Shown in pieces: positions 1 to 64,000 of a stretch of DNA of 64,000 nt; the first letter of the stretch is position 1, and each line of letters starts with the position of its first letter. The stretch spans positions 4,402,001 through 4,466,000 of the forward strand of contig JAAHII010000001.1 in the NCBI GenBank assembly GCA_010671905.1. Direction: 5' to 3'. Below the pieces are notes generated by a model. That model was not told where the DNA came from. It worked only from the letters and a program-made list of their open reading frames with translations, and made no database searches. Made by a program: the position numbers and the translations under genes. Source of the stretch: Leptolyngbya sp. SIOISBB. Its GTDB lineage: Bacteria > Cyanobacteriota > Cyanobacteriia > Phormidesmidales > Phormidesmidaceae.

Positions 1-1885
1 GTAGGCATTATTCATGACTTCTGGCAAGGTCTGGCCTAAGTTCCAGTTGATGGCAGACTGGTCGTCAAGTTGCGTGCCTCGCCGCATAGTGTCATGGTTC
101 GCGCAGCCACTAATCCAATGCGAACCATGATTCATGATTTCGCAAACCCGGTGCCATTTACGATCCCAAAACCGCTGCAAACTGGGGGTATTGTGAGCAA
201 AAATTAGCGGTCCCCACTGATAGGCTTCTGGTTGTTGCTTGATGACGTCGAGATAGGTGGAACTTTCCTCCCAACCTTCTGCTGGCCAGGGGCGGCCATC
301 CTCGAAAATCGCGAAGAGTTGACGTTGGTGTCCGCCAATGTGTTGTCGCACCTGACTCATCTCTTTGAGATAGGCATCATCATATTCAACTTGACCCGTG
401 GCCGGATTGAAAAACTTAAAGTCCTGAGCGCCATCCACGCGAATTCCATCTGCTCCCGTGTTGATTTTTCGGCGCTGCATTTCTAGCAAAATTGCTCGCA
501 CAGCGGGATGTTGGTGATTGACATCCTGACCGTACATATTCGGGCCTTTCAGAAAATATTGATTGAGTAAGGCCTTGCCCTGGTTATCGCTATGACCATA
601 GACCAAGTCGTAAATTACCTGAATCGGCCCGGTCGGAAAGGTATGCAGGGTGGCGATAAACTCGACCAACTCATCGGGTCGCAGGCTGCCGAGGAGAGAC
701 GGATTGGTAGCAGAAGACGCATGAAGGACAATATCGTAGCCCCAATTCTGTGTGTCGGGTTTCCGCAGATGCACTTGGACCTGGTCGGTGTCTGGAGCGA
801 TCGCTTCATCCCAACTGATAAAAACCGGGTCTATTGCTGTTCGCCGCAAAATACTCCACTACAGGTTCAATCGGTAAGAGCTGGACGGCATCGTAACCAA
901 TGTAGTTTTCCTCATCGGGAGTCAAGGGCATCTGCGCTTGTTGCTTGTGGGCAATTTGCTGATAAATCCGCGTGAGCCCTTCTAACGTGCCTTCGGGTGA
1001 GGCTGTACTGACATGCAACTGCAGAATATTGCGAGGCGGCCGAACCTTGGTCACGGCCTGAGGGCGCCTCTGAGCCGGTCTGAAGTAGCTGAGATCAGAC
1101 CGCTGCTGTTGAAGGCGATTCATGTCGTAGAGCTCTGCAGGAGCAAATACGCCGTAGGGAAGTGAGTAGGCCAAGCTATCGCCAACCGTTTGTAACTCGC
1201 CCTGATCGTCGATGTATTGGAGACAATAAAACGTCCCGGTTTGAGTTTGAGTTCCTGCCTGCATTCCTGAGAACACGCCGCAAAAGAAATCCTTGTAACT
1301 TTGCAACGGTAAGCGCTCTTGTCGAAACGTAATCAACTGCTCTTTAGCGCGCAAGTCAATGGTCTGCAGCGGTGTAAAACAGGCTAAGTAGACCTGTTTG
1401 GATTGCTGCATCTGATGGTGATGGGCAGCCTTGTACCATGCTTGACGACTATCTGGTGTGGTCTCCACCTCTGGCACCCAAAAGGCGACCTCGGTTAACC
1501 CGTCTGAGCGGTAATGCGCTCCGAGTCGGGTCGCCAGAATCTTGGTGATTTGAAAGTAGGCGTCAGTTGAGCTGAACTGCGCCTCCGCTGAACTGAGCAA
1601 GGCTGCCGCCCAGTCGACGAAGGCTTGAGTCGCTTCTTCAACGACTGTAATCGTGGGCAATTTCGTTTCTAGTCTCATGCCGAATCTGCTAATGCCTTGA
1701 GCAAAAGTCGAATTAATATGGCTGATCAGCTTCAAGGGATGATAATGTGAGGGCTCGCGATGTCTCTCTGGCTGGGTTAAAGTCCCCTCATGGCAGGCCC
1801 GCAATTGGATGCTGGTGTAGCGCAAATGGTCGGTGACGAACAATTCCCATTGGGAAAGCAATTGATCGAACAGTTCAATAGTCAC
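1..1885 (-). pseudogene. Glucosylglycerol hydrolase-like glycosidase (frameshifted, 3' end beyond the window)
   Basis: Two minus-strand frames together give one protein of the cyanobacterial glucosylglycerol hydrolase type, which releases glycerol from the compatible solute glucosylglycerol. Residues 1 to about 345 are in one frame (1885 down to about 841). From about 840 down to 1 the protein continues in the next frame, beginning TAIDPVFISWDEAIAPDTDQ. The second half carries GH13-like elements: GIRVDGAQD (nucleophile Asp region), FAIFEDGRPW (acid/base Glu) and NHDTMRR. The downstream frame is open without a stop to the window edge. Removing one A from GCGAACAG near 840-841 rejoins the frames. 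The gene is either a recent pseudogene or carries a sequencing error; intact active-site motifs favour an error or very recent loss. The name comes from remembered family resemblance; the frameshift is seen directly. Confidence 0.8.
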
Positions 1886-2007
1886 AGTCGGTAGCTAGAC
1901 GCTCATACTCCCTTCAGGACTAAAGTGGAAGTGTCTCAATCCTGAAGGGACGTGCTTCAGTGAGCTTAAAGATGATGGTTGAGTGGAATGGCGATCATCA
2001 TCAAGGA

Positions 2008-2275
2008 CTACAGATTCGCACCCGCCAGGGCGGTGACCACGACATTAAGAACAATGCTGGCCACAAAACAGATTGACCAAATCAGCATGATCTGCTGAAT
2101 TCCATGGCGTTCAGCATTTTGCCAGCCCCAGATAAACGTGTACAGACCACAAATAATTCCGAAGATTCCCCAACCTACCCCCCTTATCAGGAAATAGCTT
2201 CAGCAAGACTAAAATCAAACACACTAAGCTGCCAATGCTGGCAGCGACAAGCAATAAACTCAGAATAGTCAACAT
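2008..2275 (-). pseudogene. Small membrane protein, frameshifted in a G6 run
   Basis: A minus-strand ATG at 2275 opens a hydrophobic segment (MLTILSLLLVAASIGSLVCL). The reading breaks at a run of six G (plus-strand C6 at 2178-2183). Removing one G gives a continuous 88-residue protein with KGVGWGIFGIICGLYTFIWG after the first helix and a third hydrophobic stretch (IWSICFVASIVLNVVVTA) before the stop at 2008. The span is 268 bp, one base over a multiple of three. I recognise no family. Three short membrane segments and no catalytic motif suggest a small inner-membrane protein. It fills what would otherwise be an empty 550-base gap. Confidence 0.65.
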
Positions 2276-2433
2276 TTTTGGTTGGCCTCAATATCCACAG
2301 TCACTCTAAAGAGCCATACAGCCTATAAAATCAGCATTCTGCAAATTCTTCCCATACTGAAATATATGGTTACGGTGGCAAGTAGTCTATTCAGTGCAAT
2401 CGGTGGGCTGAAATAGGCTTTGAGTGAAAAATG

Positions 2434-2868
2434 TTACATCACGAGTCTGTAGAGGATGTCGTGAAAAAATACGAGTCTTACTAGCCAGTAAACAATGAGT
2501 CCGGTTAATGCGAAGAAGGTAATACCAGTGTGTGTTTCTAATGAGCGGACACCATCGACTAAAGACCCGCGCCAGCCGACTGGTAGCAGGCCACTCATTA
2601 GGATCAATAAGATGGCTGCGATCGCCACTGGGGCAAAGGCATGGATCAGGAGGGCTTGATACCAGTCACCTTGGAGACCGCTAGCCATCGCCCGCGATAA
2701 TCCACAACCTGGGCACGGAATGCCCAAACCGTGGCGAATCGGACATTGCCAACTCGGCAGTCCTAAGGCCAGCAGGCAACCATGAAGACCGATGGCACCA
2801 GTAATCAATAAACAGGTGGGGCGACTTTCCAACAAACGGCTGAAGGCTTTAGAAAAGGCAATTTGCAT
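2434..2868 (-). CDS. DUF2752 family membrane protein
   Basis: A protein of about 144 residues with the DUF2752 hallmark IPCPGCGLSRA around residues 50-60, preceded by a hydrophobic helix and followed by two more (about 80-100 and 118-138). The CPxCG motif near the membrane surface is typical of this uncharacterised family. I place the start at the ATG at 2868, because AAGGTG stands a few bases upstream; an in-frame ATG 21 bases earlier (2889) is possible but has a poorer ribosome-binding site. Function is unknown. The next gene downstream on this strand is the frameshifted small membrane protein, also hydrophobic, but the gap of about 160 bp makes a shared transcript uncertain. Confidence 0.75.
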   Translation of the reverse strand: MQIAFSKAFSRLLESRPTCLLITGAIGLHGCLLALGLPSWQCPIRHGLGIPCPGCGLSRAMASGLQGDWYQALLIHAFAPVAIAAILLILMSGLLPVGWRGSLVDGVRSLETHTGITFFALTGLIVYWLVRLVFFHDILYRLVM

Positions 2869-3483
2869 GGGGACACCTTGAGCATGCATTGCATGAGCGG
2901 CTCGATCACGATGTAGACAAAGGTCGTCATTGTCGTGATCAGAATTCTTGGGGACTGATTTCTAGCGTAACGGCTGATGCTGCTAGAGCATCTTTCTGAG
3001 CGCTCTAGAGCCTATAGCTATAGCCTCGACTGACGCTTCATGCCGGGTGGTTAGGTAGGACGCCGGAAGACTGAAGCCAACATTAGCTGCTGAGCTGAGA
3101 CACTCAGAACTATAACCGGTCAATCAATCCTCAGCTTAGCTCTGAATATAGTTGAGCTCACAGGCCTTTTGGGAGCGATTAGGCTGACGTCTAGATGTGT
3201 CGGCTGTCTTGGTTGCTGCTGTCAGTGATGAGTCGCGTGCTGCCTCTAGGTGGATTTTTTAAGGCGATCGGAGGTAGCCTTGAGGTGGTTCCTTGAAGTG
3301 GTAGAAAACCGCGACGGCACTGGCAGTAGTTACTGTTTTGGGGCTCGTTGCGAAGGACTGAAATCTTTGATTTAGCTGGATTTCTCACCATTGCCTGAGG
3401 CGCGATCGCCCTCGCCACTGGTGAGAGTTTCTATAAAAGCACGGGAATCATAGCGTCATGTTCTTTATCGCTGATGAATTTAT
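2869..3483. other. Intergenic region, no gene supported
   Basis: About 615 bases separate the divergent DUF2752 and UXS genes, so both promoters should lie here. I see no convincing coding frame, RNA gene or strong terminator. A 75-codon minus-strand frame at 3191-3418 has no recognisable family, low-complexity Arg/Pro composition and no ribosome-binding site. Confidence 0.5.
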
Positions 3484-4446
3484 ATGAGAATTTTAGTCAC
3501 GGGCGGAGCTGGATTTATTGGATCGCATATGATCGATCGCCTTATGCAGGCAGGGCATGACGTGATTTGCCTGGACAATTTTTTCACCGGTCATAAGCGT
3601 AATATCCAACACTGGTTTGGTAATCCTAATTTTGAACTGGTTCGCCACGATATTACTGAACCCATTCGGTTAGAGGTGGATCAAATTTATCATCTTGCCT
3701 GTCCTGCTTCGCCTGTGCATTATCAGTACAACCCCGTTAAAACGATTAAGACCAATGTGATGGGGACGCTCAACATGCTGGGCTTAGCCAAGCGAATTAA
3801 AGCGCGGTTCTTGTTAGCATCCACTTCCGAAGTCTACGGCGATCCAGAAGTGCATCCTCAATCCGAAGAGTATCGAGGCAATGTTAATACCATCGGCATT
3901 CGTAGTTGCTATGACGAAGGCAAGCGCGTTGCTGAAACATTAGCCTTTGACTACCACCGACAGAACGGTGTTGATATTCGAGTCGCCCGTATTTTTAACA
4001 CCTACGGTCCCCGCATGTTAGAAAATGATGGCCGAGTCGTCAGTAACTTTGTGGGTCAGGCGTTGAAAGGCATTCCCCTGACAGTTTATGGCGATGGGTC
4101 TCAGACTCGTAGCTTTTGCTACGTAGATGACTTAGTTGAGGGGTTGATTCGCCTCATGAATGGTGACTTTATCGGTCCTGTTAACCTGGGTAATCCGGGT
4201 GAATATACCATTCTGCAATTGGCACAAACGGTTCAAAAAATGGTCAATCCTGACGCCGAATTGAAATTTGAAACGTTGCCTCAAGACGATCCAAAACGTC
4301 GCAAACCTGACATCACCCGGGCTAAAACTCATCTCAATTGGGAGCCGACAATCCCGCTTCAGGAAGGTCTAGAGAAGACGATCTCGGACTTTCAGACACG
4401 ACTTCAGGTCGAAAAGCGCCTGTCTCTTGAAACAACCCTGACTTGA
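3484..4446 (+). CDS. uxs: UDP-glucuronate decarboxylase (UDP-xylose synthase)
   Basis: Extended short-chain dehydrogenase of 320 residues. It oxidises and decarboxylates UDP-glucuronate through an enzyme-bound 4-keto intermediate to give UDP-xylose in the cytoplasm. Visible motifs are the N-terminal NAD-binding GGAGFIGSH (residues 7-15), the family signature [21 protein letters not shown] near 77-97, [14 protein letters not shown] near 118-131, and the catalytic YxxxK in [11 protein letters not shown] near 148. The tail [11 protein letters not shown] and [12 protein letters not shown] is also classic for UXS. The next gene on the same strand is UDP-glucose 6-dehydrogenase, which makes its substrate. 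The 196-bp gap holds only a weak hairpin, so co-transcription is possible. Confidence 0.93.
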
Positions 4447-4492
4447 GACCTTAAGTTGCTTGCTGCGGATGGCGGTTGAAGCCGTTTGTGCC

Positions 4493-4516
4493 GGTTCCTC
4501 TGGCTGGGAACCTTTT
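4493..4516 (+). terminator. Weak hairpin with T-tract after UXS
   Basis: GGTTCC (4493-4498) pairs with GGAACC (4507-4512) across an 8-base loop, followed by TTTT. The stem is only six pairs, so it may be an attenuator-like or partial terminator, or chance. Confidence 0.35.
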
Positions 4517-4642
4517 ACCAGAAAGCCGTCTGTTACTGTTATCTGTATTTCGTTGGCCTAACTGGGCAATCTATCCCTAGCCACCATCACTAGGCTATGG
4601 GTGTTTTGTAAACTCACCTCTTGTTGAAAGGAACGAATTATT

Positions 4643-6028
4643 ATGCGTGTTTGTGTCATTGGAACTGGTTATGTTGGCTTAGTGACAGGCGTTTGCCTTT
4701 CTCACATTGGCCATGATGTTATTTGCATCGATAACAATGCCGAAAAAGTCAAGTTGATGCAATCGGGCCAATCCCCAATTTATGAACCTGGCTTATCTGA
4801 ATTGATGCAGTCGTCAATGGATGCGGGGCGACTAAACTTCTCTACTGACTTGGCCGCCGGTGTTAAGCACGGCGAAGTGCTGTTCATTGCGGTAGGAACA
4901 CCACCTTTACCTACTGGGGAGAGCGATACCCGATATGTTGAGGCGGTCGCCAAAGGGATTGGTGCTCACCTGAATGGTGGTTACAAAGTCATTGTGAATA
5001 AGTCCACTGTGCCCATCGGTTCTGGTGATTGGGTGCGCATGATTGTCATGGATGGCATCACCGAGCGGAAGAAAACCCTGGTTGGTGCTGGTGCTCCGGT
5101 GATGGAACCGGAAGAGATCAAGGCTGACTTTGATGTTGTCAGTAACCCCGAGTTTTTGCGTGAAGGTTCGGCAGTGTATGACACCTTTAACCCCGATCGC
5201 ATTGTTTTAGGGAGTACGAGCGCCAAGGCCATCGAAACTATGCAGGAGCTGTATGCGCCTCTGGTAGAGCGGCAGTTTGCTGAAGATACTTCTTTGTCTC
5301 CGGTTCCCGTTGTGGTGACCGATTTGAGCTCGGCAGAAATGGTGAAGTATGCGTCCAACGCTTTTCTGGCTACCAAAATTAGCTTTATCAACGAAGTCGC
5401 CAATATCTGCGATCGCGTTGGCGCTGACGTTGTTCAGGTTGCCAAGGGCATCGGCTTAGACTCTCGCATCGGTCAAAAGTTCCTGCAAGCGGGCATTGGC
5501 TGGGGCGGTTCCTGCTTTCCCAAGGATGTGCTAGCGCTGCTGCACACGGCAGAGGACTATGGTTATGATGCTGAACTACTCAAGGCGACTGTCAGCGTTA
5601 ACCAGCATCAGCGCAGCATTGCTTTAGAAAAACTGCAGCAGGAGCTGAAGATTCTTAAGGGTAAGACGATTGGTTTGCTGGGTTTAACCTTTAAGCCTGA
5701 CACTGATGACATGCGGGATGCGCCTTCACTCACGCTGATTGAGCAGCTCAATCGCTTGGGTGCCAAGGTCAAAGCCTACGACCCAATTGTTTCTCAGAGT
5801 GGTCTGCGGGATGGCTTGACCGGTGTCATTGTTGAGACTGACCCAGAGCGATTGGCTGATGGCTGTGATGCTCTCGTTTTAGTGACTGATTGGCAGCAAT
5901 TCCTATCTTTGGACTATGCCAAGATGGGCAGTCTGATGCACACCCCCATCGTTATTGATGGTCGTAACTTCTTGCCCCAAGCCCAAATGGAAGAGTGGGG
6001 CTTCCGCTATCTCGGTATTGGTCGCTAA
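4643..6028 (+). CDS. ugd: UDP-glucose 6-dehydrogenase
   Basis: 461-residue member of the UDP-glucose/GDP-mannose dehydrogenase family, converting UDP-glucose to UDP-glucuronate with two NAD+. The N-terminal Rossmann motif is GTGYVGLVTGVCLSHIGHDV (residues 7-26). The central helix region VSNPEFLREGSAVYDTFNPDR contains the catalytic-lysine neighbourhood, and the catalytic cysteine lies in GIGWGGSCFPKDVLAL near residue 290. The C-terminal domain carries GLTFKPDTDDMRDAPS. A ribosome-binding sequence GAAAGGA precedes the ATG by about 11 bases. With the upstream UXS it forms a two-step route from UDP-glucose to UDP-xylose for exopolysaccharide, and a strong terminator closes it. Confidence 0.95.
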   Translation: MRVCVIGTGYVGLVTGVCLSHIGHDVICIDNNAEKVKLMQSGQSPIYEPGLSELMQSSMDAGRLNFSTDLAAGVKHGEVLFIAVGTPPLPTGESDTRYVEAVAKGIGAHLNGGYKVIVNKSTVPIGSGDWVRMIVMDGITERKKTLVGAGAPVMEPEEIKADFDVVSNPEFLREGSAVYDTFNPDRIVLGSTSAKAIETMQELYAPLVERQFAEDTSLSPVPVVVTDLSSAEMVKYASNAFLATKISFINEVANICDRVGADVVQVAKGIGLDSRIGQKFLQAGIGWGGSCFPKDVLALLHTAEDYGYDAELLKATVSVNQHQRSIALEKLQQELKILKGKTIGLLGLTFKPDTDDMRDAPSLTLIEQLNRLGAKVKAYDPIVSQSGLRDGLTGVIVETDPERLADGCDALVLVTDWQQFLSLDYAKMGSLMHTPIVIDGRNFLPQAQMEEWGFRYLGIGR

Positions 6029-6081
6029 GTCTTGGCAACAATGACTCAAGTGCGATCACCACTTGCTAAGTAACTCTTAAG

Positions 6082-6113
6082 GGTGAGCATAGCCAACTAT
6101 GCTCACCTTTTTT
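6082..6113 (+). terminator. Rho-independent terminator of ugd
   Basis: Perfect 11-bp stem GGTGAGCATAG / CTATGCTCACC with a CCAA loop, followed by six T (6108-6113). It lies 54 bases after the ugd stop codon. Confidence 0.9.
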
Positions 6114-6499
6114 GATGGCCGGATGGACTACTTTTGATCGGCAGATGAGCGTCGCAATAGAGCCGTAATGGGCCGCCATCATTCTGGAGACTGGGTCTGT
6201 CCTCGAAGAGATTTCGCCGTTCATGCTGCTCTAGATCAAGGTTGGTTGGTGATCAGGGTAATCTCTGCTGCCATCACGATTGTGACTTGTGAGGAACTTT
6301 GGTGTGCTCATTGCGTCTACGGCAGCAGATACGCGATCGCGGCCTCTTGATGACGGTGTTGCTCTCGGCAGTGACGCTGATTTGAGGTGGCAGTTTTTTG
6401 GGATGTCAACTCCATATCTAGTGTGATTTGAAATTATGCTTGCATTTGTGGAAAATCTGCATATCCTTGTGTGGAAGGGGAAAACGTAGGGGAAGAAAC
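6114..6499. other. Intergenic region upstream of the AMIN gene
   Basis: 386 bases without a supported gene; short frames on both strands (6168-6350, 6231-6521) have no recognisable content. The AMIN gene promoter must lie here because the ugd terminator separates them. A GGGGAAG ribosome-binding sequence sits just before the ATG at 6500. Confidence 0.5.
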
Positions 6500-8959
6500 A
6501 TGAGACCCCGGAAACAACCAAATCCTAAATCTAGCTTTGGACGAGCGGCCTTGTCGGTCGTCATGATCGCCGGTATGGCGACTCAAACTGCGATTGTGGC
6601 CCCTGCTAGGGCCGTTACCTTGAGCAATTGGGAATTTGATCAGGCTAGCCGTGCATTAACCATTACGTTACCTCATGGCGTTACACCCGATTTCTTTTTG
6701 CTCGCTGAGCCGACTCGTATCGTATTAGAGATCCCCAACGCAACTTTGGAAGGTGTCACGCCTTCTGCGCAGTACAGTGGCGTTGTGCGTAATATTCGCC
6801 TGACCGAAGTTGCCGGTGGCTCAAGGGTGGTGATTGAGCTGGCTCCCAACACGCGATTAGACCCGCGCCATGCTGAATTGACCGCGACAGAACTCGGTAA
6901 CGGTCAAACTGAATGGCTGTTGCTACCCCTTTTGCAAGATGTGCCGGTAGCGCCAGTAGCGGCTGGCACTCCAGCGCCTACGCCAGTCCCCGTTGCGGCT
7001 CCGGTGACTCCCCCGTCGACCATTGCGCCTGCGCCTGCTCCAGCTGTCCCTAGTGCGGCTGCCGCTGCCAGTGAAACAGAGGCTGAACTCTTAGAGGCCG
7101 AGCCTTCCGACGCAGCCATTATGCCTGTAGATGAATCGGTAGTCGTGACAGAAGGGATAGAAGACTCTGATGACTTGGCGCTCTCGCCTGAAGATGAGGC
7201 TGGTGCCGTCGCGATCTCGGTGACGCCTAGTCTCGACTCGCCAGCCATCGCTGCTGAAAATTTGCCGGAGTCTGCTTCGTTGCCTGATGTTGCCACTTCA
7301 GCCACAGTTGGCGCTGTTCAGGCTTTGCCGACGGGCCCAGATCCCTTGGCTGGGGTGAGTACCGATGCCTCTGCTTTGGCTGGGGCGGCAACGGATAATC
7401 TCAGCGATCTACCGCCAGAACAACTGCCCATCGATCCGTTTGCGGCTTCGTCTCAGGCCACCGTATCGGTGCCGTCTTTGGCCGAGGCTGACAGTACACC
7501 TGCTCCTGTCGTATCGGTACCCCCCTTGGCGACTGTGCCCGATCTCCCTGCGGTGGCTCAGGGGTCCAACCCCCAGCCGTCTAATCTAGCGACGACGCCC
7601 GTCGCTGGTGTTGCGCCCAATCAAGTACGCCCCCCTGCTAGTCAGGTAAGGACTACCGAGCCTGCGGTGACTGCCACCGTACCGGTTGCCGAGACGGCGC
7701 CAGCGACGGGCATTGCCCCGAATCAAGTCCACCCTCCTGGGAGTCAGAGTGCTTCCACCATTGCCACAGCGCCTCCCTTAGAGGCCACGCCAGCGACGGG
7801 TATTGCGCCGAATCAAGTCCGGCCTCCTAGGCGCCAGAATACCTCGACCATTGCCACCACCCCTCCCTCAGAGGCGTCACCCGCGACGGGTATTGCCCCG
7901 AATCAAGTCCGTCCTCCTGGAAGCCAGAGGGCTTCCATCACCTCTACAGCTCCCCTGATCGAAGCGACGATCAGGCCGCCTACCGCGACGACTCCTCGCG
8001 GCGGGTCTCCAGAAGTGGTCGCGATTAACCCTCTGGGGGTGCCGACAGTGCCTCTAACACCGGACAGTTGGCGCGATTATCGTGATGGCACGATTCCTCC
8101 CAATCAGGTGAGACCTCCCAATGTGGCTGCGTCAGCTCCCTCTGTAGCCTCTGCTGCGGTTGTTGCTGCCGCTGCTCTGCGTCCTCCGGGGGCTGCTGTT
8201 CAACGCCCCTCGGAAACGGCTGTACCACAGCCCTCGATTCCCATCACCGTGGCTTCTGAGGTGCCACCATTTTTGCCGTCATCAGCCGATCCGCCTAGTG
8301 CGGCAGCGTCTCCTGCATCAACCGAACGGCGATCGATTCCGCCACCACCGTCGATTCCCAGTAGCAATGGCACGGTTCCGTTTGGGGCTCCTTTGCCGCA
8401 GTCTCAATCTTCGGGTAATACCAGCCAATCTAATGGGAGCTATCCTTCATTTGTACCGGTTGGTACCCGCTTGCCGCTGCAGTATAGAGGCACGGATGCT
8501 TTTGTCTTAGCAGAGACGGAACCGGTGTATGAGTCACTAGTGCTGACTGACAATGTCTATGATCCTGATACAGGGATGCTAGTCTTGCCGTCGGGGGCGC
8601 AGGTATTAGGACGGTTTGAGGGCGCGAGTGGTAGTGAGCGTCGTTTCGTGGCTCAATCCATTGCCTACGGGCGTGATCGCTATCCTTTACAAGCAGCCTC
8701 TGACTCGTTAGCGGGTACTCGGCAGCCGGATGGTCGTGATGTGGCCCTCAGTTCGGGTATTGGCGCGGCGGCGGTCACAGTTTTGTCAGGTTTCTCCAGT
8801 GTTGGTCTGCTCGGCGGGGCGGCAAGGGGTGCTTTGGGCGGATTTGCGGATGCGTCAACTCTCGTGGCGATCTCTCCCGGCACCACTATTGAGGTCGAAG
8901 TTGTATCTGACGTACTGCCATTTACCGAAGCGCCCGCCATCAGTCGGCAATATCCCTAA
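6500..8959 (+). CDS. AMIN-domain protein with Pro-rich 30-residue repeats and VirB10/TrbI-like C-terminus
   Basis: About 819 residues from the ATG at 6500, chosen because GGGGAAG stands just upstream and a signal peptide then begins near the N-terminus (RAALSVVMIAGMATQTAIVAPARA). The AMIN-like beta domain follows (VTLSNWEFDQASRALTITLP through IVLEIPNATLEG), a fold that localises periplasmic proteins to peptidoglycan or envelope machines. Residues about 130-660 are Ala/Pro/Val-rich low-complexity sequence including tandem PNQVRPP repeats. The last 170 residues (GTRLPLQYRGTDAFVLAETE, YDPDTGMLVLPSGAQVLGRF, ERRFVAQSIAYG) resemble the VirB10/TrbI beta-barrel domain. Probable role: an envelope-spanning scaffold, periplasmic by signal peptide. 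No other conjugation gene is nearby. Domain calls are by eye. Confidence 0.7.
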   Translation: MRPRKQPNPKSSFGRAALSVVMIAGMATQTAIVAPARAVTLSNWEFDQASRALTITLPHGVTPDFFLLAEPTRIVLEIPNATLEGVTPSAQYSGVVRNIRLTEVAGGSRVVIELAPNTRLDPRHAELTATELGNGQTEWLLLPLLQDVPVAPVAAGTPAPTPVPVAAPVTPPSTIAPAPAPAVPSAAAAASETEAELLEAEPSDAAIMPVDESVVVTEGIEDSDDLALSPEDEAGAVAISVTPSLDSPAIAAENLPESASLPDVATSATVGAVQALPTGPDPLAGVSTDASALAGAATDNLSDLPPEQLPIDPFAASSQATVSVPSLAEADSTPAPVVSVPPLATVPDLPAVAQGSNPQPSNLATTPVAGVAPNQVRPPASQVRTTEPAVTATVPVAETAPATGIAPNQVHPPGSQSASTIATAPPLEATPATGIAPNQVRPPRRQNTSTIATTPPSEASPATGIAPNQVRPPGSQRASITSTAPLIEATIRPPTATTPRGGSPEVVAINPLGVPTVPLTPDSWRDYRDGTIPPNQVRPPNVAASAPSVASAAVVAAAALRPPGAAVQRPSETAVPQPSIPITVASEVPPFLPSSADPPSAAASPASTERRSIPPPPSIPSSNGTVPFGAPLPQSQSSGNTSQSNGSYPSFVPVGTRLPLQYRGTDAFVLAETEPVYESLVLTDNVYDPDTGMLVLPSGAQVLGRFEGASGSERRFVAQSIAYGRDRYPLQAASDSLAGTRQPDGRDVALSSGIGAAAVTVLSGFSSVGLLGGAARGALGGFADASTLVAISPGTTIEVEVVSDVLPFTEAPAISRQYP
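7701..7970 (+). repeat. 90-bp in-frame tandem repeats in the AMIN gene
   Basis: Three consecutive copies of a 90-bp unit begin at 7701, 7791 and 7881, each encoding about 30 residues with the core ATGIAPNQVRPPGSQ. A diverged copy lies upstream (GVAPNQVRPPASQ, around 7607) and a truncated one downstream (IPPNQVRPPN, around 8091). Copies differ mainly by scattered substitutions, so this is coding repeat expansion and not a CRISPR array. Confidence 0.85.
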
Positions 8960-9377
8960 TATCTTGAGGGCGTGGTAAAGCTGAATCCTAAAAGTGTTTT
9001 GGGATGCCACCTTGCCCCGCCCACATGACCTCGCCTGCGTAGGGAATGTTTACTCTCATGGCAGAATCTCGGACAGCTGAATGATGATATAGCGATCTGC
9101 AGTTTGGTTAGATGACTCCAGATCGCTGTAATCGCCATCTGACAAACCTTTCAATTCCGAATTCCGACCTCAGCATTCCGAATTCTGCTACAGCCATTAG
9201 CATCATGCTGCCTGCAGCATGAATTGATTGATCAGGAGCAACGATGTTTAGAGTCGCTTGTTAGGGAAAACGCTCTACGGGTGGGCGATTTATGAGGATT
9301 AGTCAGATTGTGAGAGGACGCTACGATTGCCCATCGGCATCGAGGAACTGGCAGGGCCTCGACTGGATTGGGGATTA
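8960..9377. other. Convergent intergenic region with a small palindrome
   Basis: 418 bases between the 3' ends of the AMIN gene and the lycopene cyclase-like gene. It holds two copies of ATTCCGAATTC (about 9155-9185) and a 9-bp perfect stem TCATGCTGC / GCAGCATGA at 9203-9222 with a two-base centre. No T-tract follows directly, so a terminator role is unproven. A 60-codon minus-strand frame at 8956-9138 is not supported. Confidence 0.45.
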
Positions 9378-11441
9378 TCAAGCCAATATCTGGGGTTGAA
9401 TTTTAATACTCTGGTTTTGTGGCGAGTTGCCCATCCCATAGGTGAGGTGGTAACTCTGAGCCATCATCCAGAAAAAGAGATGCGGGCGGAGCTTTTCTAA
9501 CCATTGTTGGTTATTACTGAGCCACGTCGGGAACCAGCTAAACAACCATAGAACAAAGGTTTGCCAGGTGTAGTTGAGATAGCTGCCCACCCAGCGGATC
9601 AAATCCTTGGCACCAGCCAACTGCCAAATCCAAAGCAGGAGAGCCGGATTCGTACTACCTGCGCTCAGGGCCATCCGATTAAATTCGCTCCAGGTGGTGC
9701 GGTCTTTAATAAAGCGATCGGCAACCTCGTTCTCTTCGGAGCCTAAAATCCCAAAGAAGGTATTGAGCATGGAGTTGATTCTGGCGGGGGGGATTGATTT
9801 GCCAGTTGGCACCATCATGCCTTTTGAAAACAGCCAGGTAATCGCCACGTTGCTTTGAAAGGCTCGGATTTGATTCAGGTGTTGGGCCTTGAGTAGGTCA
9901 TGACGGAGCGCGATGTCGAGTAGGTGGGTGAGTCGCGAGAGGTTTCTAATGAGGGAGCCAAAACCGGTAAAGACTAAGGGGGATTGTAAAGAGGCGGCAT
10001 CACCGATAGACACCAAGCGGTCAAACGCGACGGTGCGATCGTCCTTGCCTTGCGCAAAGTAGCCAGGAATATAGCCAAAGGTAGGCTTACGCCAGGTGAG
10101 TTTGTCCAGATTGCAGCGACGATACTCAGGCAAGATGTGGAAAAAGTCTTCGTACATAGCGAGGAGCGAACCCGGATTCTCCGGATTGACCTCGTGATAA
10201 TGAAACAGATAGATGGTCAACTCATTGCCTTGGGCCGGAAATAATTCCCAGATGAGTTGTCGCCCGCGCGAAATGTCACCGTGGCTAAACAGCACATCGC
10301 CATAAGTGGAGTCCCAGACGGCGGGCTCAAAGCCACCCGAAATGCAGGCCCCAACGGTGGGACAAACGCTATCAAAAGCGCGACCGTGGTTGAGTTGCCA
10401 GGCGATGGGCGAGGCTGTCCCCATCGCATCAACCAGTAAACGAGCTTGGGCGATTTTCGATTCGCCGGTTGAACGCTGATGAGTCTGCACGATGACCTCG
10501 GTGTCGCCCACGTGTGCCTCGTCAAACTCAGTTTCATCCCAGATTGTGCCGCCAGCCGCCAGCAGCTTGGTGCCGCACCGCTTGAGCAAGGCTTCAGAAT
10601 TGAGGGCAATGTTCAAGACGGTGGGCGTATGTAGCACGGGTGCTTGCGCTACAGCCGGATTGTTAGCGTCAAAAAATTTGTTGTATCCGTCTTGATATTC
10701 ACGCGCTATCAAGTCCTCAAATTCCGTTTCGGTAAACAGCCCTAAATCAATCAGACTCTGAAACTCCTGTCGCGAAATATTCCATTCACGATTCATCCGT
10801 CCGAAGGTTAAACGCTCAATCAGCAGAACCTTGTAGCCAAGATTGGCCATGACGGCGGCGTGAATCACGCCTAGGGCACCGCCGACATAAACTAAATCAA
10901 ACTGTTCTGTTGCTGCCGCTGTAGGCGGGCTGGCAGGCTTGTGACTGCGGAAGATTACCTGTTTGGGCGTGCTGGGCGATCGCACACTGTCGCGCCAGCG
11001 TTTTTCCCACCAGTAAACTCTTTGCAGATCCGCTTCACCGTTGGGCATCCGCTGAAAATAGTGAACGGTTTTGGGGTAATGAGGGGTCAGGGCGGCAAAG
11101 ATGGTTTCTTTGTCCGGGTGAAAGGGGGGCAGTTCTGGATAGGTGGGGGGAAAAGTGGCTCGGACGGCCTTTTCCAACTGCTTCAGCAGAGAGGCTTCGT
11201 GAGGTAAGGCCGCATCACCCCACCGAAACACCTTTAAGTAAGTGGTGCGCTGCAAAGACCAGACAAAGATCGAGAGGGCGGCTGGTAATGTTGCCTGAGC
11301 CGACTGCTGGGCAAATTCTAATCGCACTCCATCAATGGTGGCGATCGCATTTCCTTGAGACGGTTGCCAGTGCTCTTGTAACCAGGCCCGCACGGCCAAC
11401 GTGTCAGGGGTTGGTACCTCTAAATAAAGCAGTTCTTTCAT
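9378..11441 (-). CDS. CruA/CruP-type lycopene cyclase-like FAD flavoprotein
   Basis: About 687 residues from the ATG at 11441, chosen because MKELLYLEVPTPDTLAVRAW matches the usual start of this cyanobacterial family; a GTG at 11495 would add 18 residues. A Rossmann segment FDLVYVGGALGVIHAAVMA near residue 180 binds FAD. It is followed by LLIERLTFGRMNREWNISRQEF, the family-specific region, and later SIGDAASLQSPLVFTGFGSL, the second FAD-contact motif. CruA and CruP convert the psi ends of lycopene to beta rings in cyanobacteria without CrtL, acting at the membrane. I cannot separate CruA from CruP by eye. It sits alone between the AMIN gene and an aldo/keto reductase on the same strand. Confidence 0.8.
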   Translation of the reverse strand: MKELLYLEVPTPDTLAVRAWLQEHWQPSQGNAIATIDGVRLEFAQQSAQATLPAALSIFVWSLQRTTYLKVFRWGDAALPHEASLLKQLEKAVRATFPPTYPELPPFHPDKETIFAALTPHYPKTVHYFQRMPNGEADLQRVYWWEKRWRDSVRSPSTPKQVIFRSHKPASPPTAAATEQFDLVYVGGALGVIHAAVMANLGYKVLLIERLTFGRMNREWNISRQEFQSLIDLGLFTETEFEDLIAREYQDGYNKFFDANNPAVAQAPVLHTPTVLNIALNSEALLKRCGTKLLAAGGTIWDETEFDEAHVGDTEVIVQTHQRSTGESKIAQARLLVDAMGTASPIAWQLNHGRAFDSVCPTVGACISGGFEPAVWDSTYGDVLFSHGDISRGRQLIWELFPAQGNELTIYLFHYHEVNPENPGSLLAMYEDFFHILPEYRRCNLDKLTWRKPTFGYIPGYFAQGKDDRTVAFDRLVSIGDAASLQSPLVFTGFGSLIRNLSRLTHLLDIALRHDLLKAQHLNQIRAFQSNVAITWLFSKGMMVPTGKSIPPARINSMLNTFFGILGSEENEVADRFIKDRTTWSEFNRMALSAGSTNPALLLWIWQLAGAKDLIRWVGSYLNYTWQTFVLWLFSWFPTWLSNNQQWLEKLRPHLFFWMMAQSYHLTYGMGNSPQNQSIKIQPQILA

Positions 11442-11718
11442 CAGGACGGATGTAATCAGGCGTTTATTAATAAAAGTCAGAACATCGCCATCCACAACCA
11501 GGCGAAGTTCCTTGATGGATAACTATCTTTGTCGAAATTTTGTGATTTCTTTTACATTAAACCTTAAGAATCGGCTCTCGCAGCCCTCTCTACAGGAACC
11601 TACAAGTGCAAAGCGCCGTCGCAGTCGCTAAGTTCTGCCGCATCGATTGCGTCGCGCAACCGGTGGCATTGCTCAGCCAGTGCAGAGATTGAGGTTTTAC
11701 GACCAGCCCCATGGTGTG

Positions 11719-12900
11719 TTAAGAACTTGACAGCCGCTGCACCGCTTTGCCTTGGAGTCGTTGATGGGTCTCTGCCAGTAAGGCAGGAATCTTCTCCGCA
11801 TGAGGACTTTGCGCGATCGCCGGGCGAATATCCACGGCTTGCAGCTGGTCGGCTTGGTTGCCTGGAAACCAGTGACCACCATTCCCTAGCAGGTTATAGC
11901 GGGCTTCAGCATATTCCTGCATGTCAAAGGCTTCTAGCAAGTTACGCAACCAAAGAATGATCGGGATGTTGATTTGTCCGGGCGTTTTGTCCGGGCTGGG
12001 CAATCCGAGTTTCCACGTGCGTAACCAGTCAGCGCCTAAGGCTTCGATGGCTGCCATTTCTAACTGTTTCAGAATCGGTGGCAAAACGGTGTTGACCTGA
12101 TTTAACAGCGGCAACACCTTCAGGTGTTCGTCAAAGTCAGAAGGCTGTGCAGCTCCTAAACTCAGGGTGTGGACTTGGGGATGACTCAGACAAAACAGGT
12201 CATTGAAGACGATGGGACTAAGCGGCGCGCAGAGGTCAACGAGTTTCTGCGGTGGATTGTAAAGGTGTCCGCCTTTGTCAGTGGGGCTGATGATAAAGAC
12301 CCCCATGTCTTGCTGGGTGGCCGCCGCGATCGCGGGCCAGTTGTCTTGATTGATGTAGTACCAGTGCAGATTCACATAGTCGAACTGCCCAGTGTTGATC
12401 GTGTCGACAATCACCTGGGTCGAGCCGTGGGTCGAAAAGCCAATATGGCGAATGCGCCCCTGCTGCTGGAGTTTGCGTGCTGCGTCCAGACACCCGCCGG
12501 GACGGACGGTCTGGTGCAGCAATTCGGGGGTATTGATGCCGTGGATGCCGAGCAGGTCAATGTAGTCCAACTGTAAGTTTTGCAGTGACTGCTGCAGCGT
12601 CAGGCGAAATTCTTTCGGGTTGGGCTTGGGCGACACCTTAGTTTGCACAATGAGCTGCTCCCGAGGAAAAGTGGGGAGCACCTTGCCCAATTGCACTTCA
12701 GAGGTGCCATAGCCGCGAGCCGTTTCAATGTGGTTAATGCCAACTTCTAGCGATCGCCGAATCGTGGCTTCCAAGTTCTCCTGATTTTTACGCGGAATTT
12801 TCTCCTCGGGCACATCTTGCCAAGCATGTTGATAGCGCATGCCCCCACAGGAGAACACGGGCATCGAAAGTTCAGTGCGGCCAAAGCGTCGATATTGCAT
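11719..12900 (-). CDS. Aldo/keto reductase, extended cyanobacterial type
   Basis: 393 residues starting MQYRRFGRTELSMPVFSCGG, a TIM-barrel aldo/keto reductase using NADPH. The tyrosine-bearing motif is IETARGYGTSEVQLG (the usual Asp before Tyr is replaced by Glu in IETA), the lysine is in QTKVSPKP, and the histidine is in GIHGINTP. The barrel is followed by a C-terminal extension of about 100 residues. The retained Tyr, Lys and His suggest an active enzyme; the substrate is unknown. It is transcribed in the same direction as the lycopene cyclase-like gene but 277 bases upstream of that gene's start. Confidence 0.88.
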   Translation of the reverse strand: MQYRRFGRTELSMPVFSCGGMRYQHAWQDVPEEKIPRKNQENLEATIRRSLEVGINHIETARGYGTSEVQLGKVLPTFPREQLIVQTKVSPKPNPKEFRLTLQQSLQNLQLDYIDLLGIHGINTPELLHQTVRPGGCLDAARKLQQQGRIRHIGFSTHGSTQVIVDTINTGQFDYVNLHWYYINQDNWPAIAAATQQDMGVFIISPTDKGGHLYNPPQKLVDLCAPLSPIVFNDLFCLSHPQVHTLSLGAAQPSDFDEHLKVLPLLNQVNTVLPPILKQLEMAAIEALGADWLRTWKLGLPSPDKTPGQINIPIILWLRNLLEAFDMQEYAEARYNLLGNGGHWFPGNQADQLQAVDIRPAIAQSPHAEKIPALLAETHQRLQGKAVQRLSSS

Positions 12901-13038
12901 TCTTTAGGCGATGTGGCTTAATGATGACAAGAGTCAGTGATTATCCTAGCGATTTCTGCTGAGGTTAAAAATGATGGAACGCTGCTGACATAGAGCTGTT
13001 CGTCACTTTCACCCCAAAATTACTAGCTCTGAAAACGA

Positions 13039-13254
13039 CTATTTTGCTGTGCCAGAATTTTGCTGCGCTTTCCAGGTGTCGGTCAAGAGGCCAGAGTAGC
13101 CCCAATTATCTTCGCTAATTTCCTGAATGACGATATGAATGTGCTCTGGCTTTTTGCCCAGTACGCGCACCAGCGAAGCTGTCATATCTTTGACCAACTC
13201 AGCTTTTTGCTCTCGCGTGGCCCCTTGGGTGATTTGTAGATTGATGTATGGCAT
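13039..13254 (-). CDS. 4-oxalocrotonate tautomerase family protein
   Basis: 71 residues, typical for the small tautomerase fold that assembles as a hexamer. Met is followed by Pro (MPYINLQITQGATREQKAEL); after Met removal Pro-1 is the catalytic base. HIHIVIQEISEDNWGYSG is the second conserved part of the fold. The physiological substrate is unknown. Located 98 bases upstream of the rpiA stop codon on the same strand, with no clear operon link. Confidence 0.9.
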   Translation of the reverse strand: MPYINLQITQGATREQKAELVKDMTASLVRVLGKKPEHIHIVIQEISEDNWGYSGLLTDTWKAQQNSGTAK

Positions 13255-13352
13255 AAAGACCCTCGCGCTTGCTCTCAGGGTTTTACGATGTCCCAGGGCG
13301 GGCTGATCTCAACGCTTAGCTATTGGATCAACCCGCCCGCTCGCTCAGTTGC

Positions 13353-14060
13353 TCAAAGACTCCGGACAGAGGCTTCTCCGTCTTTCACTTCACCGACGAG
13401 CACGGCAGTCGCCACCTTGACGAACAAGCCATTTTCGAGCACACCGGGAATGTTGTTGAGGGCGGCTTCCATCTCGGCCGGATTGGCAATAGCGTTAAAT
13501 TTGGCATCCAGCACCATGTTGCCTTGATCGGTAATGACAGGACCATCTTTATTGACGCCCATGCGCAGGTCGACCGTTGCTCCCATGGCCTCGATCTTTC
13601 GGGTAACGGGGGCGACGGCCATGGGTAAGACTTCCACGGGCAACGCGAAGGTTGAGCCCAGCTTGTCTACCAGTTTGGAACTATCGACCACCACAATGAA
13701 TTGCTCGGCCAAGCCATCGACAATCTTTTCACGGGTGTGAGCGGCCCCGCCTCCCTTAATCAGATTGAATTGAGGATCGACTTCGTCAGCGCCGTCAATC
13801 GCGATATCAATGCGGTCAACCTCATCCAGAGTTGTTAATGGGATGCCGTACTGCTTAGCTAATACCGATGCCTGAAAGGACGTGGGCACACCTTTGATAT
13901 TTTTGAGGTCGCCAGAAGCGAGGCGATCGCCCAAAAATTGAATTGCGAAAGCTGTCGTTGAACCGGTGCCCAGGCCCACAATCGTGTTTGACTGGACCTT
14001 CGCTGCCGCTGCCCGGCCCACCTCTTGCTTCATTAATTTGACCGGATCTATCTCTGCCAT
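13353..14060 (-). CDS. rpiA: Ribose-5-phosphate isomerase A
   Basis: Interconverts ribose 5-phosphate and ribulose 5-phosphate in the Calvin and pentose phosphate pathways. The start is the ATG at 14060 ([15 protein letters not shown]), with GGGAG eight bases upstream; an upstream start at 14099 would add 13 unlikely residues. The length of 235 residues is normal. Motifs seen: [20 protein letters not shown] (phosphate loop), [31 protein letters not shown] (catalytic Asp and Lys region) and LPVEVLPMA. It is a single gene with convergent or distant neighbours. Confidence 0.96.
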
Positions 14061-14220
14061 TAGTGATCTCCCAACTCGGATTGCGTTCGCTACCAGCATG
14101 ACCCAAAGTGGCCCCGGTTTCTAGCCCCTGCTGGAAGTGAGTGAAAGGGGGATGGAGGGCACGAAGAGCAGGTTCGTTTTTGCAACTATCAATGCCGCTC
14201 GAACAGTAGGATCAGGATGC

Positions 14221-14613
14221 TTAAGTTTCAACACTTTGGGTTTGCAGCGCCACATAACCATCGTCAATTTCTCCCACCACGACGATATCGACTGTGACTT
14301 CGCCGGCTCGAAAGACGCGCCAGCGATCGCCAATCTGTTGCAAAAAGTCGAAGAGTTCTTGGTGCCGTTGGGCGATCGTCTTCCCTTCCTCCCCATAACC
14401 GTGACACCGCTGCCGCACCTGAGCCATCAGTTCATCCAAAGAAGTCTCGCTGACAGGAGTTTCAGGAGCTCGCCACAGCACCTGCCTTAGCTCAGGAATA
14501 TTACTGCTAGTTAGCGTCCACGTGGGCACTGTCCAAGGCGCTTCCGTCTCGCTCGGCAGCCATAATCCTTGCACTTGCCGCTTCAACTCGGAACTTACCT
14601 GATTTGCAGCCAT
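14221..14613 (-). CDS. Nuclease A inhibitor-like protein (NuiA family)
   Basis: About 130 residues. NuiA of Anabaena binds and blocks the secreted or periplasmic sugar-non-specific nuclease NucA. The matching features are LKRQVQGLWLPSETEAPW at the N-terminus and the C-terminal block RAGEVTVDIVVVGEIDDGYV ending in QSVET, as in NuiA. The start at 14613 (MAANQVSSELKR) gives the family's normal N-terminal length; an in-frame ATG at 14649 is the alternative and would lie inside an inverted repeat. No nuclease gene is visible in the window, so its partner is elsewhere. It follows the WecA-like gene on the same strand by 56 bases. Confidence 0.82.
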   Translation of the reverse strand: MAANQVSSELKRQVQGLWLPSETEAPWTVPTWTLTSSNIPELRQVLWRAPETPVSETSLDELMAQVRQRCHGYGEEGKTIAQRHQELFDFLQQIGDRWRVFRAGEVTVDIVVVGEIDDGYVALQTQSVET

Positions 14614-14640
14614 CGATTTGGTTAGATCCACGCTCTTTTT

Positions 14641-14670
14641 ATACGTCATACGTATTTCAAGATGACGTAT
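14641..14670. promoter_or_regulatory. Inverted repeat upstream of the NuiA-like gene
   Basis: Perfect 9-bp arms ATACGTCAT (14641-14649) and ATGACGTAT (14662-14670) are separated by 12 bases. They fill most of the gap between the WecA-like stop codon and the NuiA-like start at 14613. On the transcribed strand the second arm is followed by AAAAA and not T, so it is unlikely to be a terminator; a repressor or activator site or an RNA hairpin is more likely. Confidence 0.5.
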
Positions 14671-15686
14671 TAGGAACTTGATGGGGTGACCAAGGTTTGC
14701 TGGCGCTTGAGATACGCTTCGCCAATAATCATCAAAATTCCGCTTAGGCCCAGGCTCAACAAACTGCCCCAACCTCCCCAAATTTGAATCATTAGCGCAA
14801 TGGCTGCTGTCCATGCCAGATATGCGATCGTGACCTGAGCATGACTCCAGCCCGACTGCTGCAACCGCTGATATAAGTGGGTGCGATGCGCTTGAAAAAT
14901 ATTTTCGCCTTTGATTAACCGACGAGTCAGCGTGTAGATGGCATCGGCAGTCAGCGGTAGGGTGATGGCAATCGCCGATAGGCTGCGTACGGGATCATCG
15001 GTCGGTGCAATGAGGGCGATCGCCATACTGGCCCCGAGCACCGTACTGCCCACATCCCCCATAAAGATTTTGGCAGGCGACCAGTTCCACCACAAAAAGC
15101 CCAGCAGAGCCGCCACCAGCAGCCACCACAGCGGTTGCCCTAGATATAACGCTAGAAATCCCAACTGCAAAGCAGTGACACTGGCTACCAGCCCATCCAG
15201 CCCATCCATAAAGTTGTAGAAGTTAATCAGTGCCGTAAAGCCAATCAGCGTGACACCGCCCATGAGCACCGTTACCCAGAGGGCTTCTGGCAACCCGGTT
15301 AGAGAAAATGCGCCAAAACTTAAAAGGGCGATCGCGGCGGCCCCGAGCTGCACGGCATAGCGCACCTTGGCGGACAGGGTGAAGCGATCGTCCAACAGAC
15401 CGACAATCGCCAACGGCAGCAATATCAATAAGACATAGAGCGGATTAGGAAGGAGATCGAGAGCAGCCACTGGCCAGAAAGATGACAGACTCCACCCCAA
15501 TAAGCTCGTTACCGCAAAAGCCAGGCAAAACCCGAGGCCCCCACCCCGAGGTGTGGGGTGGGTGTGGGAACTGCGATCGTTAGGAATATCTAATAATTTA
15601 GTTTGAAAAGCAACTTTAAATTGTCCGGTGAGAGCAATTGCCAGATCAAAACTCAATACTCCCAGTAATGCTAATTCTAAATCCAT
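14670..15686 (-). CDS. WecA/WbpL-like undecaprenyl-phosphate sugar-1-phosphate transferase
   Basis: 338-residue polytopic membrane enzyme of the MraY/WecA (PNPT) family. It moves a HexNAc-1-phosphate from UDP to undecaprenyl phosphate and so starts a lipid-linked glycan at the cytoplasmic face. Key motifs are NFYNFMDGLDGLVAS near residue 157 (Mg-binding Asp pair), KIFMGDVGSTVLGAS near 208 and HRTHLYQRLQQSG near 266. About ten hydrophobic helices are evident. AGGG stands a few bases before the ATG at 15686. It lies at the 3' end of the polysaccharide locus, next to a WbpV-like SDR, as in WbpV/WbpL pairs that use QuiNAc or FucNAc; the donor sugar is inferred. Confidence 0.9.
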   Translation of the reverse strand: MDLELALLGVLSFDLAIALTGQFKVAFQTKLLDIPNDRSSHTHPTPRGGGLGFCLAFAVTSLLGWSLSSFWPVAALDLLPNPLYVLLILLPLAIVGLLDDRFTLSAKVRYAVQLGAAAIALLSFGAFSLTGLPEALWVTVLMGGVTLIGFTALINFYNFMDGLDGLVASVTALQLGFLALYLGQPLWWLLVAALLGFLWWNWSPAKIFMGDVGSTVLGASMAIALIAPTDDPVRSLSAIAITLPLTADAIYTLTRRLIKGENIFQAHRTHLYQRLQQSGWSHAQVTIAYLAWTAAIALMIQIWGGWGSLLSLGLSGILMIIGEAYLKRQQTLVTPSSS

Positions 15687-16106
15687 AATCCCTGATAATA
15701 ATTTAGGCAGACATCACAACCTGGTTAACTAAACCAAACCTCTAAAGCTTCTGTAAAATTTGGACAGGAAAGATTCATCACTATAAAGTTTAGTTTCTGG
15801 TAATGAATCGTTATCGTTTTTCAAAATGCTATCTATTCTTCAGAGACTGTCTCTAAAAAATGATTCAAGAATTAAAATCTTAAATACTTCGTATACCCAG
15901 GAACAGAGCCAATCTAAACAGCTCTACGGTCAGTCAATCAGCAGCATTCATTGAAGTTTGTGAAGTTGCCATTTAAACAATTTAACCAGGATAATACTTA
16001 TTGAATCAACTCTAGAATGCAGTGCAAAAATTAATTCTAGAATTGGCCCTGCTAGAGATCTTACAAGTAGCTCGCTCGTACTCAGTAGAGTATCCCCAGT
16101 TAACTG
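15687..16106. other. Intergenic region between the FkbM and WecA-like genes
   Basis: 420 AT-rich bases with no supported gene. It may hold the promoter of the WecA-like gene. An imperfect palindrome around CTCTAGAAT ... ATTCTAGAA (about 16010-16040) is present, without an adjacent T-tract that would mark a clear terminator. Confidence 0.4.
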
Positions 16107-16823
16107 CTATTCAGAAAATTCACAGATAAATTCAGTTGCATGCAGAACATCATCGGCATTTATTGGTCTGCATCGATAGTTTACTGTTTCCAAAAAATTG
16201 ATGCATTCGCTTTTAATACTTTCTCCGTGGGTAGATAGTAAGATTATTGGTTTGTATTGCTGAATTGTATTTTCTCCCCCTTTTAGAACAGCTAATTCGC
16301 CTCCTTCAACATCTATCTTTATCAGAGATGGAGTATGATTGTAGCTTTCAACAAAGGTGTCAAGTTGAATCGTACTAACTGGCTGACTTCCAGAACTGTC
16401 CAACTTGCCTATTGCACAATTTTCGTTTACCTCAAACAGAGACAAACCATCCTGATTTGATACGGCTTGAGTAATAACTGTGACATTTCTTAATTTGTTG
16501 AGCTTGACTGTTCTAACTAAAAAACTAATGTTTCTTGGCAGTGGTTCAAAGGCAAAAATGTGTTTTGAGAATTGCGAAAAAAGTAGAGTATATAATCCAA
16601 CGTTGGCACCAATATCAAAACAAATGTCTTGCGGCTTTAGAAGTTCCATTGCAATTGACATTTGCTTAGGTTCTGCCAAATTGAAGAGAATTGACAATCC
16701 TTTTCCTTTGCCCGCAGCGGCTCCAGCAATCCATTTGTTGCCAGACAGTGGTCCTACCAATATAGGCAATATAATTCCTGTAGGAATCATCGCGAAGACT
16801 GAGCGGAGTAACTTTCTGATCAT
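16107..16823 (-). CDS. FkbM family methyltransferase
   Basis: 238 residues. The SAM-binding motif is DICFDIGANVGLYTLLFSQF near residue 68. It is followed by FAFEPLPRN (motif II), VTVITQAVSNQDG and the FkbM signature LIKIDVEGGELAVLKGG near 170. FkbM enzymes O-methylate sugars or other hydroxyls, so in this locus it probably methylates a residue of the surface glycan. The hydrophobic N-terminus (SVFAMIPTGIILPILVGPL) may anchor it to the membrane. The start ATG overlaps the stop of the upstream SDR by four bases, indicating translational coupling. Confidence 0.88.
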   Translation of the reverse strand: MIRKLLRSVFAMIPTGIILPILVGPLSGNKWIAGAAAGKGKGLSILFNLAEPKQMSIAMELLKPQDICFDIGANVGLYTLLFSQFSKHIFAFEPLPRNISFLVRTVKLNKLRNVTVITQAVSNQDGLSLFEVNENCAIGKLDSSGSQPVSTIQLDTFVESYNHTPSLIKIDVEGGELAVLKGGENTIQQYKPIILLSTHGESIKSECINFLETVNYRCRPINADDVLHATEFICEFSE

Positions 16824-17836
16824 TTTGCAGTCTGGTTACCAAAAGATTTTTCGAAGGTTTTAGCTAGCGCCGCTTCCACCGTAAAAGGAGGGTGCCAGCC
16901 TAGGTCATGGCAAATTTTACTACCATCAACCGTAAGAGAGCCAGTAAGTTTTGTCAGCGTCTCACTACTGATCGGTAAAGGGAGGCCCAGGGCCTTACCT
17001 AGCGCATCACCACAAATGCCGGCTAGCTCCATCACAGCAGGAGGCACCGAAAATAGGCGGCAAGGATAACCTGTTGCTACCGCAATTTTCTTTATCAAAT
17101 CGGGCGTGGATAAGTCCTGTCCATCACTGACTAGAAAAGTTTTGTTAGCAGCTTGGGGATGCGTAATACAAGTCAGCATCGCGTCAATCAAATTCTCGAC
17201 ATAAATGAGGCTGCGTTTGTTTTGGATAGCACCGAGCGGCAAAGGCAACCCTGACTGAGCCAGTTGAGCCAGTCGCAGAAAATTCGCTTTGACACCAGGT
17301 CCATAGACCAATGGTGGTCGTAGAATTACGACTTCCAATTCACTAGTGACAGCAGTGTCTATAAGTGCCTGCTCGGCATTCCATTTGCTCAAACCGTAAG
17401 CATCAGTAGGTCTAGGGGGAGTCGACTCATCATAGGGAAGACATGTCTCGGACTCGCAATTCCCTTCGCCAATTACTTTCACAGTACTTACATAGATGAA
17501 TCGCTTGACGTGATTTTTGGCTGCCGCCTGTGCCAGGGCAGTCGTGTAGTCAGTGTTGATCAGCTTATACATCTCATCAGGATGTTGGGTTTTCTGATGG
17601 ACACAAGCAGCTAAGTGAATAACGCTATCGATTTGAGGTAATGAGGAAAACAACTCGCGCCAATCTTGCAAAGAATTAACCAGTAAAGGCTTGACTTCTG
17701 AGGGTAGCGAATTGGATTTTGTGCAATCTCGAATTGTAGCATAGACGGTCTGAAAATCTAAAGTCGGATCATTAAAAAGTCGTTGACAAAAGGCTAATCC
17801 AATAAAGCCTGTCGCTCCGGTAATTAACAGATTCAT
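16820..17836 (-). CDS. Extended SDR (WbpV-like nucleotide-sugar epimerase/reductase)
   Basis: 338-residue extended short-chain dehydrogenase. Motifs: LITGATGFIGLAFCQRL at the N-terminus, VIHLAACVHQ near 90, FIYVSTVKVIGEGN near 119 and the catalytic YGLSKWNAEQAL near 147. It resembles the WbpV/GalE-like enzymes that reduce UDP-4-keto-6-deoxy-GlcNAc to QuiNAc- or FucNAc-type sugars. That fits a WecA/WbpL-like transferase just downstream and a WbpM-like dehydratase at 37 kb. The exact reaction (reduction or epimerisation) cannot be settled by eye. It overlaps the FkbM gene by 4 bp and lies 2 bp from the upstream GT2, so it is part of a tight operon. Confidence 0.8.
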   Translation of the reverse strand: MNLLITGATGFIGLAFCQRLFNDPTLDFQTVYATIRDCTKSNSLPSEVKPLLVNSLQDWRELFSSLPQIDSVIHLAACVHQKTQHPDEMYKLINTDYTTALAQAAAKNHVKRFIYVSTVKVIGEGNCESETCLPYDESTPPRPTDAYGLSKWNAEQALIDTAVTSELEVVILRPPLVYGPGVKANFLRLAQLAQSGLPLPLGAIQNKRSLIYVENLIDAMLTCITHPQAANKTFLVSDGQDLSTPDLIKKIAVATGYPCRLFSVPPAVMELAGICGDALGKALGLPLPISSETLTKLTGSLTVDGSKICHDLGWHPPFTVEAALAKTFEKSFGNQTAK

Positions 17837-17838
17837 AG

Positions 17839-18609
17839 CTATGAATTCATCTCTCTAGGACGCTGAACCAATTGCCAAATCTTTGTCAAGTATTTAGAGT
17901 AGACTTTTAGAAAGTTAGTAGAAATATTGTTTTCTCGACAGCCACGAATAATCTCACGGTTTAAGATCCAATTGCTTTTGAGGTTAGCAGTACTGACCCC
18001 TCCATTGCGCATTGTCACCATTATGCGAGGAATATAGCGATACATCAGCCGGTGGCGGGCCAACAGCCTAACCATCAGCTCGTAATCTGAAGCAATTTGA
18101 TAATCGGTTTTGAACACTCCATATTTCTCATAGATAGGCCTTCGGATAAAGACCGTTGGGTGAGCTGGCATCCAGCCATAGGCGAGGCGATCAGGATGAA
18201 AATAGGCAGAACTGTAGTACCTTACAATTTGATTGAGGTTGCTTGGATGGACATAGACCAAGTCACCAAAAACCACATCGAGCTTCTGATCTGCCATGAA
18301 AGCAGCGGCTATCGCCGCAATGACATTATCGGCGTGATAGAAATCATCCGAGTTTAAAAAGCCAACAATATCACCAGTGGCGAGCTTAAGGCCCTTATTC
18401 ATGGCATCGTAAATACCATGATCAGGTTCACTCACAAATTGAGAGACGTGGTCGCCATAGCAATTGATAATTTCTACGGTCCCATCTTGAGAAGCACCAT
18501 CGATGACCAGATGCTCAATATCGGCGTAGGTCTGAGCCACAACCGAATCAATGGCATCTCGAATCGTTTTGGCGCTGTTGTAAGCAACGGTAATGATTGA
18601 AACTTTCAC
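17839..18609 (-). CDS. Family 2 glycosyltransferase (WcaA-like)
   Basis: 256 residues with a GT-A fold: N-terminal VSIITVAYNSAKTIRDAIDSV, then HLVIDGASQDGTVEII, DHGIYDAMNKGLKLATGDIVGFLNSDDFYH (nucleotide and metal-binding DD near residue 91) and DYQIASDYELMVRLL. It probably adds one sugar to the lipid-linked repeat at the cytoplasmic membrane face. The GTG at 18609 is the start, giving MKVSIITV with no spare residues. Two bases separate it from the downstream SDR. A 200-base gap without a gene lies upstream. Confidence 0.88.
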   Translation of the reverse strand: MKVSIITVAYNSAKTIRDAIDSVVAQTYADIEHLVIDGASQDGTVEIINCYGDHVSQFVSEPDHGIYDAMNKGLKLATGDIVGFLNSDDFYHADNVIAAIAAAFMADQKLDVVFGDLVYVHPSNLNQIVRYYSSAYFHPDRLAYGWMPAHPTVFIRRPIYEKYGVFKTDYQIASDYELMVRLLARHRLMYRYIPRIMVTMRNGGVSTANLKSNWILNREIIRGCRENNISTNFLKVYSKYLTKIWQLVQRPREMNS

Positions 18610-18811
18610 AAATCTGATTTAAGCATCCTTTTAGTTGGAGCCCCAAAGGCGTCGAGAATCCTGAAATGGATTGGTATCAGTTATATCGCTAAAGAACGAA
18701 TAGAGAGGAGGGCAAACAAAAATAAGGCTTTCTGTAATCAGTTTTCAGCGGTTCAGGCTGTCTTAACCATTTACTTATTGGCAGTATCAGCATGACAGCA
18801 ATCGTCCAAAC

Positions 18812-19789
18812 TTATGATTGCATGCTTTGAAACCATTGGGCAGTCCGTTGTACGCCCTCTTTCATTGAGAAAGGTAAAGGACCACAGATCTTCTCAGTGC
18901 TAGACAAGTCAAACATATATTCAGTCAGGATATTCTTGAGTCGAAACGAGTTAAAAGGGAACTTCTTCATTCCCACTGTATTTAGTCCGTCGCCGATATA
19001 AGCCAAGAGCTTGGCAACCGGAACTGGAACCGTCTTCAGGGGGCGATCACTTAACTCATCAGCCAAGCAATTGGTCCATTCCCGAAGCGATAACGGCTTA
19101 TAGTCAGCAATGTAAAAGGTTTGCTTATGAATGTTCGTGCTCGGTGCTTCAATAAAACGTTTGTATTGATAAGTTGTGTTGCCGATATATCCGTAGGATT
19201 TGTACAAAGGTCTACTGCTGATATGAAAGAATCGTCCAATTTGAACTAAGCGCAGAAAGTTTTGATAGTGGGGTGACATGCCCTCACCCCAGATGGTTGT
19301 GGGTCGTAGAATACACCAAGTAACGTCTTCAAGGTCACTGCTACGGACAATTTTTTCCGTTAAGACTTTGCTTTCACCATATAGATTGGGAGGCCGATAG
19401 TCAGTATCGTTTTTGGGCGCATACTTAACATCGCAAACTAGTTGAGATGAGGTAAATAAAACCCGCTCGACACAGTCGTTGTCTTTAATCGCTGCGACTA
19501 AATTCTCAGTGCCCTCAATGTTTACTGCATATCCCTGCAGCGTATTTTTTTCATTTAAGTCAGTTCTAGCAGCGAGGTGAACAATCACTTCTGGCTGATA
19601 TTTTCGGATAGTGTAGGTCAGCTTTTCGCGATCGAGAATATCGCAGAGAACAAAATCTGACTGTTTGTCACTGATTTGACAGGATTGAATATCAAGGCCA
19701 ACTGTATAATAGCCTTGTGCAACCAAGTATGTGCATAAATGACTCCCAATAAAGCCTGAACTTCCAGTCACTAAAACTTTTTTGTGCAT
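18812..19789 (-). CDS. NAD-dependent epimerase/dehydratase (extended SDR)
   Basis: 325 residues. VLVTGSSGFIGSHLCTYL binds NAD, VIVHLAARTDLNE follows near residue 70, LFTSSQLVCD supplies the Ser position and NLYGESKVLTEKI the YxxxK pair near 137. A second nucleotide-sugar SDR, probably making a donor for this glycan. The substrate is not deducible from motifs. It is flanked by GT4 upstream (14 bases) and GT2 downstream. Confidence 0.82.
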   Translation of the reverse strand: MHKKVLVTGSSGFIGSHLCTYLVAQGYYTVGLDIQSCQISDKQSDFVLCDILDREKLTYTIRKYQPEVIVHLAARTDLNEKNTLQGYAVNIEGTENLVAAIKDNDCVERVLFTSSQLVCDVKYAPKNDTDYRPPNLYGESKVLTEKIVRSSDLEDVTWCILRPTTIWGEGMSPHYQNFLRLVQIGRFFHISSRPLYKSYGYIGNTTYQYKRFIEAPSTNIHKQTFYIADYKPLSLREWTNCLADELSDRPLKTVPVPVAKLLAYIGDGLNTVGMKKFPFNSFRLKNILTEYMFDLSSTEKICGPLPFSMKEGVQRTAQWFQSMQS

Positions 19790-19803
19790 CTCGATAATTT
19801 CTA

Positions 19804-20925
19804 CTATTTAGAACTACGACTTGCCTTCAGTAATAAATCTAAGGTGTCTTGACTAGCGTTCACCCATGAAAATCGTAAGAGATTTTCATGGCCTTTCTGA
19901 ACGATTTCCTCTGGAAAATTGAGGCTAATCTGAGATAGGGCCCTACAAATAGCTTCAACGCTATAGGGGTCCACAAGTATAGCTCCCTCACCCGCCACCT
20001 CAGGCATGGACGAAACGTCGGAGGTAATGACCGGACAGCCTAAACTTTGGGCCTCTAATATGGGTATGCCAAATCCTTCGTAGAGAGATGTAAAGATGAG
20101 TCCGCTGCTGTTTTTGAGCAGTACGGCCAAATCGCAATCGCTAACGCGCCCTGCACATAGAACATTTGGAATTGAGCGGGCAGTATTCAGTATTGCTTCT
20201 CCTTGTTTGCTCTTAGCATATCCTACGAGAAGCAAGTCTTTTTGCAGCGATTTGGGCGTCTTTGATAGGTACATTTCATAGGCCTGCAAGATTCTCCAAG
20301 GGTTTTTGATTTTTTTGAAGCAGCCAACACAAATAAAATATTCCCGAGAAACTAGTGCTAATTCTTCAAGTATCTTAGTTTGCTCATCACTAGTCTGAAG
20401 ATGGTCACCCGCTTCAGGAATAATGCTGATTTTTGTTGGATCAATTTTACAAAACCCAACTAAATCATTAGCAGTATTTTGAGAAACAGCAATGACACTA
20501 GCTGCTCGACGTGCAGTTATTGGAATCAGCGTTTTCCAGTAGAGACTTCGCATCCGACTGATTTCACTAGGAAACAGCCAAGCAAACTGATCGTGAACTG
20601 TAATCACCTGCTGAGTGTTGCCAAGTACACTACCAACATATCCAGGATTAAACAGCACATCGAAGTTTCTATAGATCGTAGCGGGCAAAAGTAGTTGCTC
20701 AACCCCGATTCTGCCTAGCAGACCAGCTGCGAACGGAAGCTCAGCCAGCTTAAAGTGGGATGTCTCACCTTCCCACCAGTCAGGTGGCCGTAAGCACAGC
20801 AACGTAAATTTGACTCCTTCTGCAGCTTCTCGGTACCAAGGCAAGATGATATTTGTTAGGTAAGTTTCGGTGCCAGCATTGACTCCCCACTTGATATGAA
20901 GCCCATTAATACCAATATGAACCAT
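19804..20925 (-). CDS. Family 4 glycosyltransferase
   Basis: 373-residue retaining GT-B enzyme. The C-terminal half has the GT4 signature: YFICVGCFKKIKNPWRILQAY near 200, NVLCAGRVSDCDLAVLLKNS near 260 and the ExxE element in TSLYEGFGIPILEAQSLGCPV near 287, followed by SDVSSMPEVAGEGAILVDPY. It transfers a sugar onto the growing lipid-linked oligosaccharide. The N-terminus (MVHIGINGLHIKWGVNAGTE) has the usual acceptor-domain pattern. 14 bases lie between it and the following SDR. Confidence 0.9.
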   Translation of the reverse strand: MVHIGINGLHIKWGVNAGTETYLTNIILPWYREAAEGVKFTLLCLRPPDWWEGETSHFKLAELPFAAGLLGRIGVEQLLLPATIYRNFDVLFNPGYVGSVLGNTQQVITVHDQFAWLFPSEISRMRSLYWKTLIPITARRAASVIAVSQNTANDLVGFCKIDPTKISIIPEAGDHLQTSDEQTKILEELALVSREYFICVGCFKKIKNPWRILQAYEMYLSKTPKSLQKDLLLVGYAKSKQGEAILNTARSIPNVLCAGRVSDCDLAVLLKNSSGLIFTSLYEGFGIPILEAQSLGCPVITSDVSSMPEVAGEGAILVDPYSVEAICRALSQISLNFPEEIVQKGHENLLRFSWVNASQDTLDLLLKASRSSK

Positions 20926-20998
20926 TGCCCGTAATCCACAGTTAGCCCTAATCTTTCGAGTGCATCAATCACTGACGGAATGATACGAAATCTACACT

Positions 20999-22334
20999 TT
21001 AATTACCTGCATGGCCGTTGACAATTGTTTTAAGTTCAAACTTTCGTGCAGAAGATAGTTGTCTTGTTTCAATTAAAAGGCGACAGTTCAAACCGGTTAA
21101 TAAAACTAGCAGTAAAGAGCCCTCCCAAGATTTAAAGCTCTCATGGGTTACGCACTGCAGGCATACTACTAGAAGAGTCGCTGGAATTTCAGCATGATTA
21201 TAAACCCAAGGGTGTTTGCGAAAATTCCAAATGTGCGAGGCGATACTAGCATATAAGAAGAAGACCGGCAACATGCCAACTAATCCAACTTCAAGAATAG
21301 CTTGAAGTAAGCTACTTTCTGTCTGGAAAATGTTGCGACCTTGAGACTCAGCTACAAGCGACAACATTCCTGGTCCATCACCAACGAAAATATATCGAGG
21401 ATTACTGAGAATTTGACTAAACGTCTGTGAGTAGATTTGAAACCTTACTTGGTTGCCAGCATCCTGAGAGGTTAAAGCATTAAGGATAAAATCAGCTCTA
21501 TCAACCAAGAAATCTAATGAAGAAGGAATTGTTAAAATTGCTATTAAAAGCATGATCCCCAAAAAAGACAATAGCTTGAACGAAAACAGCAATCCCTTTC
21601 TTAAGGAAATTGCTACTAGAAGAGCAAATAGCAAGTAAATAACTGGGCCACGAATGTTTACGGCCAGTAACGCGATTGATAAGATCAGGATAATTGAAAT
21701 GTAAACAAGCGTGTCTTTAAAGGCCCGACTGGAAGAGAAATAAGTTGAAAAACTCATCATAATCCCGACTGCGAGATATAGTCCTAAAAGCGCAATGCTG
21801 GTAGAAATTCCATAACGACGGACAGTATCGCCAACGGTCACCACCTTCATTAATATCTCCCCCGACCATGCTTCATAGAGGACGGGTAAAGCGTTAGTTA
21901 AAGAGACTGATATCAGCAAAAGACTAGTAAGTTTTTTTCCGATATAAAAAGGAGTGGAGACTAGCCAAGTAAATAGCCCTAACCACAAGCCATAGCTAAT
22001 AAATGAAAAAACTCCGGTTTGCCATCCCTCTGTTAAGGCTATGGCGATCGCATACAGCGATAAAACTCCTATGAACCAGAACGTAGGACCAATAACAGTC
22101 CATCGAAGCTTTAGTGTGATTAAGTTTGGCAGTTGAAATAGCCATATTAGTAGAGGTATGAGTACCCATACTCCTGACACTGCTGAAGGAATTATGCCTA
22201 TTCCAAAGCGCAAAAAAATTCTGTAAGGTTAAATAGATGGCGACAAGTGTTACAGTCAAAATAATTAGATTAGAGCTAGAGAATCGTAGAACTCCTCGAT
22301 TCAAACTTGCACGAGTTATTTGAATGCTTCTCAT
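20999..22334 (-). pseudogene. O-antigen polymerase-like protein (Wzy), frameshifted near the N-terminus
   Basis: A polytopic protein of about 444 residues when one T is removed from a T7 run (plus-strand A7, 22212-22218). The upstream frame gives MRSIQITRASLNRGVLRFSS and a first helix NLIILTVTLVAIYLTLQNF, which then joins LRFGIGIIPSAVSGVWVLI. The span is 1336 bp, one base over a multiple of three. About ten helices, a periplasmic loop with GNQVRFQIYSQTFSQILSNP and GDGPGMLS, and a late ESSLLQAILEVGLVGMLPV are typical of Wzy/O-antigen ligase proteins that polymerise lipid-linked repeats. If read literally, translation could restart at the ATG at 22213 but would lose helix 1. It may be functional with a sequencing error. 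Confidence 0.75.
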
Positions 22335-22357
22335 AGGCTTTCTAAAGAGTTTTACTG

Positions 22358-23488
22358 CTATATCAAAGCTTCCGTCAGATCATTAAACTGATGTGCGGCT
22401 CGCTGTTTTAAGGTTTCAATTGCTGGTTTTATAGGTTGGAAAAAAGCTGTTCTTGATTGCCAGAGAATCATGCTAGCTTTTTCGGTGAGCTCCTTTTTGT
22501 CAAGTTGTTCAATATAAAAATAGCTTGGACTAGTTAGCATTTCCATTAAGGCGCTCATTTTAGCACTACGAATCAAACAGATAAATGGCGTTTGATTTAC
22601 CGCAGCAAAAATAATAGGGTGCATTCTGGAACTAATAACGCAGTCGACGGCAACAATAGTGCGGCAAATTTCCTCTAAGCCAGTCTCAGTCGGAGAAAGC
22701 CAAGTAGCCATGTCGTGGGTAAACAGAATCCTTTCATTAAAGAGACGCATATCATAGCTATTCTGAGTATCGGAAACGGCATAAAATACCCTAATACCCG
22801 AAGCGATCCATTCTTTTACCGCCGAATTGATATTCTCGATGTAAGCAAGACTGTTGAATTTGTCTATGCAGGGCATGATTAATAAGGTTTTGGTATCGCC
22901 AGGTAAATGATACTTTTGCTTCAGTAGTTTTGCTTCGTGGTGGTGAGAATATGGCTCAAGTAAGAAAGCGGGGTCACTGCCCAACATTATCTCAGACGAT
23001 TGCAGGAGCTTTTGGAGTCTCTGTTGAGAACGCACGTCCCTAACACTGATGAAATCAGCCATAGGCAAAATCAACCGCATCAGAAATCGCCCTAGGCAAG
23101 AGAGATTAGCATCAACCCCAACGGCAAGTAGGGCGAATTTTTTGCCCGATAACTTAGCCAACAAACAAAGCTGAAGATTGGTCGCCAGATGGCCCCAAAT
23201 GAAATTAGGCAAACGAGGCTCGCTCAACTGCTCACCGCCCCCAACAACTATACAGTCATATTCTCGAATATGCGGCAAAATATTGACCCGTCCACTGCGC
23301 AAGTTGAGCCTCGGGAGGATTGGTATATCTGGAAATAGCGATCGCGCCCCTGCCACATCATTTACCGCAAAGGTTACAGAAATACCGCGGCACTGCAACT
23401 CATCCTTAATTGCCAGGGCGATCGCATCGTCTCCATAATTTAGCCCTCCATAGGGGCCCGAAACTAGCAGTTTTAGTTTATCTGGCAT
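22358..23488 (-). CDS. Polysaccharide pyruvyltransferase family protein
   Basis: 376 residues, GT-B-like PS_pyruv_trans fold. Visible motifs: GPYGGLNYGDDAIALAIKDEL at the N-terminus, CIVVGGGEQLSEP near 80, FALLAVGVDAN near 118, FISVRDVRSQQRL near 146 and the C-terminal CVISSRMHPIIFAAVNQTPF near 285. Family members (CsaB, WcaK) attach ketal pyruvate from phosphoenolpyruvate to a sugar, giving the glycan negative charge. Located 23 bases upstream of the Wzy start on the same strand. Confidence 0.85.
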   Translation of the reverse strand: MPDKLKLLVSGPYGGLNYGDDAIALAIKDELQCRGISVTFAVNDVAGARSLFPDIPILPRLNLRSGRVNILPHIREYDCIVVGGGEQLSEPRLPNFIWGHLATNLQLCLLAKLSGKKFALLAVGVDANLSCLGRFLMRLILPMADFISVRDVRSQQRLQKLLQSSEIMLGSDPAFLLEPYSHHHEAKLLKQKYHLPGDTKTLLIMPCIDKFNSLAYIENINSAVKEWIASGIRVFYAVSDTQNSYDMRLFNERILFTHDMATWLSPTETGLEEICRTIVAVDCVISSRMHPIIFAAVNQTPFICLIRSAKMSALMEMLTSPSYFYIEQLDKKELTEKASMILWQSRTAFFQPIKPAIETLKQRAAHQFNDLTEALI

Positions 23489-23556
23489 AGGTTCAATACA
23501 CTTGGATCCTCAAATGAGTGCCGGCGCAGATACCTAGAGGAAACGTGACAAGTAGA

Positions 23557-24873
23557 TTACTCAAGGATAGAATCTACTACATTTTCAACAGCCTCAGAGA
23601 GGGTCATTTCGGGCATGATCCATTGCCGTAAGTGCTCTGAGAACTGTTTGGCTTGAGCCATATGATCAGCTGGGCTACTAAGAAATTTGAATTGTTTTGT
23701 CAAATCGTTGTCATCATCGATCTTAAAGATGCAATCTTCATAACAGTACAAATGGCGGGCTAGATGAGGATATTTGGCAATTGTTGACAAATAAGGAAAT
23801 TTGCTAGGCGCATCAATATATAACTGCAGCACTGGCAGGCCGAAAGCCGCCGCGTCGATGGCAAATGTTGTTCCCAAATTAATAACCAAGTTGGCTTTTT
23901 CAAGATCTTTCAAACGAGCCTCATTATAGTTTTGCTCTAATGTATAATTGCCTCCACCTTCATTTTTTTGATAGGCTCCAATATCAACATGTCCATATTT
24001 ACGAAATTCATCTAGTTCGCCCATCCTACTATTTGGCTTTGGTTTAATTAAAAGCACGATCCCCAGACTCTGAGTAACATGGCATAGCTTGTGGATTAGT
24101 TGTTTTTCTTCTGAAAAAAAAGATAAGGAAGAACTGGAACCAAAAGTAGTAGGATACATATAAGTTACTTTAGACATTCCAGTATTATCAGATTCAATGA
24201 CTTTGGTCGTTTTGTGTTTATCTAAACTAATGACATAATCCAACTTGACTGGATAAGCTATCCTAATATCCTGGTCACCTTGGTAGTGATCCCAATCTTT
24301 TTTGAGTGCTTTGTTCCAAACAAAGACTTTCTGTGACTCATAACCAACGGGCGCTTTAGCAGGATGGTCCCAACTTTCCATGATTGTGTAAACCTGTATT
24401 CCTCTACTGCATAAAAGGAAGGATTCTACAGGTAAGCTAATGGCAACAATTTTTGAGGTTGGGAAAGGATTAGCAAGTAACGCGCCGACCCAGCAACTTA
24501 GATTGCGATTCACCTGGTTTGATGCCCATTTTGGTAATATTTTCTGGAAAAATCTTATTAGCTGGACAAGCCACTTTTTCTTGTTCTGTAAGCGCTGACT
24601 AAGCCAGTATTTATAGATTGAAGAATAATCTTCATTTACGAAGAGTATTCGCATCAAAGCATGCAACATCAAAGTAAATCTATTTTTATAGCTGATATCG
24701 CTAATCTTAATTAACTTGAAGTCTTTTGTTTTGTATAAGGATGTATACAGTGCATCAGGCACTATGAGATAAATGTTGATGTTTCTCTTTTGAAATTCTT
24801 CAATGTAAGGTAGTGCGGTGTGCAAACCAATTAAGGAAGAAACGAAGAAGCTGATTTTATTATTCTTAGACAC
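23557..24873 (-). CDS. GT-B-like surface carbohydrate protein of unknown specificity
   Basis: 438 residues with a GTG start. No family is certain. The N-terminus SFFVSSLIGLHTALPYIEEF looks like a GT-B Rossmann start. The C-terminal half has VLLIKPKPNSRM near 285 and ANLVINLGTTFAIDAAAFGLPVLQLY near 348, the pattern seen in CDP-glycerol, Kdo and capsule transferases where a small-residue loop binds the nucleotide. TYMYPTTFGSSSSL and MESWDHPAKAP are other notable stretches. Being next to NeuA and the hydroxyacid dehydrogenase, it is a candidate for the enzyme that uses the CMP-nonulosonate donor; that is inference. AT-rich and without HIP1 sites. Confidence 0.55.
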   Translation of the reverse strand: MSKNNKISFFVSSLIGLHTALPYIEEFQKRNINIYLIVPDALYTSLYKTKDFKLIKISDISYKNRFTLMLHALMRILFVNEDYSSIYKYWLSQRLQNKKKWLVQLIRFFQKILPKWASNQVNRNLSCWVGALLANPFPTSKIVAISLPVESFLLCSRGIQVYTIMESWDHPAKAPVGYESQKVFVWNKALKKDWDHYQGDQDIRIAYPVKLDYVISLDKHKTTKVIESDNTGMSKVTYMYPTTFGSSSSLSFFSEEKQLIHKLCHVTQSLGIVLLIKPKPNSRMGELDEFRKYGHVDIGAYQKNEGGGNYTLEQNYNEARLKDLEKANLVINLGTTFAIDAAAFGLPVLQLYIDAPSKFPYLSTIAKYPHLARHLYCYEDCIFKIDDDNDLTKQFKFLSSPADHMAQAKQFSEHLRQWIMPEMTLSEAVENVVDSILE

Positions 24874-24889
24874 TGAGGAAACCCGTCAT

Positions 24890-25834
24890 TTAAAGAGAAT
24901 CGCTGAGATACTCTTTTAAGGTTGAAACTACAGATAGCTCGGCTTGAGAAATTGCATCAACAGTCGCACCCCCAATATGGGGAGTTATTATGACGTTGTA
25001 GCCTTCTCTAGCACAGAGGACTAAAGGGTCAGAATTTATTTCTCCAAATTCTTCGCCTTCAATCACATCGACAGCGGCTCCCATGATTTTTCCGGAAATA
25101 ACTGCATCTGCTAAAGCTCGACTATCAACGATTCGGCCTCTAGAAGTGTTAACAAAAAAGGAGCCAGTCTTAAACTGAGATATGGTGCTTTGATCGATGA
25201 GGTGGTGATTTTCAGGGTCAGCAGTAACGTGGACAGATATGAAATCCGAAGTGTTTACCAATTCTTCCAACGAAACTGACAGGATTGGTGGATATATCTT
25301 AGATGTATCTATATCATAAGCTACCGGTTGCATGCCAAACGCGATGCCATAGTTGGCGACCATCCTACCTATTCGACCAAAGCCAACAATTCCTAGCTGT
25401 TTTCCTTGGAGTTGATGTCCCCAAAATTGGTTACGATTCCAGTTCCCGTTTAATACGTGAGATGTAGCTTGAGGTAAGGAACGTGCTAGCGCAAGTAATA
25501 AGCCCAACGTATGCTCAGCAGTTGAAGAAATACTTTTGATTTTTTCTGGACAATCTCTCAGACAAATAATCTTTACCCGATTACTTGCAGCTGCCTCTAA
25601 ATCGATGTGATCTAAACCAGTTGTGGCAGAAACAAGATACCGTAACTTTCTGGCAACCCGGAAGATATTATCGCCGATGTAAACACCTAAACGGACCATT
25701 AGGATATCACAGTCTAATAAATAATCTTCTAAAGCTCTATCTTCAAACGGGCCATAAGAAACTGTTCCTATTTCTGACAATATACTGCGAACTTCCTGGG
25801 ATATTGGTTGCGGTTCTGTGACAACTATTTTCAT
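24890..25834 (-). CDS. D-isomer specific 2-hydroxyacid dehydrogenase (SerA-like)
   Basis: 314 residues. The NAD-binding motif is LGIVGFGRIGRMVANYGIAF near 148. The catalytic set of this family is seen as Arg in FFVNTSRGRIVD near 228, Glu in AAVDVIEGEEFGE near 255 and His in VIITPHIGGAT near 282. Such enzymes reduce a 2-oxoacid to a D-2-hydroxyacid or the reverse. The start overlaps the NeuA stop by four bases, so it is translationally coupled to the CMP-sugar step. It could supply or remove a hydroxyacid used in the glycan (for example a lactyl-type substituent), but there is no direct evidence. It is not needed for known sialic acid synthesis. Confidence 0.82.
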   Translation of the reverse strand: MKIVVTEPQPISQEVRSILSEIGTVSYGPFEDRALEDYLLDCDILMVRLGVYIGDNIFRVARKLRYLVSATTGLDHIDLEAAASNRVKIICLRDCPEKIKSISSTAEHTLGLLLALARSLPQATSHVLNGNWNRNQFWGHQLQGKQLGIVGFGRIGRMVANYGIAFGMQPVAYDIDTSKIYPPILSVSLEELVNTSDFISVHVTADPENHHLIDQSTISQFKTGSFFVNTSRGRIVDSRALADAVISGKIMGAAVDVIEGEEFGEINSDPLVLCAREGYNVIITPHIGGATVDAISQAELSVVSTLKEYLSDSL

Positions 25835-26559
25835 TGATCTTGGCCCTGGTTTAAACCACTTTCTATGAGAGCCTTGGCAATCTTAAAGTCATCAGCAATG
25901 TCAATATTGATGGATCTCGCCCAAGGCATTTCATAAATTACTGGACTTGAACTCTTTAAATCTCCGGTGCGCAAAAAATACTCTGTTGCCACAATATAAA
26001 CAGCGCCATTGCGCTGATAAAGAACTTCATATTGTTGTCTTTGTATATCGTTATCCGTATCCTCTATATAGAGGGAACCAGTTAAATTGTCGGGTGATCC
26101 TAGACGATACATTACTTTTGGATGACGAATACCGTCGACTTTACAGGCACTAATAGTGGGCTGTTTCCCCATTGAGCAAAAGAGGCTAAAGGCGGCATCG
26201 ATATCTTCTGCAGTCCGAAGTGGAGTTGTAGGCTGTGCAAGTAGGATAGATCTTGGAAGGTTGCCCTTATGAATTTTCCATGCCTGAAGTGCATGAAAAA
26301 CAGCATCAGATGTTTTTGACTGATCCTGCGAAAGTTCAGCAGGGCGTTTAACTAACAGTATTCCCTGGTGACTTCGGTAATATTGAAGAATGTCAGGATC
26401 ATCTGTTGTAACAATAATCCCTGAAACCGATTTTGCGATGCTTAAAGCATCCACTGTATAGTCAATCAGAGGCTTACCTCCAACTAGCATCTTGTTTTTC
26501 CTAGGAACTCCTTTAGATCCTGCTCGGGCGGGAACAATTGCCAACAACTCATTATTCAT
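25831..26559 (-). CDS. neuA: CMP-nonulosonate (acylneuraminate) cytidylyltransferase
   Basis: 242 residues. It activates a nonulosonic acid with CTP to the CMP-sugar. The N-terminal IVPARAGSKGVPRKNKMLVGGKPLIDYTVDAL is the classic cytidylyltransferase P-loop region, followed by IIVTTDDPDILQYYRSHQ, LLAQPTTPLRTAEDIDAAF near 107, NGAVYIV near 187 and the metal-binding Asp region SINIDIADDFKIAKAL near 217. The domain is of normal length, without an added esterase. It is 12 bases downstream of a methyltransferase and overlaps the hydroxyacid dehydrogenase. Whether the sugar is Neu5Ac-, legionaminic- or pseudaminic-like cannot be told from this enzyme alone. Confidence 0.9.
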   Translation of the reverse strand: MNNELLAIVPARAGSKGVPRKNKMLVGGKPLIDYTVDALSIAKSVSGIIVTTDDPDILQYYRSHQGILLVKRPAELSQDQSKTSDAVFHALQAWKIHKGNLPRSILLAQPTTPLRTAEDIDAAFSLFCSMGKQPTISACKVDGIRHPKVMYRLGSPDNLTGSLYIEDTDNDIQRQQYEVLYQRNGAVYIVATEYFLRTGDLKSSSPVIYEMPWARSINIDIADDFKIAKALIESGLNQGQDQ

Positions 26560-26571
26560 TTTCGTATTGCT

Positions 26572-27453
26572 TTAAGTCCCGTACGAATCTAAATATGTAT
26601 TGTTTTTCCGGAAGGTAAGCAGAAAAGCTTGTCCTATTTCTTCCTGGCAAATCCAAGGATTCTGCTTGAGAAGCGAGTATCTAACATATAGAGATAGATC
26701 AAATATTTTGGTTAGTGCAAGTTCTAGAGGTGGAGGCATCAAAGAAAATGGAAAATCTGGTGAGTGAGAAATCATGGGCAAAGGATACATGCCAAAAGTT
26801 TCTACATTGTTGACTGGTAAATCTTTGATGGCTTCGAGATACCGAGGTGAACCAAAGTCCGAGCGATAAATAGGCTGTTTGGCTCTAATTTTCTCTTCAG
26901 AATTGGCTAATTTTGAAAGTTCACTAAGAATTCTATTGAGCCAATGAAAGTTCTGCTGAATATTATCGGTTCTTTCCGGCACAATATAACCAAAAAAACG
27001 ACCGCCAGGCTTTAGAATCCGAACTTGTTCTCTAATCGGCTTGTTAATATCTTCGAAGTGTTCTAGCAGTCCAATACTAACCACGATATCGAATGTTTCA
27101 TCTGCAATTGCCAGTTCATTCGCGTCACCATGTACGAAAACTGCCTCGTGACCATTATTGGTAAAAATATGTTTCGCTGTTTCTAAAACACTTTGCGAAG
27201 AATCTAGCAAAGTACAGGAATATCCGTGCTCTGCAAAATGACTTGAAATACTGCCTCGACCGCATCCTACTTCAAGACATTTTCCAGACAGTATGCCGTC
27301 TTTTTTCAAAAACTCAGAAAAAACTTTGTAATGATTGTGAAATGCAAGTTGAATTTGATTTTGGGGCTGCCCTTTTATCCAATGATTATATTGGGCTTCT
27401 TTACGAGTTTGCCAGTTTTGATCAAATTCGACGACGCTACCTTTTTTAGACAT
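26572..27453 (-). CDS. Class I SAM-dependent methyltransferase
   Basis: 293 residues. Motif I is CLEVGCGRGSISSHFAEHGY near 59, then CTLLDSSQSVLETAKHIF, VFVHGDANELAIADETFDIVVSIGLLEHFED near 105-135 and ILKPGGRFFGYIVPER near 145. It methylates a small molecule or a sugar, probably the nonulosonic acid or another residue of the same glycan. Between the MT-like gene (21 bases upstream) and neuA (12 bases downstream), it sits inside the NeuB-NeuC-NeuA operon. AT-rich. Confidence 0.85.
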   Translation of the reverse strand: MSKKGSVVEFDQNWQTRKEAQYNHWIKGQPQNQIQLAFHNHYKVFSEFLKKDGILSGKCLEVGCGRGSISSHFAEHGYSCTLLDSSQSVLETAKHIFTNNGHEAVFVHGDANELAIADETFDIVVSIGLLEHFEDINKPIREQVRILKPGGRFFGYIVPERTDNIQQNFHWLNRILSELSKLANSEEKIRAKQPIYRSDFGSPRYLEAIKDLPVNNVETFGMYPLPMISHSPDFPFSLMPPPLELALTKIFDLSLYVRYSLLKQNPWICQEEIGQAFLLTFRKNNTYLDSYGT

Positions 27454-27473
27454 ATCAGTTCTCTCGGGTCAAT

Positions 27474-28260
27474 TTACCAACTCTTGCCCAAGCAATAGAC
27501 AATCGTAGCTTGATTTAATTTACCTAGTGGCTTTTCTTGCAGTTCACAAACAGTGACGTCACTTGCCATGTTGTAATTTATCTGCCAATTACGATAGAAA
27601 TGTGCTTGGAGGAAGCGAGCGTTGGCAGTGCGACCATCAATGACGATCAAGGTACCCGGTATGAGTTGGGGCTCTAAGCGCAACAAATCGCCAGAAGTAA
27701 CTACGCGATCGCGGTTTTGCCACGAGGCTCCACCTATATTTCCGACCACTGTAGCAGGATCGGGACCATCTAAATAAATGAAATCTGGAACAACATCCGG
27801 CAGTTCTTCGTAAAAATGGCAGGCCCGCTCCTGAAAGGTTCCTACTTTTGCCAATGAGTAATGTAGCGTAATCAGAGTTGCTAAATGTTTCGGCAGCATC
27901 GATTTGGTCTGCTCAATCCACTTGTGCGAAGTGTCTACGGAATGTAGTTGAAAAGGCGTTGAATTTCTAATTTTCGGCTTTTCATCCAGTGCTTCCCAAT
28001 CCAACTTGTTTTTCATCAGGGCATCGGCCATCACAATTGTCGAGTAACCGAGGCCAAACTCTAGGATAGTGAATGCCTTTCTCATCCGAATCGTTTGATG
28101 TAGTCGAGCCAGATCGCGATAGTTTGGCGGAATTCGATCACCCGACAGATGAGCCGGATCATCGATTAACGGGATCACATCTTCTGACTTTTAAGTAAGA
28201 GAACGCTGCTTCCTGATTTGAATCTTGGGCAAATAAATCGGCGACTTCTTTCGGATCCAT
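27474..28260 (-). pseudogene. Class I methyltransferase-like protein, frameshifted near the N-terminus
   Basis: The real start appears to be the ATG at 28260, because AGGAGGAG, the strongest ribosome-binding site in the locus, stands 6 to 8 bases upstream. It encodes MDPKEVADLFAQDSNQEAAF and then breaks at a four-base A run (plus-strand T4, 28189-28192). Removing one A continues into SEDVIPLIDDPAHLSGDRIP and the rest of the 262-residue protein. FTILEFGLGYSTIVMADAL resembles a Rossmann SAM or nucleotide-binding loop, and DFIYLDGPDPATVVGNIGG is a second conserved part. The span is 787 bp, one base over a multiple of three. Function unknown; possibly sugar methylation. It lies between NeuC and a methyltransferase. 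Confidence 0.7.
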
Positions 28261-28325
28261 AAACTCACTCCTCCTAGATAACAATCCCCGACGTTGTTGT
28301 CATAACATGGCGTGTGCTAATCTCG

Positions 28326-29489
28326 CTAGGCCTCAACTGTGGGGTAATGGAGCGATTTTGAGAACGTCAAGGGTGCGGTGGCTAAGACGGCGGCGATTTG
28401 CTCACCAGCATTGCCACTGCCATAGAGAGTTGACCTCTCTGCCCGACCTACAAAATGTTCTACAATCGCCCGCTTGATTTCGGTGCGGTCGTAGCTAACA
28501 TGTCTAACGTTAGGACCACATTCGCGATTGGCCTGACGATTGCCGATATTAATCGCTGGAACCCCCAAATACGAACATTCTCTAATGGCTACGCTAGAGT
28601 TACCGACTATGCCTTCACTGGCGTATAACAACCGTAGGAAATCGGCAGGCTCCATGTTTTTAATGAAGTGAATATTGGGGGGATTGTAGTTTTCTCGGAA
28701 GGAGCGAATACCTTTGGACAAGGCGTCACTACCGGCATCTGGGTTGGGCCAAAACCACAATACAGGACGCCCCCAGTCGGCCACAGCGTGTAGCGTTTCT
28801 CGCACCTGTTTCATTGCATCAGCGAACTCCGTGGTGACCGGATGCTGCATCACAATGATGTAGCCCCTTTTTAGGTTGGGATGAGCACCCACACCGCCAT
28901 ATTTGTCATAAATGTCAAAGTCAAGCGCCGGAGCCCGAACTACCCCTTCAGCTAAATCGGTGGACGGACAACCCGTACAAAAGACCCGCTCCGTAGCTTC
29001 ACCCATGCGCACAATCCAATCTGCAGCGCGTTGGGTGGCAGGGAAGTGTAAATCGGCGAGTTTGGTAATAGCGTGGCGGACTTTTTCGTCAATATTGCCG
29101 GAGACTTCCCCCCCTTGGGCATGGGCTAGGGGAATATTTTGATACGCAGCAGCGATCGCTGCCGATAAGACTTCGTAGCGATCAGCCATTACCAGAACGA
29201 CATCAGGCTTGAGGCGATCGAACGCGCCCGCGAATTCCCCTACACCTACGCCTGCTGACTTGGCCGTTGTCAGCAGCGTTTCGGCTTCGAGCAACATATA
29301 GATGCGCTCGTTGATCACAAAACCGTCTTTCTCAACAATCTTTTCAACTTTGCCGTATCGCTCCAGTACTGCGGAAGCCGCACACACCACCTGCAATTCG
29401 ACGTCCGGTCGCTGCTGCAACGCCGTCAGAATCGGTTTGATCTTGGTGTAACTCGTGCGGGCCGTTATCACCACACAAACTTTACGCAT
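28326..29489 (-). CDS. neuC: UDP-N-acetylglucosamine 2-epimerase, hydrolysing (NeuC/LegG-like)
   Basis: 387 residues. It epimerises C2 of a UDP-HexNAc and hydrolyses it to free ManNAc or, in the LegG type, to 2,4-diacetamido-trideoxymannose, the precursor for NeuB. Motifs: VCVVITARTSYTKIKPIL at the N-terminus, DVVLVMADRYEVLSAAIAA near 95, IPLAHAQGGEVSGNIDEKVRHAITKLADLHF near 118 and VGNSSVAIRECSYLGVPAINIGNRQANRE near 300. The overall pattern is GT-B-like. It overlaps the end of neuB by 8 bp. NeuC versus LegG cannot be resolved from motifs. Confidence 0.88.
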   Translation of the reverse strand: MRKVCVVITARTSYTKIKPILTALQQRPDVELQVVCAASAVLERYGKVEKIVEKDGFVINERIYMLLEAETLLTTAKSAGVGVGEFAGAFDRLKPDVVLVMADRYEVLSAAIAAAYQNIPLAHAQGGEVSGNIDEKVRHAITKLADLHFPATQRAADWIVRMGEATERVFCTGCPSTDLAEGVVRAPALDFDIYDKYGGVGAHPNLKRGYIIVMQHPVTTEFADAMKQVRETLHAVADWGRPVLWFWPNPDAGSDALSKGIRSFRENYNPPNIHFIKNMEPADFLRLLYASEGIVGNSSVAIRECSYLGVPAINIGNRQANRECGPNVRHVSYDRTEIKRAIVEHFVGRAERSTLYGSGNAGEQIAAVLATAPLTFSKSLHYPTVEA

Positions 29490-30537
29490 TCTCGACTCCC
29501 ATATCTTCCCAAGTTAACAATCGGTCAGCAGAGACATCTCGCTGTAATTTTTGACCGATGAGGCGATCTAGCTCTACATAGGGAATCCCCGTGCCAGGCT
29601 TCTTGGCCATCAGCATTGATGGGGTCAAGACCTCTCCTGCCTTAAGCGCCCGGGTTGGGGCGACGCTTTTGGTAAACAATGCTCTCATGGCGTTTAGATG
29701 CTGAGCCATCCCGTCCTTATCAACGGGATGAGCATCCATAGCTGCAAATTCGGTTCTGGCGGCTGTGACCAGCTTCAGATCGTCAATCGTAAGAGATGCT
29801 GAGACATCAGGCCCAAACATGCGCTTGTCAAAAGTCAGGTGCACCTCAATCAGATCAATACTACGGGCTAGGGCAGCGAGGCTAGCAAACGGCTGCCCCG
29901 AATGATCCGATAGACCAATCGGGCATTCATAGCGCTCACGCATTTGTTCGATCACATTCAATCCCACTGACTCTGACGGTGTGGGGTACATGCTAGTACA
30001 CTGAAACAGCCCAAACGGATGCTGCCGCTGCTGAAAATAGTGGGTGATCGCATCAATTTCTGACCAGGTGCTCATGCCTGTGCTGACTAAAATCGGCTTG
30101 CCGGTCTGCACCATGGCGGCTGACAAATCCGTTGACCGAAACTCGCCTGAGCCAACTTTCCAAGCGGGTATGCCAATGCGGTCTAATAACTCAACTGCCT
30201 GAAGTGAAAACGCCGAGCTGAGAAAAACGAGATTTTTGTCGGCAGCATGGCGAGCCAGTCCTTCCCACTGCTCAGCGGTAAACTCCATGCGTTTCCAGTA
30301 GGCATAGCGGGTATCGTCCTGGCCGCTAAACTTTACCCGAAAGGGCTCGTCATAGGTGGATTCCTGATCGGCAATGTGAGTTTGGAATTTAACCGCATCG
30401 GCCTTAGCTTCAGCCGCTGCATCGATGTAAGCATGGGCCAGCCCAAGGGAACCATCATGGTTTTGAGCAATTTCAGCAATGATGAATGCTGGTTGTTGTG
30501 AGCCAATGAGATGGGAGCCAATAGATAAATCAGACAT
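29482..30537 (-). CDS. neuB: N-acylneuraminate (nonulosonic acid) synthase
   Basis: 351 residues. It condenses a C6 amino-sugar with phosphoenolpyruvate to form a nine-carbon nonulosonic acid. The TIM-barrel domain shows FIIAEIAQNHDGSLGLAHAYIDAA, ADAVKFQTH, IPAWKVGSGE near 120, LVSTGMSTWSEI, LFQCTSMYPTP near 175 and CPIGLSDHSG near 204. The C-terminal SAF (antifreeze-like) domain begins about residue 290 (APTRALKAGEVLTPSMLMAKKPGTGIPY). Length and domain order are normal. It is 45 bases downstream of the UDP-HexNAc dehydrogenase and coupled to neuC by an 8-bp overlap. Confidence 0.92.
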   Translation of the reverse strand: MSDLSIGSHLIGSQQPAFIIAEIAQNHDGSLGLAHAYIDAAAEAKADAVKFQTHIADQESTYDEPFRVKFSGQDDTRYAYWKRMEFTAEQWEGLARHAADKNLVFLSSAFSLQAVELLDRIGIPAWKVGSGEFRSTDLSAAMVQTGKPILVSTGMSTWSEIDAITHYFQQRQHPFGLFQCTSMYPTPSESVGLNVIEQMRERYECPIGLSDHSGQPFASLAALARSIDLIEVHLTFDKRMFGPDVSASLTIDDLKLVTAARTEFAAMDAHPVDKDGMAQHLNAMRALFTKSVAPTRALKAGEVLTPSMLMAKKPGTGIPYVELDRLIGQKLQRDVSADRLLTWEDMGVENA

Positions 30538-30582
30538 AACATTCGGAGTTACTGAGAAGCGGAAACATATAGATTCTGGTTT

Positions 30583-31848
30583 TTATGCCGGATAGTATCG
30601 TGTCGATAAGTGCCGTAAAAAGCCTCTGGTGTCGACAATAGGTGCATCAAGTTGACTAAAGTCGTAGTCTTTGAAATCTTGATGGGCTGTTACCAATAGG
30701 TACAGATCGTAGCCAGGGGCAAAAGGTACGGACTGACGCCCTGCGAACTGACTATGTTCTCGCGTTTTGGGAATCACTGAAATGTAAGGATCATGAAAAT
30801 CAACGATAGCGCCACGCTGCTCCAGTAGTTTCATCAGATGATAAGCCGGAGATTCTCTTTCGTCTTCAATGTTGGGCTTATAGGCCAGCCCTAATAGCAG
30901 TACGCGAGTCCCTTTTACAGCTTTACCTTCTTGATTGAGAGCGTGAATCACCTGCTCAACCACGTAATTCGGCATGGCTCGGTTGATTTCGCCCGACAAC
31001 TCAATAAATCGTGTATCCTGACCAAATTCGCGAGCTTTCCAAGTCAAATAAAATGGGTCAATGGGAATGCAATGTCCGCCAAGTCCAGGACCGGGGTAGA
31101 ACGGCATAAACCCAAAGGGTTTAGTTTTAGCCGCATCAATCACCTCCCAAATGTCAATATCCATCGCAGCGTAGATAATTTTGAGTTCATTGACGAGTGC
31201 AATGTTGACGGACCGAAAAATGTTTTCAGTTAACTTACTGGCTTCTGCTGCCCGGCAGGAGGACAGCGTCACGACCGTATCGACCACTCGACTGTAAAGT
31301 GCTTCGGCCTTGGCCAGACAAGTAGGGGTATAGCCACCAACAATTTTAGGAACAATCTTGACCCGGCTATTGGGGTTACCGGGATCTTCCCGCTCTGGTG
31401 AGTAGGCTAGGTAAAAATCTCGACCAGCCTTTAAACCAGAATCCGCCTCTAAAATTTTACGGAGTTCGCCTTCGGTAGTACCGGGGTAAGTGGTTGACTC
31501 TAGTACGACTAAAGTCTCTGGGCGCAGATACTTCGCAATGGTTTTGGCGGTGTTTAACACGTAAGAAATGTCAGGCTCACGATGCTTATTTAAAGGCGTA
31601 GGCACGCAAATGATGATGGCATCACATAGACTCAACTGATCAAACTGATCGCTGGGTATGAAATAGCCCGACTCTAAAGCTTTGATAATCTGATCGGAGT
31701 TAATATGTTTGAAATAAGACAGGCCACCTTCAAGCTTGTCAATTTTAAAGCGATCAACGTCTAAACCAATTACTTTGTTGTTCCCCTCTGCAAAGGCTAA
31801 GGCTAGTGGTAGGCCAACATAGCCTAGTCCAACGATACCGATAGTCAC
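30583..31848 (-). CDS. UDP-N-acetylhexosamine 6-dehydrogenase (WbpA/WecC-like)
   Basis: 421 residues. It oxidises C6 of a UDP-HexNAc to the uronic acid with NAD+. The N-terminus IGIVGLGYVGLPLALAFAEG is the Rossmann motif, and LAYSPEREDPGN near 150 is typical of WbpA-type UDP-GlcNAc dehydrogenases and not of UGD. The catalytic Cys lies in GPGLGGHCIPIDPFYL near 257, and LLLGLAYKPNIEDERESPA near 317 marks the C-terminal domain. It likely supplies a HexNAc uronate to this glycan. The operon runs on into neuB after 45 bases. Confidence 0.9.
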   Translation of the reverse strand: MTIGIVGLGYVGLPLALAFAEGNNKVIGLDVDRFKIDKLEGGLSYFKHINSDQIIKALESGYFIPSDQFDQLSLCDAIIICVPTPLNKHREPDISYVLNTAKTIAKYLRPETLVVLESTTYPGTTEGELRKILEADSGLKAGRDFYLAYSPEREDPGNPNSRVKIVPKIVGGYTPTCLAKAEALYSRVVDTVVTLSSCRAAEASKLTENIFRSVNIALVNELKIIYAAMDIDIWEVIDAAKTKPFGFMPFYPGPGLGGHCIPIDPFYLTWKAREFGQDTRFIELSGEINRAMPNYVVEQVIHALNQEGKAVKGTRVLLLGLAYKPNIEDERESPAYHLMKLLEQRGAIVDFHDPYISVIPKTREHSQFAGRQSVPFAPGYDLYLLVTAHQDFKDYDFSQLDAPIVDTRGFLRHLSTRYYPA

Positions 31849-31994
31849 CCAAGAATACTCCTCAGACTAAACCTATTGTTTCCCGATGGCAGTAACGTTA
31901 TCACGCTCGCTGCTCGATGTCTTACTACTGAATCATTAGGGTTGAAATTTATACTTCAGCGACTAATAAATGTTGCTTTCTACCCTCGACATGC

Positions 31995-33818
31995 TTAGCT
32001 TTTTCCCACCATCGCTCGAAAGCTAGCACTACTTTTTAGTAAGTCGGTATAGCGTCCTTGAGCAACGACGCGACCTTGTGACAGTTCAAAAATGTGATCG
32101 CACCGCTCCACCGTTGTGAGCCGGTGAGCGATCAAAATCATGGTTACCTGGCGTCTCAGACCAAGAATAGCAGCCATCACGTCCCTTTCTGTGGCGTTGT
32201 CCAAGGCACTGGTAGCCTCATCAAAAACGATTACAGATGCATGGTGATATAGGGCTCGGGCAATTCCGATGCGTTGTCGCTGCCCACCTGATAGCCGCAC
32301 GCCTCGCTCCCCCACGTAAGTATCGTAGCCCGCTGGTAAGCTCCGAATAAAGTCATCAATTTTGGCTAGCCCGGCAGCGCGCTCAAGGCTGATGGTGTCA
32401 ATTTTATTTGGGGATACACCAAAGGCAATATTTTCAGCAATGGTTGCGTCGGTTAGGTAGATGTTTTGAGGCACGTGGGCAATGCTTTGCTGCCACTGGC
32501 GTAGGTGCTCTCCTACTAAAGGCTGTTCATCAATCGAGATTTCTCCCTGCTGGGGCGATAACAATCCTAAGATGATGTCCGCAATCGTGCTTTTACCACT
32601 CCCTGTACTGCCGACAAACCCCACGATAGTTTGTGCCTTGATCGCAATATCTAAATCTTTGATCACCCAAGGCTCTGTGTCAGAGTAGCGAAACCAAATA
32701 TGCTTTAGCCGCAGTTCACGACGCAGTTCTAGTCCAGTTTTTGAGGTTATGCTTTGCAACGGTCTCACTGGCCGCTCTAGCCCAATCAAAATTCGCTTCA
32801 GCGAGGCTCGTGCTCCCTGAATCTTGACGAGCCCAGCAAAGGTTTGCTGCAGAATGGGTAGGAGTCGGTTAGCACCTAAGGCCAAACTACCCAGCACAGG
32901 TAACAACTGGCTGAACTCACCCTGATTGCCCGAGAACAAGGCAAAGCCAGCCACCGTAATCATAAGTAGGGCCTCGATAATATAGCGGGGCGTTTGAGCG
33001 ATCGCAGTATTGGAAGCCAAAGCATGGCGATAGGGAGAATCCGCTTGCTCATAAAGGGACTGAAAAAAATCTTGATTGCCCGCTAATAAAACATCGCGAA
33101 TTCCCCCTAAGCCTTCTTGTACCGTCTTAATTTGTTGCTGACTCGTCTGCACAACAATATGGCTATTGCGCTGTAGCAACTTGCGTCGTAATCGATAGAG
33201 AATACTGTAGGCCAGCCCCAGAGTAATAACGGTGATGACGGTAATCTGGCCATTGATAAAAAACAATATTCCAATTAGAAAGCAAGCAATAAAGGTGTTC
33301 GAAACAATTCCCAAAAGTGGAATCACAATATGGCTAGTTAGTGTTCTGGTATCGTCTATCGTTGACTGGATGAGGTCGCTACTATTATGCCTGAGATGAA
33401 ACTGATAGGGCTGTAAAAGTGTCCGTTCATAAACTTGACAGCTCATATCACTTGCAATACTAGCTGCCAGATGGGTTTGCACCTGAATCGTTAGAATACG
33501 CAGGCTATTTGCAAGAATGATTGCGGCGATAAATAGCAACGATACTTTGGTGACTAATGCTTCGGTTGAATTAATATTCAAAGTTACAAATAGGGGTGCA
33601 AGTTGTGGCTCTGATAGCAGACCCTTAGCATCATTCAGAGCCCCTAAAAATGGCAGGGTCAAGCCTAGGCTGATCACCTCGCTGGTTGAGGTTAGCGTCA
33701 AAAGCAAGAACAACAATCCAAGTTGTTGCCGCCGGTATTGCGTCAAATGACTCAGCAGGCTCCAGATGTCTCGTAACAGCGAGGGTGGCGAGAAAAGTTT
33801 GTTCTTCGCAAAGGGCAT
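31995..33818 (-). CDS. ABC transporter, fused permease and ATPase (PglK/MsbA-like flippase)
   Basis: 607 residues. The N-terminal half has about six membrane helices (from LLFLLLTLTSTSEVISLGLT). The ATPase carries Walker A GFVGSTGSGKSTIADIIL near 398, signature GERGVRLSGGQRQRIGIARAL near 504, Walker B ASVIVFDEATSALDNAT near 530 and H-loop ILIAHRLTTVERC near 560. In the polysaccharide locus it most likely flips the lipid-linked oligosaccharide across the inner membrane, as PglK does. Flipping and polymerisation together would then use this ABC protein with the Wzy-like protein, since no Wzx is seen. It is the first gene of the minus-strand locus. Confidence 0.88.
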   Translation of the reverse strand: MPFAKNKLFSPPSLLRDIWSLLSHLTQYRRQQLGLLFLLLTLTSTSEVISLGLTLPFLGALNDAKGLLSEPQLAPLFVTLNINSTEALVTKVSLLFIAAIILANSLRILTIQVQTHLAASIASDMSCQVYERTLLQPYQFHLRHNSSDLIQSTIDDTRTLTSHIVIPLLGIVSNTFIACFLIGILFFINGQITVITVITLGLAYSILYRLRRKLLQRNSHIVVQTSQQQIKTVQEGLGGIRDVLLAGNQDFFQSLYEQADSPYRHALASNTAIAQTPRYIIEALLMITVAGFALFSGNQGEFSQLLPVLGSLALGANRLLPILQQTFAGLVKIQGARASLKRILIGLERPVRPLQSITSKTGLELRRELRLKHIWFRYSDTEPWVIKDLDIAIKAQTIVGFVGSTGSGKSTIADIILGLLSPQQGEISIDEQPLVGEHLRQWQQSIAHVPQNIYLTDATIAENIAFGVSPNKIDTISLERAAGLAKIDDFIRSLPAGYDTYVGERGVRLSGGQRQRIGIARALYHHASVIVFDEATSALDNATERDVMAAILGLRRQVTMILIAHRLTTVERCDHIFELSQGRVVAQGRYTDLLKSSASFRAMVGKS

Positions 33819-34015
33819 AAAGATAAACTATGCGATCATTCAGAATCCAACTGTAAAAGCATACTATTTCAGACGTAATTGCCATGCCAACTATGCTTTT
33901 GAGCTGTTGCTGGGACTAACCCAGTATGATTGCTGCTCCTTTTTGGCTAGGTTATGACCTTATCTGTTCCAGCTATCAAACAGCTGCTAGGAACGTAGGT
34001 TTGGCCTCCAACGTC

Positions 34016-35194
34016 ACTCAGAACCCAGGGTTGATTCATTGTAGGAGACGAAAAATCCTCTCAACCTGGTTGGCGAGCTCTCGTAGAGCGGAAGTAACCG
34101 ACTTAAACCCATTCAGTCGGAGCAAATTGATAGTAATGGAACGAAACAGAGAGGCATTGAGCAAAGCGTTCGGGTTTCGGCCATACGTTTCATCTTCATG
34201 AAGGACGACATCTTTCGGCCAATGCAATTGATTTTCAATGCTCCAATGCCCTCGCACCATATTGTTCCAGAGTCTTGCCGTGGTCGCTAGAGAGCTGAGA
34301 TAGTAGGCTCGATGAATGGAACATTTGTCTGGCGTACAGCGCCGTCGTTCAACACAGAGGATGGTTTTCGTCCCCTGCCAGCGTTGAGGGTCAATCCCTT
34401 GGGCAGAATACACGCTGACCCGCCGCTGTTCTTGACGGCCATGGTGGCATTCGAAGGGGGTTGAAGCGGTTTGTCGCGGTTGGCGATAACGAATGATCGT
34501 CTCGATCTGACGATACAGCTTCCCCTGATTCTCTTTAACCGCCACCACATAGTCATTGCCCCCCTCAACAATGAGCGACAGTGTTTTTTTTTTGCGCGTG
34601 AAGCGCATCCAGGCTGAAAGCCACTCCGCTCAAGTGGAGTTTCTCTAACAGATACTGCACAACCTTCAACTCGCTATTGTCGGTGGGGGTCAGCGCGGCT
34701 AAATCGACGGTGATCCCTTGGGCTTGAGCAAAGACACTGACGAGTCCGACAAAGCGCGTTTTGCCGTCATCGTCGGTGATGGGTTGTCGAATCCGCTTCC
34801 CGTCAATGGCATATACATCCTCGTCTACCGTGAGATACTGGCGCATCCATTGAACAAAGGCGTCGCTGAGCGCGGCAAAGTCAAGCCCGATATGGGCTCG
34901 CCGGAAGGTCGAAAAGGACGGTACCGCGTCAAGGTCAATCTGCAATAAGTCAGCTACCTCGGAACCGTAGCGTTGCGCAAACTCCTCTAGGGGGCGATTC
35001 CCTCGATAACCCGCTAAATTTCCCATCACAATGAACACCAAAATGATCCACAGCGGATGGCGTTTCCCACGAGCATGACGATAGTCAGGGACGGTCTGTA
35101 GGGCTTCTATAAGGTTCATCGCAACATCAACGATACGGGTGCCTTACAGCTTAATTTTTATCTCATCACATTGAATCAGCCCTGACTCAGAACC
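34016..35194. mobile_element. ISAs1-type insertion sequence with 10-bp target duplication
   Basis: The element itself runs 34026-35184 (1159 bp). Its ends are related inverted repeats: CAGGGTTGATTCATTGT inward from 34026 and CAGGGCTGATTCAATGT inward from 35184. On both sides stands ACTCAGAACC (34016-34025 and 35185-35194), a perfect 10-bp target duplication, so insertion is recent and no rearrangement has followed. It landed in the non-coding interval between the ABC transporter and the Wzz-like gene; joining the flanks restores a continuous intergenic sequence. The coordinates given include the duplication. Confidence 0.92.
34036..35119 (-). pseudogene. ISAs1 family transposase, split at an A10 run
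   Basis: DDE transposase in two frames. The N-terminal 184 codons (MNLIEALQTVPDYRHARGKR through DALHAQKK) are interrupted at a run of ten A (plus-strand T10, 34584-34593). The rest (TLSLIVEGGNDYVVAVKENQ through the C-terminal HWSIENQLHWPKDVVLHEDE) follows in the next frame. With nine A the protein reads QKKTLSLIVEGG continuously, as in other ISAs1 transposases. The span of 1084 bp is one base over a multiple of three. A run this long can be bridged by transcriptional slippage, so the element may still be active; alternatively it is an indel or a sequencing error. Confidence 0.85.
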
Positions 35195-35488
35195 TAAGTT
35201 TGACATCGCCATTCTCGCTGTGCCTCGAAGAAAGTCTTTTGGTATGCTAGGGGCTGCCACCTATCAGGAGCTACAGGTTCTTACGGAAAAGGTTTCTGCC
35301 CCTACGCTGCACAGTTAGGTTAAACGCGGTAATGCTGATTTGGCAATGCTCCGTAATTGACGCCTGATGCGTACTAGCCCCAGCTAGTAGGGTAAACGGA
35401 TATTGGGGCAATCCTGATCTGGTGATTAGCTTCTAGCAGCTGTGTTTGCGAGCAGCCTGTTTTGGAAAAGTCACTATCGTTTCTAAAC

Positions 35489-36424
35489 ATGACCAAAGTC
35501 CCCGATACACCTTCGTCAGCCGAATACTTATCGCCCCAACTTAAGGGTAGTGATGAAATTTCTCTGGTTGATTTTGTCCGCTTTTTGCAACGCCAATACA
35601 AAATTATTGGCGGTATAACGCTACTAGCTCTGTTGGTGGGGGGAGCCTCGGGGCTATCAAATCAGCCTAAGTACGAGCAAGAGACATTAGTGACACTCAA
35701 CCTCTCTCCGGCTTTAGTCGCAGATGTCGCTGAGAGTACTGCTGATTTATCCCCAGTAGATGCTGCCTTCATTGATGGCCTGCAGACGACTCTTATTGCT
35801 GCGACAGAGTTGACGCTATATGACGATCTAGCAGCATCAAAAGATGTAAGTCTTGATGCTATTAGTGATTTTGCGCAGGTCGAATCTCCTGAAGATGCAG
35901 ATGTACTCGACCATTTGCTCATTACTACGGGGACGGCACGTGCTACCGACCTAGAACGATCTCATACTGCAGCTCTCGATGCACTGGAAACAGCTGTAAC
36001 TAAGACTACACAAGACTACCTAACGGAGCAAATCGAGCGATTAGATGTTCTGATTCAGCGATCGCAAAATAAAGTACAGTTTTTAGAAGAGCAATTGCCA
36101 ACGTCTATGGCAACACTCAATGAAGCCTCTGAAGGGAACTTGCTGTACTTTCTACAATTTCAGAAACAGCAGGAAGTTCTGGCCGTAGAGATTACTCGTT
36201 TAGCCAACTATCAGTTTTCTCGGGATGGCTTGGCTGCAGCAAAAACAAATCCTCGCAATCTCGTATCGGTCAAAGTGATCAGTGAGACTGTATCAGAAAC
36301 ATTCGCCTCCCTGCAGCGCCGATTAGTCTTAGCTACAGTCGCCGGAATGATGCTTGGGATTTTAGTCGCGCTCGCTGCTGAGCAGATGCCTAAGGTAAAG
36401 CAGGCATTGGCGGAGTCAGCCTAA
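35489..36424 (+). CDS. Wzz-like polysaccharide chain-length/co-polymerase protein without kinase domain
   Basis: About 311 residues from the ATG at 35489 (a TTG at 35462 would add nine). A short cytoplasmic N-terminus (ISLVDFVRFLQRQYK) precedes helix 1 (IIGGITLLALLVGGASGL, about residues 38-55). A long periplasmic segment with probable coiled coil (about 150-215) and a C-terminal helix (LVLATVAGMMLGILVALAA, about 277-295) follow. This two-helix layout is that of Wzz/PCP proteins that set polymer length together with Wzy. Sequence conservation is low, so the call rests on topology and position beside the WbpM-like gene. It is divergent from the minus-strand locus across the IS. Confidence 0.7.
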   Translation: MTKVPDTPSSAEYLSPQLKGSDEISLVDFVRFLQRQYKIIGGITLLALLVGGASGLSNQPKYEQETLVTLNLSPALVADVAESTADLSPVDAAFIDGLQTTLIAATELTLYDDLAASKDVSLDAISDFAQVESPEDADVLDHLLITTGTARATDLERSHTAALDALETAVTKTTQDYLTEQIERLDVLIQRSQNKVQFLEEQLPTSMATLNEASEGNLLYFLQFQKQQEVLAVEITRLANYQFSRDGLAAAKTNPRNLVSVKVISETVSETFASLQRRLVLATVAGMMLGILVALAAEQMPKVKQALAESA

Positions 36425-37021
36425 TAATGAAGTGAGGGGAGAGACAATTGGAGCATTCAATCAACTTGTGAGGTAGAAGGGCTAAATTCAGTATGTAGTT
36501 CTCTATTTATGTCTGGACCCAGCTTACTGGGTGAATTTCAATATTTCTAATAGAGTTGAAAGATTTTTGAAGAGCAGGTTCGTGAGTTGCCTTGTGATAA
36601 AGCTGAGCCATATGCGCCTCGATTTTGTCCCATGGCCCTATTAGCTCCAAAAGTATTGGACGGAGAATTGTTAGCCTTGTATCTTCACCTAAGGTATCAA
36701 CTTGCAAGGATAATAATTAAGTCATCTGGCACACTCTCATCAAAGAGAACCGGCACGGAGAATCGATGCCAATCTGAAAAGTGATTGTGCTCTTTAAAAG
36801 CGGCTCTCTATCTTCTAAGATTTCATTGACGGATTAGCTTTTAAGCCACTTTACACATTGATTTATCATGCTTAGTAGCTCGGGAAGATGTTTTCATATC
36901 TTTATCTAAGAGTAAAAGTGGCCGGAGCCGTTGCGTTCTTGAAGAACGCTCTCAATCTCACAATTCCTGTTCAGTTATTACCTCAAAAGGGAATTGCTAC
37001 ATCAGGCTTTATTAATTGCTT
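36425..37021. other. Intergenic region before the WbpM-like gene
   Basis: About 600 AT-rich bases with no supported gene. A 65-codon frame at 36587-36784 and a 66-codon frame on the other strand have no recognisable content. A promoter for the WbpM-like gene is expected here but I cannot place it with confidence. Confidence 0.4.
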
Positions 37022-38968
37022 ATGACAATCTTGCCGCGTTTTCCTTCTATATATCGGGTAGCCCAAGTCACGCTAGACGCAATTGTGGCATCTTCTGCTA
37101 TTGTTTTGGCCTTCACTATCCGATTTGAAGGAAGAGTTCCAGCTGAATATCTCCCTCTGATAAAATCAATTCTGCTCATTGGTATTCCCAGTCATCTTGT
37201 CATTCAAGGGGCCTTTGGTGTTTATCGGCAGATTTGGCGACTCTTTAGTCAGCGAGACTTTGTGGCTATTTTTCAAGCCACCAGCTTTTATTCTTTACTA
37301 CTCCTATTCACCGTTCGACTACTGCTGCCACGGGTACTCACTTTGCCTAATTTGCCTTTGGGCGTGGCGGTTATCGATTGGGGATTTTGTTTGTTAGGTA
37401 TGTGCTTACTGCGTTTGCTGCGATCCTGGCAGACTACGCAACATAGCTTTAGCCCAAAACCAGCATCTCCAGCTCACCGTGTTATTCTGGTCGGAGCCGG
37501 TCGGGCAGGGGCTCAAATTGCTAGAGAAACCCGACAAAATAATCGTCTCAACCTACGGGTAGTGGGTTTTTTGGATGATGATCGGAGTAAGCTTGATCGC
37601 CAGGTTGAAGGGGTCAAAGTCTGGGGTAGGGTGGAACATCTAGTGACCTGGGTGAAACGGCTTCAGGTTGATGAAGTTTTGATCACAATGCCCTCAGCGA
37701 GCAGCGATCGCCTCCAGAAGATTGTTGAATTGGCTAATGCTGATGACATCAGCATTAAAATTCTGCCTCGTGTACAAGAGCTGCTTCTAGACCGGAGCTT
37801 AGCCGGACAGATTCGAGACATTCGTCTAGAGGATTTACTAGGGCGTCCCGAAATCGTCTTAAACTTTGCCCAAACTCTCTGCCCAGAATTTCCCTCGGCT
37901 ACAGCACAAATCCAAAACCGCACCATTTTAGTGACAGGGGCAGGCGGCACCATTGGCTCCGAGCTGTGTCGTCAAATTGCGCGCTTACAGCCTAGACAAT
38001 TGGTTTTGGTAGGTCGTGGCGAAAATAGCATCTTCCACATCGACCAAGAATTGCGTCAGACTTTTCCCTTACTTGAGATTGTGCCAGTCATTGCGGATGT
38101 GCGTCATGCCCAACGCATGGAAAAAGTTTTGCACCAGTTTCGACCAGCGGTAATCTTTCATGCGGCGGCTCATAAGCATGTACCACTGATGGAGCAAAAT
38201 CCTACTGAGGCGATTGAGAACAACACCATCGCTTCCGCCAAACTGGCCTTACTAGCAGACCAGGTAGGTGTAAAGACCTTCGTGTTGATTTCCACTGATA
38301 AAGCGGTCGCACCAAGCAACTTTATGGGATTAAGCAAACGACTGGCAGAGTTGCTAGTGAGCGGGATTGCACAGCAGAGTCACACTCGATTTCTCTCAGT
38401 GCGGTTTGGCAATGTATTGGGAAGCCGAGGCAGCGTTGTGCCGATTTTCCAGAACCAGATTGCTAAAGGTGGGCCGGTGACCGTGACAGATCCGACCATG
38501 ACTCGCTATTTCATGACAACCCCAGAGGCCACTCGTTTAGTGCTGCAAAGCTTGGCCGTGGGTCAAACGGGGCAAACTCTCGTGCTCGATATGGGTAAGC
38601 CAATGCGAATCTATGATTTGGCTGAACAAATCATTCGTCTGAAAGGCTATGTGCCAGGTCGAGATATTGAGATCAAGATTACGGGCATTCGACCAGGTGA
38701 AAAGCTGCACGAGGCACTGGTCGATCAGGATGAAGAACAGCGGAATACGCCTCATCCAAGACTTTATTGCCTGGTCAAAAAACAGTCGGGATACTTGCCA
38801 GTTCATCCGACTCTGGAAAAAATCGAAACGATTCTACAATCATCTAACTTGGAGACGCTTTGGCAATTCTTGTCATCTGATTACTTTGTACGGTGTGCTC
38901 CTCATAAAGGTCTTTTAGTATCAGATGTATCCACTCGTGAGCATCAACATAAAGGGGCAGATTTTTAA
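37022..38968 (+). CDS. WbpM/PglF-like UDP-GlcNAc 4,6-dehydratase (CapD family)
   Basis: About 648 residues from the ATG at 37022. Four N-terminal membrane helices (about 15-115) are followed by a first Rossmann domain (RVILVGAGRAGAQIARETRQ near 155). The catalytic SDR domain then has ILVTGAGGTIGSELCRQIAR near 304, VIFHAAAHKHVPLMEQNP near 378 and the WbpM-type active site STDKAVAPSNFMGLSKRLAE near 424, in which Met-Gly-x-Ser-Lys replaces the usual Tyr triad. It makes UDP-4-keto-6-deoxy-GlcNAc, the common precursor for QuiNAc, FucNAc, bacillosamine and legionaminic acid. It therefore feeds the WbpV-like/WecA-like pair and possibly the NeuC-NeuB branch. Confidence 0.92.
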   Translation: MTILPRFPSIYRVAQVTLDAIVASSAIVLAFTIRFEGRVPAEYLPLIKSILLIGIPSHLVIQGAFGVYRQIWRLFSQRDFVAIFQATSFYSLLLLFTVRLLLPRVLTLPNLPLGVAVIDWGFCLLGMCLLRLLRSWQTTQHSFSPKPASPAHRVILVGAGRAGAQIARETRQNNRLNLRVVGFLDDDRSKLDRQVEGVKVWGRVEHLVTWVKRLQVDEVLITMPSASSDRLQKIVELANADDISIKILPRVQELLLDRSLAGQIRDIRLEDLLGRPEIVLNFAQTLCPEFPSATAQIQNRTILVTGAGGTIGSELCRQIARLQPRQLVLVGRGENSIFHIDQELRQTFPLLEIVPVIADVRHAQRMEKVLHQFRPAVIFHAAAHKHVPLMEQNPTEAIENNTIASAKLALLADQVGVKTFVLISTDKAVAPSNFMGLSKRLAELLVSGIAQQSHTRFLSVRFGNVLGSRGSVVPIFQNQIAKGGPVTVTDPTMTRYFMTTPEATRLVLQSLAVGQTGQTLVLDMGKPMRIYDLAEQIIRLKGYVPGRDIEIKITGIRPGEKLHEALVDQDEEQRNTPHPRLYCLVKKQSGYLPVHPTLEKIETILQSSNLETLWQFLSSDYFVRCAPHKGLLVSDVSTREHQHKGADF

Positions 38969-38998
38969 CTCGAGTGAAGATTTTATAGCAAAAATTTG

Positions 38999-40940
38999 AT
39001 GTTTTCTTTCGGCCCATGGTTTGATCTCAGCGTAAAGCTAGCACTGCTATTGCTTTATACATTAGGTTTATGGACTTATGTGGGAAAGTTCGCTCCTAAA
39101 GGTCTTCCTTTCCCACTGTTCTTAGTAGCGTCTTTACCTTTTTTTATTGCCTATAAGGTTGCTATCGCTTTAGGCCAGGGCTCCATACTCAATGTGTTGT
39201 ATACGGCGATCCCTCTGCTGAGCTGCATCATATTTTTTGCACTGATAATTCGTCATTCTGCTGGACTCAAAACAGTTCTCTGTCAATATACAGACTTACT
39301 AAAAAAGCATCAAATATTTGTCTGTTTGCTTGTTAGCATCTTGATCTTTTTCTGCCTTCGAGGACTCTATCTCGAATATCCTGGAGACGCGATTGTATAT
39401 TTGCAAAGAGTAGGGCAGGCCAACCAAGATGGCTCAGTAAATCTGGGTTCACTTTGGCGTTATAACTCATCTAATACCTTTTTCAGTAGCTTGCAGCAGT
39501 GGCTCGTTGGGAATGATGATTTGTTGCGGGCAAAGCTGAGACTCATCGCTGCAATTAGTACCTGTATCCTGGGGCTAGCGACTTATCGACTATCGCTGTG
39601 GAATGTCCGTCATACAGTCAGTGGAATTCTGGCCGTTTTCTTGTGCTTAGGCTTTTATGGAAACCTTCAGATTAGTTTCTTTCTCTACAAAATCTTGCAA
39701 GGGGCCACCCCTTGCCATGATTGTGTATTTGGAAATTCTTCCAGTGCTCCATAGATCCTTAGCTGATACCCAGCCTCATCAGATTTTTACACGCGAGAAG
39801 ATATCTGAACTACTAATTATCTCCATGGCGGCTTGGATCTGTCTTGATTGTCATAAAGAAAAAGTTTTTTATCTATTCGTAATTTCTTTCTCTTATGCCT
39901 TTTTTAGCGTTGTCAAGTATATCTCTGATAAAAAACGACCTCCGATTTTAGCGGCCTCTGTTTTATTCCTGGCCTCAACTTTCCTAGTTAGCCTGTTTAT
40001 CTCAGATAAGTCTCCAATCACTGGATATTTTTTGCCGCTCATTAGAACCTGGTTTACTGTTGGCAATGCCACTGTATTTAGTTACTGGCCCATACCAGCT
40101 AACTCCTCTCTGATGTTGCTAGATTTCGTTGTTATTGGCCTAGCCGTATTTATTTTTGCTAGCCATAGCCCACGCTCTAAAGAATTCTTTATGGCTGCAA
40201 TAGCAATTTCGCCTTTCTTCCTATTTGCAAACCCCATAGCGATGACAGGTCTGATTAAACTAACATCTGCTAATAATCTCTACCGATTAATGATTGGGGG
40301 ACTGCCTTGGGTGTTTCTGCCACTAGCCTGCGATGCTTTGCAGCGTGATAAAGCAATTAAATTACGCTATCTAACAGTTGTTTTTGTCTTTTTGGGGCTT
40401 CTGGCATACGCCCCGATCTATGGCAAGCTTCCTCACATCTTCAGTCGTGTTCCTGCCTATGCGAATGGTCAAGACTTAACCCCGATTGTGAACCATTTGC
40501 TTGCTACAAGTAAACAGCCAGAAAATACCCCACTAAATATTATGGCGACTCCCTATGTCAACAGTTATCTAGCTGCGTGGCCAAATTTTGAGGTGGCTTC
40601 TTCTCGCTGGATTGTTAACGATATCACTCGATATGGAACGGCTGGTGCTGAGCTGGCTTATTTCTACAGTCCGGAAATTACAGCCAACGAAATCACTGGA
40701 GTAATTGACGCCAAAGACTTGGATGTAATTGTGATTGATCAAAGAGACGGCTTGAGCTATCAGAGTTGGTTAGGCCGCATGACTCAACATTGGACGCCTG
40801 ACTTGCTTTCAAGTCAACAAGTCTTATTCGCTGGCCAGTCACTCCGTAGCTACTTGGCAAATCAATCTCAGCCTCTGTTTGAACTCACCTTAGAGCAAAA
40901 CGGATTTCAAATTTATCAAAAGATTTCGAATTCTCTGTGA
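38999..40940 (+). pseudogene. Multispanning membrane protein, frameshifted
   Basis: A roughly 647-residue protein split by one extra C (or G) at about 39701-39711. The first frame ends LQISFFLYKILQGATP; dropping one C from CCCC gives LQGATLAMIVYLEILPVLHR and the second frame runs on to 40940. The span from the ATG at 38999 is 1942 bp, one base over a multiple of three. It has about ten hydrophobic helices, a GDAIVYLQRVGQANQDGS loop early on and a soluble C-terminal part of about 170 residues, a layout like membrane glycosyltransferases or polysaccharide assembly proteins. No family is recognised. It directly follows the WbpM-like gene, so it probably belongs to polysaccharide assembly. Confidence 0.65.
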
Positions 40941-41015
40941 TCTAGTCATCGTGTCACTGAGCAGCGATACTGACAATAGTGTCGAACTAACATAATGCTG
41001 AGTTTGCCGCTATTC

Positions 41016-42426
41016 TTATTGTTGCAAAGGGAGTTTAACGGTAAAGTGGGTGCCAACATTGGGTTGGCTCTCAACGCTAATTTGACCATCGCAATACACC
41101 AGTAATTGACGGACGATCGCTAAACCTAAGCCGACGCCATCTTCATCGCTACTGGCCTGTCGTCCTTGATAGAAATGCTCAAAAATATGCGGCAATTCAT
41201 TTTGCGGGATACCAACACCAGTGTCTTTAATATTGATGGTTAAAGTATCTTTATTTCCCGCTTGAGCGGTTACCCAGACCTCACCTCCCGCATCCGTAAA
41301 TCGAATGCTGTTACTAAGCAGTTGAATGACAATTTGACGTACCCAATTTTCTGGACAACAGACAGCCGGTAGGGGTGTTAGGGACGGTGTAGGCTAGCCG
41401 GATGCCTTTTTCTTGCGCTAAGGGTTGGTAAGTGCTGACAACTCCTGGCAAGACGTCAAATACGTTGACGGGTTCAGGCTGAGCAGTCATGACGGTGCGT
41501 TCTACCTGCAAGAGTTCTAAAACGCCATTGATGAGATTTACTTGCCGATCGCACTCACGACTAATCATTTCGAGATAGCGTTGACGCTGCGGGGGCTTTA
41601 GATTGGGCGAAGATAGCAGCGGCAGAGCCGTTTTGATGGTCGATAACGGCGTGCGTAACTCTTGTCCTACGGTGTTGAGGAAATCATCCTTCAACCGCAA
41701 GGTGTGCATTAAAGATTCGTTTTGAGTAGACAGGCTAGACGCAGTCATTGCCTGACGACGATAGGTGCGGGCTTGATGCTGTAGTTTGGCCTGATGAATG
41801 CCTTCCTGTTGTAAAACAGCATCGATCAATGCCGGATGACACTGATCTGGTAGCTGCATGCGATCGCCCCAATGAGTCAACAAATGGTCAATTAATACTT
41901 GCTCAGGGTGCTGTTGCCAACTGGCTTGCAAAGCCTCCTGTAGATCGCGCACAAAATCTTGAATCAACGCTTTTTGAAGCGTGATCCGGTAACTCACCAT
42001 GGGCAAGGACTCATGTTCAGTGACGGCTTTGTCTACCGCTGGCGATTCGCTTTCTGCAAACGCTGCTGGAACATCATCTCGGTGTCCCCAAATGAGAAAA
42101 CTGACCGCATCCGAAACCGCTAAGACAAAATATTCGCCCTGCATGGGATGCTGATCGGGAATGAGAATCGACTGCTGCCAATCCGAGACTTCGCTAGCGT
42201 CGCGCACCCAGACAAAAATGTCTGGGTGCGGCCTAATGACTTGGCTATATTGTTTGAGATCAGTAAACCAACTGCTCCCTTTAGGCAATTTTGCAAACAG
42301 AGTCACTGGCATTTGTAACTGAATTAGAGCGCCTAAAACCGTTTCAATTTGCCTTTTAAAGCTACGCGGTGAAACCTGAATGGGTTTCAGAAACATCGTT
42401 GAAGTCTGCTCAATCCTGCGAACCAT
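41016..42426 (-). pseudogene. Sensor histidine kinase with N-terminal DICT-like domain, frameshifted
   Basis: About 470 residues when one G is removed from a G4 run (plus strand 41372-41375). Residues 1-100 (LGALIQLQMPVTLFAKLP, HPMQGEYFVLAVSDAVSF) resemble the DICT sensory domain. A linker is followed by the HisKA site LKDDFLNTVGQELRTPLSTI near 250, where the H box lacks the usual His (VGQELRTP in place of SHELRTP). After the break the second frame has the N box (IVIQLLSNSIRF), GVGIPQNELPHIFEHFYQ and GVGLGLAIVRQLL. The span of 1411 bp is one base over a multiple of three. The His to Gln change at the phospho-acceptor position should be checked. Confidence 0.75.
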
Positions 42427-42859
42427 AACAACAGGAACCTGTGACGACTGTGCTCAAACGGAGGTGAAATCATAGGCTGAATTTCATGCTGATAATAGAG
42501 CCTATAGATTTCTTCTTTACCTTTTACCCTTTTCAGAGTATCTTGCTTATCTCTGAGCAAACCACATTGTTCGTGTGAATTAATGTAATTGCTGTGCCAG
42601 ATACTCCTAAAACTTGTGTCAGAGAGCGTGATGTCGCCTGTTTTGACGATAAGAGATCGGCAAAAAGGAAACGCCTCCAATTTATGACTGCATGTGCTGG
42701 CTCAAACCCTCAATCCATGATTTGCAGTTTTCAACTCAGGGTGACAGCCGATTGGATAAACCTGTATGAGTGAGTTGGGAGCATGATTTTGATGCTTGAT
42801 GAAACTTTCTCGACAGTCCTAAAAGTTGAGCAGCCTAGCCTGAAGACATGGTGTGGCGG
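42427..42859. other. Intergenic region upstream of the sensor kinase
   Basis: 433 bases without a supported gene. A 97-codon minus-strand frame (42387-42680) overlaps the kinase start, is rich in Ser/Leu/Arg and resembles nothing I know. The kinase promoter should lie here. Confidence 0.4.
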
Positions 42860-43924
42860 TCATCGCTCAGCTAAGTAACCGCGACTCGCGAAAGGAATAT
42901 TGACCACTTCTGCCTGGCGATCGCCGATAGTCACTTTTAAGCCTTCACCACCTGCCTTGGTTCGGATATAGCCTAAAGCGATCGCCCCCTGAGCATTAGC
43001 TACACAGCTCGTCACGACGCCGACCTTACTGTCTTCTAAGAAAATCGGTGTCTCCGGTTCAACGGGCTCCGAGAGACGGAGTCCCCAAAGCTGCTGTTTC
43101 ACCCCTTGGTAAGTCTGCAAACGGGCAATCGTTTCTTGGCCGATATAGCAGCCCTTGTCAAAGGAGACCGCCTGCCACAGCGCGGCCTCTAAGGGGTTAT
43201 AGGTTTCGGTGAGCTCGGCTCCGGGGAGCGGTCTGCCTTGCTCAACCCGCAGGGTTTGCCACAGGTGATCGCCCAGAGGGACGGCTCCGGCAGCTGTCAA
43301 GACTGACCACAAGGCGGCGCCAGCATCGACTGCTGTGATCAGGGTAAACCCTGGTGTTGTTAAACCGCTGCCGACGGCAATCTGAACCTTGATGTCTGAC
43401 AGCGTGATGCTTTGGTGGCTGCCATCGGTCTCGCAAGGCAAATCTTGCACTCCTAATTGAGCTAGCAGGTCTGCACTTTCCGGGCCTACCAAGGTAAAGG
43501 CAACGGTGGTTTCAGTTTCATCAGCCAGCTTGACCTTATCGGCAAAAAAGATGTATCGATCCATCCACGTCATCAAGGGGCCCGCTTGTCCGGGAGAGGT
43601 CAGCAGCAAGATGGAGTCGGCCTCGGCATAGGCCGTCACCAGATCAATCGTACGGCCTGTCGACGTCACGAAGACCGTGTCGCAACCTTGCCCCGGCTGT
43701 AGGGACTGAATCTGGTTGGTCGTTTGGTTGTGCAAAAATCGCAGGCGATCGCTATCGGATACGCGAATGCGTCCCCAGTGAGAGCGATCACACACAGCTA
43801 CGCCCGTTTTTGCCGCCGCGTAGGCAGTTTCATCATTACCAAAGGTGGCTGGTACTGATAAGCCATAAGTAAAGCCTGCCCCTTGAGCCTTTTGTGTGTC
43901 CTGTAATGAGTTGCCCGTGGTCAT
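42860..43924 (-). CDS. ygfZ: Folate-binding YgfZ/GcvT-like protein
   Basis: 354 residues. YgfZ proteins bind tetrahydrofolate and help build or repair some Fe-S enzymes. The family signature is KGCYIGQETIARLQTYQGVKQQL near 254-276. RLRFLHNQTTNQIQSLQPGQGCDTVFVTSTGRTIDL near 58-93 is the GcvT-type folate domain. Start ATG at 43924, with length normal for the cyanobacterial type. It stands alone, 168 bases from the divergently transcribed TfoX-N gene. Confidence 0.9.
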   Translation of the reverse strand: MTTGNSLQDTQKAQGAGFTYGLSVPATFGNDETAYAAAKTGVAVCDRSHWGRIRVSDSDRLRFLHNQTTNQIQSLQPGQGCDTVFVTSTGRTIDLVTAYAEADSILLLTSPGQAGPLMTWMDRYIFFADKVKLADETETTVAFTLVGPESADLLAQLGVQDLPCETDGSHQSITLSDIKVQIAVGSGLTTPGFTLITAVDAGAALWSVLTAAGAVPLGDHLWQTLRVEQGRPLPGAELTETYNPLEAALWQAVSFDKGCYIGQETIARLQTYQGVKQQLWGLRLSEPVEPETPIFLEDSKVGVVTSCVANAQGAIALGYIRTKAGGEGLKVTIGDRQAEVVNIPFASRGYLAER

Positions 43925-44092
43925 GAAAAAAATCCCTCAGCAGGTCATCGCCCTGACTATACCGCCGTCGAAACCCTTTTGGCGACTAGTAGTCTGATCG
44001 ACACTGATACGCAATTAGTCCACCGATTCAAGAATTGCCGCTGCACCGCTCGACCATCTTTTAGAATCAGCGCAGAGAGTTAGATCAAAACG

Positions 44093-44470
44093 ATGGCGCA
44101 GGCTCCTGAAAACACTGCCAAGGTGGCAAAACAACAATTTCGAGATGCTGTGGTGAGCCACCTCAATCAAGTTGCTCCGGTCACAGCACGGGGAATGTTT
44201 GGCGGCTATGGGCTCTATCTCGAAGGTATCATGTTTGCCTTAATTGCCTGTGAGACCGTGTACTTCAAGGTGGATGACGGGAATCGCGCAGACTTTGAGG
44301 GGTTAGGCATGTCGCCTTTCACGTATGTCGGTAAGGGCAAACCGATCAAGATGTCATATTACGAAATTCCATCCTCGGTTTGGCAGGATTTACCTACCCT
44401 GGCTCACTGGGTCGACCAAGCCCACGCGGCAGCTAGACGTGTCAAGCGAGGGAAGTCGCGATCGCGCTAA
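44093..44470 (+). CDS. TfoX N-terminal domain protein
   Basis: 125 residues covering the TfoX_N domain only: VTARGMFGGYGLYLEGIMFALIA near 30, VYFKVDDGNRADFEGLGMSPFTY near 57 and KMSYYEIPSSVWQDLPTLAHWVDQAHAAA near 82. In Proteobacteria TfoX/Sxy controls competence, but the stand-alone domain in cyanobacteria has no defined role. The tail RRVKRGKSRSR is basic. It converges with the TetR gene, 13 bases between stop codons. Confidence 0.88.
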   Translation: MAQAPENTAKVAKQQFRDAVVSHLNQVAPVTARGMFGGYGLYLEGIMFALIACETVYFKVDDGNRADFEGLGMSPFTYVGKGKPIKMSYYEIPSSVWQDLPTLAHWVDQAHAAARRVKRGKSRSR

Positions 44471-44483
44471 TTGACCGCCACGC

Positions 44484-45671
44484 TTAAGTCTGTTTTTGGT
44501 CGAGCAGTCGCGCTTGCTCTAGAGCCGCTTTTTCGCGCGCCCGTTGCAAATAAGGCGCTAATTGCTCTGGGGTTACCCCTGACAAAATACTCAGGTTATC
44601 GACACTCATGCCCCGCGTCAGCATTTCGACGCACCAGGTTTGTTTAGCCTGGTCGGCATGAGTGGTCGGATACAAAGCTAGGTTTTGGGTCCACGCTGTC
44701 CATTTTTGCTCAATGACGTCCACGTCAAGGGCTATGAGGTCTGCTGACTCCTGGATAAAGAGCCAGGGACTTTCATCTTTACGACTTTTGAGCCACTTAG
44801 TGAGCGGATTGCTCGTGTAAGAGCCGTAGCGTTTGCCCCAGATCCACTGATTAATGGACACCTGACGATCTCCCACATGCAGGGTATGTTGGGTTTTCGC
44901 ACTGAGGTGATGCGCTCTCGTGACCCCGACAATTTCAGCGGGCGCTACCCCCGCGCCAAACAGCAGATAAGCCAGGGCATGGTCCTGGGTACCCGCCGCT
45001 TTAGCCTGCGACAAAATCTGGTGTACGACCGGGGCCGGCAAGTCTTGCACGAGGAGGGGGGAGTCGGCGACCGCATAATGCATGCTGTCTCCGGAGACAG
45101 TTGTGCTACCCAACAACACGATGACTAACCCCTCTAAGAAATCTTCGCGACTGGCCCAAAGGTGATGCTCATCGCAGGTCGATTCAATCACGATATACCC
45201 CACCAGTAACGCTCCGAGATAGCCCGACAGGCGCTCCGATGAAAACAGACTGGTGGGCATTGTCTGTTCAAGATATTGCGCGACATAGCGACTGGCTTCT
45301 TCAATGCGCTGTCCCAAGGCTTGGCGATTTTCTGTGGGAAATTGATCGGATTCGCCAATCAGCGATCGCACAAAGGCCGGAGCTTGCTCTAGGGCGGATA
45401 AACATTCACTGGCATAGGTTTTGAGCGCTTGGTGGCGATCTCCAGTGGCAATGGTTTGCGCCATCAAGGCTTCGCCCAGGGTGCGAAAAGTGGGCGCTGA
45501 TTGAATCACCGCCTGCAGCAAGCCATATTTGTTGCCGAAGTTGCGGAATAGCGTCACTTCGTTCACCCCTGCTAGATCCGCAATTTGACGCGTAGTGGTC
45601 TGACTCACCCCCTGGGAGAGAAATAGGGTCAATGCTGATCGAATGATTTTTTCACGAGAAGATTTGGCCAT
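44484..45671 (-). CDS. TetR/AcrR regulator with tyrosine-recombinase-like C-terminal extension
   Basis: 395 residues, about twice the usual TetR length. The N-terminus has the TetR helix-turn-helix (SREKIIRSALTLFLSQGVSQTTTRQIADLAGVNEVTLFRNFGNK, residues 4-47) and a helical ligand domain to about 190. The rest looks like a decayed tyrosine-recombinase catalytic domain: ALAYLLFGAGVAPAEIVGVTRAHHLS near 230 occupies the place of the arginine-I region but lacks the Arg, and MLTRGMSVDNLSILSGVTPEQLAPYLQ near 350 resembles the LLGHS...Y end with a remaining Tyr but no His. It is probably a DNA-binding or dimerisation domain and not an integrase. It is divergent from the desaturase gene, which it may regulate. 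Confidence 0.75.
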   Translation of the reverse strand: MAKSSREKIIRSALTLFLSQGVSQTTTRQIADLAGVNEVTLFRNFGNKYGLLQAVIQSAPTFRTLGEALMAQTIATGDRHQALKTYASECLSALEQAPAFVRSLIGESDQFPTENRQALGQRIEEASRYVAQYLEQTMPTSLFSSERLSGYLGALLVGYIVIESTCDEHHLWASREDFLEGLVIVLLGSTTVSGDSMHYAVADSPLLVQDLPAPVVHQILSQAKAAGTQDHALAYLLFGAGVAPAEIVGVTRAHHLSAKTQHTLHVGDRQVSINQWIWGKRYGSYTSNPLTKWLKSRKDESPWLFIQESADLIALDVDVIEQKWTAWTQNLALYPTTHADQAKQTWCVEMLTRGMSVDNLSILSGVTPEQLAPYLQRAREKAALEQARLLDQKQT

Positions 45672-45682
45672 ACATCATCTTC

Positions 45683-45697
45683 GCAAGTTGTGCTTGC
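45683..45697. promoter_or_regulatory. Palindrome GCAAG-N5-CTTGC near the TetR start
   Basis: GCAAGTTGTGCTTGC, an inverted repeat with 5-bp arms, 12 bases upstream of the tetR start codon. A second copy with the same arms lies at 45766-45780. Likely operator for the divergent pair. Confidence 0.6.
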
Positions 45698-45739
45698 ATC
45701 TCACAGAAAATCGAACCTGAAAACCGCCCTTGCATCTCA
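45694..45739. repeat. Direct repeat TTGCATCTCA
   Basis: TTGCATCTCA occurs at 45694-45703 and 45730-45739, 36 bases apart, in the divergent promoter region. It overlaps the first palindrome and could be a regulator-binding or duplication trace. Confidence 0.45.
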
Positions 45740-45765
45740 GAACAAAACTCGCTACGCTGACTTAT

Positions 45766-45780
45766 GCAAGTGACACTTGC
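45766..45780. promoter_or_regulatory. Palindrome GCAAG-N5-CTTGC upstream of the desaturase
   Basis: GCAAGTGACACTTGC, a 7-bp perfect inverted repeat around one central base, 52 bases before the desaturase ATG. It shares GCAAG...CTTGC with the palindrome near the tetR start, which supports a shared operator. Confidence 0.65.
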
Positions 45781-45832
45781 TTTACCTTAGCAGGCTGCCA
45801 CTCAAAATTAAGAACACTTTCCCATTGGTGCA

Positions 45833-46678
45833 ATGAATTCAACCCGTTTGTCAGCCCCACCTCGTTCCCGCAATACTTTGGATTGGGGCGTTATCCTGTT
45901 TTTTGGGGCGTTTCATGCGATCGCGCTCATATTAGCCCCGATCTATTTCTCTTGGTCTGCCCTCGGGATTATGCTGCTGCTGCATTGGTTGTTTGGCAGC
46001 ATCGGCATTTGTTTGGGATATCATCGCTTGTTGAGTCACCGCAGTTTTCGCGTGCCCCGCTGGCTAGAATACGGATTGGCAACCATCGGTGCCTTGGCGA
46101 CTCAAGGTGGACCGATTTTTTGGGTGGGGGGTCACCGCAAGCATCATGCTTTTACTGAAGATCCCCAGCAGGATCCTTATTCTGCCAAGCGCGGCTTTTG
46201 GTGGAGTCATATTGTTTGGATCCTCAAGCCCCAAGCAGAATCCTTTGAATTTGCTCAGTATTCTAAATTCGCCCCTGATTTAGCCAAACAAGCTTACTAC
46301 CGTTGGCTAGATCGCTACTTCGTCTTACTGCAAGTGCCGCTTGCGATCGCTCTGTATGCCCTCGGCGGCTGGTCGTTCGTGGTCTACGGAATTTTTGTGC
46401 GATCGGTACTGCTGTGGCATTCCACTTGGTTTGTGAATTCGGCTACCCATTGCTGGGGCTATCGCAATTTTGCTGCTGATGATAATGCCCGTAACCTCTG
46501 GTGGGTCTCACTGTTGACTTATGGTGAAGGCTGGCACAATAATCACCACACCTTTCCTCGTTCGGCTCAGACCGGCTGGCACTGGTGGGAAATTGATGTG
46601 ACTTGGCAGACGATTCGCCTCCTTAAGCACTTGGGCCTGGCAACTAAGGTCAAAATGATTCCCCGCGTTAAAAGTTGA
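45833..46678 (+). CDS. Acyl-lipid/acyl-CoA delta-9-type fatty acid desaturase
   Basis: 281-residue membrane di-iron desaturase. The three histidine boxes are HRLLSHRSF near 63, HRKHHAFTEDPQQDPYS near 100 and HNNHHTFPRSAQTGWHWWEID near 237. Four hydrophobic helices surround them. It inserts a double bond into fatty acyl chains, setting membrane fluidity. The divergent TetR gene and the paired palindromes suggest that its transcription is controlled by that regulator, perhaps in response to fatty acid or acyl ligands. Confidence 0.92.
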   Translation: MNSTRLSAPPRSRNTLDWGVILFFGAFHAIALILAPIYFSWSALGIMLLLHWLFGSIGICLGYHRLLSHRSFRVPRWLEYGLATIGALATQGGPIFWVGGHRKHHAFTEDPQQDPYSAKRGFWWSHIVWILKPQAESFEFAQYSKFAPDLAKQAYYRWLDRYFVLLQVPLAIALYALGGWSFVVYGIFVRSVLLWHSTWFVNSATHCWGYRNFAADDNARNLWWVSLLTYGEGWHNNHHTFPRSAQTGWHWWEIDVTWQTIRLLKHLGLATKVKMIPRVKS

Positions 46679-46836
46679 CGTCGCAGAACGACTACCGTGG
46701 CACTGAGAGCCAGGATAGGTCGCTAGGCACTAGAGATCTCGAGAACTATTCAATCCGGGGCCTTTCAAATTCCCTTCCTATCCTGACTCCTGTGGTCGTC
46801 ACATCATCGTCTTAGTCGTTCATCAGTAATCGGAAT

Positions 46837-47195
46837 TCAGCCGGAAGCATTGATTCTAACTAAATACTTCAGTCGAAAACCGTGCCGCCCGAACAGCAGT
46901 AAGTGTTCGGGCGGCACGGGTGGCGTCGCCGCTGTCGAGATCGTTTCGAGGGGCGGATTGAGATAGTAAATCTGATACGGCTGACCTTGGGTTGGTTGCG
47001 CTTCCTGCCAGCTATAGAGAGCAAGACTCTCATACACCAGAGAGCAAAACTCTCATACACCATCGCGACATCGGCATCATTCGGGCCACGAGTGATAAAT
47101 TCCTGCAGCAAAATATGATTGAAGTGCGGCGGCAGATAGACCGACTGTTTCACCAGGCTCAGTAGATCGAAAAGGCTAGGGCGAGAAGAATTGAA
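46837..47195 (-). pseudogene. Remnant of an unknown protein, disrupted by a 23-bp duplication
   Basis: A minus-strand frame encodes about 110 residues of an unrecognised C-terminal fragment: SLFDLLSLVKQSVYLPPHFN and EFITRGPNDADVAMVYESLA, then LYSWQEAQPTQGQPYQIYYL and HLLLFGRHGFRLKYLVRINA. A 23-bp tandem duplication shifts the frame after AMVYES. A stop stands in this frame just upstream, within the transposase relic, so the 5' part of the gene is missing. The conserved-looking segment suggests a once real gene cut by an IS. Confidence 0.55.
47017..47062. repeat. 23-bp tandem duplication
   Basis: GAGAGCAAGACTCTCATACA with three further bases (47017-47039) is repeated with one G-to-A change at 47040-47062. 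As 23 is not a multiple of three, it breaks the reading frame of the gene remnant. Confidence 0.85.
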
Positions 47196-47741
47196 TCACC
47201 TGACAACGCCTGGAGAAATGTCGTTCAACGGCATGCGAGAGAAGCTCCAGCATGGTTTTCTGTCGAACGTACGGCGGCAAAACGCGCCGTCCATCGCATT
47301 TAGTGATGCTGATGTTAGCCCGAAGCAGAGAGCCCCAGAAATGAACCAAAACAAAGGCCAAAGCGACAAATAGGAGACGTAGCAAAGGCTTCTGGGTGGT
47401 CGAGCGAAGGCGACAGTGATTTTTGAGGCGGTCACTGTTTCGATGCCAAAGCGGTCGCGATAGTGCTGGTGTACCTGTTGAGGGTCAACTTGAACGCGAT
47501 GGGTTATGTGGTGATCGCATATTCCATGGCCACTCGGGACACCTGCCGGGATCTGACTGGCAGGTTCGAGGCTATCACTGTGGCTCGCCGCCCCAATCAA
47601 GATCTCGAACAGAGTCTGGTCACTCACTTGTCCGTGGGTCTTGAGGTCGAGAGGCTCGCTCAGGCAGTTGACCGCAGCGATCCAGGTTTGCTTATCCGTG
47701 AGTGTGGGTTCTGCTGAGCATGGAGACGGAGATAGGGGCAT
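47176..47741 (-). pseudogene. IS4-superfamily transposase relic
   Basis: A minus-strand frame shows HYRDRFGIET, part of the YREK signature of IS4-type transposases. After a one-base loss the neighbouring frame continues RLKNHCRLRSTTQKPLLRLL and FVALAFVLVHFWGSLL, a typical C-terminal region. The N-terminal half is short and scrambled, with no visible DDE residues, and I find no terminal inverted repeats. It is dead. It lies directly upstream of the broken unknown gene and probably truncated it. Confidence 0.6.
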
Positions 47742-47813
47742 GGCAATTTTCTCAATGCTGCCTTGAACCTATTCCGTTTTCTGGATGCTTTGTGATCTGC
47801 TGAGCCTCGCTAG

Positions 47814-48386
47814 CTAAGACGCTTGGGTAACGGCTCGACGCGTTGACCAGGCAACTACCAGCAGAGAAAGGCCGCTCATCAAGATGCTGATGCCGATATA
47901 CAAGCCGATCAACCAAATTGCACTTTCCGGCCACTGGCCTAGCACCAGAATGCCCAAAATCAAGGTGATGACGCCGTCCAGTGCCAACAGCCAGGAGAGA
48001 CTACTACCGGTTTTATTGACGAAGGCCGAGATGATGGTCACGATGCCTTCAAACAGCAGCATGAACCCAAACAACCAGGTCAGGGTTAAAACGGCTTCAA
48101 CAGGATTAAAGACAACGATTAATCCTGCGATTACGTACAAAATGCCAACAATTAAGCTTAGCCAAAACCCCCGAATCGGCTTAGATTGAAACGCCTTCAC
48201 GAGCCTCACGATGCCGTTAAAGAGCAGCAGCCAGCCCAAAATGAGCGTAAAGGTCACCGAAGAGATGCCGGGCATGGCGATCGCCAAAATCCCTGTCAAC
48301 ATCATCAAAATGCTGAGCGCGATTAACCAACTCGTCGCCTTTTTTACCTCAGGCCCTAGTATTTCCGGTAGAGGATTTGATTCCAT
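47814..48386 (-). CDS. HdeD family (DUF308) membrane protein
   Basis: 190 residues with six hydrophobic helices in three similar pairs (LIALSILMMLTGILAIAMPG, LILGWLLLFNGIVRLVKAF, LIVGILYVIAGLIVVFNP, LTWLFGFMLLFEGIVTIISAF, LDGVITLILGILVLGQWP, ISILMSGLSLLVVAW). This repeat pattern with G-x-x-P turns is the DUF308/HdeD fold, linked to acid stress in Escherichia coli but of unknown role in cyanobacteria. It starts 78 bases downstream of the CDF gene's stop codon on the same strand. Confidence 0.88.
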   Translation of the reverse strand: MESNPLPEILGPEVKKATSWLIALSILMMLTGILAIAMPGISSVTFTLILGWLLLFNGIVRLVKAFQSKPIRGFWLSLIVGILYVIAGLIVVFNPVEAVLTLTWLFGFMLLFEGIVTIISAFVNKTGSSLSWLLALDGVITLILGILVLGQWPESAIWLIGLYIGISILMSGLSLLVVAWSTRRAVTQAS

Positions 48387-48464
48387 GATTCACTGTTCCA
48401 TTGACTCGTTTTGCCTAAAACGATGTCAAGAAACACTGAAAAATCCATGGAATCCATGAAAGTC

Positions 48465-49217
48465 TTAAGATTTCCGGAAGAAATCTTCTTGGGCGACCAA
48501 TTGCGATAAGTCCGTTTGTCCGGTTTCGAGCCAACCGAACTCTTGCAATGAGGGGGCTACCGCAACATCGTCTGATGGCCGGTGTCGTAGTCGCGTTACA
48601 CTCTGCCACAGAAGCGGCAGGGCACTCACGGCAATGACCAATGAAACAGCCGTCCCGATCAGCGTGTCAGCCCACATCCAATTGAGAAACGTGACGGAGA
48701 TCGCCGCTAAAATTGCCCCCACCGACCCCACAAGATCAGCCAGGATATGTAGGAAAACGCCTCTCAAATTCAGATCCTGCCGCAGATCGCCATGCATCCA
48801 GTACAAATTTGCGCCATTGATCAGCAGTCCTAAAGAAGACGTGACCAGCATGGGGAGGGTCAACACTTCTGTAGGTTCGCCATGCCAATGACTCCAAGCT
48901 TCACGACCAATCCAGATGGCCATTGCTAAGAGCGCCAGACTATTGATCAAAGCCGCTAGCAATTCAATCCGTTGATTGCCTTGGGTGACGGATCGAGATC
49001 GTTGGGCCATCACCGCTGCCGTGAGAGCAATCGCCATGGCGACCCCATCGGTCAGCATATGTCCAGAATCAGCTCGCAGAGTCAAGCTGTGGCTCAGCCA
49101 ACCAACCCAAAGCTCAACTCCGGCAAATACAGTCACAGAAACCATGACCAATACCAACCCACGTAACTTCAGCGTAGGTTGCCAACAAGATAAACAATGA
49201 ATGGATTGCCGTGTCAC
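48465..49217 (-). CDS. Cation diffusion facilitator, short form
   Basis: 250 residues with six membrane helices of the CDF family, which exchange Zn2+ or related ions for protons. Metal-site motifs are ADSGHMLTDGVAM near 49 (helix II) and HILADLVGS near 157 (helix V). A cysteine/histidine patch (HCLSCW) starts the protein. The usual cytoplasmic C-terminal domain is almost absent; the tail of about 45 residues is acidic and unlike it. A GTG at 49217 is used as the start. It is 78 bases upstream of hdeD on the same strand. Confidence 0.85.
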   Translation of the reverse strand: MTRQSIHCLSCWQPTLKLRGLVLVMVSVTVFAGVELWVGWLSHSLTLRADSGHMLTDGVAMAIALTAAVMAQRSRSVTQGNQRIELLAALINSLALLAMAIWIGREAWSHWHGEPTEVLTLPMLVTSSLGLLINGANLYWMHGDLRQDLNLRGVFLHILADLVGSVGAILAAISVTFLNWMWADTLIGTAVSLVIAVSALPLLWQSVTRLRHRPSDDVAVAPSLQEFGWLETGQTDLSQLVAQEDFFRKS

Positions 49218-49579
49218 GCTTTGAACGTCTCGTTAGATTTGATTAAGAATACCCCAGGCGGCCGATATTGCAGCACTGTACCCCAGTTGATTCGCTCAAT
49301 GAGCGATCGCTCAGTCCGGATTGGGTCACGGTCGTTGGGCGACGGCGATGGTTGTCAAACGACGTGGCTCTCTTGGTCGATTAAGGGCCTTTTGCCCATT
49401 CACCTAGCTGAGCTGTCTAGACCCCGAGTTGTCTTAGCAAGTTCCCGACTGTTGAGCTGATAGACAGCTTAGACCAGCCAAAACTGCGACGGCAGGTAAT
49501 TGGCGGCATCGATTTCCTTAAATAGGGCTTAAGCGGAATGTTAAACTGACATCTGCGTTCTAGTGAACTGCAGGTCTCA
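49218..49579. other. Intergenic region with HIP1-centred palindrome
   Basis: 362 bases between divergent genes with no supported coding frame. TGAGCGATCGCTCA (49300-49313) is a 14-bp perfect palindrome containing the HIP1 octamer. Promoters for both neighbours should lie here. Confidence 0.45.
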
Positions 49580-50824
49580 ATGCCTCAGCGAGTTTTATTC
49601 ATCAGTAACGGTCATGGGGAAGATAATCACTCTGCTCATGTCATCCGTACTTTGCGCAAGCTAGCACCGGATATCGACATTGCAGCCATTCCCATCGTGG
49701 GTGAAGGTAATGCCTATCGTCGTCTCGGTGTACCGATTCTCGGCCCGACCCAAGTGCTCCCCTCCGGCGGCTTCACATACGTCAACCGCTGGTTGTTGTT
49801 GAAAGATATTCAGGCGGGCCTGCTCAATCTTAGTCTGCGCCAGATTCGGGCGATCCGTCGCCACGGGCCAGACTTTGACTTGGTGCATGCCACGGGTGAT
49901 TCGGTCGGTCAAACGTGTGCGTACCTCACCGGACGTCCGTTTATATCCTTCATTTCTTGCCTATCGGCTCTGTATGAAGGTCATTTGCAAACTGATTTTG
50001 TCATGCGTTTTGTGGTGCGATCGCCGCGCTGCCGCGCCGTCATTACTCGCGACCCCTATACTGCTCAGGACCTCCAAAAGCAGGGATTCGGCAAAGTTCA
50101 CTATGGAGGTATCCCTTCGCTGGACTGGCTAATTCCCCAAGGGAAGGATTTGCAGCTCCAACCCGAGATCCCGATGGTGGCGCTGTTGCCGGGGTCACGG
50201 ATGCCCGAAGCGGTGCGGAACTTTAAGCTGCAACTGCAATTTGTGGTGGAAGCGACCCGCCTAATGGGAACCAATGTACAGTTTCGAGCAGCGCTGGTGC
50301 CTGCCCTGATGCAAGAATTGGGCACGATCGCGACGACGTTAGGCTGGCAATATGAAGCGGGTATTCTGACGTATGAGTTGGCAGATGGCACGATCGCCGA
50401 AATTCGCTGCTACGACGACGCTTTTAACGACATCGTTTGCCACACGACCCTCGTCATTGGCATGGCTGGCTTGGCTGTTGACCAAGCGGTGGCTTTGGGC
50501 AAACCCGTGATTCAAATTCCGGGTGAGGGCCCCCAGTTTAACTACGCCTTTGCGGAAGCTCAGGATCGCTTATTGGGCATCTCTGCTCAAACTATCGGCA
50601 CGGGACCTGCTTCCCCGACTACCCTGGTCGAAGCTGCCCACTGCCTACAAAAGACTTTAAAAGATGTGGATTATCTCGCTGCCTGTGTGGATAATGGGCG
50701 CGATCGCCTAGGGATTCCCGGCGCGTCTCAACGCATTGCGCAACTGATTCTTGATAATTTGCAAGCTGACCCGATTGACGTGCCGACCAGTGCTCCTGCC
50801 GAGCGAGGAACGATTACCCCGTGA
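49580..50824 (+). CDS. Lipid-A-disaccharide synthase-related protein
   Basis: 414 residues, GT-B fold related to LpxB (a cyanobacterial clade that uses a related but not identical substrate). VLFISNGHGEDNHSAHVIRTLR forms the N-terminus, PDFDLVHATGDSVGQTCAYLTGRPFISFISC near 96-126 the first domain, and MVALLPGSRMPEAVRNFKLQLQF near 194 the linker. The nucleotide-binding loop is VIGMAGLAVDQAVALGKPVIQIPGEGPQFNYAFAEAQ near 293. Real LpxB uses UDP-diacyl-GlcN and lipid X; whether this enzyme does is unknown. Its last four bases overlap the start of the ABC exporter gene, pointing to coupled expression. Confidence 0.85.
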   Translation: MPQRVLFISNGHGEDNHSAHVIRTLRKLAPDIDIAAIPIVGEGNAYRRLGVPILGPTQVLPSGGFTYVNRWLLLKDIQAGLLNLSLRQIRAIRRHGPDFDLVHATGDSVGQTCAYLTGRPFISFISCLSALYEGHLQTDFVMRFVVRSPRCRAVITRDPYTAQDLQKQGFGKVHYGGIPSLDWLIPQGKDLQLQPEIPMVALLPGSRMPEAVRNFKLQLQFVVEATRLMGTNVQFRAALVPALMQELGTIATTLGWQYEAGILTYELADGTIAEIRCYDDAFNDIVCHTTLVIGMAGLAVDQAVALGKPVIQIPGEGPQFNYAFAEAQDRLLGISAQTIGTGPASPTTLVEAAHCLQKTLKDVDYLAACVDNGRDRLGIPGASQRIAQLILDNLQADPIDVPTSAPAERGTITP

Positions 50825-52563
50825 CCGCCCAGACTTCCCGACAGCGCTCTAGCTATTGGCAGCTCAAGCCGTTCATCCAACATCACGGTACTCGGTTTGC
50901 GCTGGGCTTTGTCTGTATTCTGGGCTATGTACTGTCCACGTTAGGGTTGCCCTACTTGGCGGGGCAAGTTGCCCTCTACATCGGCCAGGGAAACGTGCCG
51001 CAAATGGCCTACTGGCTCGGTTTAGGGGCCGTTATTTTTCTCGTGCGAAGCGTTTTCCAATATTGGGAAAACATCATTATGATCCGCGCCTCGCTGGATG
51101 TGGCGCTGGATCTGCGTCAAGCGGTCTATGCCCACCTGCACCGACTGGGCTTGGACTATTACGAGCGCAATAAAACGGGGGACCTGAGCTATCGCCTCAC
51201 AGAAGACATCGATCGCATTGGCGAAGTCGTCCATAAGATGTCGCAGCAGTTTATTTCCTGCCTGTTGCAGCTCATTGCCATTCCCCTTTACATGCTGTAT
51301 TTGAACTGGCAACTCACCCTTGCAGGCGTGATTATCGCTCCTCTGATGGCTTGGCTCATTGGCGAATTTGGTAACCGTCTCCTCAAGCTATCGCGCAAAA
51401 GCCAGAGTCAGATTTCTAGCCTGTCTGCCCTACTGACGGAAGTCTTTGGCAGTATGCGCTTGGTACAGGCGTTTGCGGCTCAGAATTTTGAAAAACAGCG
51501 GTTTGATGCCGAAGCGGTTCACAACCGCAATTTGCGTTATCGAGCCGAGCAGCTCAAAGCGTTGCAATATCCCGTGGTGGGCTTTTTGGAAGCGATCGGG
51601 ATTATGTTCCTCTTTTTCCTAGGAGGCTGGCAGATTGCCCAAGGCAACCTGACGCCACAAGCCTTGGTGAGCTTTTTAGCCGCGATCGCCCTGCTGCTGC
51701 ATCCCATCGACTTGGTGACCCAACACTACAACGAGTTCAAGCAAACGGAAGCTTCTGTAGAGCGAGTGTTTGAGCTGATGAATGTGGCTCCAACCTTGGT
51801 CGAAGAGCCCAATGCTCAGCCGCTTCCGGCAGTCAGTGGAAAAGTTGAATACAGTGATGTGTCCTTTGCCTACGATCCGAGTAAGCCGGTGTTGCGGCAT
51901 CTAGATTTACGGGTGCATCCCGGTGAGGTGATCGCCCTGGTGGGCTCCTCAGGTGCTGGTAAAACCACATTGATCAACTTGCTGATGCGCTTTTTTGATC
52001 CGGTGGATGGCCAGGTGCTGATTGACGGCACTGACATTCGCACGGTGACCTTCGACAGCCTACGGCGACAAATTGGCATCGTGCCTCAAGACATCACTTT
52101 GTTCTCCGGCAATATTGCCCAAAACATTGCCTACGGGGAGATCGAGCCCAACTTTGATCGCATCGCAGAGTCCGCTAAACTCGCGAACGCCCACGACTTC
52201 ATCACCCAATTTTCCCAGGGATATCACACTTGGGTCGGCGAACGGGGAGTCAATCTCTCTGGGGGCCAGCGCCAGCGGATCGCGATCGCCCGAGCTCTCT
52301 ACTTTGATCCCCGCATCCTAATTCTTGATGAGGCGACCTCTGCCCTCGACTCAGAATCGGAAGCGCTGGTGCAAGAAGCGCTGGATCGGGCCATGAAAAA
52401 CCGCACCGTTTTTGTCATTGCCCACCGTCTCAGCACCGTTCGTGAAGCCGATCGCATTATCTTGCTCGAAAAAGGCACGATCGCGGAATCCGGTACTCAC
52501 GATGAGCTGCTCAGCTACGGTCAACGCTATGCCCAGTTCTACGCTCAGCAGTTCAAATCTTGA
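50821..52563 (+). CDS. ABC exporter, fused permease and ATPase (MsbA-like)
   Basis: 580 residues with a GTG start overlapping the upstream stop codon by four bases. Six membrane helices (from FALGFVCILGYVLSTLGLPYL) precede the ATPase, with Walker A ALVGSSGAGKTTLINLLMRF near 373, signature GERGVNLSGGQRQRIAIARAL near 477, Walker B ILILDEATSALDSES near 498 and FVIAHRLSTVREADRI near 530. Coupling to an LpxB-related gene suggests that it moves a lipid or glycolipid across the inner membrane; that is inference from position. Confidence 0.9.
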   Translation: MTAQTSRQRSSYWQLKPFIQHHGTRFALGFVCILGYVLSTLGLPYLAGQVALYIGQGNVPQMAYWLGLGAVIFLVRSVFQYWENIIMIRASLDVALDLRQAVYAHLHRLGLDYYERNKTGDLSYRLTEDIDRIGEVVHKMSQQFISCLLQLIAIPLYMLYLNWQLTLAGVIIAPLMAWLIGEFGNRLLKLSRKSQSQISSLSALLTEVFGSMRLVQAFAAQNFEKQRFDAEAVHNRNLRYRAEQLKALQYPVVGFLEAIGIMFLFFLGGWQIAQGNLTPQALVSFLAAIALLLHPIDLVTQHYNEFKQTEASVERVFELMNVAPTLVEEPNAQPLPAVSGKVEYSDVSFAYDPSKPVLRHLDLRVHPGEVIALVGSSGAGKTTLINLLMRFFDPVDGQVLIDGTDIRTVTFDSLRRQIGIVPQDITLFSGNIAQNIAYGEIEPNFDRIAESAKLANAHDFITQFSQGYHTWVGERGVNLSGGQRQRIAIARALYFDPRILILDEATSALDSESEALVQEALDRAMKNRTVFVIAHRLSTVREADRIILLEKGTIAESGTHDELLSYGQRYAQFYAQQFKS

Positions 52564-52721
52564 CATCTGAACCTTTGACTAGGGCGCGTCATCAATTAAT
52601 TCCGGAAACCTTTATGAATGAGCATTACCGCGCCCGCATCTCGTGAACAGGCTAGGGGCTGTTGCCCTTTCAAGGCAAGGATTTGACCGCTAAATGATGA
52701 CAGCCCCTAAGCAGGCTTTGT

Positions 52722-52771
52722 ACGAAAAAGCGACGAACCCGAGAGTACACCGCACTCTCGGGTTCGTCGCT
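52722..52771 (-). terminator. Strong rho-independent terminator of ndk
   Basis: Perfect 18-bp stem AGCGACGAACCCGAGAGT / ACTCTCGGGTTCGTCGCT (52729-52746 and 52754-52771) with a 7-base loop. On the minus strand it is followed by TTTTT, so it terminates ndk, whose stop codon is about 20 bases upstream. With no run of T on the plus side, it is less likely to stop the ABC exporter transcript. Confidence 0.93.
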
Positions 52772-52791
52772 GTTCCCATTCGGTGACTTAA

Positions 52792-53241
52792 TTACTCGTA
52801 AAGCCAATCTTTAGTCGCCGGAGCCCAGCTCGCGAGTTCCGCCTCGTGGAACCAGAGGGCGATTTCCCGCTGAGCAGTTTCAACTGCGTCAGAGCCGTGG
52901 ATTAAGTTCCGACCAATGGTGATGCCAAAGTCGCCACGGATCGTTCCCGGCGCCGAAGAAATGGGGTTTGTAGCGCCGATTAAGGTGCGCGCTGAAGCTA
53001 CAACACTGTCGCCTTCCCAGACCATTGCGACGACGGGGCTCGACGTGATGAAGTCAACTAAACCCCCGAAGAAGGGCTTGTCCTTATGAACGTCGTAATG
53101 CTTCTCAGCAAGTTCACGAGAAACCGCCATTAGCTTCATCCCTACGAGGGTAAAACCCTTGCGCTCAAAGCGGCCAATCACATCACCGACGAGGCCACGC
53201 TGCACCCCGTCTGGCTTGATCATAATAAACGTGCGTTCCAC
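52792..53241 (-). CDS. ndk: Nucleoside diphosphate kinase
   Basis: 149 residues, normal length. It transfers the gamma-phosphate from ATP to nucleoside diphosphates through a phospho-histidine. The N-terminus [28 protein letters not shown] and the active-site motif [18 protein letters not shown] (His near residue 117) are conserved, and SDAVETA is typical. The GTG start at 53241 has AGGAG nine bases upstream. It is divergent from nanE. Confidence 0.97.
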
Positions 53242-53426
53242 AGATCCGAACTCCTAACATGCGGATAATCTTCTCTATGCTGGGTAAGAAAGGGACGTTT
53301 GTAAAGGCTCTGAACGACAAATTCTCTGGAGTTGAGGGTGCCGCATGCGAGCGTCGCAATTCGGCATAGCATAGACACATTCACATTTTTGACTGCTTGC
53401 CAGTCACACTCTCTAACGGCGTTACG

Positions 53427-54116
53427 ATGACCTTTGACTCAATTCTCCGCCAACTGCGGGGGGGCCTCATTGTTTCTTGTCAGGCTCCGGCAGATTCTCC
53501 ATTACACGATCCTGGTGTCATTGCCGCAATGGCCAAGGCAGCTGTTAATCAAGGCGCGATCGCCGTGCGGATCGATAGTCCAGCCCATATTGCCGCCGTC
53601 CGAGAGCAGGTTTCAGTGCCGATTATTGGCTTGTGGAAACAAGTGATTCCCGGCTCTGAGGTGTACATCACACCGCAGTTTCACCATGCCAAAGCCGTGG
53701 CTGAGGCTGGCGCCGATGTGATTGCGATCGATGCTACTGAGCGGCCTCGGCCAGACAGTGAAACCCTTTCCCATTTGATTCAGCAAATTCATACCGAGCT
53801 ACACAAGCCAGTCATGGCCGATATTGACACGCTCGCCTCAGCTCAGGCCGCAGTAGATGCCGGTACCGACATTCTCGGCACGACGTTGTATGGCTACACC
53901 CCAGCCACCCAAACGTGCCACCCGCCTGGATTCCAGTTATTGGCTGATTTGATCGCCAAATTTTCCCTCCCGAGCATTTGTGAAGGGGGCATCGCCTCGC
54001 CAGCTGCAGCCCGCCAAGCCCTTGAACTAGGGGCATCGGCAGTTGTCGTTGGTACTGCCATCACCGGCATCGATATTTTAGTACAGCGTTACCAGGCCGC
54101 ACTTTCGGCACCTTAG
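53427..54116 (+). CDS. nanE: N-acetylmannosamine-6-phosphate 2-epimerase
   Basis: 229 residues from the ATG at 53427 (MTFDSILRQLRGGLIVSCQA matches the usual start; a TTG at 53397 would add ten). A TIM-barrel enzyme that interconverts ManNAc-6-P and GlcNAc-6-P. Motifs: GGLIVSCQAPADSPLHDPGVIAAMAKAA, IPGSEVYITP, GADVIAIDATERPRP near 104, VMADIDTLASAQAAVDAGTDILGTTLYGYT near 131-160 and ICEGGIASPAAARQALELGA near 180. In sialic acid metabolism it feeds ManNAc-6-P back to amino-sugar metabolism. No other nan gene is next to it, and the NeuB/NeuC/NeuA locus is 23 kb away. Its stop overlaps the convergent GT2 stop. Confidence 0.92.
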   Translation: MTFDSILRQLRGGLIVSCQAPADSPLHDPGVIAAMAKAAVNQGAIAVRIDSPAHIAAVREQVSVPIIGLWKQVIPGSEVYITPQFHHAKAVAEAGADVIAIDATERPRPDSETLSHLIQQIHTELHKPVMADIDTLASAQAAVDAGTDILGTTLYGYTPATQTCHPPGFQLLADLIAKFSLPSICEGGIASPAAARQALELGASAVVVGTAITGIDILVQRYQAALSAP

Positions 54117-54871
54117 CTATCCGGCTTAGTCGATGGTGCTTTTGTTGCCTGCCCATCGGCATAGGTGACATTGATTTGCACTTTGCGCTCATACAAGCGG
54201 TTCATCCACTGCGGATCAAGGTTGAGGTGATACATCAACTTCAGCGTTTGATTCATCAGTGCTTGGCGGTAAACGCCGCGATCGCGGTAGCGGCGAGCAG
54301 AAGTGATAATGCGACTGGGCAAGATCGCTGGCGCACCATATCGTTTGAGTTGTTGGCTGAGGGCGGTATCTTCAAAAATATCCATATCGGGCACGCCGCC
54401 GATATCATTGAGCAGCGATCGCCGCACCGCCAGACAATGGTCAAGATATAAAATTTGTCCCCAGCGCGGGCGCACCACAGAGGAATACCAGGAGGTATAG
54501 CGCAGTAGCCAATGATCTAAGTCAAATTGATGATGAAAGCCGCTCCACATCACGGTTGAAGTTTGGAAAGCTTGCGCGATTTGCCCCAGCGCCACTGCGG
54601 GTGGCAGCAGTGTAGCGGGATGATGCAGCAGCACGATGTCCCCTTGGCTGGCCTGAATGCCCACATTGAGCCGCTGCGCTCGATTTTTGGCATCTGATTT
54701 AATGACGTATATCTGAGGCGTTGCTTGCAATAACGCCAGGGTTTCATCCGTACTCGGACTAACCACGGCAATCAGTTCTTTATCGCCCTGCTGGGCCTGT
54801 AAGTTTTCAAGGATGGCGGGCAAATAGCCGTGTCGTAATTCATTGACACAGGGCAATACAACTGAAATCAC
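54113..54871 (-). CDS. Family 2 glycosyltransferase
   Basis: 252 residues with a GT-A-like pattern: MISVVLPCVNELRHGYLPAIL at the N-terminus, KELIAVVSPSTDETLALLQ, GIQASQGDIVLLHHPATLLPP near 70-92 in which HHPAT replaces the usual DxD, and MDIFEDTALSQQLKRYG near 164. The missing acidic pair makes its activity uncertain. It converges on nanE with overlapping stop codons, and its start is 115 bases from pgl, which is divergent. Confidence 0.75.
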   Translation of the reverse strand: MISVVLPCVNELRHGYLPAILENLQAQQGDKELIAVVSPSTDETLALLQATPQIYVIKSDAKNRAQRLNVGIQASQGDIVLLHHPATLLPPAVALGQIAQAFQTSTVMWSGFHHQFDLDHWLLRYTSWYSSVVRPRWGQILYLDHCLAVRRSLLNDIGGVPDMDIFEDTALSQQLKRYGAPAILPSRIITSARRYRDRGVYRQALMNQTLKLMYHLNLDPQWMNRLYERKVQINVTYADGQATKAPSTKPDS

Positions 54872-54986
54872 AGGTCAAACCTTGAATGAAATACGCGCAC
54901 TCTAGAAGTAAAGCTTAAGCAATCTCATCCCCTAGAGAAAATCGTTTACGCTGCAACCGCAGGCTCTAGTCTCTATTTAGATTGTT

Positions 54987-55721
54987 ATGACCACTGTGCA
55001 GATTGAAATTCACCCCGATCGCCCTGCTCTCGTGGCTCGCTCACTGGAATTGGTAAAAGCGCGGATTCAGACGGCTGTCGCCGCCCATGGCCGCTGTGTG
55101 ATCGCCCTCGCCGGGGGCAGTACCCCCAAGCCCCTGTACGAAGGGTTGGCGCAATTAAATCTTCCCTGGTCAAACATCCATATTTTCTGGGGCGATGAAC
55201 GTTACGTGCCGATCGAACATCCCGATAGCAATGCGGGTATGGCCAAAGCCGCCTGGTTGGATCAAGTCCCCATTCCAGTCACGCAGGTTCATATCATGCC
55301 GACACATTTTGCCGAGCCCACCGAGGCTGCCGATGCCTATGAAGCCCTATTGAAGGATCTGCTGGGGTATCAACCGACCTTCGATATTGTCCTTTTGGGG
55401 ATGGGGGATGACGGGCATACACTATCGCTATTTCCCCATACGGCGGCCGTGAATGTCAGCGATCGCCTAGTAACAGTGGGCGAAAAAGGGGAGGATCCTC
55501 GGATTACCCTGACCGCCCCAGTGGTGAATCAGAGCCGCTGTGTCATGTTTTTGGTGTCTGGCAGTAATAAGCAAACAGCTCTCAAGGCCGTCTTTGCTCC
55601 AGAAGCTGACGACTTGACTTTTCCTTCTCGCAAAATTCGGCCTCAAGGTGAGCTCTGGTGGCTACTCGATGCGGCTGCCGGTGAAGCCGTCAAAGCCTTG
55701 CCAGAGGTGCGGATTTATTAG
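54987..55721 (+). CDS. pgl: 6-phosphogluconolactonase
   Basis: 244 residues. It hydrolyses 6-phosphogluconolactone in the oxidative pentose phosphate pathway. The DevB-type motifs are VIALAGGSTPKPLYEGLAQL near 38, IHIFWGDERYVPIEHPDSNAGMAKAAW near 64 and FDIVLLGMGDDGHTLSLFPHT near 130. The length is normal. Divergent from the GT2 gene. Confidence 0.95.
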   Translation: MTTVQIEIHPDRPALVARSLELVKARIQTAVAAHGRCVIALAGGSTPKPLYEGLAQLNLPWSNIHIFWGDERYVPIEHPDSNAGMAKAAWLDQVPIPVTQVHIMPTHFAEPTEAADAYEALLKDLLGYQPTFDIVLLGMGDDGHTLSLFPHTAAVNVSDRLVTVGEKGEDPRITLTAPVVNQSRCVMFLVSGSNKQTALKAVFAPEADDLTFPSRKIRPQGELWWLLDAAAGEAVKALPEVRIY

Positions 55722-55950
55722 CATCATCGCCCCTTAATCTAGCCTCTGTAACCTGATTGCAGTCGCGGTGAAATGCTGGTTGCCAGGAGAAGCGCGATTG
55801 TGTACTCTCCCTAACTGAATGCTAAAATTTCGTTTCTTAAACTAATCCTCTAAACTCCGACCGGAATACCGGGGTTTGTGGCAATATAGCAATCGTGGCT
55901 AAATTTGGTCACGCCACTTATTGACTTTTCAGATTCAGAGAGAGTTGCTT

Positions 55951-56586
55951 ATGACGCTGCAATTAGGCGATACCGTACCTGATTTCACTCAACAGTCTTC
56001 CGAGGGTGAAATTAACTTTTACGATTGGGCTGGCGATAGCTGGGTTGTGTTCTTCTCCCATCCGGCTGACTACACTCCCGTGTGTACCACTGAATTGGGC
56101 GAAGTCGCCAAACTTAAGGGCGAATTTGCTAAGCGTAATGCTAAAGTCATTGCCCTCAGCGTTGATGGTGCTGAGTCACATAAAGGATGGATTGGCGATA
56201 TTGACGAAACTCAAGGGACTACCGTCAACTATCCCATCGTCGCCGATGAGGACAAGAAAGTCTCTGATCTGTACGGCATGATTCACCCCAATGCCGATGC
56301 TAAGGTCACTGTCCGCACGGTTTTTGTGATTGATCCTAACCGTAAGCTACGGTTGACCATCACCTATCCCCCTAGCACAGGGCGTAACTTCCAGGAAATC
56401 CTGCGAGTGATCGATTCTCTGCAATTGACCGACAACTACAGTGTCGCGACTCCGGTTAACTGGAAGGATGGCGAGGATGTGGTTGTGTCTCCCAAGATTC
56501 CTACTGAGGAAGCTAAGCAGAAGTTCCCCAAAGGGGTTACTGAGGTCAAGCCCTACTTACGGATGACTCCTCAGCCCAACAAGTAA
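55951..56586 (+). CDS. 1-Cys peroxiredoxin (Prx6 type)
   Basis: 211 residues from the ATG at 55951, with GAGAGAG upstream. It reduces hydroperoxides using the single peroxidatic Cys in FFSHPADYTPVCTTELGEVAKL near residue 45. VADEDKKVSDLYGMIHPNADAKVTVRTVFVIDPNRKLRL near 100-138 and the C-terminal PKGVTEVKPYLRMTPQ are characteristic of the Prx6 group. There is no resolving Cys in the usual position. It has its own terminator. Confidence 0.95.
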   Translation: MTLQLGDTVPDFTQQSSEGEINFYDWAGDSWVVFFSHPADYTPVCTTELGEVAKLKGEFAKRNAKVIALSVDGAESHKGWIGDIDETQGTTVNYPIVADEDKKVSDLYGMIHPNADAKVTVRTVFVIDPNRKLRLTITYPPSTGRNFQEILRVIDSLQLTDNYSVATPVNWKDGEDVVVSPKIPTEEAKQKFPKGVTEVKPYLRMTPQPNK

Positions 56587-56626
56587 GCTGACGCGGTTCT
56601 TCCCGTTGTCACTATCACCCTAAGAG

Positions 56627-56660
56627 AAAGGGATGCAGCCCAAAACTGCATCCCTTTTTT
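56627..56660 (+). terminator. Rho-independent terminator of the peroxiredoxin gene
   Basis: 12-bp stem AAAGGGATGCAG / CTGCATCCCTTT (56627-56638 and 56646-56657) with a 7-base loop, followed by further T. It begins 40 bases after the stop codon. Confidence 0.9.
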
Positions 56661-56837
56661 GTTGCTGGAAATCCGAGGCCCCATTTGTGCCTTGTGAGCG
56701 GGCTGAATAGGACAATTGTGGGCACAGCCAGCATAGAGACTGGTATCTGTGACGAGATCGCTGATTACTGTTTCAGTCGGGTCTCTCTAATGCGCTGGGC
56801 ATCTATCTCAATGCTGGGTGTCTGCAGCATCCCTGCA

Positions 56838-57176
56838 CTATGTGGTTTCATCAGCCCAAATTTGTCTGACTGCTACGGCAATCCGGTTTAAATCTTCGTC
56901 CAACAGGGGCGGCCAATTGACGTTTTGAGTTTGGCCTTGGCGATATAGCAGCCGACTTTCGTAGGTCAGAATGAACAGGGCATGACCGAGCGATCGCTCT
57001 ATTGTTGGTTCGTTTTTCAGTGACTGTGACAACGTTTTTAAAGCCAACAAAATCGATGTAACTTGTCCCGGTATCGGCGCCTCGCCTTGTCGCAAGCAAT
57101 CGATAAAGGAGGTTTGTCCCGCTGCGGGTGAGAGTGTTTGGGCAAGCACAAATCGACGAGCAGTTTCAAAATCCAT
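56838..57176 (-). CDS. Small conserved cyanobacterial protein of unknown function
   Basis: 112 residues from the ATG at 57176 (MDFETARRFVLAQTLSPAAG); the frame extends 24 codons upstream but without support. PIPGQVTSILLALKTLSQSLKNEPTIERSLGHALFILTYES in the middle and NWPPLLDEDLNRIAVAVRQIW at the end are similar in pattern to a small protein found in many cyanobacteria. That protein has sometimes been called dethiobiotin synthetase, but this sequence has no P-loop or other BioD motif. All-helical by appearance, probably cytoplasmic. The role is unknown. Confidence 0.7.
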   Translation of the reverse strand: MDFETARRFVLAQTLSPAAGQTSFIDCLRQGEAPIPGQVTSILLALKTLSQSLKNEPTIERSLGHALFILTYESRLLYRQGQTQNVNWPPLLDEDLNRIAVAVRQIWADETT

Positions 57177-57564
57177 GACCGCAAAATCCTCAGAGAAAAC
57201 ACGTGGAGATTGTTGTAAGTAGAGTAACTCCGGGCACTCTAGGACCAACTTGCTGATGAGCGATCTCTTCCATATTCATGGAGACTCTATCAAGAAAGAG
57301 ACGAGTTCTGTAATAAAACTGCGAACCAGTGTGATGGCCACCCATAAAACCAGTAACGCTTATTAACATCGAAAACATGTCTGGTGAGTTACCTGACGTG
57401 ACTTTGTATCGCCTGAATCAACGTTTTCGTGCTCCATCCGGCATTGCCATTCAACCTATCGCACTGATGTTCGCTCTGACTCTAAGCTCAAGTTCCTCTC
57501 TAAATTTACTGATAGCAAGCGCAAATCTCTGAATTGACAAATTTCTGTTCTTCGTGGCTTACCC
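57177..57564. other. Intergenic region before the aminotransferase
   Basis: About 390 bases between divergent genes with no supported coding frame. Promoters for the small conserved protein and the aminotransferase module should lie here. Confidence 0.4.
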
Positions 57565-58770
57565 ATGACTGCTGATAATCCTATGACTACATCAACCCAT
57601 AATTCAGTACCTTTCGTTGATCTTGCTTGGCAACATGATCAAATTCAAGCGCAGATTCAGGCAGCCTTGGCGGCAGTTTTAAGCCGAGGTGATTTTGTTT
57701 TGGGGCAAGCTGTGCAAGAGCTAGAAACGGCATTTGCTGAAGCTTCAGGGGCTCAATGTGGTGTAGGTGTGGCTTGCGGGACGGATGCGATCGCGTTGGG
57801 TTTATCTGCCTGTGGTATTGGCGAGGGCGATGAAGTTCTGCTGCCTGTGAATACTTTTGTGGCAACGCTCATCGGTATTTTGCGCAGCGGCGCTATTCCA
57901 GTATTTGTGGATTGTGATCAGGATACGGCTTTGCTGGATTTAGAGGCGGCTGAAGCGGCAGTTACGCTGAAAACCCGAGCTGTGATCCCTGTGCACCTAT
58001 ATGGTCAGATGGTTTCGCCTAGCGGTCTGAAAGCCTTGGCCGAGCGCCATGACCTGTTGATTTTTGAAGATGCAGCCCAAGCCCATTTGGCAGAACGCGA
58101 GGGCATGCGGGCGGGCAGTGTAGGAACAGCCGCTGCCTTTAGCTTTTATCCCAGCAAAAATCTGGGGGCGATCGGCGACGGGGGCATGTTGCTGACCCAA
58201 GAAGCCTTGGTGGCTGAAACAACGCGATCGCTGCGTAACTATGGTGCAGTGCGCAAGTATTTCCATACCGAACCCCAGGGCACCAATAGTCGTCTAGATA
58301 CCCTCCAGGCTGCCGTCTTAGGCTTGAAGCTGCCATTCTTACTAGATTGGAATCATGCTCGCAACCAAATCGCCCAACATTACGACGACCGTCTGTCGGC
58401 ATTGCGCGAATTTGGCATCCTTCCCATCCGGAACGATAGTGGCACCGGTCATGTGTATCACCTGTATGTGATCCGGGTAACTACTGATTGCCCCATTGAC
58501 CGGACAGCATTGCAACTGGCGCTGCAAGAAAAGCAAATTCAAAGCGGCATTCACTACCCTGTGCCTTGTCATTTGCAACCCGCCTTTCAGTTCTTGGGTT
58601 ATCAACCTGGGGCATTTCCGGTCGCTGAGGGCTTATCTCAAGAGATCCTTTCTTTGCCTATGTACCCCGGCATGACGCTGGAGCAAGCGGACCGGGTTAT
58701 AGACGTGATTGTCCAAGCTGTGAATCAGGATACTGCTACTACTGAATCGTTAACTGCACTATCTGCATAG
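57565..58770 (+). CDS. DegT/DnrJ/EryC1/StrS sugar aminotransferase
   Basis: 401 residues, PLP-dependent. VPFVDLAWQHDQIQAQIQAAL at the N-terminus, CGTDAIALGLSACGIGEGDEVLLPVNTFVATLIGI near 72-106 and IFEDAAQAHLAEREGMRAGSVGTAAAFSFYPSKNLGAIGDGGMLLT near 170-214 include the PLP-binding Asp (IFEDAAQ) and the catalytic Lys (FYPSKNLGA). It aminates a 3- or 4-keto nucleotide sugar such as that from WbpM or PglF. It is 7 bases upstream of the exosortase gene, so it is in the same operon. It may supply the amino sugar for the second export module or for a legionaminic-type pathway. Confidence 0.93.
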   Translation: MTADNPMTTSTHNSVPFVDLAWQHDQIQAQIQAALAAVLSRGDFVLGQAVQELETAFAEASGAQCGVGVACGTDAIALGLSACGIGEGDEVLLPVNTFVATLIGILRSGAIPVFVDCDQDTALLDLEAAEAAVTLKTRAVIPVHLYGQMVSPSGLKALAERHDLLIFEDAAQAHLAEREGMRAGSVGTAAAFSFYPSKNLGAIGDGGMLLTQEALVAETTRSLRNYGAVRKYFHTEPQGTNSRLDTLQAAVLGLKLPFLLDWNHARNQIAQHYDDRLSALREFGILPIRNDSGTGHVYHLYVIRVTTDCPIDRTALQLALQEKQIQSGIHYPVPCHLQPAFQFLGYQPGAFPVAEGLSQEILSLPMYPGMTLEQADRVIDVIVQAVNQDTATTESLTALSA

Positions 58771-58777
58771 TAAATCA

Positions 58778-59680
58778 ATGACTTTAAGTCCTTCTACACT
58801 CAAACCTCGTTGGTCTCTTTCGCCGTTAACGATCGCCATCATCGGTCTGCTGACCATCATCTATGCTCCTTTGCTTTGGCATTGGGTCGATGGCTGGCTC
58901 AATAAATCTATCAGTATTCAACACGAGTATTTTAGTCATGGGCTGATTGGTCTCCCCTTTGCCGCCTATCTGGCCTGGAGCCTGCGGCCAAAATGGCAGG
59001 CGCTGTCTGATCATCTAAATCCGGCGGGTCTGGGTTTACTTGCGATGGCTAGTGCCCTTTATCTCAGTCAACTTTCCGATTGGATGAATATTTCTTTGCC
59101 GCTGATGCTGGCAGGGATTTGTCTGACTCTCAAAGGCTGGCCAGGTCTAAAACTCATGGGTGTTCCCCTGGCTTTGGTTGTACTAGCTACTCCTAGTCAA
59201 CTGCCTTATCTCATTGAGCCTTACATTTTACCGTTGCAGACTTTCATTGCCAGCGTGGCGGGCTTTTTGCTGATGCAAGGTGGGATCGATGTCACCGTGG
59301 ATCAAATTTATCTGCGAGTCAATGATCAAATGGTGGAAGTTGCGCCCCACTGTGCTGGGCTCAAAATGTTGTTCACTAGCTTATACGTGGCTTTGATGTT
59401 GATTTACTGGAACGACGTCTGGCGATCCCGTTTACGCACGGTAATTTTCCTCATCACGACGGTTGGCGTGAGCGTCTCAGGTAATATCATCCGCAATACG
59501 CTACTGAGCTACTTTCACGGGACTGGCAATAAAGCTGCTTTTGTGTGGCTGCACGATAGCTGGGGAGGCGACCTCTACTCAGCATTTATGCTGCTGTTTC
59601 TAATCTTTATTCTGCGGCTGATTCAACGGTATGTACCGCAAAGCTTATCGCTGGAAATTAAATCTGAAACGGCAGTTTAG
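58778..59680 (+). CDS. crtB: Cyanoexosortase B
   Basis: 300 residues with about eight membrane helices. Exosortases recognise C-terminal sorting signals (PEP-CTERM-like) and anchor or release proteins at the outer surface. The catalytic residues are visible: Cys in MVEVAPHCAGLKMLFTSLY near 192, Arg in SVSGNIIRNTLLSYFHGTG near 240 and His in FVWLHDSWGGDLYSAFML near 256. The gene directly follows the aminotransferase and is followed 33 bases later by its partner protein. The name is for the cyanoexosortase B family; the symbol shares letters with phytoene synthase, which this is not. No sorting substrate is seen in the window. Confidence 0.9.
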   Translation: MTLSPSTLKPRWSLSPLTIAIIGLLTIIYAPLLWHWVDGWLNKSISIQHEYFSHGLIGLPFAAYLAWSLRPKWQALSDHLNPAGLGLLAMASALYLSQLSDWMNISLPLMLAGICLTLKGWPGLKLMGVPLALVVLATPSQLPYLIEPYILPLQTFIASVAGFLLMQGGIDVTVDQIYLRVNDQMVEVAPHCAGLKMLFTSLYVALMLIYWNDVWRSRLRTVIFLITTVGVSVSGNIIRNTLLSYFHGTGNKAAFVWLHDSWGGDLYSAFMLLFLIFILRLIQRYVPQSLSLEIKSETAV

Positions 59681-59713
59681 CCCACTGTCCCTTACTGATA
59701 GGAGGCCCTCCTG

Positions 59714-60436
59714 ATGACTGATGCCACCCAAAGTCGCCCGAAATCGCATTCCATCGTTCAGTGGGGCCTGGTTGTTGTGCTCACAGCGTTGGTTGCGATC
59801 GCAGTCTTACCCAATTACTTTAGTGGCCAATGGCCTGGGAGTAACGAACTCCCTGTCCCCCATATTGCACAACTCAGAGGGCTGTTGACAGAACCGCTAG
59901 AAGTCCCAGGTTGGGAATCGACCTTTCATCAAGAGGTTAATATTGGCCGTAATCGCTGGACCATAGCCGAGTATCGCCGCTCGGGTGTTAATGGTGAAGA
60001 TGAATCCTTTGGGCTGTTGTTACGCCCGCAACAGGCCGGTGATCAACAACCAGAGGTCGAATGGGTAGATTTGCAGGGCGCCCAAAGCTGGCAAGTTGAT
60101 AATCGCCATGCTGTCCCCTGGCTAGTGGAATCACCGACCGCTGATGCCTCTGTGAAGATAACGACTCGCTATCTTCGGGGCATCGACGAACGCAATACCT
60201 TCGCTGTCATGCAATGGTATGCCTGGCCAAGTGGAGGTCATTTTGCCCCTGGCAAATGGTTTTGGGCCGACCAAGCTCAACAATGGCAGCACAGTCAGCG
60301 TTTACCTTGGGTTGCGGTTAGTATTTTGCTACCGATTGATCCTGTAGGCGACATCCGGACGCACACAGCAGCCATCACTGAAATTGCACAGTCAGTACAG
60401 CAGGGACTGCTATCATCCACTTTTAGGGCTGAGTGA
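59714..60436 (+). CDS. Cyanoexosortase B system-associated protein
   Basis: 240 residues, one N-terminal helix (IVQWGLVVVLTALVAIAVLPNYF) and a periplasmic domain with WESTFHQEVNIGRNRWTIAEYRR and MQWYAWPSGGHFAPGKWFWAD. This is the partner usually encoded next to cyanoexosortase B and resembles EpsI-type exosortase partners. Its role is unknown; it may help substrate processing or glycan export. GGAGG stands upstream of the ATG at 59714. Confidence 0.88.
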   Translation: MTDATQSRPKSHSIVQWGLVVVLTALVAIAVLPNYFSGQWPGSNELPVPHIAQLRGLLTEPLEVPGWESTFHQEVNIGRNRWTIAEYRRSGVNGEDESFGLLLRPQQAGDQQPEVEWVDLQGAQSWQVDNRHAVPWLVESPTADASVKITTRYLRGIDERNTFAVMQWYAWPSGGHFAPGKWFWADQAQQWQHSQRLPWVAVSILLPIDPVGDIRTHTAAITEIAQSVQQGLLSSTFRAE

Positions 60437-60582
60437 TTTATCCCAGATTGGTTATGTGCGTGGAACCATCCCGACCACTGTCGCTGGGGTTGAAAAAGGT
60501 AAAGAGAAGACAACGTGCTGCAGTTTGCAAAGCTTTTTAATATTCTTAGACCCTATTTAAAATTACTATCCGACCCAATGGG

Positions 60583-61941
60583 ATGTGTATGGCTGCGAAC
60601 AACTGTAACCAATCGAGGATTTGGCTCTGCTCCTGCCGTTGGCTAACTGCTGGAACCCTTTTTGCTGTGCTAACTACAGGTGGGGCGTTTGATGCAGTTG
60701 CTGCCCATGGACGCAATTATCGCGATGATCCTATTCCCACTGGGTGGAGCGTGGCCAATAATGATTATTTGCAGGAGCATCATTCAGTCTCTGGGCAATT
60801 GTTGAGCGAAGCCGCGACGACTCATTCATCGACGGTAACTAGCCCAGCTACACCTGACAATGCTGATACGGCTGCTCCGAGCTTTGAACTTACACCAGAT
60901 CCAAACTTTACAGCGCCTTTACCCTTGCCGTCTCAACCGCTGCCAGCTCCAGGCGTAGATCAGCTGATCGATAGCGTGTTGGGTAGACCACAACAGCCTG
61001 ACTTTGATACTTATCGGCTAGGACCAGGAGACTCTTTTTTCGTCAATGTGCGTCAGTTCCCGGATCTGAGCTTTCAGGCCACCCTGGATATTCAAGGCAA
61101 TGTCATTGTGCCCTTGCAGGGGGTGGTTTCTTTTAATGGCTTGACAATAGATGAGTCAGAAGCCCTAATTACTCAGGTTTATGATCAATATGTCGTTGAT
61201 CCAGATGTCAGTATGACACTGGTGGCTCAGCGTGGCGTTGAGGTAACGATTTTGGGTGAGGTAGTGCGCCCTGGGTACTATCCCCTTGGCGCACCGCAAA
61301 TTGCTGCCGCTTTACTGTCTGCTGGAGGTACTACCCATACAGCTGATCTGAGGTCAGTCATTGTGCAGCGGCGTTTGCCGGATGGTCAACTGCTAGAGCA
61401 GAACGTTGATCTGTTCACACCTTTAAAGGATGGCGAGGCGCTGCCGGATGTGGCGCTGCAGGATGGCGATGTCATCATGGTAGAACGTCTTGATCCGGAA
61501 GCTCTGGATGAGTACGATCGCACGCTCGTATCGCGCTCAACACTGGCCACCCCTACGGTTACTGTGAGGCTTTTGAACTACGGTAATACGGGGTCGCTTT
61601 CCGCCATTGATTTGCCTAACGGCAGTCGTTTTGTTGATGCCTTAGTGAGGGCTGGCGTCAACCCTGATGCCTCTAATTTAAGCCAAATTGCTCTCGTCCG
61701 ATTTGATGAAACGGCGGGACGAGCCGTTACTATAACTCTTGACGGCAATGATGCTTTTCGAGGCATTCCAGCCGAAAACCCACCGCTACAGCAGAATGAT
61801 GTGATCATTGTCAACCGTTCATTACTGGCTAGGGTGACATATGCTCTGAATACCTTCACTCAGCCATTCAGAGACGTACTCGGCTTTTTGCTTTTCTTTG
61901 ATTCCTTAGCTGACTCTGCTGACAACCTCTTTGCTCCTTAA
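60583..61941 (+). CDS. Wza-like polysaccharide export protein
   Basis: 452 residues with a signal peptide (RWLTAGTLFAVLTTGGAFDAVAA, residues about 16-38) and no clear lipobox. The Poly_export domain begins DTYRLGPGDSFFVNVRQFPDLSFQATLDIQGNVIVPLQG near 144, followed by SLBB-type repeats (VEVTILGEVVRPGYYPLG near 224, TVRLLNYGNTGSLSAI near 327, QNDVIIVNRS near 404). It forms the outer-membrane or periplasmic channel for polysaccharide. A hydrophobic stretch ends the protein (DVLGFLLFFDSLADS). It lies just upstream of the Wzc-like co-polymerase, the usual pair. Confidence 0.92.
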   Translation: MCMAANNCNQSRIWLCSCRWLTAGTLFAVLTTGGAFDAVAAHGRNYRDDPIPTGWSVANNDYLQEHHSVSGQLLSEAATTHSSTVTSPATPDNADTAAPSFELTPDPNFTAPLPLPSQPLPAPGVDQLIDSVLGRPQQPDFDTYRLGPGDSFFVNVRQFPDLSFQATLDIQGNVIVPLQGVVSFNGLTIDESEALITQVYDQYVVDPDVSMTLVAQRGVEVTILGEVVRPGYYPLGAPQIAAALLSAGGTTHTADLRSVIVQRRLPDGQLLEQNVDLFTPLKDGEALPDVALQDGDVIMVERLDPEALDEYDRTLVSRSTLATPTVTVRLLNYGNTGSLSAIDLPNGSRFVDALVRAGVNPDASNLSQIALVRFDETAGRAVTITLDGNDAFRGIPAENPPLQQNDVIIVNRSLLARVTYALNTFTQPFRDVLGFLLFFDSLADSADNLFAP

Positions 61942-62019
61942 GCTTCTGATGGCATAAAGAACTCCAGGATTTTAACTTTTGCGAACAACTGCTTGCTTCA
62001 TGACTCATCGGTTTCTGCC

Positions 62020-64000
62020 ATGGTAATGCCCCTTCTCAAACGATATGGTTTAGCCCTCAAGCGGTACAAGTGGGTTGCCGTAGCTGCGTTTTTAGGTACC
62101 TTGGGCATATCGGGGGTCCTGGCAATGCAGCCCCCGCCGGAAGAAGAATACCGCACCACTGGGGTGCTCGTGCAAAATACTCCTGTCGTTTCGTTTACGG
62201 CGACCGGCGTTGAGCTACAGCAACAGGGCCAAGGCATTATTACGCAGGACTTTTTGCTGGCCGATATTTTGCTCTCCCGAGTCGCGGAGCAACTGAATAA
62301 CGGTGGACTGGAAATCACGCCCCAACAAATCCGTAATCGCACCAATATCAATATCAATACCGGGGGTGGTGAAGAAGGCGGTAACATTTTGCAAAGTGTC
62401 AATGTTACTTACCAATCGGGTAACCCTCAAGAAGCTGAGGCCGTTTTATCGGTCTTGTTTCAAGGGATGGTTGAACTGAGCCGAGTGACCAATCGGGCCC
62501 GGCTAGGCACGATCATTGGTGCGTTGGAGGAACGGTTGCCGGCGATCGAAGCAGAACTCCGAGAAGCCGAGCAAACCCTAGAGGCTTATGATCGCATCGA
62601 AGGTCCTGCCATTCAGGCGGCACTCGATGGCAGTTTGCTGGGGGAAATTTCTTCTAGTCAGCAACAGCGGCGGCAAAACCTCATTACTTTGGCTGGTATT
62701 GATGCCCAGATGCAGAGTTTACAGGCACAGTTGGGGTTATCGCCAGAGGCTGCTTATGCTTCGTCAGCCTTGAGTGCTGACCCGATCGTCCAGAATCTAC
62801 GCGCTAGCATTTATCAAGCTGAGTCCCAGATCAAAACCTTGTCTCGAGATTTGCGGCCCGCTCATCCAACTATGGTTGAGTTGCAAAACAGTCTCGAAAC
62901 GTATGATCAACTCTTGCAAGAGCGGGCTGTAGAGGTGATTGGCGACCGCTTGCCAGCTGTCCCCAGTGCGGAGGTGATCCGCCAAAATAGCAATCTTGAC
63001 CCTGCAAGAGCCCAGCTTGCTAATCAACTCGTGGGACTAAAAACCCAACGCGATGCATTAATTACGCAACAGCAGGTGTTAGCTCAGTCAGAACAACAAT
63101 TGCGAGCCGCCTACACACGATTGCCCAACAAGCAGCTGGAGCGCGATCGTCTAGCTCAGCAAGTCGCTCTCAAAAAGGCACTATATGACCAGGTACAGGC
63201 TAAGCGGATTGACGCTCAAGCGGCTGAAGCCGAAACCGTCAGTAGTCTTTCGGTTGCCAGCCCTCCTTCTACAGAAGTGATTCCTGTAGAAGCAGCGTCA
63301 CCCATTGTGGTGTTGCTGTTAGGTAGTATTGTTGGCCTCGGTATCGGTGGCGGCCTCGTCTTCTTGTTAGACATGCTTGATCCAACGATTCGTATCTTTG
63401 AAGACTTGGACAAGCTGTTCGAAGAACAAGATATTCCTTTGCTGGGTGTGATTCCTGAACTTAACCCACGTCAGGCAGAACCGTTGTTGATTACGGATCT
63501 CAATCATCCCTGCAGTGAGATTTATGAACGTTTGCGGAGTAACCTGCAACTGTCTGGCCTAGCGATTAATGATGGCCAAATACCCAAAACCGTCTTAGTG
63601 ACCAGTCCAGTGTTTCATGAGGGTAAAACAACAACGGCTTACAACTTAGGCATTGCCTCTGCTCGAGCGGGTCGCCGTACACTGATTGTTGAGATGAATT
63701 TTAGAAGCCCATCTCAATGTATGAGATTTGGCATCCAACCTGATGAACAGGCAATGATCGAACCGCTGCAATATTACAGTGGTCGACTCTCTGACCCCAT
63801 CCGGATGGTACCGGGTGTTGCCAACCTGTTTATCACGCCAGGTATCGGGCCTCAACGTAATCCGACAGCTATTCTTGACTCTAGCGAAATGAGTCGTTTT
63901 TTGAAGGATAGCAAGGCTCGATTTGATTTCGTGATTCTGGATGCCCCACACTTCACTGGCAGTAACGACGTCGTCTTGCTAGAACCTAGAACGGATGGGA
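62020..64000 (+). CDS. Wzc-like polysaccharide co-polymerase / BY-kinase, degenerate Walker A' (3' end beyond the window)
   Basis: At least 660 residues, open to the right edge. The start is the ATG at 62020 (62026 possible). Helix 1 is WVAVAAFLGTLGISGVLAM, then a long periplasmic coiled-coil region (about residues 150-400), helix 2 PIVVLLLGSIVGLGIGGGLVFLL near 428 and a cytoplasmic P-loop domain. The Walker A loop is SPVFHEGKTTTAYNLGIA near 530. The Walker A' motif of BY-kinases, normally with conserved Asp residues, here reads TLIVEMNFRSP, so those Asp are lost. Walker B-like FVILDAPHFTG is present. It may bind nucleotide but be a weak or inactive tyrosine kinase. It pairs with the Wza-like gene. 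Confidence 0.85.
   Translation, partial: MVMPLLKRYGLALKRYKWVAVAAFLGTLGISGVLAMQPPPEEEYRTTGVLVQNTPVVSFTATGVELQQQGQGIITQDFLLADILLSRVAEQLNNGGLEITPQQIRNRTNININTGGGEEGGNILQSVNVTYQSGNPQEAEAVLSVLFQGMVELSRVTNRARLGTIIGALEERLPAIEAELREAEQTLEAYDRIEGPAIQAALDGSLLGEISSSQQQRRQNLITLAGIDAQMQSLQAQLGLSPEAAYASSALSADPIVQNLRASIYQAESQIKTLSRDLRPAHPTMVELQNSLETYDQLLQERAVEVIGDRLPAVPSAEVIRQNSNLDPARAQLANQLVGLKTQRDALITQQQVLAQSEQQLRAAYTRLPNKQLERDRLAQQVALKKALYDQVQAKRIDAQAAEAETVSSLSVASPPSTEVIPVEAASPIVVLLLGSIVGLGIGGGLVFLLDMLDPTIRIFEDLDKLFEEQDIPLLGVIPELNPRQAEPLLITDLNHPCSEIYERLRSNLQLSGLAINDGQIPKTVLVTSPVFHEGKTTTAYNLGIASARAGRRTLIVEMNFRSPSQCMRFGIQPDEQAMIEPLQYYSGRLSDPIRMVPGVANLFITPGIGPQRNPTAILDSSEMSRFLKDSKARFDFVILDAPHFTGSNDVVLLEPRTDG

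Follow-up and report, generated by a model that had tools for sequence, protein, structure and literature searches.

Which nonulosonic acid, if any, would be made by the NeuB, NeuC and NeuA genes of the cyanobacterium Leptolyngbya sp. SIOISBB, and which neighbouring genes belong with them? We analysed the whole stretch of 64,000 nucleotides that contains these genes (the window) together with related loci from other genomes. A cyanobacterial host is confirmed by nine matches to the PSII reaction-centre family in its genome; among 14 control genomes, Synechococcus elongatus alone gave any. In our judgement, the segment probably encodes a route to a methylated acid of the Neu type, not of the legionaminic (Leg) or Pse type, as part of a surface-polysaccharide locus.

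A seven-gene operon in a polysaccharide locus

The first-pass annotation had described NeuB, NeuC and NeuA with embedded methyltransferase-like genes. All of these are real, lie on the minus strand and have Pfam support (MT2 below the curated cut-off). The extent originally given, 25831-30537, does hold them, but the run continues through two further genes to 23557. The operon accordingly comprises NeuB–NeuC–MT2–MT1–NeuA–HADH–GT-B protein, from 30537 down to 23557 on the minus strand, with the following features:

29482..30537, minus strand: NeuB, a clade X (see below) nonulosonic acid synthase with SAF domain (Pfam, tree)
29599..29601, minus strand: codon of Lys313, which corresponds to Arg314 of N. 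meningitidis NeuB (alignment)
28326..29489, minus strand: NeuC, hydrolysing UDP-GlcNAc 2-epimerase of GNE type (TIGR03568, tree)
28159..28260, minus strand: short ORF behind a strong ribosome site; it probably encodes the N-terminus of MT2, displaced by a frame break
27474..28178, minus strand: MT2, putative SAM-dependent methyltransferase, Methyltransf_24-like (below Pfam cut-off; homologues in L033 and L040)
26572..27453, minus strand: MT1, class I SAM-dependent methyltransferase (Pfam)
25831..26559, minus strand: NeuA, CMP-nonulosonic acid synthetase (Pfam, NCBIfam, PDB match)
24890..25834, minus strand: HADH, D-2-hydroxyacid dehydrogenase, SerA-like (Pfam; linkage to NeuB/NeuA loci)
23557..24873, minus strand: GTx, GT-B-fold protein, candidate CMP-nonulosonic acid transferase (linked-family profile, middling structure model)

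The reading frames of NeuB and NeuC share 8 bp and those of HADH and NeuA 4 bp, and NeuB, NeuC, NeuA, HADH and GTx are all open over their full length. GC content is 51-53% in NeuB and NeuC versus 38-42% in MT1, NeuA, HADH and GTx. The order NeuB-NeuC-MT-NeuA-HADH-GT-B is repeated in one Chloroflexota locus (L194). The genes on either side of the operon are:

31995..33818, minus strand: ABC transporter, membrane and ATPase domains fused
30583..31848, minus strand: nucleotide-sugar 6-dehydrogenase (UGDH), UDP-ManNAc/UDP-GlcNAc type (NCBIfam)
22358..23488, minus strand: polysaccharide pyruvyl transferase family (Pfam)
20999..22213, minus strand: Wzy/O-antigen-ligase-like protein
19804..20925, minus strand: group 1 glycosyltransferase (Pfam)

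The window further contains a transposase whose halves lie in different frames (34036-35119) and, at 38996-40940, frames that overlap; at 2.2 Mb in the same genome, an NRPS condensation domain is split across two overlapping ORFs.

NeuB belongs to a separate clade with a fixed lysine

NeuB matches the Pfam families NeuB (E 4e-59) and SAF (4e-8) but stays below the NCBIfam equivalogs NeuB (N-acetylneuraminate synthase; 279.2 of 399.7 bits) and PseI (199 of 340 bits); the host genome has a second NeuB-family match at 35.6 bits. A comparison of NeuB and NeuC with reference enzymes in a tree had been proposed as a check. It yielded a well-supported separate group, here called clade X, with members dispersed over many phyla (NeuB support 100/99), and none of the reference groupings: N. 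meningitidis NeuB, E. coli K1 NeuB and NeuC, and PseI all lie outside, and grouping clade X with N. meningitidis NeuB was rejected (p-AU 0.0015). Identity of the window's NeuB is 33% to N. meningitidis NeuB, 31% to E. coli K1 NeuB and 30% to PseI, which belongs to the same NeuB family and has Arg at the Lys313 site.

The window's NeuB keeps the equivalents of Glu25, Lys53, Gln55, Lys129, Tyr186, His215, His236 and Asp247 of N. meningitidis NeuB and differs from it at the Asn74, Thr110, Asn184 and Phe288 sites. Its Lys313 aligns with Arg314, the sole SAF-domain active-site residue of the N. meningitidis enzyme. Lys occupies this site in all 38 clade X NeuB rows and in three of three newly added members, versus 0 of the 56 other NeuB rows, every one of which has Arg. 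According to the available part of PMC6795526, N. meningitidis NeuB keeps catalytic activity as R314K and loses it as R314A; Arg314 is in contact with ManNAc and is believed to assist in positioning the N-acetyl group. Because the R314K enzyme is active, Lys is compatible with synthesis. The Lys could also signal a different substrate. In the literature searched, mostly without subscription papers, we found no natural Lys clade at this site, and we are not aware that any clade X enzyme has been assayed.

NeuC is kin to animal GNE

NeuC matches Pfam Epimerase_2 (3e-64) and scores above the NCBIfam equivalog TIGR03568 (350.7 over 235.9 bits), whose members include homologues from Leg contexts too; NeuC is the single copy above this cut-off in the host genome. 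Clade X NeuC has support 100/97, and its sister is human GNE at 100/98, GNE being represented by a single, long-branched sequence. GNE is also the best PDB match (221.7 bits, versus 173 for the diacetylbacillosamine epimerase) and, at 34% identity, the nearest of three references. NeuC groups neither with the UDP-diacetylbacillosamine epimerase 5zlr, which lies elsewhere in the tree, nor with most Leg-context NeuC. The sister position to human GNE makes ManNAc a likely intermediate; it does not fix the product, since E. coli K1 NeuC, a Neu5Ac enzyme, falls outside the GNE grouping.

In GNE the epimerase is fused to a ManNAc kinase, and the product enters a phosphorylated route, whereas the window's NeuC is an epimerase only. 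In this sample, clade X NeuC is a bacterial sister group of the epimerase that starts animal sialic acid synthesis, which bears on the origin of that gene; transfer of the epimerase from Alveolata into deuterostomes has been proposed (PMC5811610, in the portion available). As in the Neu5Ac pathway (E. coli K1, N. meningitidis SiaC/NeuB), the three activities lie in one run that has no aminotransferase; the operon differs in the clades of its NeuB and NeuC and in its added HADH and methyltransferases.

A dehydrogenase, methyltransferases and a GT-B protein accompany NeuA

NeuA matches Pfam CTP_transf_3 (5e-15) and misses the NCBIfam PseF cut-off (88 of 205.7 bits); its best PDB match is 6ifd, a CMP-N-acetylneuraminate synthetase. 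HADH, its downstream neighbour, is a dedicated, recurring partner of the cassette. Such a gene lies within 6 kb of NeuB in 8/38 clade X loci versus 1/48 others (p 0.009) and adjoins NeuA in seven of the 38; it is present in 9/38 clade X stretches examined and absent from 29. Among culturable clade X bacteria, Portibacter marinus (L059) carries HADH and a methyltransferase, and Dokdonia pacifica (L062) has NeuB-NeuC-NeuA but, in the stretch covered, no HADH. In four of four genomes tested, no other protein matches the window's HADH better than the dehydrogenase next to the nonulosonic acid genes. HADH keeps the Arg, Glu and His that we take to be its catalytic triad. It has its family and best PDB matches in common with SerA-type D-3-phosphoglycerate dehydrogenase, but the seven cassette HADHs measure 297-354 aa whereas most cyanobacterial SerA matches are open frames of ~530 aa. 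The cassette HADHs also stand apart in the tree (100/99), on long branches and against a background of 32 rows, nearly all cyanobacterial SerA, for which the program warned of long branches meeting. In the literature searched, again mostly without subscription papers, we found no 2-hydroxyacid dehydrogenase in a NeuB/NeuA cassette; the nearest case is in Leptospira santarosai, where one sentence of a paper gives a NeuB a phosphoglycerate dehydrogenase domain (PMC4758666, as far as its text was available).

MT1 is a clear match to Pfam Methyltransf_11 (4e-23), whereas the MT2 match to Methyltransf_24, at 23.4 of 26.3 bits, stays under the curated threshold. The MT2 model is too poor to assign a fold (mean pLDDT 48.5), and a structure search with it brought up nothing with E of 0.001 or less. 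Homologues of MT2 with ~45% identity and longer N-termini occur in two clade X loci (L033 and L040). An ATG at 28260, preceded by a Shine-Dalgarno-like AGGAGG, opens a 33-codon ORF in a frame other than that of MT2. Given the longer homologues and this ORF, the MT2 frame looks broken, by mutation or by an assembly indel, and the annotated MT2 start is doubtful. Methyltransferases recur between NeuC and NeuA, including in three phage contigs; a comparison locus of set Y (L076) likewise has one there. Enrichment around clade X is weak: a methyltransferase lies within 4 kb in 13/40 clade X versus 7/48 other loci (p 0.07). At 6 kb p is 0.018, an optimistic value because the five proteins that seeded the profile all come from clade X loci.

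GTx has no Pfam match but matches the profile of a cassette-linked GT-B family (9e-18) that is found in 10/38 clade X loci. CDP-glycerol phosphotransferase-like and polysialyltransferase-like enzymes were considered as its kin: Glyphos_transf is matched by 7 of the 12 rows of the GTx alignment, though not by GTx. With the GTx model (mean pLDDT 63.9), Foldseek matched many GT-B enzymes; MurG headed the list, and the polysialyltransferase 5wcn ranked 11th. The top rows of VIA-align are UDP-GlcNAc 2-epimerases (Z ~18), followed by TarL (16.6) and MurG (16.4); the best matches by Z are thus GT-B-fold epimerases rather than transferases. The model says GT-B fold and nothing more specific, and families beyond those listed may fit as well.

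A predicted route to a methylated Neu-type acid

If expressed, the operon would act as follows. NeuC would convert UDP-GlcNAc to ManNAc and UDP, and NeuB would condense PEP with ManNAc, or with a ManNAc whose N-acyl group is altered, to give a Neu-type acid; use of ManNAc by clade X enzymes is suggested by kinship. NeuA would activate the acid to its CMP sugar, which GTx may move onto a polysaccharide built by the adjoining Wzy-like and glycosyltransferase genes. MT1 and MT2 are predicted to O-methylate the sugar or its acyl group, and HADH may make or use a 2-hydroxy or 2-keto acid tied to that modification. UGDH was also considered as a pathway enzyme making uronic ManNAc; this is unsupported, such a gene lying within 6 kb in 4/38 versus 5/48 loci.

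In a related reading, the N-acyl group of the nonulosonic acid is not acetyl but, for instance, a hydroxyacyl or an O-methylated hydroxyacyl; HADH would supply the acid for it, the methyltransferases would cap it and the NeuB Lys would suit the acyl. There are Campylobacter flagellin nonulosonic acids that carry di-O-methylglyceric acid. This reading is also favoured by the dedicated, recurring partnership of HADH and by the repeated presence of methyltransferases between NeuC and NeuA. The exchanged NeuB residue, moreover, is the one in contact with ManNAc that is believed to assist in placing the N-acetyl group (PMC6795526, same part). However, no acyltransferase or acyl-activating gene was recognised in the run, and HADH and Lys co-occur incompletely (Lys 38/38, HADH 9/38 stretches). 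We regard this reading as unlikely.

A broader proposal, which we put forward tentatively and rate as unlikely, is that clade X stands for an additional nonulosonic acid pathway, distinct from Neu, Leg and Pse. Its Lys-type synthase would act on a ManNAc derivative whose hydroxy- or methoxy-acyl group is built by HADH and the methyltransferases, giving an undescribed methylated sialic acid; the pathway would be spread across phyla and into phages, with an epimerase closer to animal GNE than any other bacterial one.

NeuB trees serve to predict the nonulosonic acid of a microbe (e.g. PMC7371886, in its available part). Clade X is widespread, joins none of our references in the tree, carries an invariant Lys where mutagenesis has worked out the role of the residue and often has its own dehydrogenase; it stands for a predicted sugar that is yet to be assigned.

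That the product is instead a legionaminic-type acid, with the 37 kb dehydratase and an aminotransferase elsewhere supplying UDP-diacetylbacillosamine to NeuC and NeuB, is improbable. The NeuB, NeuC and NeuA homologues are common to this pathway (LegB, LegC, LegH, LegG, LegI) and ours, and WbpM-like (37016-38968) and DegT (57565-58770) genes do lie in the window. However, the former reaches only 28 bits to the LegB family, and the latter, which neighbours an exosortase, 142 bits to the LegC family. Across the whole host genome, the best match to LegB (TIGR04180) is 129.9 of 475 bits; for LegC (TIGR04181) it is 383.7 of 420 bits, also below cut-off. This LegC-like gene, at 2.2 Mb, is a point in favour of a Leg route, but it adjoins NRPS genes. 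Of the suggested CMP-activated sialic- or legionaminic-like sugar, the CMP-nonulosonic acid operon with embedded methyltransferase-like genes is supported and the legionaminic branch is not. The placement of NeuC with GNE, apart from 5zlr and most Leg-context NeuC, points the same way, as does the depletion around clade X of DegT genes (within 6 kb of NeuB in 3/38 loci versus 23/48 others) and of the NeuD-type acetyltransferase cluster (0/38 versus 22/48). One clade X locus, L067, is an exception: it has LegC above cut-off (470.5 of 420 bits) with an epimerase/dehydratase match upstream, which suggests that a Leg route may employ some of the clade's enzymes. The closest NeuB relative (L039) has a DegT aminotransferase directly upstream, above no cut-off.

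It is very improbable that the locus is a decaying or silent imported mosaic making no nonulosonic acid, as the MT2 frame break, the split transposase (34036-35119), the overlapping frames (38996-40940) and the GC drop after NeuB and NeuC might suggest, because NeuB, NeuC, NeuA, HADH and GTx are open over their full length with the active-site residues of NeuB and HADH kept, and the likewise split NRPS domain at 2.2 Mb indicates that frame breaks may be assembly indels.

Distribution in cyanobacteria

Nonulosonic acids had been called uncommon in described cyanobacterial polysaccharides. NeuB homologues are not rare in cyanobacteria, being present in 165 of 386 genomes. Clade X NeuB is rare there: beside the host genome itself, we found three genomes with a member at 47-50% identity and one at 38%.

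Operon and surroundings

The first-pass annotation had placed NeuB, NeuC, two methyltransferase-like genes and NeuA one after another, joined by short gaps or overlaps; this arrangement, on the minus strand, holds except for 148 bp ahead of the methyltransferase gene MT2, and the operon extends by two genes.

30537-23557, minus strand: operon, in the order NeuB–NeuC–MT2–MT1–NeuA–HADH–GTx
24890-25834, minus strand: HADH, D-2-hydroxyacid dehydrogenase
23557-24873, minus strand: GTx, predicted GT-B-fold protein

Profile matches bear out NeuB (with its SAF domain), NeuC and NeuA, whereas only one of the two methyltransferases is clear by profile, MT2 scoring under its curated cut-off. The MT2 homologues of loci L033 and L040 have longer N-termini than window MT2, and upstream of the latter, at 28260, an ATG equipped with a ribosome site starts a short ORF in a different frame; the start of MT2 looks like a frame break. 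NeuA and HADH overlap by 4 bp. MT1, NeuA, HADH and GTx (23557-27453) have a GC content of 38–42% (GC3 31–38%) vs 51–53% in NeuB and NeuC, so the cassette may stem from two sources. Since profile searches identify a nucleotide-sugar dehydrogenase, an ABC transporter, a pyruvyl-transferase-family protein, a Wzy-like protein and glycosyltransferases as neighbours, the setting looks like a surface-polysaccharide locus. Upstream of this polysaccharide run, a DDE transposase, presumably ISAs1-like, is split over two frames (34036-35119; DDE_Tnp_1_assoc and DDE_Tnp_1). An overlapping ORF pair in different frames at 38996-40940 looks like one frame-broken membrane-protein gene. The host genome carries PSII reaction-centre genes.

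A NeuB lineage with lysine at the Arg314 site

NeuB homologues occur in 165 of 386 cyanobacterial genomes surveyed, of which, the host's own aside, only three encode NeuBs at 47–50% identity and a fourth at 38%; within the host family 17/63 genomes have a homologue, exceeding 36% identity only in the host itself. A scan of named genomes gave at least 571 relatives, of which the best 80 were used. Thirty-three of these (33–61% identity), four cyanobacterial loci and one Rhizobium plasmid locus constitute the window's lineage, clade X (38 loci); the other 47 and one cyanobacterial locus form comparison set Y (48 loci). Clade X spans Pseudomonadota, Acidobacteriota, Chloroflexota, Bacteroidota, Nitrospirota, Actinomycetota, Spirochaetota, Lentisphaerota and others. 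In a quick tree built from 100 NeuB rows, one branch separates all 38 clade X rows (SH-aLRT 99); two short rows (one from clade X locus L064) and 12 of 15 cyanobacterial rows judged to be SpsE-like or to lack SAF had been left out of it. A careful tree with 49 rows (25 from clade X) supports the clade at 100/99. The comparison with references proposed at first pass, here three enzymes only, leaves N. meningitidis NeuB, E. coli K1 NeuB and PseI all outside clade X. Grouping clade X with N. meningitidis NeuB was rejected in the careful tree (p-AU 0.0015). Separately, the NeuB of L022, from a 1.7 Mb cyanobacterial genome, joins N. meningitidis NeuB in the quick tree (SH-aLRT 100), away from that tree's other cyanobacterial NeuBs.

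According to PMC6795526 (citing Joseph et al, 2013), Arg314, the one active-site residue that the SAF domain of N. meningitidis NeuB contributes, touches ManNAc, and R314K is active while R314A is inactive. Window NeuB aligns Lys313 at this place, as does its best PDB match, 4ipj, with a lysine. Lysine occupies the site in 38/38 clade X rows and arginine in 56/56 other NeuB rows, six SpsE-like rows (two Ser, two Gly, two gaps) having been set aside beforehand. Among 24 extra rows from Chloroflexota and the host family, one of which repeats L050, three new close relatives (43–54% identity) all have lysine, and the 20 others have none (nine Arg, five Gly, six Ser). The careful tree also puts two of these three relatives in clade X; the third was left out of the trees. 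Further clade X-specific NeuB sites accompany the lysine in the alignment.

NeuC and the proposed pathway

Clade X NeuC likewise forms one clade, supported at 98 by a quick 65-row tree and at 100/97 by a careful 37-row tree. Its sister is human GNE, the UDP-GlcNAc 2-epimerase (99 and 100/98, respectively), represented by a single sequence on a long branch (1.71); the other references, E. coli K1 NeuC and the diacetylbacillosamine epimerase 5zlr, both lie away from this pair. This kinship speaks for a NeuC that acts on UDP-GlcNAc and releases ManNAc.

In the best-supported route, NeuC would convert UDP-GlcNAc to ManNAc, NeuB would turn ManNAc into a Neu-type nonulosonic acid, NeuA would activate this to its CMP form and GTx would transfer the sugar to a polysaccharide, accompanied by methylation and an HADH-dependent modification. 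Family and clade evidence suggests the first three steps, the recurring neighbourhood the remainder. The product may be either Neu5Ac or a variant N-acyl form, a question raised by the fixed lysine at a residue with a presumed part in positioning the N-acetyl group.

The legionaminic reading considered at first pass fares poorly: the best host matches reach 129.9 of 475 bits for the dehydratase LegB and 383.7 of 420 bits for the aminotransferase LegC, the latter adjoining NRPS genes. In these sets, drawn mostly from the 80 best among at least 571 relatives, a DegT gene lies within 6 kb in 3/38 clade X vs 23/48 set Y loci (P = 5e-5), and a NeuD-type acetyltransferase cluster occurs in 0/38 vs 22/48 (typed on six of 22 members: TIGR03570 best match in 6/6, above cut-off in 5/6). 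Clade X locus L067, from a SAR202 cluster bacterium, carries a LegC above cut-off ~1.6 kb upstream of NeuB; at some clade X loci the Lys-type synthase may thus have a second use, in making a different sugar. In L039, NeuB also has an aminotransferase upstream, which exceeds no cut-off. In the window, the DegT aminotransferase lies beside an exosortase EpsH gene (57565-59680), apparently a separate locus. The host's LegC-like aminotransferase, slightly under cut-off, is at L203 (G000:C1:2199001-2213000); the condensation domain of the NRPS genes beside it is broken across two overlapping ORFs.

HADH and GTx as cassette partners

An HADH gene is present no more than 6 kb from NeuB in 8/38 clade X vs 1/48 set Y loci (P = 0.009, without kinship correction; flanks of unequal length, sets mostly from the 80 best among at least 571). 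Counted over the whole stretch, the figures are 9/38 vs 1/48 (E 1e-8, which a weaker match at the stretch end of L052 fails). It sits beside NeuA on the same strand at 0–134 bp in L043, L050, L054, L058, L059 and L068 and abuts NeuA in L061 (7/38 in total). The HADH next to the nonulosonic acid genes is the whole-genome best match to window HADH in 4/4 genomes (L050, L058, L059, L061); in the genomes of L042 and L062, which lack a local HADH, the matches lie at other places and score lower (60 and 123 bits). Ten linked HADHs, the window's included, split from 32 background rows (100/99), but this background consists almost wholly of cyanobacterial SerA, and the tree joins long branches. Arg, Glu and His, which we take to be the family's catalytic triad, are conserved in 7/7 aligned.

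GTx is without any Pfam match in the profile search. A middling predicted model gives it a GT-B fold; as epimerases with this fold lead its structural matches by Z, we only infer transferase activity. It matches the gene after NeuA in L033 (1e-34) and the profile of a GT-B-like family, cluster 10 (9e-18), which occurs anywhere in the stretch in 10/38 clade X vs 3/48 set Y loci (P = 0.014; mostly from the 80 best among at least 571). The CDP-glycerol phosphotransferase family, which also uses a cytidine-linked donor, is matched by seven of 12 GTx-alignment rows but not by GTx itself. The new Chloroflexota locus L194, outside the loci that defined the gene-order pattern, reads NeuB-NeuC-MT-NeuA-HADH-GT-B, the window order but for a single methyltransferase where the window has two. 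New locus L195 has the methyltransferase and lacks HADH; the stretch of L196 stops inside NeuC.

Methyltransferases and phage loci

Methyltransferase-family matches (METHYLTRANSFERASES) lie between NeuC and NeuA in L033, L040, L042, L194 and L195, likewise in set Y locus L076, and after NeuA in L059. Using a profile seeded with clade X proteins, enrichment around clade X is modest (13/40 vs 7/48 within 4 kb, P = 0.07; 16/40 vs 8/48 within 6 kb, P = 0.018). The types vary: window, L033 and L040 have the MT2 type in common, the nearest gene to MT1 among those compared is that of L059 (29%), and those of L042 and L052 are of a type also carried by phages, at 38–46% identity to the phage proteins.

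A viral contig scan (IMG/VR) yielded five loci, their rows kept outside the NeuB and NeuC trees. Clade X-like NeuB-NeuC pairs stand on phage contigs with P22-type portal genes in L198, L199, L202 and L200. In the first three, NeuB-NeuC-methyltransferase-NeuA immediately precedes the portal gene, and their NeuBs (306, 300 and 267 aa) give no match to the SAF domain, which bears the Arg314/Lys site. L201 has arginine at this site. In L200, where no methyltransferase was recognised, a SAF-bearing NeuB with the lysine follows the portal gene, with NeuC directly next and a NeuA piece at the opposite end.
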